Part shown: piece after piece, positions 1-64,000 of the stretch
How the letters are laid out: the number at the start of each line of letters is the position of its first letter
How positions within the stretch are numbered: position 1 is the first letter of the stretch
Assembly (NCBI RefSeq): GCF_001942405.1
Contig: NZ_MKKA01000011.1
Coordinates: 62,001 to 126,000 of the forward strand
Direction: 5' to 3'
From: Ornithinimicrobium sp. CNJ-824
GTDB lineage: Bacteria > Actinomycetota > Actinomycetes > Actinomycetales > Dermatophilaceae
DNA: 64,000 bases
The notes under the pieces: generated by a model
Told to the model about the DNA's origin: nothing
Database searches by the model: none
What the model saw: only the letters and a program-made list of their open reading frames with translations
Translations under genes and position numbers: made by a program

Positions 1-1594
1 CGGTGTCCTCCCACGGGGCTCCCAGGTCGGCCGGTTCGGACAGGTGCAGCCACAGGCCGTCACCGGCCAGCTGAACGGCCGCCACGGCCGGGACGGGGGC
101 CCCGGTTGCAGCGCAGGCACCACCGAGGCGACGCAGGGCCTGGTCCAGCTGTTCCAGGGTGGGAGCCGCCGACCGGCCGCGGGTCTGGATCGTCTTCTCC
201 ACGGGGGCCAGGACCGGGTCGGGCGAGGCGAGGGCACGTCCGGGGCGGCGGGTCCGGAACCGGGAACGGCGGCGCAAGGTGAGCGCGAGGAACAGCGCCC
301 CTCCCAGCAGGGCCCCGGACCCGACGATGCCCTCCAGCAGCCAGGCCGGTGGGGTGTCCTCAACAACGTCCCCGGCAGCGTCTCTGTCGTCTCCCCCAGC
401 GTCTCTGCCGTCTCCAGCAGCGTCTCTGCCATGCCCGGCAGCATCCCCACCGACGACGGTAGGACCGACGTCTCCACCAGTGTCGGGTCCGGCCTGCGCG
501 GCGCTGTCGACGATGGAGCTGGCGCCCGCGGCGGCACCCAGGGTGACGCCTGACCGGGCGGCCGCGCCACCTGCCGGGCTCGCCTCGGCGGGCTGCTCCG
601 GCTCGGCTGCGTCGTCAGGGGTGTCTGGCTGGGCCCCCAGGGCGGTGCCGACGCCGGCGGTAGTCCGTGCACCCGCGGTGGTCGGCGCCGACCGTTCCTG
701 CTCCTGGCCCCCGGCCGAGTCGGGCAGGTCCAGGCGCCAGCCGGGATAGATCAGGTCGGGGTCGCTCAGGCGTCGCCCGTCCGGCTGGACGGTGCCGGTG
801 GAGGCCTCGTAGATCTCTGGCCACCGGTCGGCCTCGCCCAGGTGCTCGGCGGCCAGGCCGCTGAGGGTGTCGCCGGTCTGCACCACCACCTCCTGCTCCT
901 GGCCGGCCTGCTCGCCGGTGCCTGTCCCGGCTTCGGTCGCGGGGAGCTGCAGCACCATGCCGGGGGTGACCCAGTCGGCGCCACCGGCCAGGCGCTCGGG
1001 GTTGAGGTCGACGATGCGGTGGTAGTCGTGCCCGGACCCCAGGTGCTGGGCGGCGATGGACCACAGGGTGTCCCCAGGGCGCACCACGTAGGGGTTCGTG
1101 GGCTCCTGCTCGGTGGTGGTTGCAGGAGTCGCCGTGACCGGGGCAGGGGCCGTGTCGGCTGCGGTTGTCACTGGGGCGGAAGCAACCGCCGGCGCGGTGA
1201 CCGGGCCGGGGGCCGCCGTGGCCTCCGGAACGGTCCCGCCGGGGGCGGCGATGAACAGGGCCAGCGCGGCCACAACCAGGGGTCGCATGCCGGACTGGGG
1301 CAGGGACAGGGCCGGCAGCCTCGGAGCTCGGACGCCGCGCAGCGCCGAGACGGCCTCGACGACGATGCTCAGGCTCAGGGCGGCCCAGACCACCCAGCCG
1401 AGCAGCTTGGCCCCGGTCAGGGCCAGGGTGCCGTCGTCGGGGCTCAACAGGGCGTCGCGGACCTCCTCCAGGCTGGGGAGGGTCTCCGGCAGCGGATTCC
1501 CGCCCAGGGCCAGCAACAAGGCGGGCAGTCCCACCAGGATGCCGGCCAGGACGACCAGGGCGCCCAGGCCGATGAGGCGTTGACGCAGCTTCAT
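1..1594 (-). CDS. LysM-domain membrane protein of the Tad locus (3' end outside window)
   Basis: The ATG at 1594 overlaps the upstream stop as ATGA; 531 codons are visible and the frame is open at the left edge. Hydrophobic segments lie at about residues 7-31, 64-86 and 104-117, then two LysM domains (about 169-219, core RPGDTLWSIA, and 236-291, core QTGDTLSGLA). A low-complexity Ala/Asp/Gly linker with seven-residue repeats and another membrane segment (about 412-435) followed by Arg-rich sequence come next. LysM binds peptidoglycan, so the protein probably anchors or regulates the pilus machine at the wall. Related actinobacterial proteins carry a C-terminal BTAD-like domain, which would lie outside the window. 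It is last in the visible pilus operon. Confidence 0.8.
   Translation of the reverse strand, partial: MKLRQRLIGLGALVVLAGILVGLPALLLALGGNPLPETLPSLEEVRDALLSPDDGTLALTGAKLLGWVVWAALSLSIVVEAVSALRGVRAPRLPALSLPQSGMRPLVVAALALFIAAPGGTVPEATAAPGPVTAPAVASAPVTTAADTAPAPVTATPATTTEQEPTNPYVVRPGDTLWSIAAQHLGSGHDYHRIVDLNPERLAGGADWVTPGMVLQLPATEAGTGTGEQAGQEQEVVVQTGDTLSGLAAEHLGEADRWPEIYEASTGTVQPDGRRLSDPDLIYPGWRLDLPDSAGGQEQERSAPTTAGARTTAGVGTALGAQPDTPDDAAEPEQPAEASPAGGAAARSGVTLGAAAGASSIVDSAAQAGPDTGGDVGPTVVGGDAAGHGRDAAGDGRDAGGDDRDAAGDVVEDTPPAWLLEGIVGSGALLGGALFLALTLRRRSRFRTRRPGRALASPDPVLAPVEKTIQTRGRSAAPTLEQLDQALRRLGGACAATGAPVPAVAAVQLAGDGLWLHLSEPADLGAPWEDT
376..438. repeat. Three 21-bp tandem repeats inside the LysM gene
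   Basis: Units begin with CAGCGTCTCTG at 376, 397 and 418, and on the minus strand encode Asp/Ala/Gly/Arg seven-residue repeats in the linker before the C-terminal membrane segment. The period is a multiple of three, so copy number can vary without a frameshift. Confidence 0.75.
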
Positions 1595-2037
1595 TGCTCC
1601 ACTCCTCCCACGGATCGGGTGATCCGTGCCTGCGCCGTGCCGGTGGCACTCAGGCTTCCCACGCCGATGATCGACAGGAACTTGGTCGGGTAGACCGAGG
1701 TGACGTCGACGCTGATGCTGGCCGGGCCGGTCACGGACGCCGAACCGGTGACTCCGGTGCTGGAAAGGTAGGCCTGCGCGGCCGCTGCGGCCTGGCCGGG
1801 GTCGGCCACCGCCCCCAGGCCGCGGACCCCGGTGGGCGTCTGCACCTGCTGGCCCCCGACGCGGGCGGCCTCACGGGCGGTGGCGCGGGCCTCCTGCATG
1901 GCGTGCAGGTGCCCGGAGACGTCCACCGCAAGCCCGACCATGATCAGGAACGAGGCCGCGATGACGATGACGAACATCCCCACTGAACCGCGCTCTGTCT
2001 GCTCCCGCAGGCCAGCCCTCACCCTGTTCGTGGTCAT
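1591..2037 (-). CDS. TadG-like pilus assembly protein
   Basis: 148-residue protein with one N-terminal membrane helix after ERGSVGMFVI and a small extracytoplasmic domain, as in the TadE/TadG-like proteins of actinobacterial Flp loci. Unlike its three neighbours it has Phe instead of Glu at the +5 position after the Gly-Ser, so processing by prepilin peptidase is doubtful. I chose ATG 2037 because AGGGG lies 8 nt upstream; a GTG at 2046 overlapping the previous stop (GTGA) is the alternative. It overlaps the LysM gene by four bases. Likely a minor or envelope-spanning pilus component. Confidence 0.75.
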   Translation of the reverse strand: MTTNRVRAGLREQTERGSVGMFVIVIAASFLIMVGLAVDVSGHLHAMQEARATAREAARVGGQQVQTPTGVRGLGAVADPGQAAAAAQAYLSSTGVTGSASVTGPASISVDVTSVYPTKFLSIIGVGSLSATGTAQARITRSVGGVEQ

Positions 2038-2042
2038 CGCGT

Positions 2043-2483
2043 TCACCCCTGCCTCGAGCGGTAGGTGTCGATCGGGGAAGACATCGTGGCCTCCAGGGTT
2101 CGGTTGCCAGGGATTCCTGGGAATGCCAGATCGGACATGTCGACCTGGCACGACACGGTCGCGGTCACCAGCCCTGGTGTGCCGGGGTCCTGCGCGAAGG
2201 CGCTGGTGTCCACCGACACCGACCGGGTCGCGCAGCGCACGTCCTGGTTGGCCAACGACGCCGACGCTGCCCCGGTCGCAGAACCGGACGCCTCCCCGGC
2301 CGACCGGGCGATCGAGGCGGCCCGGGCCGCCTCGGCGGCCGCGGCCTGCACGGACTGCTGGGCCAGGGCGTACCGGCCGGCGAAGAACACCGCCAGGACG
2401 AAGAACAGCAGGACCGGGCCCAGGACCACCATCTCCACCGACACCGACCCCCGGTCGAACCCGTCCCTGCGCGCGCGGATCAT
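2043..2483 (-). CDS. TadE-like pseudopilin
   Basis: 146-residue protein. The N-terminus has Arg-rich residues and then RGSVSVEMV before a hydrophobic helix; cleavage between Gly and Ser would put Glu at +5, the type IV prepilin signature. The rest is an Ala-rich helix and a small extracytoplasmic domain with two Cys. ATG 2483 overlaps the previous stop as ATGA, so an upstream extension in the same frame was rejected. In the family TadE acts as a minor pseudopilin for Flp fibre assembly. Confidence 0.8.
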   Translation of the reverse strand: MIRARRDGFDRGSVSVEMVVLGPVLLFFVLAVFFAGRYALAQQSVQAAAAEAARAASIARSAGEASGSATGAASASLANQDVRCATRSVSVDTSAFAQDPGTPGLVTATVSCQVDMSDLAFPGIPGNRTLEATMSSPIDTYRSRQG

Positions 2484-2902
2484 CCGGTGATCCTCTCGGT
2501 CGGGAAGCTGGCCGACTGGGCCACCGACGGGTTCAGGAAAGGGATCAGGCTCTGCGCCTGCCCGGTGACGGTCACCGTCGCGGTCGTGGCCGACCGCGAC
2601 CCGGTGACGGCGGGGTCGATCACGACGCCACTGCCGGCATCGGCGATGAACGAGGTGGCTGCGGAGATCCCGGCACCGGCCGAGGAGCTCTCCGCGGCGG
2701 CGACGCGCGCACCCTCGGTGGCCGCGCCCAGGGCGACCGCGCGGGCGTGGAACCACAGGCCGCCCTGCACCATGCTGAACAGCAGCAGGAACACCAGCGG
2801 CAGCAGGACGACGACCTCCACCGAGCTCGAACCACGGTCCCGGGGCGTGGCACCCAGAACACGCACCCGTCCCCGGGGACGTGGTTCGAGTCGGCGGGTC
2901 AT
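2480..2902 (-). CDS. TadE-like pseudopilin
   Basis: 140-residue protein with an Arg-rich N-terminus, RGSSSVEVV (Gly-Ser cleavage motif and Glu at +5) and one hydrophobic helix, then a Ser/Ala/Thr-rich domain without Cys. Its start shares one base with the upstream stop (TGATG), so the two are translationally coupled. Together with the gene at 2043-2483 it gives two paralogous minor pseudopilins, the usual arrangement in actinobacterial Tad clusters. Confidence 0.8.
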   Translation of the reverse strand: MTRRLEPRPRGRVRVLGATPRDRGSSSVEVVVLLPLVFLLLFSMVQGGLWFHARAVALGAATEGARVAAAESSSAGAGISAATSFIADAGSGVVIDPAVTGSRSATTATVTVTGQAQSLIPFLNPSVAQSASFPTERITG

Positions 2903-3102
2903 CAGCTCAGGCCACCCAGCTTGCCGGTCGCCCAGGCGGTCAGCAGGCCGACGATGACGGTGGCCAGGGCGAACAGGCCCAGGGCGATGACGACGGTCTC
3001 CACCGAGATCGACCCCCGCTCACCGCGGGAGATGATCTCCTGGCGCAGACGCCGCGGCCAGGTGAGCACCTGGGCGCTGTAGTGAAAAGTGGACTTCTTC
3101 AT
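2902..3102 (-). CDS. Small Flp/TadE-like pilin candidate
   Basis: 66 residues: basic N-terminus, RGSISVETV with Glu at +5 after the presumed Gly-Ser cleavage, one hydrophobic helix and a very short tail. Size and architecture resemble a Flp major pilin or a very short TadE. It has a good ribosome site (GGGGAGAAACCC before the ATG) and sits directly upstream of the TadE pair. No other major-pilin gene and no prepilin peptidase are visible in the window. Assignment as structural pilin is inference from size and position. Confidence 0.7.
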   Translation of the reverse strand: MKKSTFHYSAQVLTWPRRLRQEIISRGERGSISVETVVIALGLFALATVIVGLLTAWATGKLGGLS

Positions 3103-3193
3103 GGGTTTCTCCCCTTCGTGATGGTGCGGATGGTTCTTGAGTTCGTCGGATTGGTGTCCTGGCGGCAGGGTTCGCGTGGTGGTGCCGTGTCGG

Positions 3194-4117
3194 TCAGCTC
3201 CCCACCATGCGCAGGACCTGGGGGGTGATGAGGATGAGCAGGAAGATCATCCCGAGCAGGGTCATCGGCAGGGTCATCCGTTCGCTGACCTCGTTGGCGC
3301 GGGTCTTCTGCGCGGACAGGATCGCCGAGCGCATGCTGGCCGCTCGGGCCTTCAGCTGGGGGTAGACCCGTCCACCGTCCTCACCGGCCAGGCGCATGAT
3401 GTCGGCCAGCTCGTGCAGGTCGGGCATGTCGATCTCGTCGCCCAGGTGCCGCAGCGCGTCCCAGGGGGTGATCCCCGACCAGCGGGTGCGTGCCAGCTCC
3501 TCCCGCATCCGACGAAACACCCAGGAGTCCCCGACCGCGGCCGCGGCCTCCATCGACTGCCTCGGGCCTGACCCGGAGGCCATCTCCAGAGCGACCAGGT
3601 CGACGAACGCGCCCAGGGAACGGGCGAACTCGACCCGGGCGTCGCGGGCGTCGGTGACCACGTTGTAGGTCGGGACGAACCACAGCACCACGGTCAGCAC
3701 GAGGGTGGCCAGGACCGGGACGTACACCGGGATGGAGAAGGAGAACATGGCCGCGGCGGACAGGACGGGGCCGGCGACCAGGCCGATGAAGGCGTACAGG
3801 ATCTTCTCGCCGTAGAACCGCGCCGGGGTCATCCCCAGCACGGCCAGGTCGGCCGGTGCCACTTTGCCCCACAGGTTGGCCGGCAGGTGCCGGGCACCCC
3901 AGGCACCCAGCACATCGCGCACGTCCCGGTCCGCACCGGACCCCTTGACCTGGGGTTGGGCCAGGGCGGCGTTCTGGGCCTCCCGGGCACCGGCCGGGGA
4001 GAGCCGGGCCAGCGCCTGCCCCAGGTCGGGGTGGGACGGGACCAGCTGGAACAGCACCAGAGCCAGGCCGGCCCCGACGAGCCCGCCGGCTGCCAGCAGC
4101 AGCTGCAGCGCGGTCAT
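3194..4117 (-). CDS. tadC: TadC-like inner-membrane platform protein (T2SS F family)
   Basis: 307 residues. Membrane segments at about 3-25, 110-160 (two helices) and 283-303 flank a cytoplasmic helical T2SSF domain (about 165-280) with the MEAAAAVGD and ITPWDALRHLGDE region. Overlaps tadB by four bases. In Tad systems TadB and TadC form the inner-membrane platform driven by the TadA ATPase. The 91 nt to the next gene hold a Shine-Dalgarno but no clear terminator, so the operon probably continues. Confidence 0.88.
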   Translation of the reverse strand: MTALQLLLAAGGLVGAGLALVLFQLVPSHPDLGQALARLSPAGAREAQNAALAQPQVKGSGADRDVRDVLGAWGARHLPANLWGKVAPADLAVLGMTPARFYGEKILYAFIGLVAGPVLSAAAMFSFSIPVYVPVLATLVLTVVLWFVPTYNVVTDARDARVEFARSLGAFVDLVALEMASGSGPRQSMEAAAAVGDSWVFRRMREELARTRWSGITPWDALRHLGDEIDMPDLHELADIMRLAGEDGGRVYPQLKARAASMRSAILSAQKTRANEVSERMTLPMTLLGMIFLLILITPQVLRMVGS

Positions 4118-4971
4118 GCCGCACGCTCCCGCACGGAGGTGCCGATGAAGCGCGGCATCGGCTTGCCGCGGGCCATCGTGCGCAGCCAGATCAGCATCCC
4201 GACGTACATGGCCAGGAAGGTGCCCAGCAGCACCTGCCCGACCGGGGTCCCGTAGGGGGCGATGTAGTTCCCGGACAGGGACAGGAAGACCAGCACCGAC
4301 AGGGTGATACCGGTGATCAGGCGCGCGTTGCTGCGCGGCTTGGCCCGGTCGGACTCGATCTCTCGCCGGGCGCGCACGTCCTCACCCACGGACTGCGCCA
4401 GCGCACCCAGCACGGTGGCCAGGCCGCCGCCGCGGCGGCGGGCCCCCAGGGCCAGGTTGGCGGCGATCAGGTCCCCGGTCGGGTCGTCCAGGTCGTCGGC
4501 GAAGGCCCGCAGCGCGTCCTCGGTGGCCCACCGGGCCCGCAGCCGGCCTGCCAGGCGGGTCACCTCCGGTTTGATCGGCTCAGGGGTGGAGCGCAGGGAC
4601 CGCAGCAGCGCCTGCTCCAGCCCGACCCCTGCCCCCAGGGTGCCCGCCACCGTGCGCACCCACTCCTCCATCGCCTCCAGCCGCTGGACCTCCCGCTGCG
4701 CAGGGGGCGCGGCCAGCAGCACCGGGACACCGGCCAGGGCCAGCGGAGCGATGACCAGGGCGATCACCCACCCGGTCAGCACCGCCACCAGAGCGCCGAT
4801 GCCCAGACCGATGCCGGCCAGCATCCGGGTGCGTGGGCTCAGCCTGCTCCGACGTGTGCTGGCCCGGCGTGGCCGGGCCGGGGGTACCGGCCGGGCCGTC
4901 AGCCCTGCTCCCAGGGCGAGCAGGCCACCGGCGACCAGGGCGCCGGCGACCGCGACGAGCACGGTGCTCAT
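4114..4971 (-). CDS. tadB: TadB-like inner-membrane platform protein (T2SS F family)
   Basis: 285 residues; N-terminal membrane helix, two helices at about 50-85, a T2SSF domain (about 100-220, with the Gly/Leu-rich GARRRGGGLATVL turn) and C-terminal helices. Start overlaps the tadA stop (ATGA). Role: platform partner of TadC for pilus extension. Confidence 0.88.
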   Translation of the reverse strand: MSTVLVAVAGALVAGGLLALGAGLTARPVPPARPRRASTRRSRLSPRTRMLAGIGLGIGALVAVLTGWVIALVIAPLALAGVPVLLAAPPAQREVQRLEAMEEWVRTVAGTLGAGVGLEQALLRSLRSTPEPIKPEVTRLAGRLRARWATEDALRAFADDLDDPTGDLIAANLALGARRRGGGLATVLGALAQSVGEDVRARREIESDRAKPRSNARLITGITLSVLVFLSLSGNYIAPYGTPVGQVLLGTFLAMYVGMLIWLRTMARGKPMPRFIGTSVRERAA

Positions 4972-6583
4972 GCCCCGGTCCCAACTTGTGCGTCGGTGAA
5001 CCCGGCCAGGTCGAAACCGAACCGGGCCAGGTCGCGGTAGTCGTCGGGCAGGACGTGCGGGCGGGCGACCGTGGACCCGGGGTCGGCCTTGAACACGTGC
5101 GTGACCGCGTACCCGGTCTGCTTCTCCCCCAGGGCGACGGCGATGATCTCGGAGACGAAACGGGACACCTGCGCGCTCCCGTCGTCGGCCGGCAGGGTCT
5201 GCTTGGTGACGTGGACCACGACGTCGACACCGGAGGCGACCGCCCGCAGGGCGAACTCATGGGTCGCGTGCTGCCCCGACTCCATGACGCAGGTCACCAG
5301 CTTCTCCACCGCCCCGACCGCGTGGGCCGCGTGCGTGGTGGAGATGGACCCCGACCCCGACTGCATGGCCTTGAGCATCGCCGCGGCCTCCGGGCCGCGG
5401 ACCTCACCGACGATCTGCCGGTTCAGGTTCATCCGGAAGCTGCCGTGCAGCGCCTGGTCCAGCGTGTACTCCCCCGCCCGTGACCCGTCCGGGCCGACCT
5501 CACCGGACCCGGGCCTGGCCTCCCAGGCGAACACGTACGGGTGCCGGTCGGGCATCTGGTGCAGGTGCAGCTCGTGCTCGGTCTCGAAGGTGCCGATGAC
5601 CTCATACCGGGGGATCTCGTTGCACAACGCCCGCACCATCGTCGTCTTGCCCGCACCCTGGCGCCCGAGACCACGACCGAACGCCCCGAACGGACCACCG
5701 CGGCCAGGAACGAGGCCGCGACCGGGGTCAACGCGCCCAGGTCGACCAGGTCCTCCAGGGACACCTGGGTCAACCGGTGCCGACGGATCACCACCTGCGG
5801 CCGCGGCGTCACCCACGCCTGCGCCGCCAGCCGGGCACCCCCGTCGAGGCGCAGGTGCAGCTCGGGGTGGGACGGGGAGAACGGGCGGGCGTTCACCTCC
5901 GAACGGGAGGCCACGAAGGACAGGAAGTCCACCAGCTCCTGGTCGGAGTCCGCCACCGGCGCCGCCATGACCTGCCGGCCCCCGGTGAGCTCCACGGTGA
6001 CCTGGTCGTGGCCGAAGATCATGATGTTCTCGACCTCGGGATCATCGACCAGCGGCTGCAACCGGCCCAGCCCGAACACCGCGTCGAACACCGCCCGAGA
6101 CAGGGCGTTCTGCACGTCGGCGTCCCAGGCGGCCTCCCCGGCGCGGAGCCGCTCGGTGGCCTCCTGACCCAGCAGCTCGGTGATGATCGCCCGTCCCCGC
6201 TCCTGCTGGGCGCCCCGGTCGTCCTCCCCGGTGGGGGTCCCTTCCTGGGACAGGCGGTCGGCGGTCTGCTGCCGCAGGCTGGCCACCAGCTCCCAGTCCA
6301 GTCCGCCCCGAGACCAGCCGTGCCGGCCCGACCGAACCCCGTCCCTGGTCTGCAGGAGCACGACGTTGTCGCCCCGACCCTGCTCCGGGTGGGAGGCACC
6401 ACGTGCGCAGGGGTGACCGGCATGCTCGCCCGTGCCCTGGGTCAGGGTGAATCCCCCGCGCCGGCGGCCACGGGACGACCCCGCGGTGGTCTCCGTGGTG
6501 GGCGGGGTGGTGAACAGCGGCAGCCCGGTCGGGTCGCAGCTGGCCGTCCCCTCGGGCTGGACGGCGTAGTTCTCGATGCTCAC
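4968..6583 (-). CDS. tadA: TadA/CpaF-type pilus ATPase, frameshifted at Walker A
   Basis: Hexameric secretion ATPase that powers Tad pilus assembly. Starts at GTG 6583 (GTGA overlap with the ParA-like gene). The N-terminal half reads in one frame through VVVSGA; the P-loop QGAGKTTMV and all later motifs (HQMPDRHPYVFAWE, GEVRGPEAAAMLKAMQ, STTHA) are in another. One missing base at about 5660-5661 (CCTGGCGCC where CCTGGGCGCC would keep frame) explains it; with it the protein is 538 residues, normal for CpaF. Every catalytic motif is intact apart from the shift, so a sequencing deletion is more likely than a pseudogene. Confidence 0.88.
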
Positions 6584-7374
6584 GAGGGCACCTCACTCAG
6601 ATCGCGGGTGGTGCTCGCGACCCGTTTCCGGGCGGCGTCGTCGAGGTGCCGCAGGCTGGCCACGAGCTTGCTCGAGCCCAGCCGGCGCACCTGCGCCCCG
6701 GCGGAGAACGCGGCCGCAGCCTTCGGGTCCCAGGCCACGGATGCCAGGACCGGGGACCGGCCGCCGCACAAAGGGGCCAGGACCTTGCCGACCTCGGCCT
6801 CGCTGTAAGGCCGACCGGGGCCGACGATCACCACGCCCAGCGAGGACGACCCACCGACCTCCTCGAGCTCGGTGTGCAGGGTGGCCAGCCACGACCGCAG
6901 GGCCGACAACGACACCAGGTCGGCCCGGCACACCACCAGGGCCAGGTCCGCCCCGTGCAGCAACGGCGTGGGCGACCCGGCCAGACCCAGACGCCCCACG
7001 TCGACCAGGACGTCCTGCCCCGTGCCCTCCAACGCCTTCAACGCGGCCAGCAACGGCTCCCACAGGCCGACCAGCCCCCGCGCCTGGCTGTGCGACCGGG
7101 TACCCGGCAGAAGCCCGACCTGTGAGTCGGGCAGGGACATGGTCAGCGACGGCAGCGCCGCCCGCAGCCGGCCCTGCTGCTGGGCCGTCCAGGCCTCCAG
7201 CAGCGCGTCCGGGGGCATCATCTGCCCGCGCAGGTACCCGGCCAGCATGGACGCACCGCCGGTGGGGTCGGCGTCCACCAGCACGGTGGGCCGTCCCCGG
7301 GACAGCGCCCACCCCAGGGCGGTCGTGGTCACCCCCGGAGAGCCGGAGGCCGAGGTCAGCGTGATGACCGCCAT
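6580..7374 (-). CDS. TadZ/CpaE-like ParA-family protein
   Basis: 264 residues with the ParA/MinD fold: N-terminal AVITLTSASGSPGVTTTA takes the place of the deviant Walker A (KGGVGKT), with Pro-Gly-Val and no signature lysines, followed by VLVDADPTGG and DVLVDVGRLG. Loss of the P-loop lysines suggests weak or no ATP hydrolysis, as known for TadZ-type localisation factors. The 1-nt gap to the SAF gene and GTGA overlap with tadA place it in the pilus operon. Likely role: polar placement of the pilus machine; not chromosome partition, as there is no ParB. Confidence 0.78.
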   Translation of the reverse strand: MAVITLTSASGSPGVTTTALGWALSRGRPTVLVDADPTGGASMLAGYLRGQMMPPDALLEAWTAQQQGRLRAALPSLTMSLPDSQVGLLPGTRSHSQARGLVGLWEPLLAALKALEGTGQDVLVDVGRLGLAGSPTPLLHGADLALVVCRADLVSLSALRSWLATLHTELEEVGGSSSLGVVIVGPGRPYSEAEVGKVLAPLCGGRSPVLASVAWDPKAAAAFSAGAQVRRLGSSKLVASLRHLDDAARKRVASTTRDLSEVPS

Positions 7375-7375
7375 C

Positions 7376-8086
7376 TCAGTCGCCCTCGCGGCTGTCCAGC
7401 ACCAAGGCGGCCCGCCCCGCGGAGGCCCACTGCGCGATCCGTGCCGCGTCCTGCTCCGGGACCAGGACCGAGACCACCGTCTGCGGCGACTCCACCGAGG
7501 CAGTCACGCCGACCACCTCGGCCCCGAACACGGTGTCCGCGGACTCGAACGCCGCCGGGTCCCCGGCCTGGCCGGGGGTGGCCACCACCCGCACTCGGTC
7601 CCCCACCATCAACGGTTCCCCGGGCATCAGCCCGGACGTCAGCGCCAGACCCACCACGGACTCCCCCGCGGCGGGGACGACCTGCTCGGCGGCCGCATCC
7701 GGGGTCAGCAGCGCCCCGGCGGACAGGTCGCGGGCGGCACGCTGCCCGACGAAGGAGTCCAGGTCGCCGGCCGGCACCAGCGCCAGGGCCGGGTCCGCGG
7801 TCACCTGGACCGTCATCAGGTCCGCCGCGGTGATCGTCTCCCCCCGCATCACTGTGTCCCGCACCGCCACCGCACTCGTGGCATCGGTGTTGGACAGGTA
7901 CACCCACACCGCCAGCAGGGCCCCCATCACCACCAGACCCAGACCCGCCAGGGCAAGCAACGGCCGGCGGCGCAGCTTCGGCGGCGCCGCCACCCCGCCC
8001 GTCCCTGCCACAGGTGGTGATGTGCCGGGCGGGATCGAGCCGCCGGTGCCGCCCTGACCGTCGGCCTGGTCGAACTTCTTCGCCAT
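7376..8086 (-). CDS. SAF-domain protein, RcpC/CpaB-like
   Basis: 236 residues from ATG 8086, chosen because GGGGAGAG lies 7-9 nt upstream. Gly/Pro-rich cytoplasmic N-terminus, one membrane helix (about 45-65), then a SAF domain (about 72-135; AVRDTVMRGETITAADL) and a C-terminal region containing GDRVRVVATPG. In Tad systems this family is an envelope-spanning assembly protein. Confidence 0.8.
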   Translation of the reverse strand: MAKKFDQADGQGGTGGSIPPGTSPPVAGTGGVAAPPKLRRRPLLALAGLGLVVMGALLAVWVYLSNTDATSAVAVRDTVMRGETITAADLMTVQVTADPALALVPAGDLDSFVGQRAARDLSAGALLTPDAAAEQVVPAAGESVVGLALTSGLMPGEPLMVGDRVRVVATPGQAGDPAAFESADTVFGAEVVGVTASVESPQTVVSVLVPEQDAARIAQWASAGRAALVLDSREGD

Positions 8087-8162
8087 GTGCGTCTCTCCCC
8101 GATCTTGCTGGTCTGGCGCGGTGCTTGCGCTGTCCCGCACCGAACCCGTGACGTTGCCTGCG

Positions 8163-9094
8163 CTACTGGCTCAGCACCTGGGCCTCCCCCATCACGATCT
8201 GCCCCTCCTGGACCAGGTCCATCTCGATGTTCCGGACCGGCCCAGGCCGGCCCAGGTGATGACCCAGTACGAGGTCGCCGAGACCGGGTAGTGCCCCTGT
8301 GCCTCGTACCGGTGGCCGCAGTCCGGGCTGTCCATGTCACCGAACCGGTCCTCGTACGGGGTACCCGGGGTCGTGCAGACCACCGTCGTCCCGTCCCCCA
8401 TGTCCCACTCGATCCGGTCCACCTCAGCGGTGGCGGTCACCGACCACGGCCCGCTGGTCGCGGTCCTGGTGATCGGCCCCCACGTCGACCCGCCCAGGTC
8501 CTGCACCCACATCCACGTCGGCAACCCCACCAGCCCGACCCGGCCCGGCCCCTGCTCGGGCACGATCCCGATCTGAATCGCCCTCAGATTCATCGACTCC
8601 ACCGCCGCCCGGACCAGCTCCTCCGGGTCCGGAGGCGCACCCCACGGCGGGGACGGTGCCCACCGAGGGATCGTGTCCGCAGGGAACGGATCGGACAGGG
8701 TCACTCCCCGGGAGCACCAGAAGATCGCCCCATCGGTCCGACCGCTCCACGCCGGATCGCTCCACGGCAGCTGCGGGTCGGCGTACTTCGTCCAGCACGC
8801 CCAGTCATACGACCAGTACCAGTCGTGCACGACGCACGGGACCACACGATCCACCAGCGGGTCAGCACACACCGGCTCCTCACCACCACTGCCATCCCCA
8901 GGATCCCCAGGAACGTCTCTCGGGAGCGCCGGGTAGTCCGGCGGCGGCGGCGGAACGTAGATGAGGCACTGGCCCGTTATCGGACTGACTTCCCGACACT
9001 CTGGCTCGGCCTGGGCCGGCGCACTGGCCAGGGTGGAGACGGTGGATCCCATGATCAGCGTCAGGGTGGACCACAGGATCGCTAGCCGTCGCAC
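8163..9094 (-). CDS. Secreted PKD-like Tad-locus protein, probable frameshift near C-terminus
   Basis: Starts at GTG 9094, overlapping the lipoprotein gene by 13 nt. Signal peptide to about residue 29 (cut after APAQA), a Pro-rich stretch, a Trp/Cys-rich middle, and a PKD-like segment (IEWDMGDGTTVVC with CGHRYEAQGHYPV). As read, the frame ends at 8192 in an unnatural Arg/Ser/Trp tail. Adding one base at about 8232-8235 gives a tail ending GEAQVLSQ and stopping at 8163, which resembles the family ending I remember (310 residues). Function unknown; a surface or pilus-associated protein. Confidence 0.7.
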
Positions 9095-9693
9095 GGCTCG
9101 TTCCGATTCGTGTCCTCGACGATGTACCAGCCCAACTGGGCCGAGTCGTCACGCTCCAGGACGTAGTCCTGCAGCGTTCGATCCAATCGATCCTCCGTGA
9201 TGACCGAGTTACCGTCCTCGTCAACCGCTTGGACAGCCGACACGTCTAGACACGCCACCGCCTCTGCTGTCTCCCCGCCGACGGTGACCTCGCGTGCCTC
9301 GACATCCATGGTCCCGCTGAAGCTGAGCTCTTGGGCCTGTGCCGCCATCACCTCGGTGACCCATTTCTCCCGGGCAGCGTCCCGAGAAAACGGATAGATA
9401 CCTTCGATCGATTCATCGCCGTTGAAGGCGTCGCTCAACGCGACTGTGTAGAGCTGCAGCGTCTCCTCGATGTCAGCCTCGTCCTGCTCCTCTGCCGACA
9501 GCTCCGGCGGCGCACTGGCGGTCTGGGCGTCGTCGGCCGGCGCTTCGGTCGTCGCGACGGGTTCCGCGGTGGTTGGCGCCGCTGTGCTGGGCGCCGGCGT
9601 GGTGCTGCCAGCGCCGGGGGCATCGGAACAGCCAGTGAGGGCCAGCATCCCCACTGCGACCAGGCTCGCCAGTCTTATCCGGGTGCTCGACAT
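9082..9693 (-). CDS. Putative lipoprotein at head of the pilus operon
   Basis: 203 residues from ATG 9693, which has GGAAGGAGG seven bases upstream. Lipobox LALTGC (about 16-21), a Thr/Ala/Pro-rich linker and a soluble domain with two Cys near AVACLDV and the C-terminus. It resembles small actinobacterial lipoproteins with an NTF2-like domain, though I cannot confirm the fold. First gene of the minus-strand run, so likely co-transcribed with the pilus genes. Confidence 0.7.
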   Translation of the reverse strand: MSSTRIRLASLVAVGMLALTGCSDAPGAGSTTPAPSTAAPTTAEPVATTEAPADDAQTASAPPELSAEEQDEADIEETLQLYTVALSDAFNGDESIEGIYPFSRDAAREKWVTEVMAAQAQELSFSGTMDVEAREVTVGGETAEAVACLDVSAVQAVDEDGNSVITEDRLDRTLQDYVLERDDSAQLGWYIVEDTNRNEPCDG

Positions 9694-9808
9694 ACCTCGG
9701 CCTCCTTCCATGCCAACCAAAGCGGCCAACCTGCGGTCTGGGTCTCACGCCCTGACAAGTTGGCACATTACCGCTAGTCCCTGACGACCAACCGCCATTT
9801 CCAGAAGC

Positions 9809-9817
9809 TGTGGATAA
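9809..9817. other. Single perfect DnaA-box sequence
   Basis: TGTGGATAA (complement TTATCCACA) sits in the 253-nt gap before the lipoprotein gene. No second box, AT-rich unwinding element or replication gene is nearby, so I do not call an origin. The rest of the gap (9694-9946) shows no gene. Confidence 0.3.
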
Positions 9818-9946
9818 CGTGCAGCAACTGACCGGCGACCCCCTCTAGACCTTGGGCGATCTCGAGCCTAGAGGCCGGACCCAGCCCCGCCGAGGGTTCT
9901 TACCAAACCTTTACCCGAGTCCGCCCGACCACGGCGCCTGCTCAGA

Positions 9947-10378
9947 TCAGGGCCGCTCGCCCGTAGCACTGCGAGCCCTCATCAGCGCCGCTTCGACCTG
10001 TGCGGGATCGACGTCTAGAGCACGGGCTAGCGCGCGAACGACATCCGCGCCTGGCACTCTGACGAAGTCCCCGCTCTCCCACCGTCGCAACGTCGACGAC
10101 GACGTGCTGGCGATATCGGCGAGTTCTCTGAGAGTCATGCCTCGGACGACACGCAACTCGCGCAGCGTTCCGCCCTCTCTCCCATCGACTGCAAGAAGCT
10201 CGATGGGATCAACGCCCAGCACCTCTGCGACTCGAAGCAGCGTGCTAGGACGAGGCGTTGCGACGCCTCGTTCCCAGGCCGAGATGGCAGCAGCGCCCTG
10301 CACCCCGACCTTGAACGAGAGCGCATGCTGCGACATGCCCTTACGGAGCCGCAGTTCTCGTAGGTGACCTGTGTCCAT
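9947..10378 (-). CDS. Double-HTH XRE-family regulator
   Basis: 143 residues from ATG 10378, where the first helix-turn-helix begins (LRELRLRKGMSQHALS, about 5-58). A second domain follows (LRELRVVRGMTLRELAD, about 64-120). Two XRE domains in one chain suggest a monomer that binds direct or inverted repeats. It lies between the pilus and nuo-like operons and diverges from nuoA, so it could control either. A TATATT at 10434-10439 could be its -10 box. No sensor domain is seen. Confidence 0.8.
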   Translation of the reverse strand: MDTGHLRELRLRKGMSQHALSFKVGVQGAAAISAWERGVATPRPSTLLRVAEVLGVDPIELLAVDGREGGTLRELRVVRGMTLRELADIASTSSSTLRRWESGDFVRVPGADVVRALARALDVDPAQVEAALMRARSATGERP

Positions 10379-10478
10379 ACGTGGGCGGGCGTACGGGACG
10401 TGATTGGTCTCGCTCAAGTCGCCCACACCTTGAATATAGATGCGTGCCCACCGGCACATGGCGGATCGGGACTGCTGT

Positions 10479-10488
10479 ACCTATAGGT
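10479..10488. promoter_or_regulatory. Palindrome ACCTATAGGT upstream of nuoA-like operon
   Basis: A perfect 10-bp palindrome in the 186-nt divergent gap between the XRE regulator and nuoA, 77 nt before the nuoA start. It is embedded in a short AT-richer patch (TGTACCTATAGGTGACA) that could also hold a -10 box. Candidate operator for the operon; the regulator is unknown. Confidence 0.35.
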
Positions 10489-10564
10489 GACATCTGGCTG
10501 ACTATGGCCCGGGTCGACAGATGCTCGACCCCGGGGCAGGATCTAGGGCGCCGAAGGGAGATCC

Positions 10565-10909
10565 ATGTACCTGGGTGTCGTGGTGATGGCCGTTGCCGCG
10601 GTCGTGCCCGTCCTTGCGCTGTATGCCCTCCACCGGAGAACGGCGGTGACGCCGGATCTCTTGGAGGTGCTTCCGTTCGAGTCAGGCTGGATCCCGGAGC
10701 AGCACGCGCTGTCCAGGTACCACGTGCGGTGGTACCTGACGACGCTAGTCTTCCTGGCCTTCGACGTCGAAATGCTCTTCATGTACCCCTGGGCCGTCGT
10801 CGTTGCCGAGATCGGGACCACGGCGGTCGTCGAGATGTTTCTGTTTCTGGCCGCGCTGTTCGTCGCCGTCCTGTGGGCATGGCGGGAAGGCGCGCTGCGA
10901 TGGGTCTGA
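10565..10909 (+). CDS. nuoA: NuoA-like subunit
   Basis: 114 residues with three membrane helices. The signature between helices 1 and 3 is clear: FESGWIPEQHALSRYHVRWY, then FLAFDVEMLFMYPWAVV with the conserved Asp and Glu of helix 2. AAGGGAG precedes the ATG. In complex I NuoA sits at the junction of the membrane arm and the quinone site. Here it heads an operon without a redox arm. Overlaps the next gene by 10 nt. Confidence 0.9.
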   Translation: MYLGVVVMAVAAVVPVLALYALHRRTAVTPDLLEVLPFESGWIPEQHALSRYHVRWYLTTLVFLAFDVEMLFMYPWAVVVAEIGTTAVVEMFLFLAALFVAVLWAWREGALRWV

Positions 10910-12519
10910 GCCACGCAAGCCTGGCTCTCGCTGCCCGGCACGCGCACGCCCTGGTGGTCGAGGTTCCAGGGTGGGCGCGCACGCGGATGCTCGTCGAGGG
11001 TGCGGTCGTCGGGCGCGGATGGCAGCTCGCGCCGTCCCCTGCAGATGCGGACGTCCTCATCGTGTGCGGCACGCCCGGACCACGGTTTTGCGAGGCCGTC
11101 GACCTCGTGTGGCAGCAGATGCCGGGGCCGCGGGTGCGCGTGCAGGCCCGGGGGCACAACGACGTCGTCGCCGTGCTCGACGACGCGCACGCCCTCCTCC
11201 TTGACCGCGTTCGCCACCGGCAGGATGCGGAGAACCGCCCAGGAGCAGACGACCTGCTCAGAGGCAGACGGCACGACGCGACGGCCGGGCACGACCGCGG
11301 TGGACACGACGACCACCCTGCGCAGGGTGACGCCGATGAAACGGTTCGTGGACAAGCTGAACACCGAGGCCATGCCGGTCACGAGGGTCCTGCACAGGAG
11401 ACGGAATCTCTTCCGACGGGAGGAGGGGCGGAGACGACCCGCCCCGAGACGGGAGAGCAGCAGCAACATTCCGAGGGGCACGGAGCTCGCCATGCCGGCG
11501 GCGTCGACACAGAGCAGCATGACTCTGACACCCGGGAACACCACCACAGGCACCAAGGCCACGACACCGGCGATGCCCCCCAGGACCGCCGCGGGCACGA
11601 GGCTCACGACGGGCACCACGACGACAACAGGCACCATGACCATGGTGGAGGCGGTGCGGACGGCGGACACGCCCACCCTGAGCAGCACGCCGGACACGGC
11701 GGACACGCCGACCATGAGCAGCACGCCGGACACGGCGGACACGCCGACCATGAGCAGCACGCCGGACACGGCGGACACGCCGACCATGAGCAGCACGCCG
11801 GGCACGGCGGACACGCCGACCATGAGCAGCACGCCGGGCACGGCGGCCACGCGGGCATGGACATGGCTCCGGGCGGGCTTCCCCTGGCCGAGGGTGGTGG
11901 GGACCGGGACGGTCTGGAGATGGACGTCCTGGAGGTCCGGCTGGGCCCGGTGCTCCCTCACTGGCCTGCGGGCCTGGTGCTGCACTGCTCGCTGCAGGGG
12001 GACCTCGTGACGCAGGCCCGTGCTGAGGTGTTCGGCGCCGGAGACCAGGGCGGGGACGAGGCCGACGCGCGGGCACGCGGGCTCGACAACCTCGTCTCCG
12101 TGCTCGCGCTGGCCGGATGGGACGATGCGGCGGCCCAGGCCAGACGGATCCGGGACGCGGCACTGGAGACTGGCGGCGGGCCTTCGGACCCGGGCGTCGG
12201 ACGGCTCCGCCGCCGGGTGCGTCGTTCGTGGGCGCTGCGCTGGTCGTTGCGGGGGCTGCGCCCGCTGACCGAGGAGGAGGTCCGCCACCACGGGCTGCCC
12301 GTGGACGTCGTGGGTGACACCTACGACCGCTTGCTTCGCATGGTGGACCGCGCGGCCGGCGGGGAACGGCGGCACGACGTCCGCCCAGCCGTCTGGACCG
12401 ACCACCTGGCGCAGCTGGTCGTCGGACTGGATCTGGCAGCAGCGCGTCTGGTCCTGGCCAGCCTCGACGTGCACGGGCTGCGGGCCGGCCAGGCCGAGCA
12501 CGAGGTGTCCCATGGTTGA
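10900..12519 (+). CDS. NuoB-like/His-rich/NuoD-like fusion protein (novel)
   Basis: 539 residues from ATG 10900 (GGAAGG 9 nt upstream, inside nuoA). Residues 1-105 resemble NuoB: ADADVLIVCGTPG followed by VDLVWQQMPGPRV matches the NuoB stretch before the N2 cluster ligand, but the paired and later Cys ligands are absent. Residues about 125-320 are extremely His/Gly/Asp-rich and end in 12-residue repeats EQHAGHGGHADH. Residues about 340-539 resemble a decayed NuoD: VLEVRLGPVLPHWPAGLVL, then LDNLVSVLALAGWDDAA. No FeS or quinone-site motif remains. It takes the place of nuoB-nuoC-nuoD between nuoA and nuoH. Likely a cytoplasmic cap that binds metal on a membrane-arm complex; function unknown. 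Confidence 0.7.
   Translation: MGLSHASLALAARHAHALVVEVPGWARTRMLVEGAVVGRGWQLAPSPADADVLIVCGTPGPRFCEAVDLVWQQMPGPRVRVQARGHNDVVAVLDDAHALLLDRVRHRQDAENRPGADDLLRGRRHDATAGHDRGGHDDHPAQGDADETVRGQAEHRGHAGHEGPAQETESLPTGGGAETTRPETGEQQQHSEGHGARHAGGVDTEQHDSDTREHHHRHQGHDTGDAPQDRRGHEAHDGHHDDNRHHDHGGGGADGGHAHPEQHAGHGGHADHEQHAGHGGHADHEQHAGHGGHADHEQHAGHGGHADHEQHAGHGGHAGMDMAPGGLPLAEGGGDRDGLEMDVLEVRLGPVLPHWPAGLVLHCSLQGDLVTQARAEVFGAGDQGGDEADARARGLDNLVSVLALAGWDDAAAQARRIRDAALETGGGPSDPGVGRLRRRVRRSWALRWSLRGLRPLTEEEVRHHGLPVDVVGDTYDRLLRMVDRAAGGERRHDVRPAVWTDHLAQLVVGLDLAAARLVLASLDVHGLRAGQAEHEVSHG
11680..11853 (+). repeat. 36-bp tandem repeats coding EQHAGHGGHADH
   Basis: Near-identical 36-bp units begin at 11680, 11716, 11752, 11788 and 11824 (last incomplete). 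Four of the 12 residues of each unit are His. The period keeps the reading frame and the near-identity shows recent expansion or homogenisation. Confidence 0.9.
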
Positions 12520-13492
12520 CCCGATCGCGATGCCGAACGTCGCAGGATCGGACTCGCCGGTCGTCACGGTGGCGCCCGGCTGGGCGTTCGCCGCGGTCAC
12601 CGTTCTCGGGGCCCTCGTCGTGGTCGCCGCGGTGCTCGACGGTGCCCTCTCCGCACGTTCCAGCGGCGGGCCGGGCGGTGCACCCGGCGGAGCTGCCCGG
12701 CCCTTCGGCGAGGCCGCCCGGCTGATGCGGCAACGGCGTCGCACCACGGTGCAGGCCGACAGCCTGCTCTGGCGCATCGGTGGTGCGGGGCTGCTCGTCA
12801 CGGCCGCGCTGATGGTGGCGGTCGTGCCGCTGGGCCGGTGGACGATCTTCGACCTGGACGTGGGCGTCATGTGGTTCAACGCCATGGACGTCATGGTCTG
12901 GGCCTTGGTGTGGTTGACCGGGTGGGGCGCCAACTCGGCGCACTCGCTGGTCGGGGGCTACCGGTTCCTGGCCCACGGACTCGGTTACGAGCTGCCCCTG
13001 ATGTTCGCTCTGGTCGCCCCGGCGATCGCCGCGGAGAGCCTGAACGTGGGCAGGGTCGCCGCGGCCCAGGACGGGCTGTGGTTCGTGGTGTGGATGCCGG
13101 TGGCCTTCCTGGTCTACCTGCTCGGGGTCGCGGCCTTCTCGGTGGGGGGGCCGTTCGCCCCGGCGCTGGGCAGCGACGTCGCCGGCGGCGTGCGGGCAGA
13201 GCTGTCCGGTGTGGACCGGCTGGTGTTCGAGACCGGCCGCTACGCCCTGCTGGCGGCCGGTGCGGCGTTCGCGGTCCCGATGTTCCTCGGCGGAGGTGCC
13301 GGTCCGCTGCTGCCGGACTGGGCCTGGGTGCTGGTCAAGACGGTGACCGTGCTCTCGCTGCTGGTCTGGTTGCGTCGGCGGTTGCCGGCCTTCCGGCCGG
13401 ACACGTTCATGGAGGTGGGGTGGCTGGTGCTGCTTCCGGCCGTGCTGGTGCAGGACCTGCTGGTGGCCGTCGTCGCCGTATGGAGGTCCTGA
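12512..13492 (+). CDS. nuoH: NuoH-like subunit, divergent quinone-site loop
   Basis: 326 residues, about eight membrane helices; starts at ATG 12512 inside the end of the fusion gene. Recognised by the order of helices and GYELPLMFALVAPAIAA with AESLNVGRVAAAQ, the NuoH pattern near the quinone channel. The usual acidic cytoplasmic loop (PEAE-type then EYSG) is replaced by GSDVAGGVRAELSGVDRL, so most conserved acidic residues of the E-channel entrance are missing. This fits a complex that no longer reduces quinone. Confidence 0.85.
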   Translation: MVDPIAMPNVAGSDSPVVTVAPGWAFAAVTVLGALVVVAAVLDGALSARSSGGPGGAPGGAARPFGEAARLMRQRRRTTVQADSLLWRIGGAGLLVTAALMVAVVPLGRWTIFDLDVGVMWFNAMDVMVWALVWLTGWGANSAHSLVGGYRFLAHGLGYELPLMFALVAPAIAAESLNVGRVAAAQDGLWFVVWMPVAFLVYLLGVAAFSVGGPFAPALGSDVAGGVRAELSGVDRLVFETGRYALLAAGAAFAVPMFLGGGAGPLLPDWAWVLVKTVTVLSLLVWLRRRLPAFRPDTFMEVGWLVLLPAVLVQDLLVAVVAVWRS

Positions 13493-13494
13493 CC

Positions 13495-14058
13495 GTGCTC
13501 GCAGACATCGCCTTCTGGGGCCTCGGGCTGGTCGCGGTCCTCAGCGGCGCCGCGGTCTTCTACGTCGACTCGATGGCCCGGGCCACGTACGCCCTGGCGC
13601 TGTCCTTCGTCGCGGTGGGCCTGCAGGTGCTGTTCCTGCAGCAGAACTACGTGGGCGTGGTGACGATCCTGATGATGGTCATGGAGATGGCGGTCATGGC
13701 CGTGTACATGGTCATGTTCATGGGGATGAACCCCGCCCTGATGCCGATGAGCATGGTGCACAGCAACAGGACCGCCGCCGCGGCGGCGGTCCTCACGTTC
13801 CTGGTGCTGGCGGCGGGCGTCCTGCTGGTGGACTGGCCCACCCGTCGGGGGAGCCCACCGCCGGACGTCACTGTGGCGCTCGGCGAGGCGCTGATGGGCC
13901 CGAAGATGCTCGTGATGGCCGTGATCAGCCCGGTCATGGTGGCCACCATCGTGGCCGGGGTCGTACTGGCGGCTCACCGCACCCGGTACGACCGGTTCGG
14001 CGACGACCTGAGGCGGCCCACCCCCGACGACCCCCAGCCCGGAGGTGTGGGCCGATGA
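13495..14058 (+). CDS. nuoJ: NuoJ-like subunit, Met-rich
   Basis: 187 residues from GTG 13495, chosen because GGAGG ends 8 nt upstream; an in-frame ATG at 13480 overlaps nuoH. Five predicted helices. The helix that in NuoJ carries the conserved pi-bulge is here packed with methionine: about 12 Met within 33 residues, including MVMEMAVMAVYMVMFMGMN and a following LMPMSM. Position between nuoH and nuoK fixes the assignment. The charged C-terminal tail overlaps nuoK as ATGA. Confidence 0.83.
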   Translation: MLADIAFWGLGLVAVLSGAAVFYVDSMARATYALALSFVAVGLQVLFLQQNYVGVVTILMMVMEMAVMAVYMVMFMGMNPALMPMSMVHSNRTAAAAAVLTFLVLAAGVLLVDWPTRRGSPPPDVTVALGEALMGPKMLVMAVISPVMVATIVAGVVLAAHRTRYDRFGDDLRRPTPDDPQPGGVGR

Positions 14059-14357
14059 CCCTGGAGGCGACCCTGCTCATCGCCGCGGCGATCTTCTCCG
14101 TCGGTCTGTACGGCGCGATCTCCCAGCAGGTCGTCGTCATGGTGATGATGGGCCTGGAGCTGATGATCAACGCGGTCATCCTGGCCGCCGCTGGGTTCTG
14201 GTGGTTCCTGGCTCCGGCCCCCACCGGGCAGGTCCTGCTCCTGGTGATCATCGCCGCGATGACCCTGGAGATGGCGATGGGCTTCGCGGTCGCCACCCTG
14301 CTGCACCGTGAACGGCAGGCCGACATGACCGACATGGCCACGGACCTGTCCCGATGA
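14055..14357 (+). CDS. nuoK: NuoK-like subunit
   Basis: 100 residues, three helices, normal NuoK length. The two membrane glutamates of the proton path are present: Glu35 in GLELMINAV and Glu72 in MTLEMAMGF. Overlaps nuoJ and nuoL by four bases each. Homologous to MrpC. Confidence 0.92.
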   Translation: MTLEATLLIAAAIFSVGLYGAISQQVVVMVMMGLELMINAVILAAAGFWWFLAPAPTGQVLLLVIIAAMTLEMAMGFAVATLLHRERQADMTDMATDLSR

Positions 14358-16291
14358 ACCAGACCACGGCCCAGGCCGCGCTGTGGCTGCTCGTGCTGCT
14401 GCCCGCGGTCGTCGGTGGCGCGCTGGCACTCTCGCGGCTCGAGCGTGCGGTGGTGCCCACATCCCTGGCCACGGCCGGCCTCACCGCCGCCCTGTCGGCG
14501 ATCGTCGCCGTGGCCCGACCGCAGGTGTCGGTGCCGTTCATGGCCGGCAGCGACCTGGCCCTGGGCGTGGACGCCCTGTCGGCCCTGGTCGTGCCGACCG
14601 TGGCGGTCGTCACCCTGCTGGTGCTGCTGTTCTCCGCCGGTGAGATCCGGCGGTCGCGGGCACGGTTCCACGGGCTCATGCTGCTCTTCGCCTCCAGCGC
14701 GCTCATGACCGCGACCGCGCAGACGCTGCCCGCTCTGCTGTTCGCCTGGGAGGTCATGGGTGCGACGTCGTTCGCGCTGATCGGGTTCTGGTGGCGCGAG
14801 CAGCACCGGGTCTCCGCCGGGATCACCGCGTTCGTGACCACCCGCGGAGCCGACGTCGGTCTCTACCTCGCGGCCGGGGCCGCCCTCGCCGGTGGCGGCG
14901 GGCTGGCGCTGGCCGACCTGTCGGGCAGCAGCGAGGGGTGGCGGCACGTGGTGGCGGCCGGTGTCCTGGTCGCGGCGCTGGGCAAGGCGGCCCAGCTGCC
15001 GTTCTCGTTCTGGCTGTCCCGGGCGATGGAGGGCCCGAGCCCGGTCAGTGCGCTGCTGCACTCGGCCGCGATGGTCGCCATGGGCGGCTACCTGCTGCTG
15101 CGGACCGAACCGTTGCTCACCTCCACCGGCTGGGCCGCGCCGGCCGCGGCCTGGATCGGCGCGCTGACCGCGTTGCTGCTCGGAGTCGTGGCCCTGGCCC
15201 AGCAGGATCTCAAGCAGCTGCTCGCCGCCTCCACCTCGGCCCAGCTGGGGTTTGTGGTGATGGGTGCCGGGCTGGCCTCGGTCGGCGCAGGCGCGGCACA
15301 CCTGGTGGCGCACGCCGCGACCAAGGCGCTGCTGTTCCTGGCCGCCGGGGCCTGGCTCACGGCGCTGGGCACCAAGCACCTGAGCGGCCTGCGCGGGGTC
15401 GCCCGGCGCTGGCCGCTGGTGGGCTGGGCCAGCACGCTCGGCGTGCTGTCGTTGGCCGGGGTCGCGCCCCTGGCCCTGTGGGCGACCAAGGACGCGGTCC
15501 TGGCCGCGGCTCTGGCGCAGTCGCCGTGGTTGTACGCGGTCGGCCTGGCCGCCGCCGCCCTGTCGGCGGCCTACGCCGGCAAGATCCTGGTCGCGGTGTG
15601 GCGGAGAGTCCCTGCCGCGGAGCGCGCCCTGGTCGAGGGGCACCTGGACGAGGAGGAGCCGGGCACCGGGCACGTCGGAGCGCTCGAACGCGCACCGATG
15701 GTCCTGCTCGCCCTGGGTGCGCTGGTGCTGGGCCTGCTCGCGCTGCCGCCGGTGGGCGACACGCTCTCCCGCGCTCTCGGGGAAGAACCTCTGCACCCCA
15801 CCCTGCTGGAGATGCTGGCCTCGGCGGGGATCGCGCTGGCCGTGCTCGCGCTCCTCTGGTGGCGACCTGCACCGCAGCCCCGGTGGGCGCGCGGCTGGCT
15901 CGGTCTGGAACCGGCGACGCGGACCGTCGTCGTCCTGCCGACCCTGGCGCTGGCCCAGGTGCTGGCCCGCTTCGACGACCGGGTCCTGGACCGGGTCGTG
16001 ACCGGGGCTGCCTCGGGCGCCCTGGGCCTGGCGCGCCGGGCGGCGAGGTTCGACGACCGGGTGCTCGACGGTGCGGTCGAGCTCAGTTCCGGGGCGACCG
16101 TGGAGGCGGCGCAGCGGGCCGGCCGGGCGGACGACCGCTGGTTCGACGGCGCCGCGGAGGAGCTCGCGGCAGGGGTGCGCCAGCTCGGTCGGATGGCACG
16201 TCGCCCGCAGAGCGGGCAGCTGCACCACTACTACGTCCAGGCCGTCGCGGTCCTCGCGGTCGGCGTCCTGCTCCTGCTCGCGGTGAGGTGA
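14354..16291 (+). CDS. nuoL: NuoL-like antiporter subunit
   Basis: 645 residues, many membrane helices. Pump residues are visible: Glu133 in FAWEVMG, Lys211 in ALGKAAQLPFSFWL, and MEGPSPVSALLHSAAMV with its His. The C-terminal part keeps an amphipathic segment with duplicated RFDDRVLD motifs before the last helix, as in the NuoL lateral helix. Overlaps nuoM (GTGA). The pumping machinery looks functional. Confidence 0.92.
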   Translation: MNQTTAQAALWLLVLLPAVVGGALALSRLERAVVPTSLATAGLTAALSAIVAVARPQVSVPFMAGSDLALGVDALSALVVPTVAVVTLLVLLFSAGEIRRSRARFHGLMLLFASSALMTATAQTLPALLFAWEVMGATSFALIGFWWREQHRVSAGITAFVTTRGADVGLYLAAGAALAGGGGLALADLSGSSEGWRHVVAAGVLVAALGKAAQLPFSFWLSRAMEGPSPVSALLHSAAMVAMGGYLLLRTEPLLTSTGWAAPAAAWIGALTALLLGVVALAQQDLKQLLAASTSAQLGFVVMGAGLASVGAGAAHLVAHAATKALLFLAAGAWLTALGTKHLSGLRGVARRWPLVGWASTLGVLSLAGVAPLALWATKDAVLAAALAQSPWLYAVGLAAAALSAAYAGKILVAVWRRVPAAERALVEGHLDEEEPGTGHVGALERAPMVLLALGALVLGLLALPPVGDTLSRALGEEPLHPTLLEMLASAGIALAVLALLWWRPAPQPRWARGWLGLEPATRTVVVLPTLALAQVLARFDDRVLDRVVTGAASGALGLARRAARFDDRVLDGAVELSSGATVEAAQRAGRADDRWFDGAAEELAAGVRQLGRMARRPQSGQLHHYYVQAVAVLAVGVLLLLAVR

Positions 16292-17784
16292 ACGTGCTCA
16301 GTCTGATCGTCTTCCTGCCCATGGCCGCCGCGCTGGCCCTGATGGCCCTGTCACGCCTGGGCGACGGTGCTGCACGGTGGGTCTGGGTGGTCGTCGCCGC
16401 CGGCGACCTGGCGCTCGTCGCTGCGCTGTGGCTGACCTACGAGCCACCGGTGGCGGGTCGGCTCGCGTTCGAGGAGCGGGCCGAGTGGATCCCCGGGGTG
16501 AACAGCAGCTACCACGTCGGGGTGGACGGGCTGTCCCTGCCTCTGGTGGCGATGACGGCGGTGATCTTCCTGGCCTGCGCGGTCTTCGCGCTCCGCAGCA
16601 GCGACCGGCCCCGGACCCAGGCGGCGCTGTTCCTGTTCCTGCAGAGCGTGAGCCTGGGGCTCTTCGTCGCCGCCGACCTGATCCTGTTCTTCCTCTTCTT
16701 CGACCTGTCCATCGTCGGCATGTACTTCGTGATCGCCGGTTGGGGCCACGGCGAGGCCGGCCGGTCGGCGATGAAGTTCTTCCTCTACACCTTCCTGGGC
16801 TCCCTGGCCCTGCTCGCCGGTTTCATCGGGCTCTACATCGCCGCCGACCCGCACACGTTCGACATGGTGGAGCTGGCCGAGCAGACCCCGCTGGAGGGGT
16901 CGTCGCTGGCCGGGGGGCTGGTCCTGGCCGCGATCCTGGTCGGGCTGGCCGTCAAGACGCCCACGGTGCCGTTCCACACCTGGCTGCCCCCGGCGCACAC
17001 CGACGCACCGGCCATCGGCTCGGCCGTCCTGGCCGGCGTCCTGCTGAAGATGGGCACCTACGGATTCGTGCGGATCGCGATGCCGATGCTGCCCGAGGCC
17101 TGGCGGGCCTCGGCCTGGGCGGTCGTCGTGGTCGGGATCGTGTCGGTCGTGTACGGCGCCCTGGTGGCGCTGGCCCAGACGGACTTCAAGCGTATGGTCG
17201 CCTACACCTCGGTCAACCACATGGGCTACGTCGTCCTGGCCGTCGGCGCCGCCGGGATCGTCGCCGACGACACCACGCAGGCGCGGTCCGTGGCGGTCAC
17301 CGGCGCCGTCACCCAGATGGTCAGCCACGGCCTGATCACCGCTGCCCTGTTCCTCCTCGCGGGGGTGATGTGGGACCGGGCCGGCACCTACGACATGGCC
17401 TCCTACGGAGGTCTGGCCGGTCCTGCCCCCAGGCTCGCGACCCTGTTCGCCGTCGGTGCGTTCGCCTCGCTCGGCCTGCCCGGCCTGTCGGGTTTCATCG
17501 CCGAGTTCCAGATCTTCACCGGCAGCATCGCCGCGGCACCGGTCACCGCGGTCGCGCTGGTGGGCATCCTCATCACCGCCGCGCTGTTCCTGCGGGCGCT
17601 GCAGCGCATCTTCACCGGTCCGACGAGGGGCGTCTCCGCCGGCTTCGGCGACCTGCGTCCCGCCGAGCTGTGGGCCATCGCTCCGCTGCTGGCACTCTCG
17701 CTGCTCATCGGTGTCCTCCCCCGCCCGCTGCTCGAGGTGATCGAGCCCGCGGCGCAGGTCCTCGTCCAGCTCGTCGGGAGGTAG
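16288..17784 (+). CDS. nuoM: NuoM-like antiporter subunit
   Basis: 498 residues from GTG 16288 overlapping the nuoL stop. Key motifs: AVKTPTVPFHTWLPPAHTDAP with the pump Lys, and LAQTDFKRMVAYTSVNHMGY. The helix-5 glutamate is an aspartate here (Asp139 in FFDLSIVGMYF), a conservative change seen in few NuoM proteins I recall. Six bases separate it from nuoN. Confidence 0.9.
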   Translation: MNVLSLIVFLPMAAALALMALSRLGDGAARWVWVVVAAGDLALVAALWLTYEPPVAGRLAFEERAEWIPGVNSSYHVGVDGLSLPLVAMTAVIFLACAVFALRSSDRPRTQAALFLFLQSVSLGLFVAADLILFFLFFDLSIVGMYFVIAGWGHGEAGRSAMKFFLYTFLGSLALLAGFIGLYIAADPHTFDMVELAEQTPLEGSSLAGGLVLAAILVGLAVKTPTVPFHTWLPPAHTDAPAIGSAVLAGVLLKMGTYGFVRIAMPMLPEAWRASAWAVVVVGIVSVVYGALVALAQTDFKRMVAYTSVNHMGYVVLAVGAAGIVADDTTQARSVAVTGAVTQMVSHGLITAALFLLAGVMWDRAGTYDMASYGGLAGPAPRLATLFAVGAFASLGLPGLSGFIAEFQIFTGSIAAAPVTAVALVGILITAALFLRALQRIFTGPTRGVSAGFGDLRPAELWAIAPLLALSLLIGVLPRPLLEVIEPAAQVLVQLVGR

Positions 17785-17790
17785 GCCGCG

Positions 17791-19204
17791 GTGGAGTCCA
17801 TGGCCATGCGGCCGGCCCTGCTCGCACCGGAGATCGTGCTGTTCCTCGGCGGGCTCGCGGTGCTGATGGGCGGGTCCTTCCTGCCGCGGACCCGACAGTG
17901 GCTCACCCGTGTCGTCGCCGCGGCCGTCCTGCTCGTGGCGGCCACCCTGGCCGCCCTCGACCTGCCCGGCCCGGCGCAGGTGGCGATGGAAGGCACCTTC
18001 ACGGTCGACACCACCACCGGGGTCGCCCGGATCGTCGCCGCGCTCGGCACCCTCGTCGTGCTGGCGCTGGCCTCCGACGAGATCGCCGGCACACCCCGGG
18101 AGAGCGAGACCTACGCGCTGCTGCTGTTCTCGACCACCGGCACCCTGATCCTGGCCGGGGCGGACGACCTGCTCGTCGTGACCGTCGGGTTCCTGCTGGC
18201 CAGCGTCCCCCTCTACGGCCTGATCGGGATCGCGCGCACGCCCCTGGGCGCCGAGGCGGCGATGAAGACCTACCTGCTGGGTGCCCTGTTCGGCATCCTC
18301 CTGCTGGCCGGGGTCACGCTGCTCTACGGTGTGTCAGCCACCACGCCTACGCCGAGCTGAGCGACCGGCTAGCTGACGCGCGGCAGGCGTGGTCGCCGCC
18401 GGCGTCGTGGCGGTGCTGGGTGGGTTGCTGTTCAAGGCCGGAGGCGCCCCAGGACACTTCTGGGTCCCCGACGCGGCGCAGGGTGCCGGCGGAGCGGTCG
18501 CGGCATTCCTCACCACCGTGCCCAAGATCGGCGCGGTGATCGCCGCCTACCGGCTCGTCGCGATGCTTCCCGACACCCTCGCCTGGCCGTTGCTGGTCGC
18601 GCTGCTGGCCGTGACCAGCATGACGCTGGGAAACCTCGCCGCCTACTGGCAGAGCGACCCCCGGCGACTGCTGGGCTGGTCCACCGTCAGCCAGGTGGGC
18701 TACCTGTTCGTGCCGGTCGCGGTCGCCGGACGCAGCGACCTCGCGCTGCCCTCGCTGCTGCTCTACCTGACCGGTTACACCGTCACCAACCTCTCCGCGT
18801 TCGCCGTCACCACCGCCCTCCCGCGACGGCGCGAGCTGCGCTCCTACCGGGGCATGGGCAGAGCCCATCCGTGGCTCGCCGCAGCCCTGGTCGTGGCGCT
18901 CCTCGGACTCGTCGGCACCCCACCCACCGTGGTCTTCGTCGGCAAGCTGACCACCACCGCCGCGGCCTGGGACGCCGGGTACGCCTGGCTGGCCGTCCTC
19001 GTCCTCGTCAACACCGTCGTCAGCCTCTTCTACTACCTGCGCTGGATCGCGCCCCTCTACACCCGCCCCGAGACACCGGAGCAGCACCAGGAGGACGCCG
19101 GCACACCCGGCCGTTGGTCACGCACCACCGCGATCGCGACCGCAGCCCTGAGTCTCCTCCTCGGCATCGGGTCCGGAGCCCTCTGGGCCTCCTTCTCCCC
19201 GTGA
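17791..19204 (+). CDS. nuoN: NuoN-like antiporter subunit, two one-base frameshifts
   Basis: Starts at GTG 17791 with GGGAGG 8 nt upstream. The first 185 residues read in one frame, then the frame breaks at about 18343 (CACGCCTACG, expected CACGGCCTACG) and again at about 18388 (CAGGCGTGG, expected CAGGCGGTGG). Restoring one G at each joins VSATTAYAELSDRLAD to AVVAAGVVAVLGGLLFKAGG and HFWVPDAAQG and gives a 471-residue NuoN with its pump Lys. Both losses are in G pairs, as for other shifts in the window. Last gene of the operon. Confidence 0.85.
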
Positions 19205-19309
19205 ACCGCCCCTGCGCACCTCGAGCCCGGCAGCTGGGACGCCGGACGGTGCGAGGCCGACGGCTCGACGAGCGGATCCCACGGCCCCCTCGCCCCGCAC
19301 GGGCCGGTT

Positions 19310-19342
19310 CCGGTCGCGACCGGTTCGCCCCGGGCCTACCGT
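19310..19342 (+). promoter_or_regulatory. Candidate promoter with 14-bp operator palindrome for the copper-storage gene
   Basis: CCGGTCGCGACCGG (19310-19323) is a perfect palindrome at the place of a -35 box for TACCGT (19337-19342), 84 nt before the start of the Cys-rich protein gene. A repressor site at -35 would suit a metal-induced gene. Palindromes of this length do occur by chance in such GC-rich DNA. Confidence 0.35.
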
Positions 19343-19426
19343 CGGACGTGGCCGGCTCCCAGGCCGGCCCTGCACCAGATCCAGACACCGGCACCGACGC
19401 CGGACACGACGGAAGGGAGCAACACG

Positions 19427-19837
19427 ATGACCCACCACGTGACCACGATGCTGAAGACCTACCCCAAGGACCTGGGGTCGATCGACCAGCAGAAGCTCGC
19501 CGAGTGCATCGAGGCGTGCTTCGAGTGCGCCCAGACCTGCACAGCCTGCGCCGACGCGTGCCTGGCCGAGGACATGGTGGCCGACCTGGTCACCTGCATC
19601 CGCAAGAACCTCGACTGCGCCGACGTCTGCGCCGCCACCGGCAACGTCCTGTCACGGCAGACCGGGAACAACCTCGAGACGACCCGGGCCGCGCTGGAGG
19701 CCTGCCGCACCGCCTGCCGGGCATGCGGCGAAGAGTGCGAGCAGCACGCCCAGATGCACGAGCACTGCCGGGTGTGCGCCGAGGCCTGCCGCCGCTGCGA
19801 GCAGGCGTGCGCCGACCTGCTCGCCAGCCTGGGCTGA
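19427..19837 (+). CDS. Cys-rich four-helix-bundle copper-binding protein (Csp/DUF326-like)
   Basis: 136 residues, four Cys-rich amphipathic helices: AECIEACFECAQTC, CADACLAEDM, TCIRKNLDCADVC, ACRTACRACGEECEQHAQMHEHC, then CAEACRRCEQAC (listed as separate segments). The CxxxC spacing places Cys on one helix face so that the bundle core can hold many Cu(I) ions, as in the Csp family. No signal peptide, so a cytosolic Csp3-type store. GGAAGGGAG lies before the ATG. Sits between the complex-I-like operon and the multicopper oxidase group. Confidence 0.85.
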   Translation: MTHHVTTMLKTYPKDLGSIDQQKLAECIEACFECAQTCTACADACLAEDMVADLVTCIRKNLDCADVCAATGNVLSRQTGNNLETTRAALEACRTACRACGEECEQHAQMHEHCRVCAEACRRCEQACADLLASLG

Positions 19838-19867
19838 ACAGGTCGACGGGCGCCCGGTGCCCGGTGC

Positions 19868-19899
19868 CCGCTCCCGTGGGGTTGCTCCCGCGGGAGCGG
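19868..19899. terminator. Bidirectional hairpin between convergent genes
   Basis: CCGCTCCCG (19868-19876) pairs with CGGGAGCGG (19891-19899) around a 14-nt loop; it separates the copper-storage gene (+) from the K+ channel gene (-). Confidence 0.55.
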
Positions 19900-19906
19900 T
19901 GCGGAC

Positions 19907-20782
19907 TCAGGCGCGCGTTTCCTGGCCGTGGTCGGCCGCGTAGGCGGCGAACACCTCCTCGGGGTCGCCGCCGGTGTGCAGGAAGTTGTCGTCGAGCTCC
20001 GAGCTGAGCTGCTCGATCGCCAGTGACAGCTGACGCCCGCTGCGTCGCACGATCGTCTGCGACGAGGCCAGGGCCACGTCGCACAGCTGGAGCGCGTAGG
20101 GCAGCTGGCGTGCCAGCGCGAGGTCGGGCTCGCTCTCCTGGAAGTAGAAGCCCTCACTGTGCTGGGCGAAGTCGATGCGCACCTTGAGCACCTCGGCTGC
20201 GAGGGTGTCGAGCACCCGGGTCATCACCGCGGCGTCCTCGTCCTCCACGCTCTGCGCCCAGTCGCTGTCGGCCAGGCCCTTGAGCTCCAGGGCGAGGGAG
20301 CGACGACGGGACAGGGGCGGGTAGATCTGCGTGAACCACGTCAGGGCGGCGGTGAGCAGGGCGAACCCGGTGAGGGCCTGCAGGGGTGAAGCCGTCCGGA
20401 TCCACAGGTCGGTCGCCACCATGTCCCCGTAGCCCAGGGTGGACAGCGTGACCGCCGACAGGTACACGGCCTCCAGGACGTCCGGGTAGTCCGAGGGATC
20501 CACCCCGGAGGAGTACATGAACCCCTCGGGGACGTGCGGCAGATAGATCAGTGCCCACCCGAGCAGCTGCAGCAGCACCCACAGCAGGATGACCAGGACC
20601 ATCGCCAAGGGCCCCACGGTCGAGCCCAGGCGGTGCCCGGTCGCCCTGGAGATCCGCCACGCCCCGACCAGCACCAAGCGGCTCAGACGCCCCTGCCCGG
20701 TCGGGTGCAGCAGGGTGTGGAACATGTCGTGGAGACCGATCACGATCACCACGATCCCGGCGACGGTCGCCAGCACCTCCAT
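19907..20782 (-). CDS. Two-TM potassium channel family protein
   Basis: 291 residues from ATG 20782, preferred over ATG 20788 because GGAGG lies 9 nt upstream. N-terminal helix, a second at about 58-82, and the pore signature TLSTLGYGDMVAT followed by the inner helix; then a 150-residue soluble helical region with no RCK/TrkA-N motif. Ion_trans_2 type. Conducts K+ if functional; gating signal unknown. Confidence 0.82.
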   Translation of the reverse strand: MEVLATVAGIVVIVIGLHDMFHTLLHPTGQGRLSRLVLVGAWRISRATGHRLGSTVGPLAMVLVILLWVLLQLLGWALIYLPHVPEGFMYSSGVDPSDYPDVLEAVYLSAVTLSTLGYGDMVATDLWIRTASPLQALTGFALLTAALTWFTQIYPPLSRRRSLALELKGLADSDWAQSVEDEDAAVMTRVLDTLAAEVLKVRIDFAQHSEGFYFQESEPDLALARQLPYALQLCDVALASSQTIVRRSGRQLSLAIEQLSSELDDNFLHTGGDPEEVFAAYAADHGQETRA

Positions 20783-20873
20783 CACCATGCGCCTCCCCCG
20801 GTGGTAGGCCTCCCGGTCTGCCGTCGGCACCAGCGAAGGAAGGGCACCTGTCCTGTCCCACGGGAGCTGAACC

Positions 20874-21482
20874 TCACGGGTTCGCCTCGAATTCCGGTAC
20901 CGGGCGCTGCTCGGCCTCCTCGGTGGTGGTCACCGCGCCGTTCTGCTCGATGTCCTCCACGAGCCACTTCATCTCGGCGATCTCCTTGCGCTGGGCCTCG
21001 ATGATCTCGTCGGCCAGCTCGCGCACGCGGACGTCGTCGATGTCGGCGCGCTCGCTGGTGAGGATGGCGATCGAGTGGTGGGGGATCATCCCGTTCATGT
21101 ACGCCTGGTCCTCCACGAAGGTCTGGGACCGGGACAGCCACAGCGCGGTCAGGCCCAGGACGAGGGCACCGGCGATGATGGCGAGGTTGATCGTGACGTT
21201 CTTGTACATCATCCCCCACATGAAGCCGAGCATGATGATGGCCATCGCCGAGCCCATGAGCAGGGCCATGTAGACCCGCTCCTCGCTGAACGTCATGTGC
21301 GCCCAGGTCCAGGCGTTGGTGTAGGTCAGCAGGAACATCGTCACCGTCGAGGTGGTGATCATCGCGGCGAAGATCAGGTACATCTTCCGCTCGTGCTTCT
21401 TGTGCTGGTGCTGGTCCTGCTCGGACTGCTCGTGGGGGGAGGACTCGTGCTGGTCGTGCTGCTCGTGGGGGCTGGACATCAT
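20874..21482 (-). CDS. DUF305 membrane protein with His/Gln-rich N-terminus
   Basis: 202 residues from ATG 21482 (AAGGA 4-7 nt upstream of two consecutive ATGs). The first 35 residues are His/Gln/Glu-rich. Three membrane helices follow (about 36-120, rich in Met), then a ferritin-like DUF305 segment with MNGMIPHHSIAILTSERADI and IIEAQRKEIAEMKWL. DUF305 proteins recur with copper and other heavy-metal genes; the His/Met content supports metal handling at the membrane. Confidence 0.8.
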   Translation of the reverse strand: MMSSPHEQHDQHESSPHEQSEQDQHQHKKHERKMYLIFAAMITTSTVTMFLLTYTNAWTWAHMTFSEERVYMALLMGSAMAIIMLGFMWGMMYKNVTINLAIIAGALVLGLTALWLSRSQTFVEDQAYMNGMIPHHSIAILTSERADIDDVRVRELADEIIEAQRKEIAEMKWLVEDIEQNGAVTTTEEAEQRPVPEFEANP

Positions 21483-21547
21483 CGGTTCCTTCACGATCGG
21501 TCAGGGGTGGTGCGGTCAGGGGGGCACGGCGCGAGGGCAGGTCGGGC

Positions 21548-21841
21548 TCAGCCGTCCGGCTCGTCGAGGCGTCGGCGACGCTCCAGGTAGTCCTGCTCGT
21601 CGATCTCGCCGCGGGCGTAGCGCTCGTCGAGGATCCGGCGCGCCGCGGACCTACGGCCGGAGGCGCTCGCCTCCTCGGGCGCGTGCGCCGGTGGCTGGTC
21701 GACCGGTCCGCCTGTGCGGGCCCGGTCGCCGCCGGAACGGACCAGCAGCGCCACGACGGCCACGGTGGCGATGATGATCAGCAGCCACACGACCCACATC
21801 CAGCCCATGCCCATGCCCATCCCCCATCCGTTGCCATACAT
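21548..21841 (-). CDS. SHOCT-domain small membrane protein
   Basis: 97 residues: Met/Gly-rich start (MYGNGWGMGMGMGW), one helix (about 14-35), linker and a C-terminal SHOCT domain (RRILDERYARGEIDEQDYLE). AAGGAGAAGGA precedes the ATG. The same SHOCT motif opens the multicopper oxidase just upstream, so the two may oligomerise or be proteolysed together (inference). Confidence 0.8.
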   Translation of the reverse strand: MYGNGWGMGMGMGWMWVVWLLIIIATVAVVALLVRSGGDRARTGGPVDQPPAHAPEEASASGRRSAARRILDERYARGEIDEQDYLERRRRLDEPDG

Positions 21842-21903
21842 TCCTTCTCCTTCCGGTCGTGGTGGTGTCGGTCGGTCGGTGGGTCAGCTCTTGCCGGGCG
21901 GGG

Positions 21904-23649
21904 TCACCGGGCCTGGATCGTGCCCATCATGCCCAGGTCCTCGTGGTCCAGGATGTGGCAGTGGTAGACGGTCCGCCCACCGAAGTCGGCGAACCTGATG
22001 CGGACGGTGACCTCGCCGCCGGCGGGGACGTTGACCACGTCCAGCCACAACGGCTCCTCGGGGCGCCGTCCGTCCACGTCCATGACCTGCATCGGCCACA
22101 CGTGCAGGTGGAAGGGGTGGTCCAGCGGGCCCACGTTGCCGATGGTCCACTCCTCGACGGTGCCCAGCCGCACCTGCTGGTCGACCCGGTCGGGGTCGAA
22201 CGAGCGTCCGTCGATGGTGAAGTCCATCATCCCGCCCGGTCCGCGGCCCCCGCTCATCATGCCGCCGCCCATCATCCCACCCATGCCCATCTCCATGGTC
22301 AGCTCCCGGCGCCGGTCGACGTCGACGTCGCGCAGGTCGGCGAGCGGACCGTCCGGACCACCGGGGAGCCCGCCGGCGCCGCCCTCGCCGGACCCGCCGG
22401 CCCCCGACCCGCCGTCCCGGCCGACCTCGAGGTGGGCCAGGAGCTGCTCGGCGTCCTCGGGGCCGACCGCGCCGCCCATCATCTGGCCGCGGTCCACGGG
22501 TGCGGCGACCAGTTCGGCGTCGCCCTCGGTCAGGTCCACGAGCAGGTCCATCCGGTTGCCCGGGGCTAGCACGACCTCCTCCAGGCCCACAGGCGTCGTC
22601 AGCCGGCCCACGTCACGGCCCACGACCTGCCCGTCGGCACCCTCGCCCCGCAGGCGCAGCGAGACGAAGCGGGAGGAGCAGGCGTTGACCACCCGCCAGC
22701 GCTCCCGCTCGCCCGCCCGGCCGCGCAGCCGGGGCTCGAGCTGGCCGTCCACCAGGACCCGCTCGCCCTCGCGGCCCATCATCCGCTCCGGCATCGAAGG
22801 ACCCACGACGGATCCGTCCTGGGACAGGGTGATGTCGGAGACGACCAGGACCCGCTCCCGGTCCACGGCCGGCGGGTCGTCCTCCTCCACGACGATCGCG
22901 CCGTAGAGGCCGGCGAACAGCTGGTCGGCCACGCTCCCGTGGTGGTGCGGGTGGTACCAGTACACCCCCGCCGGGTGGTCCTCGGGCAGCTGGTACTCGT
23001 ACTGGTGGGCCTCCCCGGGCCCGACCTGCACGAAGATGTTGTCACCGTTCCCCTCGGGGGTGACGTGCAGCCCGTGCACGTGCAGGTTGGTGACATGGTC
23101 CAGCTGGTTGTCCAGCTCGATCCGCAGCAGGTCACCGGGCCGCAGCCGCAGCGTCGGGCCCGGCACCCCACCGTTGTAGCCCATCGTCCTGGCCGACCGA
23201 CCGGCCACCTCGTGCGTGCCGAACCTGGCCTGCAGCTGCACGTCCAACCGGCCGTCGCTGCTGGCCAGCACCTCCGGCTCCACCAGCTCGCCCCCGGGAT
23301 CCCCCGGCGCCCCCGGGGTCGTCAGCTCGCGCCACAGGCCGGTCCCGCCCACGACCGTGCTCACCACGCCCAGACCCCCCAGGGTCAGGGCGGTCCGCCG
23401 GCTGACCGACCTCACGACCCGTCCTCCCCCCCGGGCCAGCACGGCCCGACGCTCCTCGTACTCCTGCGTGCTCAGCTCTCCAGCGGCGTACCGCTCGTCC
23501 AGGACCTGCCTCGCCCGCGGCCCGCCGGAAGACGTTCGAAGGTCCGCGCCGCCGGAACCATCTGCCAGGCCACCAGCCAGCACGCGCACGGCCGTGTAGC
23601 CGAGCAGCGCGACCCCGACCACCAGCAGGACCGACCACAACCAGGTCAC
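21904..23649 (-). CDS. Multicopper oxidase with N-terminal TM-SHOCT extension
   Basis: 581 residues from GTG 23649. One helix (about 3-25), then SHOCT (RQVLDERYAAGELSTQEYEE, about 47-70), a twin-Arg segment SVSRRTALTLGGLG and the cupredoxin domains. Copper ligands are visible: HVHGLH, YWYHPHHHG, HPFHLHVWPM and YHCHILDHEDLGMM (HCH with axial Met). A Met-rich insert (GMGGMMGGGMMSGG) before the last domain is like that of CueO-type cuprous oxidases. Probably exported by Tat and oxidises Cu(I) outside the cell. The SHOCT plus twin-Arg order is unusual. Confidence 0.88.
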   Translation of the reverse strand: MTWLWSVLLVVGVALLGYTAVRVLAGGLADGSGGADLRTSSGGPRARQVLDERYAAGELSTQEYEERRAVLARGGGRVVRSVSRRTALTLGGLGVVSTVVGGTGLWRELTTPGAPGDPGGELVEPEVLASSDGRLDVQLQARFGTHEVAGRSARTMGYNGGVPGPTLRLRPGDLLRIELDNQLDHVTNLHVHGLHVTPEGNGDNIFVQVGPGEAHQYEYQLPEDHPAGVYWYHPHHHGSVADQLFAGLYGAIVVEEDDPPAVDRERVLVVSDITLSQDGSVVGPSMPERMMGREGERVLVDGQLEPRLRGRAGERERWRVVNACSSRFVSLRLRGEGADGQVVGRDVGRLTTPVGLEEVVLAPGNRMDLLVDLTEGDAELVAAPVDRGQMMGGAVGPEDAEQLLAHLEVGRDGGSGAGGSGEGGAGGLPGGPDGPLADLRDVDVDRRRELTMEMGMGGMMGGGMMSGGRGPGGMMDFTIDGRSFDPDRVDQQVRLGTVEEWTIGNVGPLDHPFHLHVWPMQVMDVDGRRPEEPLWLDVVNVPAGGEVTVRIRFADFGGRTVYHCHILDHEDLGMMGTIQAR

Positions 23650-23701
23650 CGGGTCAGGCTCCGCCGTCGTGGAGGTGCTCCACCATGCATGTCAGGTCCT
23701 G

Positions 23702-24324
23702 TCACAGGTCCTCCAGCATCTGTTCCATCACGTCGATCTCGGCCTCCTGGTCGGCCACGACCTGCTGCGCCAGCTCTTGCGCGTCGGGGTCCTGCCCGTC
23801 GGTCAGAGCCCCTTCGGCCATCAGGATGGCCCCACGGTGGTGCTCGATCATCAGCTCCAGGAACCGGCGGTCGAACTCCTGCCCGGAGTGCGACTCCAGC
23901 TCGGCCATGGCCTCCTGCTGGGTCATCCCCTCCATCTGCATCGTCGTGCCCATGTCCCCGTGGCCCATGTCGGCCATGTCGTCCTCGGGCGCGGGTGGCT
24001 CACCCCAGGCCTGCAGCCAGGTGTGCATGAGCTCGATCTCGGGGCCCTGAGCCGCCTCGATCTGCCCGGCCAGGTCCTGCACCTGCGGGGTGGCGGCGCG
24101 TTCCTGGGCCAGCTGGGCCATCTCGACGGCGCCTCGTGGTGCACGATCATCTGCTGGGCGAACTGGGTGTCCATCGCGTTGTGCGAGGTCTGCACCGCCG
24201 CCGTCGCCGTCGCCGTCAGGGTCGGCGGGTCGTCGTCGGTCCCGGTCTGGCTGCTGCAGGCACCGAGCACCAAGGTCAGCGCGAGGGTGGCGGTCAGGAC
24301 TGGTCGCGGTGCTGAGAAGGTCAC
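23702..24324 (-). CDS. DUF305 lipoprotein, one-base frameshift
   Basis: Start GTG 24324 gives a clean lipoprotein signal (lipobox LVLGAC); GTG 24348 is an alternative. The frame breaks after FAQQMIVHHE at about 24132 (GGCGCCTCG on the plus strand, expected GGCGCCCTCG); with one base added the DUF305 domain continues with AVEMAQLAQERA, HGDMGTTMQMEGM and MIEHHRGAILMAEGAL (207 residues). Paired MxxHH motifs in both halves are typical of the family and of copper-island relatives. Confidence 0.8.
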
Positions 24325-24361
24325 GAGGGTCCACCCTGCACCGCTCACCTGCCGGGAAGCC

Positions 24362-25549
24362 TCAGGTTCGATGGAGATTCGATGGAGATCCCAGGGGCAG
24401 GGCCAGGCGGAGGGTCGCCCCCGTCCCCGGCCCGTCGCTGGCGGCGGACAACGTGCCCCCGTGGGCTTCCACGATGGCCCGGCTGATGGTCAGCCCGATG
24501 CCCGAGCCGGACCGGTCCCGGTCGCGCGCGCTGTCGCCACGGAAGAACCGCTCGAAGACGTGCGGCAGCTGGTGGGCGGGGATCCCCTCACCGTCGTCGA
24601 CGATCTCGACCACCGCCACCGCGCCGTCGCGGACGGCCCGCACCGTGACCTGGCCACCGGGCGCCGTGTGCCGCAGGGCGTTTCCGAGCACGTTGGTCAG
24701 CACCTGGCCCACCCGTACCGGGTCCACGTCGACCACCAGGTGCGGGCCTGCGGCCGGGTCCACGTCGACGAGCAGATCCACCTGCTTGCGGGCGTACGCC
24801 TCCCGCATCGTCTCGGCAGCCAGGCGCAGCAGGTCGGGCACAGCCACCGGTCGCCGGTCCAGGAGGAGACGTCCCTCCTCGGCCCTGGACACCTCGTCGA
24901 TGTCCTGGGCCAGCCGGGCCAGCCGGTCGGTCTGCTCGGCCAGCACGGCCCGGGTCTCCGGTCCCGGCGGCACCAGGCCGTCCGAGAGGCCCTCATGGTA
25001 TGCCGTCAGCGTGGCGATCGGGGTGCGCAGCTCGTGGGCCAGGTCGGACAGCAGTCGCCGCCGCGTGTCCTCGACCCCTTCCAGGCGGGCAGCCATCACG
25101 TTGAACGCCTCGGCCAGCGTGTCCAGCTCGGTGCCCGAACCGACGTCGGGCACCCGGGCGTCGTAGTGGCCCCGCTCCAGCTCCTGGGCGGCGTCCGTCA
25201 GGTCGGCCAGGGGCCGGCGCAGCAGCCGGGTCAGGAACCAGGTGACCCCACCCGCCGCCAGCAGAGAGATCAGCAGCCCCAGGCCCACCGCGAGCAGCGA
25301 GGCGTCCCGGTAGGCCAGCTCAACGTGCACCATCTCCGACGCCCCCTCCGGCAGGCCAGCCCGGAGCAGGTGCTCGTGGAAGATCGGCGGTCCGACGACC
25401 GCAGCGACCAGTCCTACGGTCAGGGCACCAGCCACGAGCACGACGGCCTGTCCCACCAGCAGACGGGTCGCCAGTCCGGCCCTCCGGAGGACCCACGTCT
25501 CTTCCCGAGGGGCCCGCCGCGTTCGTCGAGGGGGCAGGTCCGTGCTCAT
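24362..25549 (-). CDS. HAMP-type sensor histidine kinase of the copper island
   Basis: 395 residues: two helices (about 29-52 and 84-106) enclosing a short extracytoplasmic loop with PPIFHEHLL and EMVHVE, a HAMP domain, the H-box LLSDLAHELRTPI, and ATPase motifs NVLGNALRH, DDGEGIP and GSGIGLTI. The His/Met-containing loop could bind metal. Its start overlaps the regulator stop (ATGA). CusS/BaeS-like. The 3' end carries a tandem regulatory repeat for the next gene. Confidence 0.88.
   Translation of the reverse strand: MSTDLPPRRTRRAPREETWVLRRAGLATRLLVGQAVVLVAGALTVGLVAAVVGPPIFHEHLLRAGLPEGASEMVHVELAYRDASLLAVGLGLLISLLAAGGVTWFLTRLLRRPLADLTDAAQELERGHYDARVPDVGSGTELDTLAEAFNVMAARLEGVEDTRRRLLSDLAHELRTPIATLTAYHEGLSDGLVPPGPETRAVLAEQTDRLARLAQDIDEVSRAEEGRLLLDRRPVAVPDLLRLAAETMREAYARKQVDLLVDVDPAAGPHLVVDVDPVRVGQVLTNVLGNALRHTAPGGQVTVRAVRDGAVAVVEIVDDGEGIPAHQLPHVFERFFRGDSARDRDRSGSGIGLTISRAIVEAHGGTLSAASDGPGTGATLRLALPLGSPSNLHRT
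24364..24388 (-). promoter_or_regulatory. Tandem response-regulator box (box 1) before the DUF305 lipoprotein
   Basis: On the minus strand TCTCCATCGAA occurs twice in tandem (11-bp period) and ends in CCT, giving GAATCT-N5-GAACCT. It lies inside the last codons of the kinase gene, 15-39 nt before the lipoprotein starts. Matching boxes precede other genes of the island. Confidence 0.6.
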
Positions 25550-26268
25550 CCCGGTCCCATCCGGTAGCCGACCCCCCGGACGGTAGCCACGTAGCGACCC
25601 TCCTCAGGGGCGTCGCCCAGCTTCCTGCGCAGGTGGGCGATGTGGCTGTCCACGAGATGTTCGTCACCCACCCAGCCGCCACCCCAGACCTCTTCGATCA
25701 GCTGGCGTCGGGAGAAGGCGGTCCGCGGGCGGGAGGACAGGGTCAGCAGCAGGTCACGCTCGGTCGGCGTCAGGTCCACCGGTCGCCCCGCCAGCCGCAC
25801 CTCCAGACCCGCCTGGTCGACCTGCAGGTCACCGAACACCCGCATGGGCTCCACCGGGTGGTCCCCGCGGGAGCGGCCTGCCCGGGGTCGGCGGAGCATG
25901 GTCTGCACCCGGGCCACCAGCTCGCGCACGCTGAACGGTTTGGTCACGTAGTCGTCCGCGCCCACCGACAACCCGATCAAGGTGTCCACCTCGTCGGCCC
26001 GGGCGGTCACCACCACCACATAGCAGTCAGAGAAGGTCCGGATCCGGCGCAGCACCTCCACCCCGTCCATCCCCGGCAGCCCCAGGTCCAGGACGACCAC
26101 GTCCGGGTCCTGGGCGCGCGCGGCCTCGACGGCCTCGGGGCCGGTGTGGACGACCGAGGTGCCGTAACCGGCCCGGGACAGGTAGCTCGAGACCACGCCC
26201 GCCAGTGCGCGCTCGTCCTCGACGATCAGGACACGGGCTTGATGGGCAGGGGAGTTCGTCACGGACAT
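25546..26268 (-). CDS. OmpR-family response regulator of the copper island
   Basis: 240 residues from ATG 26268. Receiver domain (VLIVEDE, phospho-Asp in VVVLDLGLPGMDG, Lys in DDYVTKPF) and a winged-helix domain (LTPTERDLLLTL, SRRQLIEEVW, DSHIAHLRRKLG, VRGVGYRMG). Paired with the downstream kinase. The repeat boxes near 24.4, 26.3, 27.1 and 27.2 kb have the 11-bp period expected for an OmpR/PhoB dimer. Confidence 0.9.
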   Translation of the reverse strand: MSVTNSPAHQARVLIVEDERALAGVVSSYLSRAGYGTSVVHTGPEAVEAARAQDPDVVVLDLGLPGMDGVEVLRRIRTFSDCYVVVVTARADEVDTLIGLSVGADDYVTKPFSVRELVARVQTMLRRPRAGRSRGDHPVEPMRVFGDLQVDQAGLEVRLAGRPVDLTPTERDLLLTLSSRPRTAFSRRQLIEEVWGGGWVGDEHLVDSHIAHLRRKLGDAPEEGRYVATVRGVGYRMGPG

Positions 26269-26306
26269 GCCCGCATCATCGCGCACCCGGGAGCGTGGCC
26301 CCGCCA

Positions 26307-26323
26307 GAACCTTCATCGAACCT
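26307..26323 (+). promoter_or_regulatory. Response-regulator box (box 2) in divergent gap
   Basis: GAACCT-TCATC-GAACCT: perfect direct repeat with 5-bp spacer, in the gap between the regulator (-) and the 57-residue membrane peptide (+), 77 nt before the latter and overlapping TAGGTT, a possible -10 of the regulator gene. May activate one side and autoregulate the other. Confidence 0.6.
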
Positions 26324-26400
26324 ACAGGCATCGCACGCAACAGACGCAGCAGACGGGACGAGACTCGCTGCGAGGTGGACCCCCGACCTGAGGAGAAGCG

Positions 26401-26574
26401 ATGATCTGGAGCGGTATCGGCCTGACCACGCTGCTGGTCACGATCATGCTCACCGTCGCCCTCTGGACCACGGTCCTCATCACCGTCCGGGCTCTCCTGC
26501 CCCGCGGACGCTCCTCACGGAGGGGCCCGGACCTGGGCACGCGCCGACGCCGGACCGCCGGTCCCCCTCAGTGA
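26401..26574 (+). CDS. 57-residue membrane peptide
   Basis: Begins MIWSGIGLTTLLV: one hydrophobic helix (about 5-32) and an Arg-rich tail. GAGGAGAAGCG directly precedes the ATG, a strong ribosome site, and box 2 lies 77 nt upstream. Small helix-plus-basic-tail proteins are often regulators of transporters or kinases. No family recognised. Confidence 0.65.
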   Translation: MIWSGIGLTTLLVTIMLTVALWTTVLITVRALLPRGRSSRRGPDLGTRRRRTAGPPQ

Positions 26575-26735
26575 TGCTCCCGTGATCCGCCGGCGTCCTC
26601 ACCGAGGACGAGGGGCGCAGAGGACGCCCGTTCGGACGACGGCAGCGGAACCCGTTCGACTCGTGACGCTTCTGTCGCGTTGAACTGCTCGCAGCGCCGG
26701 TAGACCAGTCCATGAGGATCGACGACGACCGACTC

Positions 26736-26772
26736 CCGCACCGCCCGCACCGGCCCGCTGAGGGCGGTGCGG
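26736..26772 (-). terminator. Terminator hairpin after the His/Met-rich peptide gene
   Basis: CCGCACCGCCC (26736-26746) pairs perfectly with GGGCGGTGCGG (26762-26772); it starts 10 nt beyond the end of the minus-strand gene and also faces the membrane-peptide gene. Confidence 0.65.
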
Positions 26773-26781
26773 GCAGCAGGG

Positions 26782-26994
26782 TCAGGGCATCGGGTGCGCG
26801 TGGCTGTGCTCCCAGCCTGCTTTGCCCTGGTGCATACCCGGATTGTGCGATCCGTCGAAGCCCATCATCTGGGCGTGCATCTGCACGTGCTGACCGAACG
26901 CGGCGTTGTCGTCGTCCGCCTGGGCAGACCCGGCGACGACCAGCCCAGGACCTGCCAGGGCGACGACAGCGAAGACCTTGACGAACTTGTGCAT
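26782..26994 (-). CDS. Secreted His/Met-rich peptide
   Basis: 70 residues from ATG 26994 (AAAAGGACACTC upstream); a longer in-frame start at 27054 would spoil the signal peptide. Signal peptide about 1-26 (cut after GSAQA), then a 44-residue mature part with 7 His and 5 Met, such as HVQMHAQMM and HSHAHPM. No Cys. Composition suits a periplasmic or secreted copper-binding peptide. No family recognised. Confidence 0.7.
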   Translation of the reverse strand: MHKFVKVFAVVALAGPGLVVAGSAQADDDNAAFGQHVQMHAQMMGFDGSHNPGMHQGKAGWEHSHAHPMP

Positions 26995-27297
26995 GAGTGT
27001 CCTTTTCGCGAGTGGGCGACAGCCGGTCGGCTGCCGCCAGTCCGATCGTGACACCCGCGGTGGGGGCTGGTGGGCCGAGGACGAGTTTCTCCATCAAACC
27101 TTCGTGATCGGGGTGAGGAGTCCTTGCCCGCCACGGTCAACCGTCGGCGGGCAGGGCCGGGGAACCGGGAGCTTGTGGAGGTTGGTTGGAGGCACCCGTC
27201 GACCGAACATCAATTCTCCATGGGACCGCCGCAGATCCGCTGCCCCGGCACGTGAGGCTGGTCCGTGTCCAGCCTGAGGCCGCAGAGAGGAACACGC
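26995..27297. promoter_or_regulatory. 303-nt divergent regulatory region with boxes 3 and 4
   Basis: No gene. TCTCCATCAAACCT (27088-27101) and TCTCCATGGGACC (27215-27227) match the box TCTCCATCGAACCT seen before the DUF305 lipoprotein; box 4 ends 70 nt before the thioredoxin-like start, the same orientation and spacing as box 2 to its gene. Confidence 0.5.
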
Positions 27298-27570
27298 GTG
27301 ACGACCACCAGTACATCCCGACCCGTGCAGATCGAGGTCGTGGACAGCCCTGGATGCCACTCGTGCGACGAGACGCACCGCGTGCTCAGCGGGCTCAAGA
27401 AGGACGGGTATCTCATCGAGGTCAGGTCCTTCGACGCCCGCACCGCACCGGGTCAGGACCGGATGCAGGAGCACCGGGCCGGGCTCACCCCGCTGGTGCT
27501 CGTCGACGGGGCCTTCTTCAGCCAGGGCGGGGTGTCCCGCCGCGAGCTGATCACCCTGCTGGAGAACTGA
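27298..27570 (+). CDS. Thioredoxin/glutaredoxin-like protein
   Basis: 90 residues from GTG 27298 (AGAGGAACACGC upstream); GTG 27265 is a weaker alternative. Thioredoxin-like fold with redox pair CHSC in VDSPGCHSCDETH and the cis-Pro region LTPLVLVDG. Cytosolic. One base separates its stop from the CcdA-like start, so it probably exchanges electrons with that transporter. Confidence 0.82.
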   Translation: MTTTSTSRPVQIEVVDSPGCHSCDETHRVLSGLKKDGYLIEVRSFDARTAPGQDRMQEHRAGLTPLVLVDGAFFSQGGVSRRELITLLEN

Positions 27571-27571
27571 G

Positions 27572-28548
27572 ATGGGAGAGCTGCTCACCACCGGTTCGGT
27601 GCTGGCCGCTTTCCTCGCCGGAGGGGTGGCCCTCTTCGCCCCCTGCTGCATCGTGTTCCTGGCCCCCAGCTACCTCGCCGCGGCCGTCAAGAACCGGCGG
27701 TGGCGACTGCTCCCCCTCACCTTCCTGTTCGCAGCCGGTCTGGGCCTGGTCATGGTACCGATCACCCTGGGCATCGGCCTGGTCGCCTCCGCGGTCGCGA
27801 ACTACCACACCCCGCTGTACTACGCCGGCGGCGCGCTCATGCTGGCACTCGCCGCAGTCAGCCTCTCCGGGCGCATGCTCACCCTCCCCGCCTCGCTGCG
27901 CGCGCCCGACACCCGGGGCGGCGACGGGCTCAGCTTCTTCAGCCTCGGCGTGTTCTCCGGCATCGCCAGCAGCTGCTGCGCCCCCGTCCTGGCCGGGGTC
28001 ATGACCCTCTCGGCTCTCTCCGGATCCGCCGTCGGAGGTTTCGCCCTCGGTCTGGCCTACACCTTCGGGATGGTCTTCCCCCTGTTCGTCATGGCCCTGT
28101 TCTGGGACCGCTTCCGCCTGGGGGAGCGACGCTTCCTACAGGCACGCCCCGTCCGGCTGCAGCTCGGCGGCCGGGTCCTGGCCACCAACTCGATCAACAT
28201 CGTGGTGGCGGCCGCCTTCACCGCGATGGGCATCTTCGTGATCTACCTCGCCGGCACCGGGACGATGACCAGCGGCCCGGAGTCCCAGGTCGAGATCGGC
28301 CAGGGCCTCGCCGGTCTGTTCGACCGCTTCGAGCAGTGGGTCTCCCCGCTGCCGGAGCCCTTGCTGGGCCTTGGCGTGATGGCGCTGGCCGCCGTCTTCG
28401 TCGTCGCGACCCTGCGTGACCGACGGCGCCCGCAGGCGAGCCCCGTCAGAAAGAGGGCGTCTCCGAGGCCGACGCCCCCGCCGACACCTGCCACCACGCG
28501 CCGGCGCTGCACACCGGTGCCGTCCCCGACGACGCAGAACACCGCTGA
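27572..28548 (+). CDS. CcdA/DsbD-like thiol-disulfide transporter, probable frameshift near C-terminus
   Basis: Six to eight helices with the two membrane Cys pairs FAPCCIVFLAPS and SSCCAPVLAGV. In the family these pass reductant across the membrane to extracytoplasmic thioredoxins. As read the frame runs on to 28648 and overlaps the next gene with a basic low-complexity tail. Adding one G at about 28455-28457 gives an acidic tail stopping at 28548, one base before the next ribosome site (325 residues), which I prefer. Confidence 0.82.
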
Positions 28549-28557
28549 GGAGAAGAC

Positions 28558-29175
28558 GTGTCCACCAGAGCCGCCCGCGAGTCCCGTCTCGCCAGGATCG
28601 AGGCGCAGGAGCAAGAGGCCGAGAAGCGCCGACGACGACGCCGGTTGACCGTCATCAGCGTCGCGCTCCTGGCCGTGGTCACCGTGGTCTCGGCCATGCT
28701 GCTGACCTCACGCCCAGCCTCCGACGCCCAGGCCCGCCCGGCGCCCACCTTCACCCTGACCGACACCGACGGCCAGGTGGTCAGCCTGGAGCAGTTCCGC
28801 GGAAGCAACGTCCTCCTCTACTTCAACGAAGGTGCCGGTTGCCAGTCCTGCCTGGTTCAGATGGCCGAGATCGAGAAGGACGAGGACCTGTTCGCGGACC
28901 TGGACCTCACCGTCCTACCCATCGTCATGAACACCCGCGACCAGATCACCCGCGACATGCAGCTCAACGGGGTGCGCACGCCGTTCCTCCTCGACGACGG
29001 CACCGTGTCCGACGCCTACAACACCCTGGGCAAGGGCATGCACGCCGGACTGCCCGGCCACAGCTTCGTCCTCATCGACCGCAACGGCCAGCAGCGCTGG
29101 TACGGGGAGTACCCCTCCATGTGGCTCTCCCCGACAGACCTCCTCATACAGGTCCAGGAACACCTGCCCGCCTGA
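28558..29175 (+). CDS. Membrane-anchored redoxin
   Basis: 205 residues from GTG 28558 with GAGGAGAAGAC before it. Basic N-terminus with a coiled segment, one helix (about 29-49), then an AhpC/TSA-type redoxin domain with CxxC in NEGAGCQSCLVQM and GLPGHSFVLIDRNG. Extracytoplasmic partner of the CcdA-like protein, perhaps reducing Cys or Cu sites outside the cell. Confidence 0.82.
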   Translation: MSTRAARESRLARIEAQEQEAEKRRRRRRLTVISVALLAVVTVVSAMLLTSRPASDAQARPAPTFTLTDTDGQVVSLEQFRGSNVLLYFNEGAGCQSCLVQMAEIEKDEDLFADLDLTVLPIVMNTRDQITRDMQLNGVRTPFLLDDGTVSDAYNTLGKGMHAGLPGHSFVLIDRNGQQRWYGEYPSMWLSPTDLLIQVQEHLPA

Positions 29176-29858
29176 CCCACCCGCTAGGCCGCATCCTCGA
29201 GCTCACGCTCGTGATCCTCTCGGTCATCACGCGAGCTTCCCCGCCGACCACGCCGGCGCGTCAGGCAAAAACCACCGCTTGGTGGACAGTCCCGACGGTG
29301 GCGTGACCACCAGCCTGCGGTGTGGCCAAGCCCGAGCTGGGGGCCTCCGCCGCGGCTCTCGTGTTGGCCGCGGCCCGAAGTTGATGCCACGTGGTGGACC
29401 TCTCGTACTCGACTGGTGGGACCTGCCCACGCTTGAGTGGAGCTGGCCCTCCTTGCACAAGTCCACCCAGCCGGCATTCGCGTACGCGACCTCACGCCCT
29501 GCACCCATTCGAGCCGGCGGCACCTGTCGGCCACGTCATGCATTCTGAGATCCTGACGGCCTGCGGAGCCGCTGGCCTTCCGCCAAGTCCGTACACGCCA
29601 TGGTCGACTCCGGGGTGCCAGTGCGTCGGGGGCACCACCGGGATGCGTAGACATCGGCTCCTGGCCGAGGGTGGCTTCGCTCTGCTGCTTGCCCGAGGGG
29701 CCGTCACGAGCGGTGTGACAGCCACCATGGCGGCAGGCGTCACTAGCAGTCTCAACTGGCACACTACTGCCACACCGGGAGCGTTTCGACTGTATGCCCA
29801 GGTCAAACGCTTGCGGGTTATACTCCCGTCACTCACCCCGAGGTCCTCGTCGAGGACA
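29176..29858. other. About 680 nt without a recognisable gene
   Basis: Open frames on both strands lack codon bias, ribosome sites and any family I know. Base composition and codon phase differ from the flanks. It separates the copper island from housekeeping DNA and may be a decayed insertion scar, but I see no terminal repeats or integrase remains. Confidence 0.6.
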
Positions 29859-29897
29859 GCAGCAGACCCCCGGGCCGTCGGCCCGGGGGTCTGCTGC
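29859..29897 (-). terminator. Strong terminator after the YihY gene
   Basis: An 18-bp perfect stem (29859-29876 with 29880-29897, core GACCCCCGGGCC) and a 3-nt loop, 23 nt past the end of the minus-strand gene. Confidence 0.85.
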
Positions 29898-29919
29898 GTC
29901 CGTGGGGTGGGCGGCCGGC

Positions 29920-31047
29920 TCAGACCTTGGGGCCGCTCTCGCGCCCGGGCAGTCCGGACTCCTTGCCGGAGTCCTTCAGCTGGCGGGCCGCCTTCATCCG
30001 CAGCTGGCGGGCCTCCCGCACCAGCGTGGCGGACTTCTCGGCCTTCTTCTCGGTGCCCTTGCTGTCCCGCGGGGGCAGCAGGATGGTCTCCTCGGCGGCC
30101 ATGCCGGCCGCCAGCTCGCGCCCCCGCTCCAGCTCGGAGTCCAGCTCGGCGCCCAGGACCAGCACGTTGTTGATGATGAAGATCAGCAGGAGCAGGACGA
30201 TGACACCACCGAGGGCTCCGTAGGTCGCGTTGTAGCTGCCGAAGTTGGCCACGTAGAAGCCGAAGGCGGCCGCGGCCAGGATCGACACGACCACCGCCAG
30301 GGCGGCACCGGGGCTGAGCCAGCGGAACTTCGGCTGCTTGATGTTCGGGGTGCCCCAGTAGAGCAGCGCCACGACGACGATGAGGATGAGCAGGATCACC
30401 GGCCACTTGGCGATGTTCCAGACCGTGGTGGCGGTGCCGGAGAGCCCGATCGCGCCGAAGACCAGCTTGGAGACGGTGCCGGACAGGGTCACCGACAGGA
30501 CGATGGTGATGAGCAGCAGGAGGATGACCACGGTCAGGCCCACGAGCCAGGGCCGCAGCTTCCAGACCGGGCGCCCCTCCTCGACCTCGTAGACGTTGTT
30601 CATCATCCGGCTGAACGCGTTGACGTAGTTGGACGCCGACCACAGGGCACCGAGCAGACCGACGATCAGCAGGATCCCCGCTCCCCCGGCCTCGTCCATG
30701 CTGTTGAGGTACTGCACGACCGTCTCGATCGTGCCCTGCTGCAGCCCCAGCTCGGCGCCCAGGTCCTCGATGGCCGTCTGCGTGGCCTCGCCCTGGTCGA
30801 GGAAGCTCAGCGAGGTCGACAGGGCCAGCAGCATCGGCGCCAGCGACATGATCGCGAAGTAGGTCAGCGCGGCGGCCAGGTCGGGGCCGCCGTCCTCGCC
30901 GAACTCGGCGACGACCCGCTTGGCCACGGCCTTCCAGTCGGGCTTGTCCAGCTCGGCGGGGCTGTCGGGCCCCCGCTCCTCGGCCTGGTCGAAGGCCCCC
31001 TCCTGCTGGTCGCGGGCCATGGTCTCCCGGTGCTGCGTCTCACTCAC
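29920..31047 (-). CDS. YihY/BrkB-family membrane protein
   Basis: 375 residues from GTG 31047; ATG 31020 is equally possible (GGGAG 3 nt before it). Six helices with the family pattern: DLAAALTYFAIMSLAPMLLA, WSASNYVNAF, and GSYNATYGALGGVIVLLLL. Basic tail with Lys/Arg repeats. Family function is unsettled; formerly called RNase BN by mistake. Confidence 0.85.
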   Translation of the reverse strand: MSETQHRETMARDQQEGAFDQAEERGPDSPAELDKPDWKAVAKRVVAEFGEDGGPDLAAALTYFAIMSLAPMLLALSTSLSFLDQGEATQTAIEDLGAELGLQQGTIETVVQYLNSMDEAGGAGILLIVGLLGALWSASNYVNAFSRMMNNVYEVEEGRPVWKLRPWLVGLTVVILLLLITIVLSVTLSGTVSKLVFGAIGLSGTATTVWNIAKWPVILLILIVVVALLYWGTPNIKQPKFRWLSPGAALAVVVSILAAAAFGFYVANFGSYNATYGALGGVIVLLLLIFIINNVLVLGAELDSELERGRELAAGMAAEETILLPPRDSKGTEKKAEKSATLVREARQLRMKAARQLKDSGKESGLPGRESGPKV

Positions 31048-31121
31048 GCGCCCCAGTGTGGCACGCAGGTCCGACCCCGGCAGGTCGGGTCGCCCCGTCC
31101 GGGGCCCGACCCGGGTATGCC

Positions 31122-31155
31122 GAAGGGCCAGGTCCGGGGGCGGACCTGGCCCTTC
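31122..31155 (-). terminator. Terminator after tRNA-Lys
   Basis: A 14-bp perfect stem (GAAGGGCCAGGTCC at 31122-31135 with 31142-31155), 6-nt loop, starting 7 nt past the tRNA 3' end. A second inverted repeat (31083-31111) lies beyond it. Confidence 0.75.
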
Positions 31156-31161
31156 TCGCGG

Positions 31162-31234
<73 letters not shown>

Positions 31235-31245
31235 GACAGCCGACG

Positions 31246-31251
31246 ACTGTA
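31246..31251 (-). promoter_or_regulatory. -10 box of tRNA-Lys
   Basis: TACAGT on the minus strand, 11 nt before the tRNA 5' end. The -35 region is weak (TTTTGG-like). Confidence 0.5.
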
Positions 31252-31339
31252 GCACCGGGGGCAGCCCCCGCCCAAAACGCGCGGGGGGGGGGCGGGCACC
31301 CGCACCCACGGGCGCGACGGCATACGCAAGGATGGGCCC

Positions 31340-32392
31340 ATGCGCGCCCTGGTCAAGCCCCGTCCCGGTCCAGGCCTGGAGCTGATGGAGGTGCCCGAGC
31401 CCTCCCCGGGGCCGGGCGAGGTGAAGATCCGGGTGCTGCGGGCCGGGCTGTGCGGCACCGACCTGCACATCGAGTCCTGGGACGACTGGGCGGCCTCGAT
31501 GCTGCGGCCGCCGCTGGTCGTGGGGCACGAGTTCTACGGGGAGGTCGTCGAGGTCGGCGAGGGGGTGCCCGACGACGAGCGCTACGGGCTGCGGCCCGGC
31601 CAGCGGGTCTCGGTGGAGGGGCACGTGGTGTGCGGGCACTGCCGCAACTGCCGGGCGGGCCGGCGGCACATGTGCGTCAACACCTCCAACCTGGGGGTGA
31701 ACCGGGACGGGTGCTTCGCCGACTACGTCGTGGTGCCGCACTCCAACGTGTGGGTGCAGCCCGACCTCATCGACCCCGACCTGGGCGCGGTGTTCGACCC
31801 GCTGGGCAACGCGGTGCACACGGCGCTGTCGTTCCCGCTGGAGGGCGAGGACGTGCTCATCACCGGGGCCGGCCCGATCGGGGTGATGGCCGCCGCGGTC
31901 GTGCGGCACGCGGGTGCCCGGCACGTGGTCGTCACCGACGTCTCGGCCCCGCGGCTGAAGCTCGCCGCCGCCGCGGGGGCGGACCTGGTCCTCGACGTGT
32001 CGACGGAGCGCATCGCCGAGGCCCAGGAGCGGCTGGGGATGACCGAGGGCTTCGACGTGGTGCTGGAGATGTCCGGCAACCCGCGGGCGATGGCCGAGCT
32101 GATCGACAACTGCACGCACGGCGCGCGGGTGGCGATGCTGGGCCTGCCCTCGGAGCCCTACGCGATCGACTGGGGCAAGGTCATCACGCACATGATCACG
32201 CTCAAGGGCATCTACGGCCGGGAGATGTACGAGACCTGGTACAAGATGACCGCGATGCTGCAGACCTCGCAGGTGCTGCGCGACCGCGTCCGCTCGGTCA
32301 TCACCCACCGTTTCCCGGCCGAGCAGTGGCAGGACGCCTTCGACGCGGCCCGCTCCGGCGAGGTCGGCAAGGTCATCCTGGACTGGAGCTGA
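31340..32392 (+). CDS. tdh: L-threonine 3-dehydrogenase
   Basis: 350 residues, zinc MDR family. Catalytic zinc site [11 protein letters not shown] and [12 protein letters not shown]; structural zinc Cys in [18 protein letters not shown]-binding [15 protein letters not shown] lies 7 nt before the ATG. Oxidises threonine to 2-amino-3-ketobutyrate, which the next gene product (kbl, 10 nt on) cleaves to glycine and acetyl-CoA. Confidence 0.95.
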
Positions 32393-32402
32393 AGGAGAAA
32401 CC

Positions 32403-33593
<1,191 letters not shown>

Positions 33594-33608
33594 GCCGGGC
33601 CCGACTCC

Positions 33609-34520
33609 TCAGGCGGGGGCGCCGCAGCCCCCCGCGCCGCAGGCGCACCCGCCGAGGCCTCCGCCCCCTCCGCAGCCGTCGGTGTCGACGGCGGCGGAGG
33701 CCGCACGCAACTCCTGGTCGGTCAGCGGCGTCGCACCGAGCCGCTCCCCCAACGTCGCGAACACCTCGACAAGCCGGCGCACGTGCCACTGGGGCTCGTC
33801 CACCTCGTGCCGGTGCACCTGGGCACCGGTGAACCGGTCGGCCAGCCAGCCGGCGTGGCCGGCGGGACTCACGGCGGAGTCGGTGCCCCACCACACGTCC
33901 ACGGGGCAGCGGACCACGGCCGGGTCGACGCCCCAGGGCTCCTGCGCCTGGGCCAGGTCCAGCACGATCCCCTCGGCCCCGGCGTCTGCGCCCAGCCCCA
34001 GCTCCAGCTGCTCGCGCAGGAAGACCGGGTCCTGCAGGGCCAGGGAGTGCAGCATCCGCTGCTGCTCGTCCAGGTCGCGCACCCACTCGTGCTGCTCCAT
34101 CGCCGGGCTCCCCGCGTCTGGGGCGACCGGGGCCTGCGGCCACACCAGGGTCAGGGCCGCCACCCGCTCCGGGTGCAACGCCGCCAGCGCCACGGCGGCG
34201 GGGGTGGCGCCGCCCGCCGCCAGCAGCCCGACCGGCCCGTCCACGCCGGCGTGCGTGAGCACGTCGAGCACGTCCTGGGCCAGCTCGCGCGCCGGACGGA
34301 CCTCGCCGCCGGGGGTGTCGCCATACCCGGGCCGGTCCACGGTGAGCACCCGCAGCCCCAGCGCACGCAGCGCGTCCCGGGCGGGCGTCGCGCTGAAGCG
34401 GGAGCCGGGGGTGCCGTGCAGGGCCACGACGGGGATGCCGTCGGCGGCTCCCTGGACGCGGTAGGCGGTCCCGCTGGTGGTGGTCGGCGTGCTGTCCGTG
34501 CTGGTGGTCACGGGGCCCAT
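33609..34520 (-). CDS. Alpha/beta hydrolase-like protein lacking the nucleophile, with Cys/Gly tail
   Basis: 303 residues. Oxyanion loop VVALHGTPGSRFS and DRPGYGDT are normal, but the nucleophile elbow (GxSxG) reads GLLAAGGATPAAVAL at about 98-112: no Ser. An Asp in WWGTDSAVSPAGHA and a His in QWHVRRL remain. The last 20 residues are Gly/Cys-rich (four Cys, GGCACGAGGC). So a non-catalytic or altered-chemistry member. Four bases separate it from corA, its operon partner. Confidence 0.78.
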   Translation of the reverse strand: MGPVTTSTDSTPTTTSGTAYRVQGAADGIPVVALHGTPGSRFSATPARDALRALGLRVLTVDRPGYGDTPGGEVRPARELAQDVLDVLTHAGVDGPVGLLAAGGATPAAVALAALHPERVAALTLVWPQAPVAPDAGSPAMEQHEWVRDLDEQQRMLHSLALQDPVFLREQLELGLGADAGAEGIVLDLAQAQEPWGVDPAVVRCPVDVWWGTDSAVSPAGHAGWLADRFTGAQVHRHEVDEPQWHVRRLVEVFATLGERLGATPLTDQELRAASAAVDTDGCGGGGGLGGCACGAGGCGAPA

Positions 34521-34524
34521 CGTC

Positions 34525-35508
34525 TCAGAGCCAGCCCGAGCGCTTGAACGACCGCCGGAGCAGGAGGACGGCGACCACCATGAGGAGCACGGCGAGCGGG
34601 TAGCCGAGCACCCAGTGCAGCTCGGGCATGTGGTCGAAGTTCATGCCGTAGACGCCGGCGATGAGCGTCGGGACGGCGATCATCGCCGCCCACGCCGAGA
34701 TCTGGCGCATGTCGGCGTTCTGCTGGACCCCGATCTGCGACAGATGGGCCGAGAGCACGTCGGTGAGCAGCGCGTCGTAGCTGTCGATGCTGGCCAGGGT
34801 CGTGTCGAGGTGGTCGGCCACGTCGCGGAAGTGCAGCTGCAGCTCCGGCGAGGTCACCGGCCCGTCCGGCTCGCTCAGCTCGAGCAGGGGCCCGCGCAGC
34901 GGCAGCGCGGCCCGGCGGAACTCCAGCACCTCCCGCTTGAGCCGGTAGATGGTGCTCGAGTCGGTCCGGTTGCCGCCGCCGAAGACGTCCATCTCGATGG
35001 CCTGCAGGTCCTGCCCGACCTCGTCGTCGATCTCCCGGTAGGTGTCGACCACCTTGTCGAGCAGGCCGTGCAGCACCGCCAGCGGGCCCTCCCGCAGCAG
35101 CTGCTGCTCGTGCTGCTCGAGCCGGGCCCGGACGCTGTGCAGCGGGGCGGCGTCCCCGTGGCGGAGGGTGACCACGAAGTGGTCGCCGATGATCGCCATC
35201 ACCTCGCCGGTCTCGATGTCCGAGGTCGCCTCGACGTAGCGCAGCGTCTTGACGACGGCGAAGACCGTCCCGTCGTAGCTCTCCACCTTGGCCCGCTGGT
35301 TGCCGTGCAGCACGTCCTCCACGGCGAGCGGGTGCAGCTGCAGCTCGCGCCGGACGAGGTCGAACTCGTCGGGTCCGGGGTCCTTGAGCCCGACCCACAG
35401 GAAGTCGGCGTCCGGTCGCCCGGGCTCCCGGAGCGCGGCCAGCTCGTCGCTGAGGTCGCCGCACGGGTGCCGGTCGCCCGACCGGTAGACGGCCTGGTCG
35501 ACGATCAC
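34525..35508 (-). CDS. corA: CorA-type Mg2+/Co2+ transporter
   Basis: 327 residues; long cytoplasmic funnel and two C-terminal helices with the selectivity motif YGMNF followed by MPEL. GTG start. Pentameric cation channel in the family. Confidence 0.93.
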   Translation of the reverse strand: MIVDQAVYRSGDRHPCGDLSDELAALREPGRPDADFLWVGLKDPGPDEFDLVRRELQLHPLAVEDVLHGNQRAKVESYDGTVFAVVKTLRYVEATSDIETGEVMAIIGDHFVVTLRHGDAAPLHSVRARLEQHEQQLLREGPLAVLHGLLDKVVDTYREIDDEVGQDLQAIEMDVFGGGNRTDSSTIYRLKREVLEFRRAALPLRGPLLELSEPDGPVTSPELQLHFRDVADHLDTTLASIDSYDALLTDVLSAHLSQIGVQQNADMRQISAWAAMIAVPTLIAGVYGMNFDHMPELHWVLGYPLAVLLMVVAVLLLRRSFKRSGWL

Positions 35509-35550
35509 CGCGGGGCCCCGGTCACGGCATACCGGACCACCGGCGCCGGC

Positions 35551-35829
35551 TCAGCCCCGGTGGAAGGTGCGGCGCAGCACGCCGAGCAGCAGCGCGGCCC
35601 CCGAGACGCCGCCCAGGCCCATCGCCAGCCGGTCGTAGCGCGGGGTCCCGTCGGCCTGGAAGGCCGCGTCGTTGGCCTTGCCCTTGAGCGAGGCGACGGC
35701 GTTGGTCTTCAGGGTCTGCGGGTTGATCCGGTAGGTGAGCTCGTCGACCGTGCGGGACATCCGGCTGCGGGTCGCCGCGATGTCGGCCTCGATCTCCTGG
35801 GGGGACCGTGCGGGCTTCTTGTCGGCCAT
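35551..35829 (-). CDS. DUF3618 protein
   Basis: 92 residues; the family core is RSPQEIEADIAATRSRMSRT with VDELTYRINP, followed by one hydrophobic segment (about 69-85). Common small actinobacterial membrane-associated protein of unknown role. Confidence 0.85.
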   Translation of the reverse strand: MADKKPARSPQEIEADIAATRSRMSRTVDELTYRINPQTLKTNAVASLKGKANDAAFQADGTPRYDRLAMGLGGVSGAALLLGVLRRTFHRG

Positions 35830-35917
35830 GTGCGTCCTCGTCCTGATGGGGTGGGCGTGCTGATCACCTGAGACGATAACTCAGAACCCCTGTTCCCGAA
35901 CCTCGGAGGTGCACGTC

Positions 35918-36391
35918 ATGACCCGTCTGGAGCCCGGACAGCCGGCCCCCGCCTGGACCCTGCCCACCGCCGACGGCGGCGAGCTGAGCCTGTCCGACCT
36001 CGCCGGCCGGAAGGTGATCCTCTACGTCTACCCCGCGGCGATGACGCCCGGCTGCACCACTCAGGCGTGCGACTTCCGGGACAACCTCGGTGTCCTCGAA
36101 CGGGCCGGGTATGCCGTCGTCGGCATCTCCCCGGACTCCCCCGAGAAGCTGGCCCGGTTCGCCGAGAAGGAGGGGCTGACCTTCCCGCTCGTCGCGGACG
36201 AGTCGAAGGAGGTGCTCACCGCCTACGGCGCCTACGGGGAGAAGCAGAACTACGGGCGGACCGTCATGGGCGTGATCCGGTCGACCTTCGTGATCGACGA
36301 GGAGGGCCGGATCGAGCTGGCCCGCTACAACGTCAAGGCGAAGGGCCACGTGCAGATGCTGGCGCGGCAGCTGGGCGTCGAGCTGGGATGA
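35918..36391 (+). CDS. bcp: Thioredoxin-dependent thiol peroxidase (Bcp/PrxQ)
   Basis: 157 residues from ATG 35918 (GGAGG 8 nt upstream). Peroxidatic Cys in YPAAMTPGCTTQACDFRD with the resolving Cys five residues later, atypical 2-Cys PrxQ. Reduces hydroperoxides with thioredoxin. Confidence 0.93.
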   Translation: MTRLEPGQPAPAWTLPTADGGELSLSDLAGRKVILYVYPAAMTPGCTTQACDFRDNLGVLERAGYAVVGISPDSPEKLARFAEKEGLTFPLVADESKEVLTAYGAYGEKQNYGRTVMGVIRSTFVIDEEGRIELARYNVKAKGHVQMLARQLGVELG

Positions 36392-36398
36392 CCGCGGT

Positions 36399-36404
36399 TA
36401 GGCT
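36399..36404 (+). promoter_or_regulatory. -10 box of tRNA-Leu
   Basis: TAGGCT, 9 nt before the tRNA start and just after the bcp stop. Confidence 0.45.
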
Positions 36405-36413
36405 GGTCCGCGC

Positions 36414-36493
36414 GCGCTCGTGGTGGAACTGGCAGACACGCAGGATTTAGGTTCCTGTGCTCCGGCGTGCGGGTTCGAGTCCCGCCGGGCGCA
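36414..36493 (+). tRNA. tRNA-Leu (TAG)
   Basis: Acceptor GCGCTCG pairs with CGGGCGC; anticodon loop TTTAGGT with anticodon TAG; extended variable arm of class II tRNA; TTCGAGT T-loop. CC follows, CCA not fully encoded. Confidence 0.93.
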
Positions 36494-36518
36494 CCGCCGA
36501 CCCGGTATGCCGCGCCGC

Positions 36519-37373
36519 TCACCCGGGCAGGCGCACCGTGCCGGACACGGTCGTGACGGTGTCGCCCCCGACCCAGACCTGCCCGTCGCGCCGCTCGACG
36601 TGCACGCGCCCGTCCCGGTGACGGCGCATCCCCTGCCCGGCGACGTAGCGGTCCGGCAGCCGGCCCGCGCCGACCAGCCACTGGGCCAGCCCGGCGTTGA
36701 GGCTGCCGGTCACCGGGTCCTCCCCGAAGTCCGTGCCGTCGCCGTAGAAGGCCCTCACCTCGACGTCCTTGCCGACCGACGCCGGGTCCGGCCAGCGTCC
36801 GACCAGGCCCACCTTGAGCAGCCCGGCGAGCGCCGGGACCGGCTCGACGGCCAGCACCTCCTCGGCGGAGCCCAGCTCGATGCCGATCCAGCCCGGCCCG
36901 TTGTCCACCCAGGCCATCCCCAGCACCCGGGCGGGGTCCAGGTCGAGGGCCGCCAGGACCTCCTCGGCCCGGGCGGGGTCGACCTCGCCCGACCGGAGCA
37001 GCGGCGGGGCGGCGAACGCCAGCCGCTCCCCGCGGCGGACCGTGACCAGGCCCACGCCGCACTCCTGCACGACCCGCCCGGCGTCCCGCGGCACCCCGCC
37101 GGCCTCGAGCCAGGCGTGGGCGCTGCCGAGCGTGGGGTGTCCGGCGAAGGGCAGCTCGCCACCGGTGGTGAAGATGCGCACGCGGTAGTCGGCCGCGGGG
37201 TCCGTGGGCGGCAGGAGGAAGGTCGTCTCGGACAGGTTGGTCCACCGCGCGAACTGCGCCAGGGTCTGCTCGTCGAGCCCGTCGGCGTCGTGGACGACGG
37301 CGAGCGGGTTGCCGCGCAGCCCGTGCGCGCTGAAGACGTCGACCTGGCTGAACCTGCGGGGGGTCGTGGTCAC
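36519..37373 (-). CDS. PhzF-family isomerase/epimerase-like protein
   Basis: 284 residues from GTG 37373 (GGAGGGAGC upstream), overlapping the thrB stop. Family markers: VDVFSAHGLRGNPLAVV, catalytic Glu in LSETTFLLPP, FAGHPTLGSA and EDPVTGSLNAGLAQWL. Substrate unknown. Third in a thrC-thrB-phzF operon. Confidence 0.88.
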   Translation of the reverse strand: MTTTPRRFSQVDVFSAHGLRGNPLAVVHDADGLDEQTLAQFARWTNLSETTFLLPPTDPAADYRVRIFTTGGELPFAGHPTLGSAHAWLEAGGVPRDAGRVVQECGVGLVTVRRGERLAFAAPPLLRSGEVDPARAEEVLAALDLDPARVLGMAWVDNGPGWIGIELGSAEEVLAVEPVPALAGLLKVGLVGRWPDPASVGKDVEVRAFYGDGTDFGEDPVTGSLNAGLAQWLVGAGRLPDRYVAGQGMRRHRDGRVHVERRDGQVWVGGDTVTTVSGTVRLPG

Positions 37374-38323
37374 GATCCGCTCCCTCCTGCCTCGACGACG
37401 AGCCCTTCCCGCGCCACGCCGGGGGTGCGCACCTGCCACGTCCGGCCCCACGAGCGGGCCTCGGCCACCACCACGTCCACGAGGTCGGTCGTGGTCAGGC
37501 ACAGGACGGTCGGGCCCGCGCCGGAGACGACGGCCGCGTGCCCCAGGGAGCGGAGACGGTCGACGGCGCCCATGGTCGTGGGGTAGACGTCGCGCCGCTG
37601 CTCCTGGTGCAGCCAGTCCTGCGTGGCGTCGAGCAGCATCGAGGGGTCGGCCGTCAGCGCGTGCACGAGCAGGGCCGACCGGCCGGCCTGCCGGACGGCG
37701 TCCCCCCGGGGCACCTGCGGGCCCAGCACCGCCCGGGCGGTGGCCGTGTCCACCCGCGTCCCGCGGGGCCGCAGGACGACCGGCACGACGTCGGGGTGGA
37801 GCACCGGGCGTGCCGTGCGCACCACGGAAGCACCGGGCATCCAGGAGACGGTCAGCCCGCCGTACACGGAGGCCGAGGAGTTGTCCGGGTGCCCCTCGGC
37901 GACCCCGGCGGAGGCGTTGACCAGCGCCAGGTCGGCGGCCGTGAGCTCACCGCCGCGGACCAGCGCGAACCCCAGCCCCAGGCCGCCCACGATCGCCGCG
38001 GCCGAGGAGCCCAGCCCCGCCGACAGGGGGATCCGGTTCCGGCACGTCAGCCGCAGCCCGTAGCCCTCCAGCCACCCGTGCCCCCCGGCCTCCAGCGCCT
38101 CGCGCAGGTGGCGGGCGACGAGGTGGCCCTCGTCGACGGGCAGGTCGGCGGCCCCCTCCCCCTCGAGCACGACCTCCAGGCCCACGTCCGCGGGCAGCAC
38201 CTGCACGGCATACCCGTCCCGGATCCCCAGCCCCAGCCCGACGGCGTCGAACCCGGGCCCCAGGTTGGCGGCGCTGGCCGGGACCGAGACCGAGACGGTC
38301 GCGCCGACGGGCGGCGGCGACAT
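37370..38323 (-). CDS. thrB: Homoserine kinase
   Basis: 317 residues, GHMP kinase fold. ATP site PLSAGLGSSAAAIVGG, N-terminal VPASAANLGPGFDAVG, and C-terminal VSGAGPTVLCL. Start ATG 38323 shares a base with the thrC stop. Phosphorylates homoserine for thrC. Confidence 0.95.
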   Translation of the reverse strand: MSPPPVGATVSVSVPASAANLGPGFDAVGLGLGIRDGYAVQVLPADVGLEVVLEGEGAADLPVDEGHLVARHLREALEAGGHGWLEGYGLRLTCRNRIPLSAGLGSSAAAIVGGLGLGFALVRGGELTAADLALVNASAGVAEGHPDNSSASVYGGLTVSWMPGASVVRTARPVLHPDVVPVVLRPRGTRVDTATARAVLGPQVPRGDAVRQAGRSALLVHALTADPSMLLDATQDWLHQEQRRDVYPTTMGAVDRLRSLGHAAVVSGAGPTVLCLTTTDLVDVVVAEARSWGRTWQVRTPGVAREGLVVEAGGSGS

Positions 38324-39417
38324 CACTCCAGCTCGAGCGCGCGGGCGGCGCTCACCACGTCGACCGGGACCCGCACGGGGTCGACGTCGGAGCCGTCGGC
38401 GCCCTTGAGGGCCCACTGGGGGTCCTTGAGCCCGTGCCCGGTCACCGTGCACACGACCGTGGCGCCGGCCGGGACGAGACCGGCCGCGTGCGCCTTGAGC
38501 AGCCCGGCGACCGAGGCCGCGGAGGCCGGTTCGACGAAGATCCCCTCGCGGGTGGACAGCAGCCGGTGCGCGGCGAGGATCTCCTCGTCGGTCACGCTGT
38601 CGATCAGGCCCCCGGACTCGTCCCGCGCGGCCTCGGCCTGGGCCCAGGAGGCGGGGTTGCCGATCCGGATGGCGGTGGCGATCGTCTCGGGGTGGTCGAC
38701 GGGGTGGCCCAGCACGATCGGGGCGGCGCCGGCGGCCTGGAAGCCGAGCATGCGGGGCCTGCGCGTCGCGGGGGTGGTCCCCCCGGCACCGGGTGCGCCG
38801 GGGTCGGCGTACTCGGTGTACCCCCGCCAGTAGGCGGTGATGTTGCCCGCGTTGCCCACCGGCAGGCAGTGGAGGTCGGGCGCGTCGCCGAGGGCGTCCA
38901 CGACCTCGAAGGCGGCGGTCTTCTGGCCCTCGATCCGGGCGGGGTTGACGCTGTTGACCAGCTCGACCGGGTAGGCCTCGGCCAGCTTGCGGGCCACGGT
39001 GAGGCAGTCGTCGAAGTTGCCGTCGACCTGGATGAGGGTGGCCCCGTGCGCGATCGCCTGGGACAGCTTGCCCATCGCGATCTTGCCCTCGGGCACGAGC
39101 ACGCCGCAGGTCATCCCGGCCTTGGCCGCGTAGGCCGCCGCGCTGGCGGAGGTGTTGCCGGTCGAGGCGCAGATGACCGCCTTGGCCCCCTGGCGTGCGG
39201 CGTCGCTGATCGCGGCGGTCATCCCACGGTCCTTGAACGAGCCGGTGGGGTTGAGGCCCTCGTACTTGACGTGGACCTGCGCGCCGACGAGCTCGGAGAG
39301 GTGCTCGGCGGGGATGAGCGGGGTGCCGCCCTCGCGCAGGGTGACCACGGTCCCGGTGATCGTCGCGGGGAGTCGGTCGGCGTACTCGGCGATCACGCCG
39401 CGCCACTGGTGCGCCAT
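38323..39417 (-). CDS. thrC: Threonine synthase
   Basis: 364 residues from ATG 39417; longer in-frame starts were rejected as low-complexity. PLP lysine in [30 protein letters not shown], and PLP-phosphate loop [15 protein letters not shown]. Makes threonine from O-phosphohomoserine. The homoserine dehydrogenase gene often upstream is not here. Confidence 0.95.
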
Positions 39418-39487
39418 GGGCAGTCCTCGAGGGTCCTGGGGAGGGGGCAGGTCAAGGGTATGCCGTGCGCGGGCGTGGTCCGGACGT

Positions 39488-39519
39488 GGGCCGGGCGGGC
39501 CCCTGCGCCCGCCCGGCCC
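39488..39519 (-). terminator. Terminator after the cupin gene
   Basis: GGGCCGGGCGGGC (39488-39500) pairs perfectly with 39507-39519 around 6 nt, 26 nt beyond the cupin stop. Confidence 0.75.
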
Positions 39520-39544
39520 GTCCGGGTCCGCCTGCACCGGCCCC

Positions 39545-40093
39545 TCAGTCGCACCACCCGTCCTGGACCGGCTCATTGCGCGTGGGGCCCTCGCCGGCGG
39601 GCACGTCGTAGAAGGTGGCGTAGAGCACGACGTCGGTGTCCCCGCCGTTCCACGCCGTGTGGACGATGGTGCCGGGGTCGACGAACGCCTCGCTGGTGCC
39701 GTAGAGCCGTTCGACGCAGTCCGTGCTCTGCTGGTAGGTCAGCTGCCCCTGCGCGACGGAGACGACGACCGGACCCGGGTGGGTGTGCCACTGGAAGGCC
39801 GCCCCCGGGGCCAGGTCGACCCGGGCCACGATGATGTCGCCGGGGTCCTTGAGGTTGAGCACCTCGGTGGGCCCGCCGTCCAGCGAGCGCTTGATCTTCA
39901 CCTCGATGTCGTCCGGGAAGTCGGCGCGGCCGGCCAGGACCGTGACCTCCGGCCCCATGGCGGGGGCGGAGGCTCCCGGGTCGTCGGCCGACGCCCCGGA
40001 CGTCCCCAGGGCGGCCAGGCCCGCGGAGGCGGCCAGGGCCAGCGTGGCGGCGCCGGCGGTGCGCCGACGACCTGTCTGCGTGGTGGTCTGCAT
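39545..40093 (-). CDS. Secreted cupin-domain protein
   Basis: 182 residues from ATG 40093 (GGAAG upstream). Tat-like signal ([16 protein letters not shown], cut near SGASA), then a cupin with metal ligands in [17 protein letters not shown] and IVHTAWNGG. Two Cys (TDCVERLYG and the C-terminus) may form a disulfide. Next to an FAD oxidase and an AfsR-like regulator. Confidence 0.8.
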
Positions 40094-40173
40094 GGTCGTT
40101 CTTCCTTCGTGCTGCTCCGGCCCGGTCCCGGGCCGTCCGGGCTCCTGCCCCTGCGACAGGAGCTGTCGTCCCG

Positions 40174-41585
40174 TCACCGGGACGTCTCCCCCGTCGCGGG
40201 GGGGATGTTCTGGTTGACCCGGAAGGTGTTCTCCGGGTCGTAGCGGGCCTTGACCCGCGTGAGCCGGTCGTGGTTGCCGCGGTAGGCGGCCTTGACCCGG
40301 TCCGCCCCCTCCTCCATGAGGAAGTTGACGTAGGCGCCCCCGGCCGCGGACGGTCGCAGCGCCTCCCAGTAGTCCCGGCTCCAGCCGGTGATGAGGTCTC
40401 GGTTGGCGGGGTCGGGGTCGATCCCGACGATGACGCCGGCCCAGCCGCCGGACCGGTGGGGGAAGGCGGTCGCGTCCTCGGCCACCCTGGCGACGGCGCC
40501 GTCGACCGGGTAGAGGTGCATCGTCGACAGGGCGCTGGGCAGTCGGGTGCCGTGCTGCACGTGCGTGCTGACCGCCTCGTCGGTGATCCGGTCGTAGAAG
40601 TCGGCCTTCCAGTACCACTGGTAGCCCGGCGGGTAGAGGGCGTCGAAGGCGCTCTGCAGCGCGCTGAAGGGCATGTCGTGCAGGCCCACGAGCAACGGCT
40701 CCCCGAAGGCCGCCAGCTCGTCGAGCACCTCCTGGCCCCGGTCGTGCGGGCCCGTCCAGCACCAGACGATGTCGCAGACGTGGCGGTCCCACAGGGCCTC
40801 CGGGAAGGGTGGCCCGGAGGGCACCCGCAGCATCCCGAGCCAGCCGCTGACCTCCTCCGGGAGGGCGGGCAGGACCTCGCGGTACCACCGCAGAACCTCG
40901 GCGGCGTCCGCCGCGTCGTAGAGCACGGGACCCCCCAGGACGATCCCGCCCTCGCCCACGGGGTGGGAGCGGAACCGGAAGGAGGTGACCACCCCGAAGT
41001 TGCCGCCGCCGCCGCGCAGCCCCCAGAACAGGTCCGGGTGCTCGTCCTCGGATGCGGTCACGACGGTGCCGTCGGCGAGCACGACCTGCGCCTCGAGGAG
41101 GTTGTCGACCGTCAGCCCGTAGCGGCGCGAGAGGTAGCCGATGCCGCCGCCGAGGGTCAGACCCCCGACACCGGTGGTGCTGATCAGCCCGGAGGGGACG
41201 GCCCGTCCGGCCGGCACGGTGACGTGGTCCACGTCGCCCCAGGTGGCCCCGCCCTGCACGCGGACCGTCCCGTCCGAGCGGTCCAGGTGGACGCCGCGCA
41301 TGGCGACAGGTCCACGACGAGGGCGTCGTCCCAGACTCCGAGGCCGCCGGCGTTGTGGCCGCCGCCCCGGACGGCGACGGTCATCCCGTGCTCCCGGGCG
41401 AAGAGCACCGCCCGGGAGACGTCGACCTCGTCGGCGCACCGGGCGATCGCGGCGGGACGGCGGTCGATCATGCCGTTGTGGACGGCACGGGCAGCGTCGT
41501 AGCCGGCGTCCCCCGGGAGGATGACGCTGCCGCGCAGGAGCGTGGCGAGGGTGTCCACGGGTACGGCGGTCTGGGTGGCGGTCAT
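40174..41585 (-). CDS. FAD-linked (BBE-type) oxidoreductase, one-base frameshift
   Basis: ATG 41585 with CAGGAGAACCC upstream. FAD_binding_4 domain with the flavin-His region RGGGHNAGGLGVWDD, then a frame break at about 41302 (CATGGCGAC on plus, expected CATGGGCGAC). The other frame continues with GGATWGDVDHV, GLTLGGGIGYLSRRYGLT and the C-terminal BBE domain (RYDPENTFRVNQNI). Corrected 470 residues, as usual. Oxidises an unknown small molecule; berberine-bridge relatives act on sugars and secondary metabolites. Confidence 0.85.
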
Positions 41586-41682
41586 GGGTTCTCCTGAGGT
41601 CGGCGTCCGACCGGGGTGGTCGGGCGAGCCACGCCCGACGCTAGGGAGGACACCGTTCGCCCAGCGTTCGCACCGCCCCCGG

Positions 41683-44600
41683 TCAGCCCTCCGGCAGGTC
41701 CGCGAGCGAGAGCCGGCAGCGCTCGGCCAGCAGCCGGCTGCCCTGGGCCGTCGCCAGCTCCAGGGCGGCCTCGAGGGCTGGACGCCGCTCGCCCGTCGGA
41801 CGCAGCAGCCCCCGTCGGCGCTCGATCTCGGGCAGCCACCACAGGTCCTCCTGGGCCCGGGCGTTGGCCGCGGCGGCGTCGAGCACGGCACGGGCCTCCG
41901 ACGGGTCGGCGGTCACGTCGGCCAGCAGGCTCAGGAAGTAGCCGGACCGGGCCCCGACACCCGTGGCCCGCTGGTCGGTGATGGCGCGCCGGAGGCGGGC
42001 GGCACCGGCCTCGCCCCCGTCGATCCAGCCGTGCAGCGCCTCGCCCCAGCTGCCGTAGTAGCCCAGCTCGTAGCGCCCGCACTGCTGGGCGAGCTCGTCC
42101 ACGAGCGGGACCAGACCGTGGCGGTCGTCGCGCAGGTGCGCCGTGACCGCGGCGTAGGCCAGGGCCAGGGCGCGGTCGTAGGGGTGGGTGCCGGCCCGGT
42201 CCAGTGCCTCCTGCGACGCGGTCGTGGCACCGTCCGTGTCACCGAGCAGTGCCCGGGCGTGGGCCGCCCACGCCCGGGCGTGCACCTCCGGGCGGGACCC
42301 GACCGCCAGCCGGAACGAGGTCAGGTCCTCGGCGATGGCTCCCTCCAGCTCGTCCAGCCCGTCCCGGGGCCGACCCAGGTGCACCAGGGTGGCGCCGACC
42401 GCGAAGCGGCCCACGGCCACCCTGACCCGGTCCCCCGAGCGGGTGGCCGCCGCCCGGGCCGCCTCCGCGGTCGCCAGGGCCTGCCGGTTGGCACCGCGCA
42501 CGTAGTCGGTCCCCCACAGACCGGTCAGCACGTCGGCGAGCGCCGGGTCGTCGTGCAGGCGCCCCGCCAGCTCCTGCGCCCGCTCCAGGGTGCTGCGCAG
42601 CGACGGCGAGGTCCAGCCGTGCCGGGCGTTGAGGACCGCGGCGAGGTCGTGCAGGCAGTCCAGCTCGTCGCGGTCGCGCGCAGGTCCTGCAGGGAGCGCC
42701 TGCAGCTGGAGCGCGGCGGCCCTGAGGGACTCGATGGACCGGTCCGCGGCGAACACCCGGCCGGCCGCCCGGGCGGCCTCCCGCAGGTGCCGGACCGCCC
42801 GTTCGGGCAGGCCTGCCCGGGAGTACTGCTCCCCCAGCAGCGCGGCGACGTCCTCGAGGTGCTCGCCGTGCAGCCGCTCCAGCGCCTCGCCCACACGCAG
42901 GTGGACGAGCGCCCGCCGCGCCGGGGTCGCCAGCTCGTAGGCCGCGTCCCGGAGGAGGTCGTGGGTGAAGTCGTACCCCCCGGGACGTTCGACGAGGACG
43001 GCCGCCCGGCAGAGTTCGTCCAGCGCCTGGACGGTCGTCGCGTCGTCCAGGCCGCCGGCGAGCCGCAGGAGCGGCAGCGACGCCGACCGCCCGACCGCCG
43101 CGGCGACCACGGCCAGCTGCTGGGCGGCACCGCCGAGGACGGTCAGCCGGTGGGTCAGCACGCCGCGCAGGTCTCCCGTGGGCAGGTCCGCCGCCGGGAG
43201 GGTGCCGGCGCGCTCGTGCCGGACGAGGAGCCGGGCCGCCTCGACGAGGTGGAGGGGGAACCCGCCCGTGGCGGCGTGCAGCGCGGCGCAGCGGTCGTCG
43301 TCCCACCGTTCGTCCCCATGACGGCGGACCAGGGTGCGACCCTCGGACGGGGTCAGCGGCCCGGTGCGCACGACCAGGGTCGGCACCTGGGTCCGGACAC
43401 CGGCCGTCCACCGAGCCAGGTCGGTGCTCTCCTCCAGTGCCCCGGAACGGGCGGTCAGGACGAGGAGGAGGCGGGCCGTCGGCTCCCACCGGGCCAGGGA
43501 GGACACCAGGTCGAGGGTGTCCTGGTCGACCCACTGGACGTCCTCCATGACGAGCACGGCAGGCGCCGAGGCCGCCAGCCGACGCACGAGGTCACGGACG
43601 AAGTCGAGCCGCTCCCAGCTGGCCGCACCCCGCGTCGACCCCTTCCCGGGCCCCGAGGGCAGCGGTCGGGCCGGCTCGCCCGCGAGCCAGTCGAGCACGG
43701 GTGCCATCGCGACCGCCCCGCCCATCGCGTGGCCACCGCCGGTGGCGGTGCGCAGGCCACGTCGCCTGGCCGCTGCGAGCAGCTCCTCCACCAGACGGCT
43801 CTTGCCCGACCCCGCCTCTCCGTGCACGAGGGCGACCCGCAGGCCGGAGGTGGTCGCGGCGTCGAGCTGGGACACGAGCGCCGCCAGCTCCGGCTCCCGC
43901 CCCACGAGCGGGTCCCTCTCCCCGGCGTCCGCCGGACGGACCGCCCTTCCGGGCGGGTCCTCCGACGCGCCGCCCGCGCGCCCCAGGAGCTCGGCCAGCA
44001 ACGACTGCGCGGCGGCCCCCGGGTCGACCCCGAGCTCGTCCCGGAGCCCCCGGGCGCACCGGTGGTAGGCGGCCAGGGCCCCGGGTACGTCGCCGACGTG
44101 GGCCAGGAGGCGCATCAGGGCCACGTGGCCGGCCTCCTCGAGCGGCCGCAGGCGCACGCGCCGCCGGGCGGCGTCCAGGGCCGGCCCGTGGACGGGCGAG
44201 GACGGGTCCAGGCCGGTCGCCGTCCCGACGAGCAGGTCGCAGGCGTCGACGAACTCCTGCTCCACCTGCGCACGCAGGTCGACCGCCCATCCGTCGTCCA
44301 ACCCGGGCAGCAGGTCGCCGCGGTAGGTGCCGAGCAGGTCGCGCCCCAGGGCGAGGAGCGTCTCCTCGGGGGCACCGTCGGGACGTGCGCCCTCCACGGC
44401 CGCCCGCAGCCCGGCGACCGTGGCGCGGAGGTCGAGGAGGTCCACCGTGCAGCCGGGGCCGTCGTGCCAGGTGAGGTCGGTGGCGGTGACCTGGAGGCAC
44501 CCGTCCCCGGCGAACAGCCGGCGCAGGTGGTGCAGCTCGCGACGCAGGTTGGTCAGCGCCTGGGCGCCCGCGGTGTCCGGCCACAGGGCGGCGGCCACGG

Positions 44601-44730
44601 TGGCCCGGGGCTGGGGGACCCCGGCGTGGGCGGCCAGGTAGGCCACGAGCGAGACCGTCCGCGGCGAGCTGGGTGCGGCCGACCCGTCCTGCTGGACGGC
44701 GGCCCGCTCACCGAGCAGCAGGAACCGCAT
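41683..44730 (-). CDS. AfsR/BTAD-type ATPase transcriptional regulator
   Basis: 1015 residues: N-terminal OmpR-like DNA-binding domain (about 1-90), BTAD (about 95-240), AAA ATPase with Walker A GEAGSGKSRLV and Walker B VLVMEDVQWVD, and a C-terminal TPR-like helical region. Such regulators switch on specialised metabolism. Lies upstream of the FAD oxidase and cupin on the same strand; a 97-nt gap separates them. Confidence 0.88.
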   Translation of the reverse strand: MRFLLLGERAAVQQDGSAAPSSPRTVSLVAYLAAHAGVPQPRATVAAALWPDTAGAQALTNLRRELHHLRRLFAGDGCLQVTATDLTWHDGPGCTVDLLDLRATVAGLRAAVEGARPDGAPEETLLALGRDLLGTYRGDLLPGLDDGWAVDLRAQVEQEFVDACDLLVGTATGLDPSSPVHGPALDAARRRVRLRPLEEAGHVALMRLLAHVGDVPGALAAYHRCARGLRDELGVDPGAAAQSLLAELLGRAGGASEDPPGRAVRPADAGERDPLVGREPELAALVSQLDAATTSGLRVALVHGEAGSGKSRLVEELLAAARRRGLRTATGGGHAMGGAVAMAPVLDWLAGEPARPLPSGPGKGSTRGAASWERLDFVRDLVRRLAASAPAVLVMEDVQWVDQDTLDLVSSLARWEPTARLLLVLTARSGALEESTDLARWTAGVRTQVPTLVVRTGPLTPSEGRTLVRRHGDERWDDDRCAALHAATGGFPLHLVEAARLLVRHERAGTLPAADLPTGDLRGVLTHRLTVLGGAAQQLAVVAAAVGRSASLPLLRLAGGLDDATTVQALDELCRAAVLVERPGGYDFTHDLLRDAAYELATPARRALVHLRVGEALERLHGEHLEDVAALLGEQYSRAGLPERAVRHLREAARAAGRVFAADRSIESLRAAALQLQALPAGPARDRDELDCLHDLAAVLNARHGWTSPSLRSTLERAQELAGRLHDDPALADVLTGLWGTDYVRGANRQALATAEAARAAATRSGDRVRVAVGRFAVGATLVHLGRPRDGLDELEGAIAEDLTSFRLAVGSRPEVHARAWAAHARALLGDTDGATTASQEALDRAGTHPYDRALALAYAAVTAHLRDDRHGLVPLVDELAQQCGRYELGYYGSWGEALHGWIDGGEAGAARLRRAITDQRATGVGARSGYFLSLLADVTADPSEARAVLDAAAANARAQEDLWWLPEIERRRGLLRPTGERRPALEAALELATAQGSRLLAERCRLSLADLPEG

Positions 44731-44788
44731 AACCCGTCTACCATCCCACGGGCGGACGGACCCGTGCTCGCTCCGGGCGGCCCCGACC

Positions 44789-45437
44789 CTACGGCTGCAG
44801 GGTCCTCAGGTCCTCGGACAGCGCCCGGAAGGCCTGCCCGCGGTGGGAGACGGCGTTCTTCTCCGCCGCGGAGTGCTCGGCCAGGGTGCGCCCGTCGGGC
44901 CGGAGCAGCAGCGGGTCGTAGCCGAAGCCGCCGTCGCCCCGCGGGGACCGGGCCAGGGTGCCCCGGCAGTGACCCTCGCGCACCACCTCCCGGCCGACGG
45001 ACCCGGGGCCCTCCCCCGGCACCACCAGCGCCGCGGCGCACACGAAGCCGGCTCCCCGGTGCTCGTCCGGCACGTCGGCGAGCTGGGCGAGGAGGAGGGC
45101 GTTGTTGGCCTCGTCCCGCGAGGTGCCGGCGGCCTCGGCCAACGGCCCCGCCCACCGGGCCGAGAAGACCCCCGGTGCGCCGCCGAGCACGTCCACGGCC
45201 AGGCCCGAGTCGTCCGCGAGCGCCGGGAGGCCGGTGGCGCGCGCGGCATACCTGCCTTGAGCAGGGCGTTGTCGGCGAAGGTGACGCCCGACTCCACGAC
45301 GTCCTCGAGCCCGGCGAAGGCGTCCAGGCCGACCAGCTCCAGACCGGTCCCGGCGAGGGCCTGGGCGAGGATCTCCCGCAGCTCGACGACCTTGGCGGGG
45401 TTGCGGGTCGCCAGCACGAGGCGACGGTCGGTGCCGG

Positions 45438-45441
<4 letters not shown>
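44789..45441 (-). CDS. rdgB: RdgB/HAM1 (d)ITP/XTP pyrophosphatase, one-base frameshift
   Basis: GTG 45441 overlaps the rph stop. N-terminus [17 protein letters not shown] and FADNALLKA, then a frame break at about 45254 (CCTGCCTTG on plus, expected CCTGGCCTTG); the other frame has [31 protein letters not shown] and [10 protein letters not shown]. Corrected 217 residues. Removes non-canonical purine nucleotides. The rph-rdgB pair is standard in actinobacteria. Confidence 0.9.
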
Positions 45442-46238
<797 letters not shown>

Positions 46239-46304
46239 GGGGCCAGCGTATGCCTCGCGCCGGCGGGCGGGAGCAGAGGACGGGGGCCCGCGACGGCGGC
46301 GTGC

Positions 46305-46327
46305 CCCGGACCTCGTCGAGGTCCGGG
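46305..46327 (-). terminator. Terminator hairpin after the CmpX-like gene
   Basis: CCCGGACCTC (46305-46314) pairs with GAGGTCCGGG (46318-46327), loop GTC; 27 nt past the stop of the minus-strand membrane protein gene. Confidence 0.7.
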
Positions 46328-46353
46328 TCGCGCCGGGTCGTCGGGAGACGTCC

Positions 46354-47601
46354 TCAGACCTGCGGTCCGCTCCCGGGTGTGGAGCTCGTGGGGGCCGGGT
46401 CGCCCGAGGGCTCCTGGGCCTTGGCCTCCACCTTCTTCAGCGACCGCGCGGCGGCGTCGCGCCCACCGAGGCCGTAGGCCAGGGCCGCGGCTGCCGCGGC
46501 GCCGACGACGACGGCGCCGAAGGCCAGGTTGATGATCGAGTCGGCGATGCCCATGTACTTCAGGCCCATCGCCACGAACAGCGCGATCGTGGCCCAGTAG
46601 ACGACCGTGGTGGCCGTGCCGGTGCCCATCGTGCGGCGCAGCAGGTTGGCGATGAAGACGCCGGCCGCGATGATCGCGCCGCCGAAGATGACCCGCCCGC
46701 CGAGGGCGGGGATCTCCTCGAGGATGTCGGTGACCTCCGGGAACTCCAGGACCCGGGCCGCCATGACCGCGAAGAACAGCAGGATGGCGATCTGGGCGAC
46801 GCGGGCGATGATCGAGGAGGCGCTGCGACCCTCCGGGACGGCGCCCAGCTCGGCGACCGCCCGGTCGGTGCCCAGCCCGCGCAGGGTGGTCTCCAGCAGC
46901 TGGGCCGCGAAGCGGGCGATGACGTAGCCCAGGCCCAGCAGGATGGCCGCGGCGATGATCCGCGGGATCGCGTCCAGGATGACTGTGAGCATCTGCTCGG
47001 CCGGGTCGGAGATGGCCGAGATGCCCAGGATCTGCAGGGCGGCGATCGTGACCACGATGAGGATGACCGCGAACAGCAGGTTGGCCACGACGGTGGACAG
47101 GCGGGTCCCGGAGCCGGAGGCCGCCGCGTCGTCGGTGGCGGTGGCCCCGTCGCCGGCGGTGGCGGTGGCCGGCCGGCCCCCGGTCTCGGCGGAGGCGCGG
47201 TCGCCCAGGCGGGCGACGGCCCGGTCGAAGCCGGCGGAGTCGAGCGCGGTCTCGGTGATCTGCTTGACGATCTTGGCGATGATCCAGCCGATGAAGAAGA
47301 CGAAGCCGGCACCGATGATGTTCGGCAGGTAGCCGAGGATGTCGCCCAGCATGCCCTGGACGGGAGCCAGGACCTGGTCGAGGGCGAAGACCTGCAGGAT
47401 CGCGATCAGGCCCAGCAGCCAGACGAGCAGCGACCCGATCTTGCCGACGGCCTGGCCCAGGGACTCCCCGTCCCGGGCCTCACGCTGGAAGAAGTCGAGC
47501 TTGGCGACGAGCTTGGTGATGGCCCACTGGACGGCCTTGGCCAGGATCCAGGTCGCGACGAGGATCAGCAGGGCGAGAAGGGCCTTCTCGGCCAGCCCCA
47601 C
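46354..47601 (-). CDS. CmpX-like mechanosensitive-channel-family membrane protein
   Basis: 415 residues from GTG 47601, with several conserved TM-helix repeats ([75 protein letters not shown]) and Gly/Ala/Thr linkers. The GTG has no ribosome site. An ATG at 47628 in the same frame has AAGGAG 5-7 nt upstream, but TGA follows after three codons (47617-47619). Either that TGA is an error and the protein starts at 47628, or a four-codon leader couples to the GTG. Confidence 0.78.
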
Positions 47602-47740
47602 CCAGTCGTAGTCACGTCAGGCGTTCATGGTTGCTCCTTGCACGAGACAGCACGGACAGTGACTTGTGTCACTCCAGCCACGGTAGCAACTCTGGAAGAG
47701 TCCTGGGAGGTGGACGGGGCGTGGTCCCCGTAGGCGCAGG

Positions 47741-48037
47741 TCAGAGGACGGTCGCTGCGAGGAACACCAGGTATGCCGCGAGCGCCGCCCAGGCGACGCC
47801 GGCCACCCACGCGGCCGGGGCGCGCACGGCATACAGCACCCCGGCGAGGGCCAGGAGCGCCCAGCACAGCGGGTGCCCCCACCGCACCGCCAGCTGCTGG
47901 ACCCCGTCGACCTCGGTGGCGCGGTCGGGCACCACCACCGTCCAGAGGGTGGCCATCGCCAGTGCCAGGACGGCACCGACGAGCCCGACGGTCCGGCGCC
48001 GGCCCTCCGCCCACCCCCGGACGTCCCGCACCGTCAC
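47741..48037 (-). CDS. Small membrane protein, function unknown
   Basis: 98 residues, three hydrophobic segments (about 16-36, 54-70 and 76-97); GTG start overlaps the hydrolase stop (GTGA). Dense Ala/Leu/Val content and coupling to the MBL gene support expression. No family recognised. Confidence 0.65.
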   Translation of the reverse strand: MTVRDVRGWAEGRRRTVGLVGAVLALAMATLWTVVVPDRATEVDGVQQLAVRWGHPLCWALLALAGVLYAVRAPAAWVAGVAWAALAAYLVFLAATVL

Positions 48038-48801
48038 GTCGGGCCCACCGGGAGGGTCGCGTCCGGGACGGCCAGCTCCACCTCGCCGGGCCAGACCTCC
48101 GCCGCCTCCGCCCGCGCCTCCTGCGGGTCGGTCCAGGGGGGCAGGTGGGTGAGCATCAGCCGGCGGGCGCCGGCGTCGCGGGCGGCCTGCGCGGCGCGCC
48201 GGGCGGTGAGGTGGACGCCCCGACCGGTGTCCCGCCCCTCGAGGTAGGACGCCTCGGACAGGACGAGGTCGGCGTCGGCCATCAGCGGCGACAGTCCCGG
48301 GCAGGTGTCGGTGTCACCGGTGTAGGCGAGCACCTGGCCGTCGGCCTCGACCCGCAGCCCGTAGGCCGGCACCGGGTGCAGGACGGCGTAGGGGGTGACG
48401 GTGAACGGGCCGACGGTGAACGGCCGTCCGTCGACGAGGTCGACGAAGGCCATCCCCTTCAGCGGCTCGGGTCCGGCGACCCCGTAGGCCCGGGCCATCC
48501 GCTCCGCCGCCCCCGCGGGTGCGTGGACGGTGAGGTCCTCGTCCGCCGGGGACGGCCCGTAGGCCCGGAGCACGCGCAGCCCGGTCAGGTCGAGGCAGTG
48601 GTCCGGGTGCAGGTGGGACAGGACCACCGCGTCCAGCCGCACGGGGTCGGTATGCCGCTGCAGGGCGCCGAGGGCGCCCGGCCCCAGGTCGAGGAGCAGC
48701 TGCCAGGTGCGTCCCTCGGCCCGGGTCCGCACCAGGTAGCAGCTGGCCGGCGAGGCGGGGCCCGGCAGCGAGCCGGTGCAGCCGACGATCGTCAGGTCCA
48801 T
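48034..48801 (-). CDS. MBL-fold metallo-hydrolase
   Basis: 255 residues. Metal motif SHLHPDHCLDL with VVLSHLHPDH, later His in VLHPVPAYG and Asp in AYTGDTDTC, and a final His in LMLTHLPPW: RNase Z/cAMP-phosphodiesterase-like branch. In many actinobacteria this gene neighbours rph-rdgB and murI, as here. Confidence 0.85.
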   Translation of the reverse strand: MDLTIVGCTGSLPGPASPASCYLVRTRAEGRTWQLLLDLGPGALGALQRHTDPVRLDAVVLSHLHPDHCLDLTGLRVLRAYGPSPADEDLTVHAPAGAAERMARAYGVAGPEPLKGMAFVDLVDGRPFTVGPFTVTPYAVLHPVPAYGLRVEADGQVLAYTGDTDTCPGLSPLMADADLVLSEASYLEGRDTGRGVHLTARRAAQAARDAGARRLMLTHLPPWTDPQEARAEAAEVWPGEVELAVPDATLPVGPT

Positions 48802-48855
48802 GGCCCCATCGTGCCCGCCCGGCGTGGTCCGTGTCCCGTGCCGGACGTCACGACC

Positions 48856-49875
48856 TCAGACGTCGGCCCGCGGCCCGGGCAGCACGCGACGGAGGATGTC
48901 GGCGACGCTGACCAGGCCGACGACGTCGCTGCCGTCCGCGACGACCGCGAGCTGCTCGGCGCTCTCCCGCATCCGGCGCAGCGCCTCGTAGACCGGGACG
49001 CCCGGAGCGAGCACGAAGGCCGGTCGCGCCGTGGCCCGGACGGGGTGCCCGCCCTCCTGGGTGAGGGTGTCGCGCACGTGCACGACCCCCGGCAGCCCCC
49101 CGTCCGCCGTGGCCAGCAGGATCCGCAGGTGCCCGCTGCGGGCGGCGGCCTCCTGGACCTCGTCGACGGTGGCGTCCACGCCGACGGCGACCGGCTCCTG
49201 GTCCTGGGGCACCAGCTCGCCGACGGTGAGCCGCTCGAGCTCGAGGACGTCGGAGATCTGGCTCTGGAAGGACTCCTCCAGGACGCCGTGCGCGGCGGAC
49301 TGCTCGACGAGGTGCCGGATGGTCTCGGCGTCCCGGCCGCCCACGGCGGCACGGTCGACCGGGGTCACGCCGCTGGCGCGCACCAGCCGGTTGGCCAGGG
49401 AGTTCACCCCCACGAGCAGGGGCCGGACCACGGTGACGAAGGCCCGCCCGGGGATGCCGACGAGCTTCGCGGCCAGCTCGGGGTGGGCGATGGCCCACGA
49501 CTTGGGGGCCATCTCGCCCACGACGAGGTGCAGGAAGGTCACGAGCAGCAGCGACAGCGCGAAGGAGGTGCCGCCGGCGAGCCAGCCGGGGACGCCGAGG
49601 GCCTGCAGGGCCGGGCCCAGCCAGCTGTCGACGGCCGGCTTGGTGATCGCCCCCAGGGCGAAGGTGGCCGCCGTGATGCCCAGCTGGGCGCCGGCCAGCA
49701 TGAGCGTGAGCTCGTCGATCCCGCGCAGGGCCGCGCGGGCGGACCGGGAGGTCACCGCCTCGGCCTCGAGACGGTGGCGGCGTGCGCCGAGCAGGGCGAA
49801 CTCGATGACGACGAAGAAGGCGCTCAGGACGATGAGCAGGACGGTGGCCAGGAGCACGACCCAGGGGTTGGTCAT
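48856..49875 (-). CDS. CNNM/CorC-type hemolysin-family protein
   Basis: 339 residues: CNNM transmembrane domain (VVIEFALLGARRHRLE, GEMAPKSWAIAHPE) and two CBS domains (about 195-335). Overlaps the previous paralogue as ATGA. The family is linked to divalent cation efflux or Mg2+ homeostasis. Confidence 0.88.
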   Translation of the reverse strand: MTNPWVVLLATVLLIVLSAFFVVIEFALLGARRHRLEAEAVTSRSARAALRGIDELTLMLAGAQLGITAATFALGAITKPAVDSWLGPALQALGVPGWLAGGTSFALSLLLVTFLHLVVGEMAPKSWAIAHPELAAKLVGIPGRAFVTVVRPLLVGVNSLANRLVRASGVTPVDRAAVGGRDAETIRHLVEQSAAHGVLEESFQSQISDVLELERLTVGELVPQDQEPVAVGVDATVDEVQEAAARSGHLRILLATADGGLPGVVHVRDTLTQEGGHPVRATARPAFVLAPGVPVYEALRRMRESAEQLAVVADGSDVVGLVSVADILRRVLPGPRADV

Positions 49876-51283
49876 CGGTCGTCCTCCTCGTCGGTGCCGT
49901 CGGGGCCGTCGGGGTCCTCATCCTGCTCCCCCAGCTCGCGGGTGATGAGCCGGACCCGCACCTCGCTGGGGACGTGCCGGGCCACCTCGAGCACCTCGAT
50001 CTCCAGGGCCCGGGACACCGGTTCGTCCGAGACCACCTCGGCCGGGTCCGCCGGCAGGCCGACCGTCACCACGCGGCCCTCCTCCGGGAGGTCCCCCGTC
50101 TCGGCGATGACCAGGCCCGCGATCGTCTCGAAGTCGCCCTGGGGCAGGCGGTGGCCGACGGCCCGTTCGACCTCGTCGAGGTGCACGTCGCCGTCCATCC
50201 GCCAGCCTCGTCCTCCTGGCCGACGATGAGCTCGGGGGTGGCCTCGTCGTGCTCGTCGGTGATCTCCCCGACGAGCTCCTCGGCCAGGTCCTCCATGGTC
50301 AGGACCCCCGCGAAGCCGCCGTACTCGTCGATGACGCAGGCCATCTGCTGGCCGGCGCCGGCCAGCTCGTCGACGGCGTTCGGCAGTGGCATGAGGGTGG
50401 GCACGACGACGGCGGGACGCATGACGTCCGAGACCGGTGCCGCCGGGTCCGGCCGGCCCCGGAGGACGTCCACGAGCTGGACGACGCCCACCGGCTCGCC
50501 CGCGTCGTCGACGACGGGGTACCGGGTGTGCGCCCGGGCCATCAGCTCACGCACCTCGCCCACGGTCGTCCCGGGAGCGACCGTGTCCACCTTGGCCCGG
50601 GGGACCATCGCGTGCTCGACGTCCTGGTCCGGGAAGTCGAGGATGCGGTCCAGCAGCATGGACAGCTCCTCCGGCAGGTCGCCGCTCTCGCGGGAGTCGG
50701 AGACGATCCGGCCCAGGTCCTCCGCGGTGGCGGTGGTGTCGAGGTCGTGGATCGGCTCGATCCCCACGGCCCGCAGGAGCAGGTTGGCCGACTTGTCGAA
50801 GAAGCTGATCAGCCAGCCGAAGACGGCCAGGTAGATGAGGGTCGAGCGGGCCAGCCAGCGGGCCATCGGGCCGGCGTTGGCGATCGCGAGGTTCTTGGGG
50901 TAGAGCTCGCCGAAGAGCATCTGGACCACCGTGGCCACGGCCAGCGCGGCCACCGTGCCCACCGAGATGCTGACGGCCGCGGGCACGCCCACGCCCCCGA
51001 GCAGGGTGCCCAGGGCCTGCCCCACGAGCGGCTCGGCGACGTAGCCGATGAGCAGGCCGGTCACGGTGATCCCCAGCTGGGCGCCGGAGAGCATGAACGA
51101 GGTGCGGCCGGTGACCTTCAGCGCGCGCTCCGCCGCAGCGTCCCCGGACCTGGCCTGGGCGGCCAGCCGGTTGCGGTCGACCGACATGTAGGCGAACTCC
51201 TGGGCCACGAAGTAGCCGTTCGCCGCGATGATGAGCAGGATCGCCGCGATGCCGACGAGCAGGAGCAGGATCGCCCCGGTCAT
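49872..51283 (-). CDS. CNNM/CorC-type hemolysin-family protein, one-base frameshift
   Basis: ATG 51283. CNNM domain (AAQEFAYMSVDRNRLA, LFGELYPKNLAIANA), CBS pair (HTRYPVVDDAGEPVG; QQMACVIDEYGGFAGVLTMEDL), then the frame breaks at about 50205 (CCAGCCTCG on plus, expected CCAGGCCTCG). The other frame gives the CorC_HlyC domain (HRLPQGDFETIAGLV, then EIEVLEVARHVPSEVRVR). Corrected 470 residues. Pairs with the CNNM gene downstream. Confidence 0.87.
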
Positions 51284-51458
51284 GGCCGGGGGCTCCTGCC
51301 CCGGCCGGCGGTCGCGGCGAGCGGTGTCACCAGGGTCCCTCCCACGGTCGGCCGCCGGCACTGCGCCGGCGGTGGTCCCAGGCTACCGACCCCGGATCAA
51401 CCGAAGGGTGGAGGTCGCGGGGCGGCCGCGGCCGTGCCTCCGTCCATACCGTCGAGAC

Positions 51459-53570
51459 ATGCCTCGACGTCCCCCTCTCCGTCCCCTCACCGGCCGCCTC
51501 GGCGCACCGGTGACCCTCCTCCTCGCCCTGCTCGTCGCCCTCGGCCTGATCGGCGGCCTCCGGGGCGTGGAGCTCGCCGACGACCACCGCCCCGCCCCCA
51601 CCGGCTCCGAGTCCGCGCAGGTCGCCGACCTGCTGGCCGAGCTGCCCGGCAGCGACCTGGGGCAGCTCGTCGTCGTGGTCACCCATGAGGACGGCGGGCC
51701 CCTCGCCACGGACGACCATGCGGCGCTCGGCCGGATGGGGGCCGTCCTGCCGGTGGCGGCCGGGGAGCAGGTCGCCGGGCCGGTCCCGAGCCAGGACGGC
51801 CGGGCCGCCCTGCTGCGGGTACCCGTGTCCGTCCAGGGGGAGGACGGCACCGACGTCACGCGCGCGGTCGTCGACGAGGTCCGTGCCGCGGTCTCCGCGG
51901 AGCTTCCGGAGGACCTGCGGGCCCGGACGACGGGCGGGCCGGCGGTCGCCGCCGACCTGGCCGCCTCCTTCGACGGGGCCGACGTCCGGCTGCTGCTCGT
52001 CACGGTCGCCGTGGTCGGTCTGCTGCTCCTGCTGACCTACCGCTCCCCCGTGCTGTGGCTCGTCCCCATCACGGTGGTGGGTCTGGCCGACCAGGTGGCC
52101 GCGGTGACGACGACGTCGCTGGGTCGGTGGCTGGGCCTGACCTTCGACGCCGGCATCATCAGCGTGCTGGTGTTCGGTGCGGGCGCCAACTACGCGCTGC
52201 TGCTCATCTCGCGCTACCGCGAGGAGCTGCGGGTCCACGAGGACCACCGGCAGGCGCTGCGCGTCGCCTGGCGCGGCACCCTGCCGGCCATCCTGGCCAG
52301 CAACGTCTCCGTCGTCCTGGCCCTGGCCACCCTGGCGCTGGCCTCCGTCCCCGGCACCCGTGGCCTGGGCGTCGCGGCGGCCCTCGGGCTGCTCGTGGCC
52401 CTCGTGGCCGCCCTGGTCGTGCTGCCCCCGGCCCTGGCCGTGGTCGGCCGCGGCGTCTTCTGGCCGTTCGTCCCCCGGCCCGGCGCCGACCGCGGGCCAC
52501 GGACCGACCCCTGGGGGTGTGTCGCCGGTGCGGTCGTGCGACGGCCGTGGCGGGTGCTGACCGCCGGGAGCGCGCTCCTTGCGGTGATGGCGTCAGGGCT
52601 CCTCGGCACCCAGGTCGGTCTGACCCAGACCGAACGCTTCCGGGTCGCCGCCGAGTCGGTGGAGGCGCTGACGACGCTGTCCGAGCACTTCCCGGCGGGC
52701 GCGGCCCAGCCGGTGGTCGTCCTCGCCGCACCGGAGCAGGTCGACGCCGTGACCCGGGCCGTCGACACCGTGCCCGGGGTCGTCTCGGTCGCTCCCGGCC
52801 CCTCCGGCGCCACCTCGGCGGGCGACGTGGCGACCCTGTCCGTCGTCTCCGACGCAGCACCCGGTTCCTCCGCGGAGCGCGACCTGGTGACGGACCTGCG
52901 GGCCGCGGCGGACGGCATACCCGGGACCCCTGTCCTCGTCGGCGGCGCGCCCGCGACCGAGGTGGACGCCCGGGACGGGGCCCGCGCGGACCTGCTCCTG
53001 GTGGCACCCCTCGTGCTGGCCGTCGTGGCGGCGGTCCTGGCGCTGCTGCTCCGCTCGCTCGTGGCGCCGCTGGTGCTGCTGGCCGTCAACGTCGTGAGCA
53101 CCCTGGCGACGATCGGCGCGGGCGCGTGGCTCGGCCGGACGTTCCTGGGGTTCGAGGCCCTGGACACCTCGGTGCCGCTGCTCGCCTTCCTCTTCCTCGT
53201 CGCGCTGGGGATCGACTACACGATCTTCCTGGTCCACCGGGTGCGCTCCGAGGTGCCCGGGCTGGGGACGCGGGCGGCGGTCGTGCGCGGGGTCGCCACG
53301 ACCGGAGGGGTCATCACGAGCGCGGGGATCGTGCTGGCGGGCGTCTTCGCGGCGCTGGGCGTCCTGCCGCTCGTGACCCTCGGTCAGCTCGGGCTGATCG
53401 TGGGGCTGGGGGTGGTCGTGGACACCATGCTGGTCCGGACCCTGCTCGTCCCGGCCGTGGTCACGCTGCTGGGGGACCGCTTCTGGTGGCCGGCCCACCC
53501 GGCGCCGGCGGACGGGGAGGTGCGCGCCCAGGACGGCGGGCGGCTGCGTTCCCCCGTGCTGGCACGATGA
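51459..53570 (+). CDS. MMPL/RND-family transporter
   Basis: 703 residues from ATG 51459. Two halves, each one helix, an extracytoplasmic domain and five helices: ADVRLLLVTVAVVGLLLLL with GAGANYALLLISRYREEL, and LGIDYTIFLVHRVRSE with GGVITSAGIVLAGVFAAL. Exports lipids or drugs; the two-component genes start 4 nt beyond. Confidence 0.88.
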   Translation: MPRRPPLRPLTGRLGAPVTLLLALLVALGLIGGLRGVELADDHRPAPTGSESAQVADLLAELPGSDLGQLVVVVTHEDGGPLATDDHAALGRMGAVLPVAAGEQVAGPVPSQDGRAALLRVPVSVQGEDGTDVTRAVVDEVRAAVSAELPEDLRARTTGGPAVAADLAASFDGADVRLLLVTVAVVGLLLLLTYRSPVLWLVPITVVGLADQVAAVTTTSLGRWLGLTFDAGIISVLVFGAGANYALLLISRYREELRVHEDHRQALRVAWRGTLPAILASNVSVVLALATLALASVPGTRGLGVAAALGLLVALVAALVVLPPALAVVGRGVFWPFVPRPGADRGPRTDPWGCVAGAVVRRPWRVLTAGSALLAVMASGLLGTQVGLTQTERFRVAAESVEALTTLSEHFPAGAAQPVVVLAAPEQVDAVTRAVDTVPGVVSVAPGPSGATSAGDVATLSVVSDAAPGSSAERDLVTDLRAAADGIPGTPVLVGGAPATEVDARDGARADLLLVAPLVLAVVAAVLALLLRSLVAPLVLLAVNVVSTLATIGAGAWLGRTFLGFEALDTSVPLLAFLFLVALGIDYTIFLVHRVRSEVPGLGTRAAVVRGVATTGGVITSAGIVLAGVFAALGVLPLVTLGQLGLIVGLGVVVDTMLVRTLLVPAVVTLLGDRFWWPAHPAPADGEVRAQDGGRLRSPVLAR

Positions 53571-53574
53571 CCCC

Positions 53575-54846
53575 GTGAGCACGGCGGACCGGGAGAGCGA
53601 CCAGGCCGGGATGGTCCGCCGCCTCGTGCTGGTCCAGCACCTCCTGCTGGTCGTGCTCGTCGTCGTGGGCGTGGCCCGGGCGCTGGCCACGGGGACGGCG
53701 CCCCTGCCGCTGCTGATCGCGAGCGCGGCGCTGCTGCTCTGGTATGCCGTCGGCGCCCGGGCCGCCTCCGTGCGGCTGCGGGAGCCGGGGCCGAGGTCGT
53801 CCGGCCGCACCGACGGGGGTCTGAGGGCGGGCGGCTGGTGGCTGCTGGGCCTGGTGGCCTGCTGGCTGGTGGCCACGGCCGTCTCCCCGGACCTGGTGTG
53901 GGTGGCGTTCTCGGTGTGGCTGCTGGCCGGCCACCTGCTGCCGCTGCGCGGGGCCGTGGTCCTCGGCCTGCTGGTCCTGGTCGTCGTCGTCGCGCGGGGA
54001 GGGCACGCCGAGGGGTGGAGCACCGCAGCCGTCGTCGGCCCCTCTGTCGGGGCCCTCTTCGCCCTGGCCCTGTCCCGTGGCCTGCAGGCGCTCGTGCGGG
54101 ACAACGCCGAACGCCGACGCCTGATCGCCTCGCTCGTCGCGGCCCAGGAGGAGGCCGAGGAACTGCACGCCGAGCTGGCCCAGGCGCAGCGCGAGGCCGG
54201 GGTCCTCGCCGAGCGGACCCGGCTGTCGCGGGACATCCACGACACGCTCGCGCAGGGGTTCTCCTCCATCCTGCTGCTGGCGCGGGCGGGGACGGCCACG
54301 GACGACCCGGTGGGGCAGCGTCGCCTGCTCGACCAGATCGGGGCCAGCGCCGCCGACCACCTCGACGAGGCCCGTCGGGTCGTCGGTGCCCTCGCGCCCG
54401 CACCGCTGGAGTCCGGCCTGACCGACGCGGTCCGCCGGATCGCCGGCAGGTTCGAGGACGAGACGGGGGTCGAGGCGCAGGTGCGGGTCGACGGTGACGT
54501 CGGCGGCCTCCCCCCACCGCTGGAGGTGGCGCTGCTGCGCACGGCGCAGACGGCGCTGGCCAACGTCCGGCAGCACGCGTCCGCCCACCGGGTGGTCCTC
54601 ACCCTCGCCGAGGCCGGGGATTCGGTGCGGCTGGACGTCGTCGACGACGGACGGGGGTTCGTCCCCGAGGAGGCCGGGGCGCGCCGGGAGACGCCCTCCC
54701 GCGGGGGCTACGGGCTGCGGGCGGCGCGGGAACGGCTCCGCGAGCTCGGCGGGGACCTCGAGGTGGAGTCCGGGCCCGGCCGCGGCACCGCCGTGAGCGC
54801 CCACGTGCCCCGCGGGACGGGCAGGGCGCCGAGGGGGTCGTGGTGA
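53575..54846 (+). CDS. NarL-type sensor histidine kinase
   Basis: 423 residues from GTG 53575. Four to six N-terminal helices, a coiled region, then the HisKA_3 motif SRDIHDTLAQGFSSILL and HATPase_c with DVVDDGRGFVP and GYGLRAARERL. No periplasmic sensor, so it senses within the membrane (LiaS/DesK-like). Overlaps the regulator gene. Confidence 0.9.
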   Translation: MSTADRESDQAGMVRRLVLVQHLLLVVLVVVGVARALATGTAPLPLLIASAALLLWYAVGARAASVRLREPGPRSSGRTDGGLRAGGWWLLGLVACWLVATAVSPDLVWVAFSVWLLAGHLLPLRGAVVLGLLVLVVVVARGGHAEGWSTAAVVGPSVGALFALALSRGLQALVRDNAERRRLIASLVAAQEEAEELHAELAQAQREAGVLAERTRLSRDIHDTLAQGFSSILLLARAGTATDDPVGQRRLLDQIGASAADHLDEARRVVGALAPAPLESGLTDAVRRIAGRFEDETGVEAQVRVDGDVGGLPPPLEVALLRTAQTALANVRQHASAHRVVLTLAEAGDSVRLDVVDDGRGFVPEEAGARRETPSRGGYGLRAARERLRELGGDLEVESGPGRGTAVSAHVPRGTGRAPRGSW

Positions 54847-55477
54847 GCGCCACGACGACGGTGCGGGTCCTGGTCGTCGACGACCATCCGGTCGTCCGGG
54901 CGGGGCTGACCGCGCTGCTGTCGGTGCAGCCCGCCCTGGAGGTGGTGGGCGAGGCCGCGGACGGGCATGCTGCGATCGACCAGGCCGCCGCGCTGCGTCC
55001 GGATGTCGTGCTCTGCGACCTGCGCCTGGGGCAGGGGCCCGACGGCGTCGCGGTCACGCGCGCCTCCGTGCCCGCTCGTCCCCGCCGGCCGTGCTCATCC
55101 TGACCACCTACGACCACGACGCGGACCTGGTGCGGGCGGTGGAGGCCGGTGCCGTGGGCTACCTGCTCAAGGACGCCCAGCCCGCCGTGCTCGTGGCGGC
55201 GATCGAGACGGCCGGCCGTGGCGGGTCGGTGCTCGGCCCCGAGCTGACGCAGCGGGTCGTGCAGACCATGCGGGTCCGGCGGGCCGAGCTCTCGGGTCGG
55301 GAGCGGGAGGTGCTGCAGCTCGTCGCGGAGGGGTTGTCCAACCGGGGCATCGCCCGTCGGCTGGTGGTGAGCGAGGCCACCGTCAAGACGCACCTGAACC
55401 ACGTCTTCGGCAAGCTGGGGGTGGACAGCCGGACGGCGGCCGTCGCCGCCGCCCGCGCCGCGGGACTGATCGGCTGA
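54843..55477 (+). CDS. NarL/LuxR response regulator, one-base frameshift
   Basis: GTG 54843 (GAGGGGG 7 nt upstream) overlapping the kinase stop (GTGA). Receiver VLVVDDHPVVRAGL and phospho-Asp in VVLCDLRLGQG; frame breaks at about 55063 (GCGCCTCCG, expected GCGCCCTCCG) and resumes with VLILTTYDHDADLVRAVEAG, GYLLKDAQP and LuxR HTH (LSGREREVLQLVAEGLSN, ATVKTHLNHVFGKL). Corrected 211 residues. Confidence 0.9.
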
Positions 55478-55478
55478 C

Positions 55479-55497
55479 GGTCTGCCGGGTGCAGACC
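55479..55497. terminator. Small hairpin between response regulator and murI
   Basis: GGTCTGC pairs with GCAGACC around CGGGT, immediately after the regulator stop; murI converges from the other side. Confidence 0.45.
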
Positions 55498-55555
55498 TGG
55501 CCGCCAGCACGGCTTGGCCCGGGCCGCTCGGCCCACGCCGCTCGGCCCGCACCGG

Positions 55556-56380
55556 TCAGCCCGTGGTCACCTCGTCCTCGCGGCCCACGAACGCCCGGTG
55601 CACCTGGTCCACCTCCGGGCCCAGGAACCGCCGCGCCAGGAAGGTGAACCCGTGCGGGTCCCCCGTCGTCAGCCACTGGTGCTGCGGCTCGTTGTCGGCC
55701 GGGGCGAGCAGGTCGCCGTCGGTGAGCACGCGGAAGAGGTCGGCGGCCGTGGCCGCGGCCGAGGAGACCAGGGTGACCTCCTCGCCGAGGACGTACTGCA
55801 GCGCCGAGGTCAGCAGGGGGTAGTGCGTGCAGCCCAGGATCAGGGTGTCCACCCCCTTGTCCTGCAGGGGCGCCAGGTAGCCCCGCGCCGTCTCGATCAC
55901 CTCCGGCCCGCTGGTGATCCCGGCCTCGACCAGCTCGACGAAGCGGGGGCACGGCTGGGAGGTCACGTCGACGTCGGGGGGCGCGGCGACGAAGGCGTCC
56001 AGGTAGGCCCGCGACTGGTGCGTGGCCTGGGTGGAGATCACCCCGATCCGTCCCGAGCGGGTCACCGCCATCGCCCGGCGGACCGCCGGCCGGATGACCT
56101 CGACGACGGGGACGTCGTACCGCTCCCGGGCATCGGCCAGGACAGCGGCGGAGGCGCTGTTGCAGGCGATGACCAGGGCCTTGACCCCGTGGGCCACCAG
56201 CCGGTCGAGGCACTCGAGGGCGAACTGCCGGACCTCGGCGATCGGCCGCGGACCGTAGGGGGTGCGGGCGGTGTCCCCGAGGTAGAGGATCGACTCCTGG
56301 GGCAGCTGGTCGAGGATCTCCCGGGCGACGGTCAGCCCGCCGAAGCCGGAGTCGAAGACGCCGATGGGGGCGTCGGTCAT
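55556..56380 (-). CDS. murI: Glutamate racemase
   Basis: 274 residues; [24 protein letters not shown], catalytic Cys in [11 protein letters not shown] and [11 protein letters not shown]. Supplies D-glutamate for peptidoglycan. Confidence 0.95.
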
Positions 56381-56387
56381 GCGCCGC

Positions 56388-57227
56388 TCAGCCTCGTGGG
56401 GTGTCGGACCCGCCGGTCCCGTCGGACCCCTCGGAACCCCCGGACCCCTCGTGCGGGTCGGCGGCGACGAACGGGTTGGCCAGCACGCCGATCCCCTCGA
56501 TGGTCACCTCGCAGCGCTGGCCGGGGGTGATCGAACCGACCCCGGCGGGCGTGCCGGTGAGCAGCACGTCCCCCGGAAGGAGGGTGAAGGCTGCCGACGC
56601 GTGCGCGATGAGCTCGCCGATGCCGAAGTGCAGGTCGGCGGTGGTGCCGTCCTGGCGGACCTCCCCGTCGACGGTCGTGACGATGCTCAGGTCGGCGACG
56701 TCCAGGTCGGTCTCGATCCACGGCCCGAGCGGGGTGAAGGTGTCCATCCCCTTGGCGCGGGCCCACTGGTTGTCACCCCGTTGCAGGTCCCGCGCGGTGA
56801 CGTCGTTGGCGACCGTGTAGCCGAAGACGACGGAGGCAGCGTCCTCGGCCCGCACGTCCTTGCACAGCCGGCCGATCACGACGGCCAGCTCACCCTCGTA
56901 GGAGATCTCGCGGGCGAAGGCCGGGATCACCACCGGGTCCCCGGGTCCGCAGACGGAGGTGTTGGGGATGAAGAACATCATCGGCTCGTCGGGCAGCTCG
57001 TTGCCCATCTCCCGGGCGTGGTCGGCATAGTTGCGCCCGATCGCCACGACCTTGCTCCGCGGGATGACCGGGGCGAGGAGCCGGACGTCCTCGACGAGGT
57101 GGGTCTCGCCGGTCAGCTCGATCCGCGTGTAGAGCGGGTCGCCGGAGATCTCGGCGATCTTCTCGCCCGCCCCGTCCACAAGTCCGAAGCGGGGGTCGTC
57201 ACCGGCGGTGAATCGGCAGATGCGCAT
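56388..57227 (-). CDS. Fumarylacetoacetate hydrolase family protein
   Basis: 279 residues from ATG 57227. FAH motifs [30 protein letters not shown] (metal Glu residues), [15 protein letters not shown] and [13 protein letters not shown]. Likely 2-hydroxyhepta-2,4-diene-1,7-dioate isomerase or acylpyruvase type; substrate unknown. Acidic Gly/Ser tail. Eight nt before murI. Confidence 0.87.
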
Positions 57228-57258
57228 GGTGCACAGGGTATGCGGTGCGCGCCCGCCC

Positions 57259-58841
57259 TCACGCGGCGCTCCTGCCCTCCCACGAGGGTGCGTCGAGGTC
57301 GGTCCAGGGCGGGGTGGGGTCGAACGGGCCGAACCGTCTGCCGCTGACGCGCCACTGGGCGATGAGCATGCTCGTGACAAGGCTGTTGTCCAGCGGTTCG
57401 CCGCCCCAGCCGCCGGTCACGGTGCGGGGGGTGATGGTCCGGTGGGCGAGGATCGCATCGGCCCGGCCGAACATCGGCGGGGCGGGCACCAGCACCTCTC
57501 CCCCGGCGTCGCGGAACTCGAACCGCTGCCGGCCCAGGGCCCTCACCACAAGCTGTCCCAGGTGGACGGCCCGGTGGCAGGCCCCGCACAGCAGCACCGC
57601 GTTGTCGAGGTCGGTGGCCCCTCCGCGGGACCAGAACACCACGTGGTGGGCGTGCAGGAACCTCGTGCGCCCGCAGCCCGGGGTCCGGCAGCCGCCGTCG
57701 CGCAGCCGCAGGGCCTTGAGCTGAGCCGTGGAGAAGCGGCGTCGTCGTCGCCCGAAGGCCAGCACGGCCCCCTCCGCGTCGCGCAGGACGCACCGGCTGT
57801 CGGCCCCGCAGAGCACCTCCTCGGCCGTGCCGTCGTCGAGCGCCGGCCCGTCGTCGGGTGCGACGACCCCCGGCTGCTGCTCCGCGGAGCAGCCCTCCCC
57901 GCCGACCGGATCCTGCCGGTGGACGAAGACCACCTCGGCCGAGGACGCCAGCACGGGCGCCTCCTGGGCGCTGAGGCCGATCTCCGCCAGGGCGAGGAGC
58001 GCCGGACCGGCCTGGCCCGGGGGTGGTGCCGTGCGGTCCACCGACTCCCCGCGCGGCTCCCCGGGGTGGGGCGCAGCACCGGCGTCGTGGTCGACCTCCG
58101 GGTCGGGCACCTCGCCGGGCTCGTGGACTACCGTGCGGATCCGCTCCAGCTCCGACCGGGTCAGGGCGGCCAGCAGCCGGCGTCCGTCCGCCGGCCCGAA
58201 CCGGCCCCAGACGACGAGGTCGCCGCTGTCCTCGTCCCAGCGCCACTGCAGGGACTGCGGCGGCGGGTCGGACGGGCGCGGCGGCTGACCGGGCTCCGGG
58301 TCGGGGCGGCTGCTCCGCTCCTGCCGGCGCTCCTCCTCGGCCGCCACCGTGCGCAGTCCCGCGGTGATCCGCTCCACGTGGGCCGCCGGCGCGTTCCTGG
58401 CCAGCGCGACCAGCTCGGGCTCGGTCTCCTGGGTCGCGACCCGGCTGATCGCCCGCACCTTGGAGTAGGACAGCTCGCCCTTGCCGAACGCTCGGCAGTC
58501 TGCGGCAACGAGCGCAGCGAGCGGGCGACCCGGACGTGGTCGCGCGCCGTGCGCAGGCTCATCCCCGCACGCCACGACAGCCAGTGCGCCAGGCTGCGGA
58601 TCCCCGGTCCCGCCCATCCGCCCTGCTCGTCGAACCGGCCCAGCAGCGTCAGGAACCGCGCGGTCGCCGCCGCGATCTGCCCGGCCAGCTGGGCGATCTC
58701 GTCCCCCAGGGCGTCCAGGTCGTCAGGCGTCAGGTGTCCCTCCCGCGTCGGCCCCGGCCCTGCTGCGTCCGACCCCTCACCGTCGCCGGGCTCGCGGACC
58801 GCCCCGTCAGGTGCAGCCACCTCGTCGTCCCCCACGGACAT
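57259..58841 (-). CDS. DUF222-HNH endonuclease (13E12-repeat type), one-base frameshift
   Basis: ATG 58841. N-terminal DUF222 (SLAHWLSWRAGMSLRTARDH), frame break at about 58490 (GAACGCTCGGC on plus, expected GAACGCCTCGGC), then AFGKGELSYSKVRAISRVA and a C-terminal HNH domain (CRTPGCGRTRFLHAHHVV, WSRGGATDLDNAVLLC, CHRAVH). Corrected 527 residues. Multi-copy actinobacterial family related to the 13E12 repeat; native role unknown. Confidence 0.85.
57876..57893. repeat. 18-bp palindrome inside the HNH gene, copy of 58951-58970
   Basis: GCTGCTCCGCGGAGCAGC, identical to the core of the palindrome in the divergent promoter gap. Translates as part of GCSAEQQPG in the HNH gene. Confidence 0.7.
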
Positions 58842-58950
58842 CTCCCCTCCTCCCCGAGCCCGGGCCCCTCCCGGCTCGTGCGGAGCACGCTAGGACGGGC
58901 CACCGACAGACCCGCCACCGGCCGTTCCTCACCGGCCCCGCGCCGCGACG

Positions 58951-58970
58951 GGCTGCTCCGCGGAGCAGCC
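58951..58970. promoter_or_regulatory. 20-bp perfect palindrome at the -35 of the 58991 gene
   Basis: GGCTGCTCCG followed by its complement, in the 149-nt divergent gap between the HNH gene and the conserved gene at 58991; it overlaps the -35/spacer of the TACCCT box (58977-58982), which sits 8 nt before the GTG as in leaderless promoters. Candidate operator. Confidence 0.5.
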
Positions 58971-58990
58971 CGGCCCTACCCTTGGACACC

Positions 58991-59899
58991 GTGCAGATCC
59001 TTCCCGAGCAGGTATGGCGTCGCCGCGCGGCCGAGCACGCGGCTGCGGTCGAGCAGCTGACCGCCGACCGGCTCGCCCGCAGGGTGGCGGGCCGCCGGCA
59101 CCCGGTCGACGACTTCCTCTGGGAGTACTACGCCTTCCGCCCCGCCCAGCTCGCCCGCTGGCACCCCGGCCCCGGGGTCGCCCTGGAGGGCGCCGCCGAC
59201 CGGGCCGGGTGGACGTCCTACACCCAGGCCGGCGGCACGGCATACCTCGACGTCCCTGCTTTCCTCGCCCGGCGCGGCCGGACGGTGGAGTTCGTGCGTG
59301 ATCTGGTCTCGGCCACCCTGTCCCGACCGGGACGGTTCGGCTGCTTCGGCCTGCACGAGTGGGCGATGGTCTACCGTGCCGGCGAGGAGGAGCTGCGGCA
59401 CCAGGGGTGGCCGCTGCGGCTGGGCCGCGAGGGCACCGACGCGGTCGTGGAGTCGCACACGATCACGTGCAGCCACCACGACGCGTTCCGGTTCTTCACG
59501 CCCGAGGCGGCCGGTCGCAACACGCTGTCCCCGACCCGCGAGGGCCAGCGCGACCTGGAGCAGCCCGGCTGCCTGCACGCGGCGATGGACGTCTACAAGT
59601 GGTGCTTCAAGCTGGCCCCGGCGGTGCCGAGCGAGCTGACCCTGGACGCCTTCCTGCTGGCGCGGGACGTGCGGGAGCTGGACATGCGGGCGGCGCCGTA
59701 CGACCTGCGGGAGCTGGGCTACGCACCGGTGCGGATCGAGACGGCCGAGGGCAAGGCGGAGTACGTCGCCGCCCAGCGCGGCTTCACGACGCGGTCCAAC
59801 GCGCTGCGGCGCCGGCTCCTGGCCGTGCTCGACACGCTCGCGGAGGACGGGGCCCGTGAACAGCTCGCGGCCCCCGGGTCCGCTCAGACCAGCTGGTAG
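58991..59899 (+). CDS. Conserved actinobacterial protein, often annotated 3-methyladenine DNA glycosylase
   Basis: 302 residues from GTG 58991, apparently leaderless. Opens QILPEQVWRRRAAEHAAAVE; further conserved blocks are HPVDDFLWEYYAFRPAQLARWHPG and GCFGLHEWAMVY (first shown in part), SHTITCSHHDAFRFFTPEA and CLHAAMDVYKWCFKLAP. The glycosylase label has no catalytic motif that I can see, so function is open; His/Cys-rich blocks could bind metal. Converges with ilvE and overlaps it by 16 nt. Confidence 0.8.
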   Translation: MQILPEQVWRRRAAEHAAAVEQLTADRLARRVAGRRHPVDDFLWEYYAFRPAQLARWHPGPGVALEGAADRAGWTSYTQAGGTAYLDVPAFLARRGRTVEFVRDLVSATLSRPGRFGCFGLHEWAMVYRAGEEELRHQGWPLRLGREGTDAVVESHTITCSHHDAFRFFTPEAAGRNTLSPTREGQRDLEQPGCLHAAMDVYKWCFKLAPAVPSELTLDAFLLARDVRELDMRAAPYDLRELGYAPVRIETAEGKAEYVAAQRGFTTRSNALRRRLLAVLDTLAEDGAREQLAAPGSAQTSW

Positions 59900-60984
59900 A
59901 GCCAGCCGTGCCGGTCCTCGGCGCGGCCGTACTGGATGTCGAGCAGCTCCTGGCGCAGCGACAGGCTGACCTCGTGGGTGTCGGGCATCGTCAGCTCGCC
60001 GCCGTTCCAGGCCAGCCGGCCCACCGGGGTGATGACCGCGGCCGTCCCGCAGGCGAACACCTCGCTGATCTGCCCGGAGGCGACGCCGTCGCGCCACTCG
60101 TCGATGGTGAACCGGCGCTCCTCCACCGTCAGGCCCCGCTCGCGGGCGAGCTCGATCAGCGACGAGCGGGTCACGCCCGGCAGGATCGTCCCGGTCAGCT
60201 CGGGGGTGACGATGCGTCCGTCGGCGTAGACGAAGAACAGGTTCATCCCGCCCAGCTCCTCGACGGCGAGGTGCTCCTGCGCGTCGAGGAAGACGACCTG
60301 GTCGCAGCCGTTCTCGATGCCCTCGGCCTGGGACGCCAGGGAGGCCGCGTAGTTGCCGCCGCACTTGGCGGCACCGGTCCCGCCGGGGGCCGCCCGGACG
60401 TACTTCTCGCTGACCCACAGGCTCACCGGCTTCAGCCCGCCGGCGAAGTAGGCCCCCGCCGGGGAGCAGATGACCGAGAACAGGGCCCGGTTGCTCGGCC
60501 GGACGCCCAGCGCCTCCTCGGTGGCGATCATGAACGGGCGGATGTAGAGCGAGGTCTCCCCCGAACCCGCCGGGGGCACCCACGCCTGGTCCAGCCGGAC
60601 GACCTCCTTGATCGCGTCGAGGAACATCGTCGGCGGCAGCTCGGGGAGCGCCAGCCGACGGGCCGAGGCGTTGAGCCGCTCGGCGTTGCGCTCGGGCCGG
60701 AAGGTCCACACCGTCCCGTCCTCGTGGCGGTAGGCCTTGAGCCCTTCGAAGATCTCCTGGCCGTAGTGGAAGACCGCCGCCGACGGGTCCAGCGGGATGG
60801 GGCCGTAGGGCGCGACGCGGGCGTCGTGCCAGCCCTGGCCCTTGTCCCACTCGATCATGGCCATGTGCTCGGTGAACACGTTGCCGAAACCGGGGTTCTC
60901 CAGGATCGCGCCGATCTCCTCCGGCGAGCGGCGCTGCTCGCGCTCGGTGACGGTGAAGGCCGTGGACGTCGTCGTCGTGGTCAT
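59884..60984 (-). CDS. ilvE: Branched-chain amino acid aminotransferase
   Basis: 366 residues from ATG 60984. Fold type IV: FHYGQEIFEGLKAYRHEDG, PLP lysine in GGTGAAKCGGNYAAS, EELGGMNLFFV and SEVFACGTAAVITPVG. Last step of Ile/Leu/Val synthesis. Confidence 0.95.
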   Translation of the reverse strand: MTTTTTSTAFTVTEREQRRSPEEIGAILENPGFGNVFTEHMAMIEWDKGQGWHDARVAPYGPIPLDPSAAVFHYGQEIFEGLKAYRHEDGTVWTFRPERNAERLNASARRLALPELPPTMFLDAIKEVVRLDQAWVPPAGSGETSLYIRPFMIATEEALGVRPSNRALFSVICSPAGAYFAGGLKPVSLWVSEKYVRAAPGGTGAAKCGGNYAASLASQAEGIENGCDQVVFLDAQEHLAVEELGGMNLFFVYADGRIVTPELTGTILPGVTRSSLIELARERGLTVEERRFTIDEWRDGVASGQISEVFACGTAAVITPVGRLAWNGGELTMPDTHEVSLSLRQELLDIQYGRAEDRHGWLYQLV

Positions 60985-61043
60985 GGCACGCAGCGTAGTC
61001 GCCCGTCCCGGCACCCGGTGCCCGGCCTGGCTACCCTGCCGGT

Positions 61044-61861
61044 GTGCCGCGCCGCACCGGTTCCACCGCGTCGCCCGGGTCCGCCCTCGCGCGCTGGCGG
61101 TTGCGCACCCAGCGGCTGACCGGTCCGCATGTCGACGACGCCGCCGCGGTCGTGGACCACCTGCTGGCGGTGCAGGCCGAGAACCCCGCCCGGACGGCGT
61201 GGGCGGTCGCGTCCCGCACCACGCGGAGGGATCCGGACGACCTGACCCAGCTGCTGGCCTCGGGCCGTGTGCTGCGCACCCACGTGCTCCGGCCGACCTG
61301 GCACTACGTGGCCCGCGACGACGTCGACCGGCTGCTCGCGCTCACCGGCCCGTCGATCCGCACGGTCTCCCTGCGCATGCTCACCACCGACCTCGGCGTG
61401 CCGGTGCGCGACGTCGAGCGGCTGACCGCGGCACTGCTCGACCTGCTCGAGGAGTCGCCCGCGCGGACGCGTCCCGAGGTGGGTGCCGGGCTCGCCGCAC
61501 GGAGGTGGACGGTCGCGACTACTGGCACCTCGACGAGCCGCCCGCGGACGAGCCGGCCCAGCCCCGCGCCCACCTGCTGCAGGTCCTCGACGAGACCTAC
61601 CGCGGCTTCCAGGAGTCGCGCTGGCTGCTGGACGAGCGGGGTGTCGTGCCGCGCGGCCGCGAACGGTCGCTGGGCATGGTGCTCCTGGACGGGCAGCTGG
61701 TCGCCTCCTGGCGCGACCGGCGCACCGCCTCGACGGTCCGCTTCGAGGTGTCCCCCCACCGGGCCCTGGCGGCAGCTGAGGTCGCCGCCGTGGAGGAGGC
61801 TGCGCAGAGGTATGCCGCGTTCCTCGGGCTGGCGGGCGAGGTGTCCGTGGCGACCGGCTAG
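61044..61861 (+). pseudogene. Winged-helix DNA-binding-domain protein with internal deletion and frameshift
   Basis: GTG 61044 with TACCCT 7 nt upstream (leaderless). N-part: LARWRLRTQRLTGP, HLLAVQAENPARTAW, RVLRTHVLRPTWHYV. C-part: HLLQVLDETYRGFQESRW and FEVSPHRALAAAE. The parts meet at about 61500 in different frames, one C apart. From memory full members are about 130-150 residues longer with a middle domain missing here (272 corrected residues), so more than a one-base error is involved. The stop shares CTAG with the convergent gene. Confidence 0.7.
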
Positions 61862-62735
61862 CGGATCCAGCTCATCATCGCCCGCACCCGTCGGCCGACG
61901 TGCTCGATGGGGTGGGCCGCCCGGGCGGCGGCACGCCGGCTGGTCGCCCCGGCGGCCGGGTCGTGCCCGGGGCGTCCGTCCGGGCCGTGCTGGGTGGCGA
62001 AGCCGGCCTGGGTGATCTGCTCGACCCGGGTCCGCAGCTCGTGGACCACCGCGAGGTAGGCGACCTCCTCCTCGACCCCCTGCCGCACGAGCTCCTCGAA
62101 CGCCTCCTCCACCGCCCGCTGGAGGGGTGCGTGGACCTGCTCCTCGGCATACCTCCAGGCGGTGGCCTGGTGCTCCAGGGTGGTGACGACCGCACCCGAG
62201 CGGAGCGACCCCATGGCGGCGGCGTAGGCGGTGAGCGTGGCCCAGGCGGCGCCGCTGCGTCGCGGCCGACCGCGACGAGGGCGGGGCAGCCGCGGCCGTC
62301 GAGGTACTCCTCGCGCACCCGGTCCCCGTCGCCGACGGCGCGCAGCATGGCCAGGTCGACGCCCTCGGGGACGGCCAGCTCCCCGGAGACGACCGGCTCG
62401 GCCGAGGTGACGACCACGAGGTCGCCCGGCTCGGTGTGCGCGGTGAGCAGCCGCTGGACGCCCGTGAGGTCGTGCTCGCCGGAGTCGCCGCCCGTGGGCA
62501 CGAGCACGATGTCGCACCTCTGCACCGCGTCCTCGGGCGTGGCGACCGCCAGCCCCTCCATCTCCGCGCGCGCCGCCCCGCGGCTGTCCGGCGCCGTCCC
62601 CACCCAGACGTCGACCCCGCTGTCCCGCAGGTTCAGGGCGTGCGCGGCCGCCACGGCGTCGAACCCCAGGACGGCCACCTGCCGGTCCTGCAGGAGCGTC
62701 AGGTCGGCGGAGTCGGGGTCGAGCACGGAGGTCAT
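61858..62735 (-). CDS. KARI-like protein with degenerate active site, one-base frameshift
   Basis: ATG 62735. Order of motifs follows IlvC: LQDRQVAVLGF, HALNLRDSGVDVWVG, AVQRCDIVLVPTGG, EEYLDGRGCPALVAVGRDA, then after a break at about 62257 (CGCTGCGTCG on plus, expected CGCTGGCGTCG) SGAAWATLTAYAAAMGSLRSG, EEEVAYLAVVHELRTRVEQI. The Gly-rich NADP loop, the PKGPGH lysine and the catalytic Asp/Glu of the ETDLFGEQ motif are gone. Corrected 292 residues. Probably non-enzymatic; near ilvE by position. Confidence 0.72.
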
Positions 62736-62779
62736 GCGCCCAGCCTAGTGAGCACCGAGGGACACCCTCCCGCCGGACC

Positions 62780-63610
62780 TCACCGCAGGAAGAGCGCCCG
62801 CAGCCGCACGGTCGTCAGCCACATCCCGACGCCCGTCATCGCCAGGAAGTAGCCGACGTGCACGAGCGTCACCAGCCCCAGATGGCCCACCGACAGCTGC
62901 CGCATCAGCTCCACCGCGTGCCACAGCGGCATGGCCATGACGAACCACTGCACCGGCTCGGGGTAGACGGTGATCGGGTAGAGCGTGGCCGAGAACAGGA
63001 ACATCGGCAGCATGGCGAAGTTGATGAGGTCCATCTGCTGGAAGGTCCGCATGAAGCTGGTGATCCCCATCCCCAGCGCGGCGAACCCGAGCGCCACGAG
63101 GACGGCCACCGGCACCATGAGGAGCGCCCACCAGCTGGTCACCAGGCCCATCAGCGCGAGCACCCCGAGGAAGCCCACCGCGTAGACGAAGCCCCGGAAC
63201 AGGGCCATAAGGATCTCCCCCGCGGCCACGTCCAGCGGGCCGAGGCTGGTCTGCAGCATGGCCTGGTAGAGCTTGGCGAACCGCAGCTTGAAGAAGACGT
63301 TCCAGGTGGAGTCGTAGATCGCGCCGTTCATCGCCGAGGTGGCCAGCAGGGCCGGCGCGATGTAGGCGGCGTAGGAGATCGGCTGCCCGCCCGGCCCGAC
63401 GACCTCGCCCACCAGGCCGCCCATCCCCACGCCCATGGCCAGCAGGTAGAGGACCGGCTCGAAGAACCCGGAGACCAGGATCATCCAGTTCTGGTTGCGG
63501 ATGACGGTGAAGCCGCGCTCCAGGACCGCGCCGACGTTGCCCGAGGACAGGGACCGGAAGGGACGGGGACCGGGGGTATGCGGTGGGGCCGGGACCGGGG
63601 TCGCGCTCAC
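62780..63610 (-). CDS. ABC-2 type transporter permease
   Basis: 276 residues from GTG 63610. Six helices; the ABC-2 pattern RNQNWMILVSGFFEPVLYLL, YAAYIAPALLATSAMNGAIYD and MFLFSATLYPITVYPE. NodJ-like drug/polysaccharide exporter type. Overlaps its upstream paralogue (GTGA); the ATPase should lie beyond the right edge. Confidence 0.85.
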   Translation of the reverse strand: MSATPVPAPPHTPGPRPFRSLSSGNVGAVLERGFTVIRNQNWMILVSGFFEPVLYLLAMGVGMGGLVGEVVGPGGQPISYAAYIAPALLATSAMNGAIYDSTWNVFFKLRFAKLYQAMLQTSLGPLDVAAGEILMALFRGFVYAVGFLGVLALMGLVTSWWALLMVPVAVLVALGFAALGMGITSFMRTFQQMDLINFAMLPMFLFSATLYPITVYPEPVQWFVMAMPLWHAVELMRQLSVGHLGLVTLVHVGYFLAMTGVGMWLTTVRLRALFLR

Positions 63611-64000
63611 GAGTGCAGCCTCCGGGTGTAGACGCGGACGCCGGCCAGCACCCCGCCGACGGTCAGCGCGAGCAGGAAGCCCAGGTGGACCGCGAGCATC
63701 AGGGGGGACACCGGTGCCCCGTAGCTGGCCAGCCGCGCCAGCTCGGTGCCGTGCCAGACCGGGGAGATCCACCCGATCCAGTGCAGGTAGGTCGGCAGCA
63801 CGGACAGGGGGAAGAAGGTGCCGGCGAAGAGGAACATCGGCATGACGACGAAGCGCTGGATGAAGGCGAACTGGAAGCCCTCGTCCCGCAGCGTGGCGGC
63901 GTAGGCCTGGAGCGGGGCGCCGAACGCGGTGGCGGTGAGCACCCCGACCGGCACCACCAGCAGCGACTGCGCCCAGCCGCTCGGCGCGGCCCCGAAGGCC
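63607..64000 (-). CDS. ABC-2 type transporter permease (5' end outside window)
   Basis: C-terminal 130 residues: FGAPLQAYAATLRDEGFQFA, FIQRFVVMPMFLFAGTFFPLS, GWISPVWHGTELAR and a final helix. Paralogue of the permease downstream; the two probably form a heterodimer. Frame open at the right edge. Confidence 0.82.
   Translation of the reverse strand, partial: AFGAAPSGWAQSLLVVPVGVLTATAFGAPLQAYAATLRDEGFQFAFIQRFVVMPMFLFAGTFFPLSVLPTYLHWIGWISPVWHGTELARLASYGAPVSPLMLAVHLGFLLALTVGGVLAGVRVYTRRLHS

Follow-up and report, generated by a model that had tools for sequence, protein, structure and literature searches.

We have found that the window, a 64,000-nucleotide stretch of DNA from Ornithinimicrobium sp. 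CNJ-824, contains an operon for a complex I relative that has a membrane arm and NuoB/NuoD-like domains, has lost redox and quinone residues, has fixed methionines and metal-binding linkers, and lies among copper genes. The family to which it belongs is a widespread separate lineage of complex I relatives, a placement that is well supported, and is apparently undescribed so far: no description was found among the papers listed in searches of the openly accessible literature, a scope outside which most subscription papers fall. We think it somewhat probable that its products form a redox-free, proton-coupled transporter or exporter of Cu(I) (or Ag(I)) built on the complex I membrane arm. The apparent loss of the electron-handling parts, the gain of likely copper-binding features and the copper genes nearby suggest that it could work as a copper pump driven by protons.

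Composition of the operon and of its BD protein

The operon comprises genes for NuoA, BD (a NuoB/NuoD-like fusion), NuoH, NuoJ, NuoK, NuoL, NuoM and NuoN, those from NuoA to NuoM having overlapping stops and starts:

10565..10909, plus strand: NuoA-like (PF00507, 5.5e-26; M70, M73 and H53 fixed in the family, adjoining E69)
10900..12519, plus strand: BD fusion, 539 aa (AlphaFold2 domains, Foldseek, NCBIfam, PDB profile)
11215..11905, limits approximate, plus strand: His-rich linker of BD, with repeats of the HEQHAGHGGHAD type (translation, linker statistics, low pLDDT)
12512..13492, plus strand: NuoH-like (PF00146, 9.8e-45; residue table; PDB alignment to E. coli NuoH)
13480..14058, plus strand: NuoJ-like (PF00499, 1.8e-9; match to a solved NuoJ profile, 4e-15)
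14055..14357, plus strand: NuoK-like (PF00420, 4.4e-11; E35 and E72 retained; M29, M31, M69 and M73 gained)
14354..16291, plus strand: NuoL-like antiporter subunit (PF00361, 1.6e-46; key residues retained)
16288..17784, plus strand: NuoM-like antiporter subunit (PF00361, 2.2e-65; TIGR01972 above cut-off; tree; TM5 Glu position is Asp139)
17791..18360, plus strand: NuoN-like, part 1 (PF00361, 1.8e-5; frame broken at its end)
18389..19204, plus strand: NuoN-like, part 2 (PF00361, 5.8e-37)

The initial annotation had described NuoA, H and J to N in this order with overlapping stops, and the reading frames bear it out, as does a Pfam scan with matches for A, H, J, K, L, M and both pieces of N; it overlooked that the NuoN of the window copy is split in two by small frame breaks. 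Both halves lie in a single open frame in 33 of the 34 N rows from relatives, the exception being L035. PDB matches were obtained for the window's M, J and H. NuoC, E, F, G and I, which the same annotation had called absent, are indeed missing from the frames of the operon. A palindrome, ACCTATAGGT, stands at 10479, upstream of nuoA; as a candidate shared element it was dropped, being absent from the upstream stretches of 14 relatives.

NuoB and NuoD had been thought reduced to parts of one protein, and BD is indeed laid out in the AlphaFold2 model as a NuoB-like domain (residues ~1-130), a disordered His-rich linker (~130-335) and a NuoD-like domain (~340-530). It matched no Pfam family at E values up to 1; a Foldseek structure search matched NuoD and NuoB chains and, among the matches listed, also chains of FHL, MBS and MBH, and profile comparison gave NuoB in the PDB (3.6e-5) and, under its cut-off, NCBIfam nuoB_fam (5.7e-4). 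No invariant or near-invariant cysteine was present across 38 aligned BD proteins (37 hand-picked from the 62 filtered ones, plus that of the window). The canonical NuoB of the same genome carries the cysteine motifs that BD is without, which we take to be the ligands of cluster N2.

At the level of sequence, recognised metal-binding domains and motifs are present in the family, in the form of MxH- or His-rich linkers and, in one branch, of a heavy-metal-binding domain (HMBD). MxH motifs number 246 in the linkers of 63 BD proteins, as opposed to 38 in shuffled versions, and at least three histidines are present in 57 of the 63, the other 6 having fewer; this set was drawn from 80 loci, 75 of which gave a frame, 62 proteins being left after length and redundancy filters and the window BD added. 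HMBD was found in all four scanned BD proteins of a branch picked because the motif had already been seen in two of its members, and was not found in the window BD or in four other BD proteins scanned. The NuoJ tail is His-rich in 10 of 38 members, such as those of Roseivivax, Acuticoccus and Halomonas. His-rich linker, J tail and HMBD were all scored absent in 7 of the 38, in part because the anchor was missed.

Residues kept, lost and gained in the membrane arm

The pump residues of L, M and K, claimed earlier to be kept, are all present in the window and conserved in an alignment of its relatives. In residue tables that omit L052, L053, L089, L092 and L101 (and, for H, L, M and N, also short rows and canonical matches of fewer than 150 columns), E133 of L is conserved in 35/36 rows and K211 in 36/36, the L table mistakenly including one or more N proteins (L090, and perhaps also L099), and the TM5 Glu position of M, Asp139 in the window, is Asp in 29 of 36 rows and Glu in the other 7. 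NuoK, in a table that keeps L053, has E35 in 36/36 rows and E72 in 35/36. NuoN has lost its TM5 Glu, replaced by Leu in 30 of 34 rows, and its TM7 Lys in 23 of 34, and coupling may therefore differ from that in Mrp. In L035 the N row is frame-broken and H reads over-long; neither this nor the misplaced L row affects the A, J and K counts.

In the quinone loop of NuoH (TM5-6), canonical E242, R245, D249, E252 and E254 are not the commonest residue in the 36 family rows, although at D249 Asp persists in 11 of them. An acid is retained at E256 and E264, and others are kept at E230 (36/36), D222 (Asp or Glu, 36/36), D83 (36/36) and E160 (25/36), so that the entry to the E-channel has been altered rather than erased.

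The E-channel of complex I is formed by A, J and K, and it is in these subunits that methionines are concentrated. Columns in which Met reaches a share of at least 90% among the family rows but not among the canonical ones number 2 in A, 11 in J, 4 in K and 3 in M, with none in H, L or N, that is, 17/387 in A, J and K against 3/1841 in the other subunits (Fisher p 6e-11). Sixteen of the 17 have Met in 36/36 family rows and in 0 or 1 canonical row, and the other, M73 of K, has it in 33 family rows; in the canonical complex I of these genomes the 17 are almost never found. NuoJ has a Met-rich TM3 and following loop, with an MxMxH motif formed by M90, M92 and H94. A TM3 tyrosine that is fixed in canonical NuoJ is Met in 36/36 family rows, and three residues past it stands a new invariant glutamate, E69 (family 36/36; Ala in 31/31 canonical rows). 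In a published account of Mrp, an essential glutamate of the cation path occupies the position of this tyrosine (PMC7419157). We note that Met-rich helices can also have structural reasons.

Distribution and copper neighbourhood

A profile of the distinctive NuoJ, which leaves a gap between E values of 1.7e-50 and 7.9e-23, was run on 396 Actinomycetota genomes sampled evenly; a count by hand gave 35 with the subunit, that of the window included, and it also occurs on 18 plasmids, four of them in Pseudomonadota. Counts based on BD (25/97 and 32/396 genomes) take in linker-only matches (G023, G069 and G434, whose locus L101 has no operon), and the J profile count is cleaner. Full A-to-N order was seen in 35 of 40 loci fetched, 4 more being cut by contig ends, a proportion that is no prevalence since the loci were picked for a BD match; L089 has A only, on a 3.9 kb contig, and at L095 a BD match is absent at 1e-3.

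Canonical NuoB is also present in 34 of the 36 operon-bearing genomes searched, which indicates that these genomes have complex I as a system of its own. The initial annotation had proposed looking for a full nuo operon elsewhere in the genome of the window, and a separate canonical one is found on contig C1, together with a second nuo-like locus, without EFG and frame-broken, on contig C4. Supply of the missing subunits in trans was considered and provisionally rejected, as a full complement of A, B, D, F, H and J to N was seen within the operon on C1 itself. Of 13 plasmid regions, 12 have no NuoI, E, F or G annotated beside the operon, and annotation of the remaining one is too patchy to tell.

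The genomic link of the family with copper genes is well supported. In the window, the operon is followed by:

19427..19837, plus strand: DUF326 Cys-rich protein (PF03860, 2.5e-10; recurs near operon copies)
19907..20830, minus strand: potassium-channel-like protein (name taken from similar annotated genes beside other copies)
20874..21494, minus strand: DUF305 protein (PF03713, 8.7e-10; recurs near copies)
21904..23649, minus strand: multicopper oxidase (Cu-oxidase_2, 1.5e-24; Cu-oxidase_3, 1.9e-24)
24362..25549, minus strand: sensor histidine kinase, adjoining the multicopper oxidase (HATPase_c, HisKA, HAMP)

The DUF326 family has a link to copper storage. Near its start the multicopper oxidase has a SHOCT-like segment, below cut-off. 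When neighbourhoods were compared, as had also been proposed, using a panel of copper genes built from those noticed earlier next to the operon on plasmids, such genes were found to flank 51 of 69 non-redundant loci against 0 of 20 control regions, taken from 20 genomes of another set than the 80 named loci (Fisher p 8e-10). Among the genomes most similar to the controls, with CueR counted, the figures are 28/37 loci and 2/20 controls. The flanks are without a copper marker at 18 of the 69 loci (16 if CueR counts), and none is in view in 3 of 13 annotated plasmid regions. On a Curtobacterium plasmid nuoA is preceded, at a distance of 81 bp and in the same orientation, by a heavy-metal P-type ATPase gene, and Roseivivax and Acuticoccus plasmids have cueR, a heavy-metal ATPase and a multicopper oxidase near the operon.

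Relation to known systems and possible function

The family shares with complex I its homologues of A, H and J to N in nuo order, the NuoB/NuoD-like folds and the Lys/Glu axis in L and M, but is without C, E, F, G and I, without conserved cluster cysteines in BD, without most quinone-loop residues of NuoH and without the TM5 Glu of N, and has a Met-lined A/J/K, a metal-binding linker and a copper neighbourhood. With Mrp it shares the lack of any redox sign, the NuoL/M-like subunits and a cation path expected at J/K-like subunits; it differs in having NuoA, NuoH and B/D-like domains, in lacking MrpE, F and G, and in bearing soft-metal rather than alkali-ion residues. Mrp has seven subunits, MrpABCDEFG, without NuoH (PMC7419157). 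In a NuoM tree, another of the comparisons proposed earlier, the 22 family rows group together as a clade (100/98) and are united with canonical and EFG-less NuoM (41 rows, 100/100), with two MrpD rows falling outside. Subunit set and tree together rule out membership of Mrp. Of the earlier suggestion of an Mrp-like antiporter, a working mode is what survives, given that NuoA, NuoH and BD are present and that NuoM does not group with MrpD.

Energy-converting hydrogenases (Mbh, Mbs and formate hydrogenlyase, with Ehr as a further relative) likewise have a NuoB/D-like core adjoining a NuoH-like subunit, but BD is without conserved cysteines for [NiFe] or Fe-S, and the family has NuoA and a complex I-type layout. 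The CO2-hydrating relatives NDH-1MS and DAB provide a precedent, since in them a NuoL-type engine powers work other than redox chemistry at a protein attached to it; no carbonic-anhydrase-like subunit was seen in the family, which has a metal-binding linker instead. The Cu(I) exporters P1B-ATPases and CusCBA have HMBD or Met/His motifs, as the family does, and P1B-type ATPases occur in the same islands, but these exporters are unrelated families and the ATPases use another energy source.

The lack of conserved cysteines in BD, the loss of most quinone-loop residues from NuoH and the axis retained in L and M agree with the earlier proposal that ions are translocated without NADH or quinone chemistry. 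As for another donor from the adjacent copper/redox island, the metal donor comes close, in view of the neighbourhood and the metal-binding features, whereas an electron donor is unsupported because cofactor-binding residues were not found. Tentatively, the family may constitute a class of heavy-metal transporter that is new, exchanging Cu(I)/Ag(I) for protons and composed of the complete complex I membrane arm and a cofactor-free NuoB/NuoD shell, with a Met-lined path through the E-channel. The subunits would be assembled as one complex, in which the former quinone/E-channel region has been turned into a soft-metal site and the fixed methionines lie in one path. BD, cytosolic and cofactor-free, could gather Cu(I) (or Ag(I)) through its His/MxH-rich or HMBD linker and pass the ion to the old quinone cavity (H53 of A; M83, M90, M92 and H94 of J), from which it would travel the E-channel along M70/M73 of A, M65-M81 of J and M29/M31/M69/M73 of K, with E69 of J and E35/E72 of K taking part in its passage. 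The cation might then be exchanged for protons via the Lys/Glu axis of L and M, with N weakened, in an Mrp-like manner, such that copper export is powered by the proton motive force; the role would be copper resistance.

It is also conceivable, though unlikely, that the complex is a metal-gated antiporter, in which copper at the BD linker or E-channel triggers Na+/K+/H+ exchange without itself crossing, maintaining membrane potential and pH during copper stress. The proton axis retained in L and M and the analogy with Mrp would agree with this, as would a potassium-channel-like gene that recurs near 17/117 loci (tblastn) and is annotated beside other copies; the fixed methionines, however, are spread over three membrane subunits and not confined to a sensor domain, and counterparts of MrpE, F and G are missing from the operon. 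We regard it as distinctly unlikely that a copper-binding complex serves uptake, or membrane routing to cuproenzymes such as multicopper oxidase, rather than export: its neighbours do include multicopper oxidases along with further copper proteins, and the His/Met-rich parts could be chaperone-like, but the heavy-metal ATPases and CsoR/CueR regulators nearby suggest resistance and not supply, and three antiporter subunits would be costly for a chaperone. A redox complex, whose proton pumping would be driven by an unrecognised electron carrier docked at BD (possibly a cupredoxin, or copper itself as Cu(I)/Cu(II)), seems improbable. Genes for a cupredoxin, cytochrome c and multicopper oxidase do lie near some operon copies, and a Halomonas plasmid encodes the alpha subunit of a formate dehydrogenase, as well as a nitrate reductase, within 20 kb downstream, yet the 38 aligned BD proteins share no conserved cysteine, most quinone-loop residues of NuoH are lost, and NuoI, E, F and G partners are not annotated in 12 of the 13 plasmid regions. 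A decaying, functionless copy of complex I is scarcely credible and was rejected for the family, since, despite the broken N of the window and of L035 and the frame-broken locus on C4, order and key residues are retained across Actinomycetota, the operon is carried on Pseudomonadota plasmids, and the spread of its J and the open N frames of relatives speak against it.

The copper transporter that we favour would, if the copper reading is true, give Actinomycetota (including Mycobacterium plasmids) and some Pseudomonadota a proton-driven, multi-subunit route for copper. Genome-based counts of complex I may meanwhile be misled, because plasmid annotations name the operon genes NADH-quinone oxidoreductase subunits (BD being mostly a hypothetical protein), yet no means of oxidising NADH, or of binding quinone in the manner of complex I, was seen. 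If the exchanger reading holds, the family would be, to our knowledge, the first complex I relative to move a transition metal; it would also represent a naturally occurring form of the complex I coupling machinery that is free of redox. Being triggered by a metal ion instead of a quinone, it would in addition offer a natural test of the debated E-channel coupling between an event near the quinone site and the distant proton pumps.

Operon layout and distribution

The window (G000:C11:62001-126000) carries a compact plus-strand operon, here read from its frames, in which a protein resembling both NuoB and NuoD (BD) is encoded between NuoA and NuoH:

10565-10909, +, NuoA, Pfam complex I family
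10900-12519, +, BD, 539 residues, no Pfam family at E up to 1
12512-13492, +, NuoH, Pfam complex I family
13480-14058, +, NuoJ, Pfam complex I family
14055-14357, +, NuoK, Pfam complex I family
14354-16291, +, NuoL, Pfam complex I family
16288-17784, +, NuoM, Pfam complex I family
17791-18360 and 18389-19204, +, NuoN in two pieces, Pfam complex I family

NuoN (17791-19204) is interrupted by small, closely spaced frame breaks and was read as it stands, with no base restored. A single open frame is found in 33 of 34 rows of relatives, the exception being L035, a locus of another genome of the genus that has its own NuoN break and a broken NuoH. Assembly errors could reasonably account for the window's breaks in place of decay, since the genome has another nuo-like locus (L010, G000:C4:55000-74500, approximately 7368-17786, minus strand) with frame breaks, in L, M and N. 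That locus has A, B, C, H, I and J-N frames; E, F and G were not seen in it, and a CoA-transferase-like frame, named by eye, lies between C and H, the usual slot of NuoD. NuoB was found in all six relatives' loci of this EFG-less type, one of which has B, C, H, I, J and K consecutively by Pfam (L250:3790-8270). A tblastn search with canonical NuoD at E up to 1e-4 matched L251 alone, with no match in L249, L250, L252, L253 or L254, and the EFG-less operon of these relatives may lack NuoD.

The full order A to N of the window's operon family was found in 35 of 40 loci fetched on a BD match; contig ends interrupt it at L053, L089 (reduced to A), L092 and L102, and nothing of the operon was found at L101, also fetched on a BD match. 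A NuoJ profile matched 35 of 396 Actinomycetota genomes, the window's included, with E no higher than 1.7e-50; the match after these has 7.9e-23. Scanning species representatives with NuoJ gave at least 493 relatives, of which the best 80 are all titled actinobacterial and include Ornithinimicrobium, Serinicoccus, Nocardioides, Mycobacterium, Micromonospora, Salinispora, Kocuria and Rhodococcus. Family NuoJ is also present on 18 plasmid records, four of them from Pseudomonadota (two Roseivivax, Acuticoccus and Halomonas). Canonical NuoB was found in 34 of the 36 operon-bearing genomes searched. When seven proteins (all but N) were scanned with NCBIfam, the one curated cut-off passed was for a broad NuoM subfamily, by M. 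We found no description of the family in the literature searched; a census of complex I subunits from 2025 records both complete clusters and partial ones, and the word "copper" does not appear in its main text (PMC12361115).

The BD protein and the pump residues

AlphaFold2, run with 38 aligned sequences, predicts confident BD domains at approximately 1-130 and 340-530 around a disordered middle (mean pLDDT 72). Foldseek returned 687 hits at E up to 10, of which the best 50 all come from complex I or closely related complexes and only two are under 0.001; among the 50 hits listed, the alignments span about 380 columns for NuoD chains (best E 3.4e-4, query TM 0.26) and some 140 columns for NuoB chains (best E 1.9e-3). 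A BD profile matched NuoB at 3.6e-5 and NuoD only at 0.25. In a distant branch, all four proteins scanned with Pfam, picked because two had already shown the motif, have in order a weak NuoB match (1.5e-4 to 0.06, below the cut-off), an HMBD heavy-metal-binding domain (1.5e-12 to 1.4e-14) and NuoD (1e-12 to 3e-16). The scan did not find HMBD in BD of the window, Roseivivax, Halomonas, Acuticoccus or Curtobacterium; in the window a long His-rich repeat occupies its place. In the window's BD and 62 filtered relatives, the linker has three or more His in 57 of 63 (fewer in six) and at least one M-x-H motif (x = D, N, G, E, Q, S or H) in 43, with 246 such motifs observed against 38 in shuffles. 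In one BD branch (L084, L086, L087, L088, L093, L098, Roseivivax, Halomonas and Acuticoccus), the His-rich linker ahead of the NuoD-like domain is replaced by a conserved Gly/Met motif such as GQGGEGMMGGTPYGRPMAM.

Numbered by the complex I row of the window's own genome, canonical NuoH E242, R245, D249, E252 and E254 are mostly F, W, A, L and a gap in 36 family rows (D249 is still Asp in 11), and R57, R66 and R71 are lost too in most rows. Charges are retained at D99, R177 and E264 and an acid at E256 (each 36/36), and E186 in 25. The initial annotation held that the pump residues are kept, which stands for L (E133, K211, K287, K324 and K379) and M (K223, K254 and E406), each in 34 to 36 of 36 rows, and for K (E35 and E72); the TM5 acid of M is Asp instead of Glu in 29 of 36. 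NuoN departs from the pattern, its TM5 position being Leu in 30 of 34 rows (Glu in complex I) and its TM7 Lys retained in 23, with Glu in 10.

Fixed methionines and copper neighbours

We compared 34-36 family rows with 31-34 canonical rows from the same genomes, counting the columns where the share of Met is 90% or more in the family and lower than 90% in the canonical rows. Two such columns lie in A (M70, M73), 11 in J (M32, M65, M66, M70, M73, M77, M81, M83, M90, M92, M143), four in K (M29, M31, M69, M73) and three in M; H, L and N have none. Pooled, A, J and K account for 17 of 387 columns and the remaining subunits for 3 of 1841 (Fisher p 6e-11). Sixteen of the 17 are invariant among the 36 family rows and the other, K M73, is present in 33; at any one of them no more than one canonical row has Met. 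Mets fixed in canonical rows only number 0 in A, 0 in J and one in K. A H53 and J H94 are likewise fixed (36/36), and the loop between TM3 and TM4 of J, which contains M90, M92 and H94, presumably faces the cytoplasm. J M66 stands where canonical rows hold a fixed Tyr (31/31), which we take to be the pi-bulge Tyr, and J has a new fixed Glu, E69 (36/36, versus Ala in 31/31). In complex I, the E-channel is made up of A, J, K and a portion of H (PMC10212512); at the position of this Tyr, Mrp has an essential Glu (PMC7419157).

Four or more His follow NuoJ residue 160 in 10 of 38 members, and a His-rich linker, such a His-rich tail or HMBD occurs in 31 of 38. The tails encoded on the Roseivivax (L186:18004-18906) and Acuticoccus (L189:15995-16705) plasmids are very long and have the most His of all, 32 and 16 beyond that residue.

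Past the operon, the window has genes for a DUF326 protein, a K+-channel-like protein, a DUF305 protein, a multicopper oxidase and a histidine kinase. The K+-channel-like gene (window 19907-20830; also L189 and L192) adjoins the operon repeatedly in distant hosts. With a copper marker panel picked after annotated plasmid regions had been viewed, at least one marker was found in 84 of 117 loci (mean flank about 10.5 kb) versus 2 of 20 control regions, both CueR-type, and in 28 of 37 loci from genomes that also supplied controls. Clustering gave 81 groups, 69 with sufficient flank; excluding CueR, 51 of the 69 have a marker versus 0 of 20 controls (Fisher p 8e-10) and 42 have two or more kinds (0 of 20), the counts with CueR being 53 and 43. 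Of the 18 plasmid records, 13 gave annotated regions, and copper or heavy-metal genes are present in ten of these. Among the ten, Curtobacterium has a heavy-metal ATPase gene 81 bp upstream of nuoA; Roseivivax and Acuticoccus have cueR, a heavy-metal ATPase and a multicopper oxidase; Halomonas has copC, copD, copB and a copper-resistance oxidase; Mycobacterium paragordonae has two copper ATPases and csoR; and Ornithinimicrobium, the weakest case, has only DUF305 and metal-responsive-type regulators. None was seen in the annotated regions viewed on Rhodococcus, Gordonia and Pseudarthrobacter plasmids.

A candidate metal transporter

Tests against complex I, Mrp and the energy-converting hydrogenases each showed defining features that the family lacks. 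In a NuoM tree of 70 rows, its 22 members form one clade (support 100/98) that groups with canonical and EFG-less NuoM (41 rows, 100/100), with two MrpD rows standing apart; canonical and EFG-less NuoM are themselves united at only 91/68. The earlier suggestion of an Mrp-like antiporter fits a predicted way of working, which would most resemble Mrp with a complex I body, and fails as a classification.

Of the readings considered, a Cu(I) or Ag(I) transporter that runs the complex I engine without redox chemistry has the best support. Export fits as its direction, since heavy-metal ATPases, CsoR and CueR are neighbours; a rival is copper uptake or routing. The family might also be a copper-gated alkali-ion antiporter. 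Last, a redox complex with an unrecognized partner would suit the formate dehydrogenase subunit encoded within 20 kb of the operon on the Halomonas plasmid; against it, no invariant or nearly invariant Cys occurs across 38 aligned BD proteins. For the Cu(I) or Ag(I) transporter we infer how the parts assemble, how the path runs, which ion moves and in which direction: BD would gather the metal, which would enter at the former quinone-binding place, travel through the Met-lined E-channel of A, J and K and be exchanged for protons via L and M.
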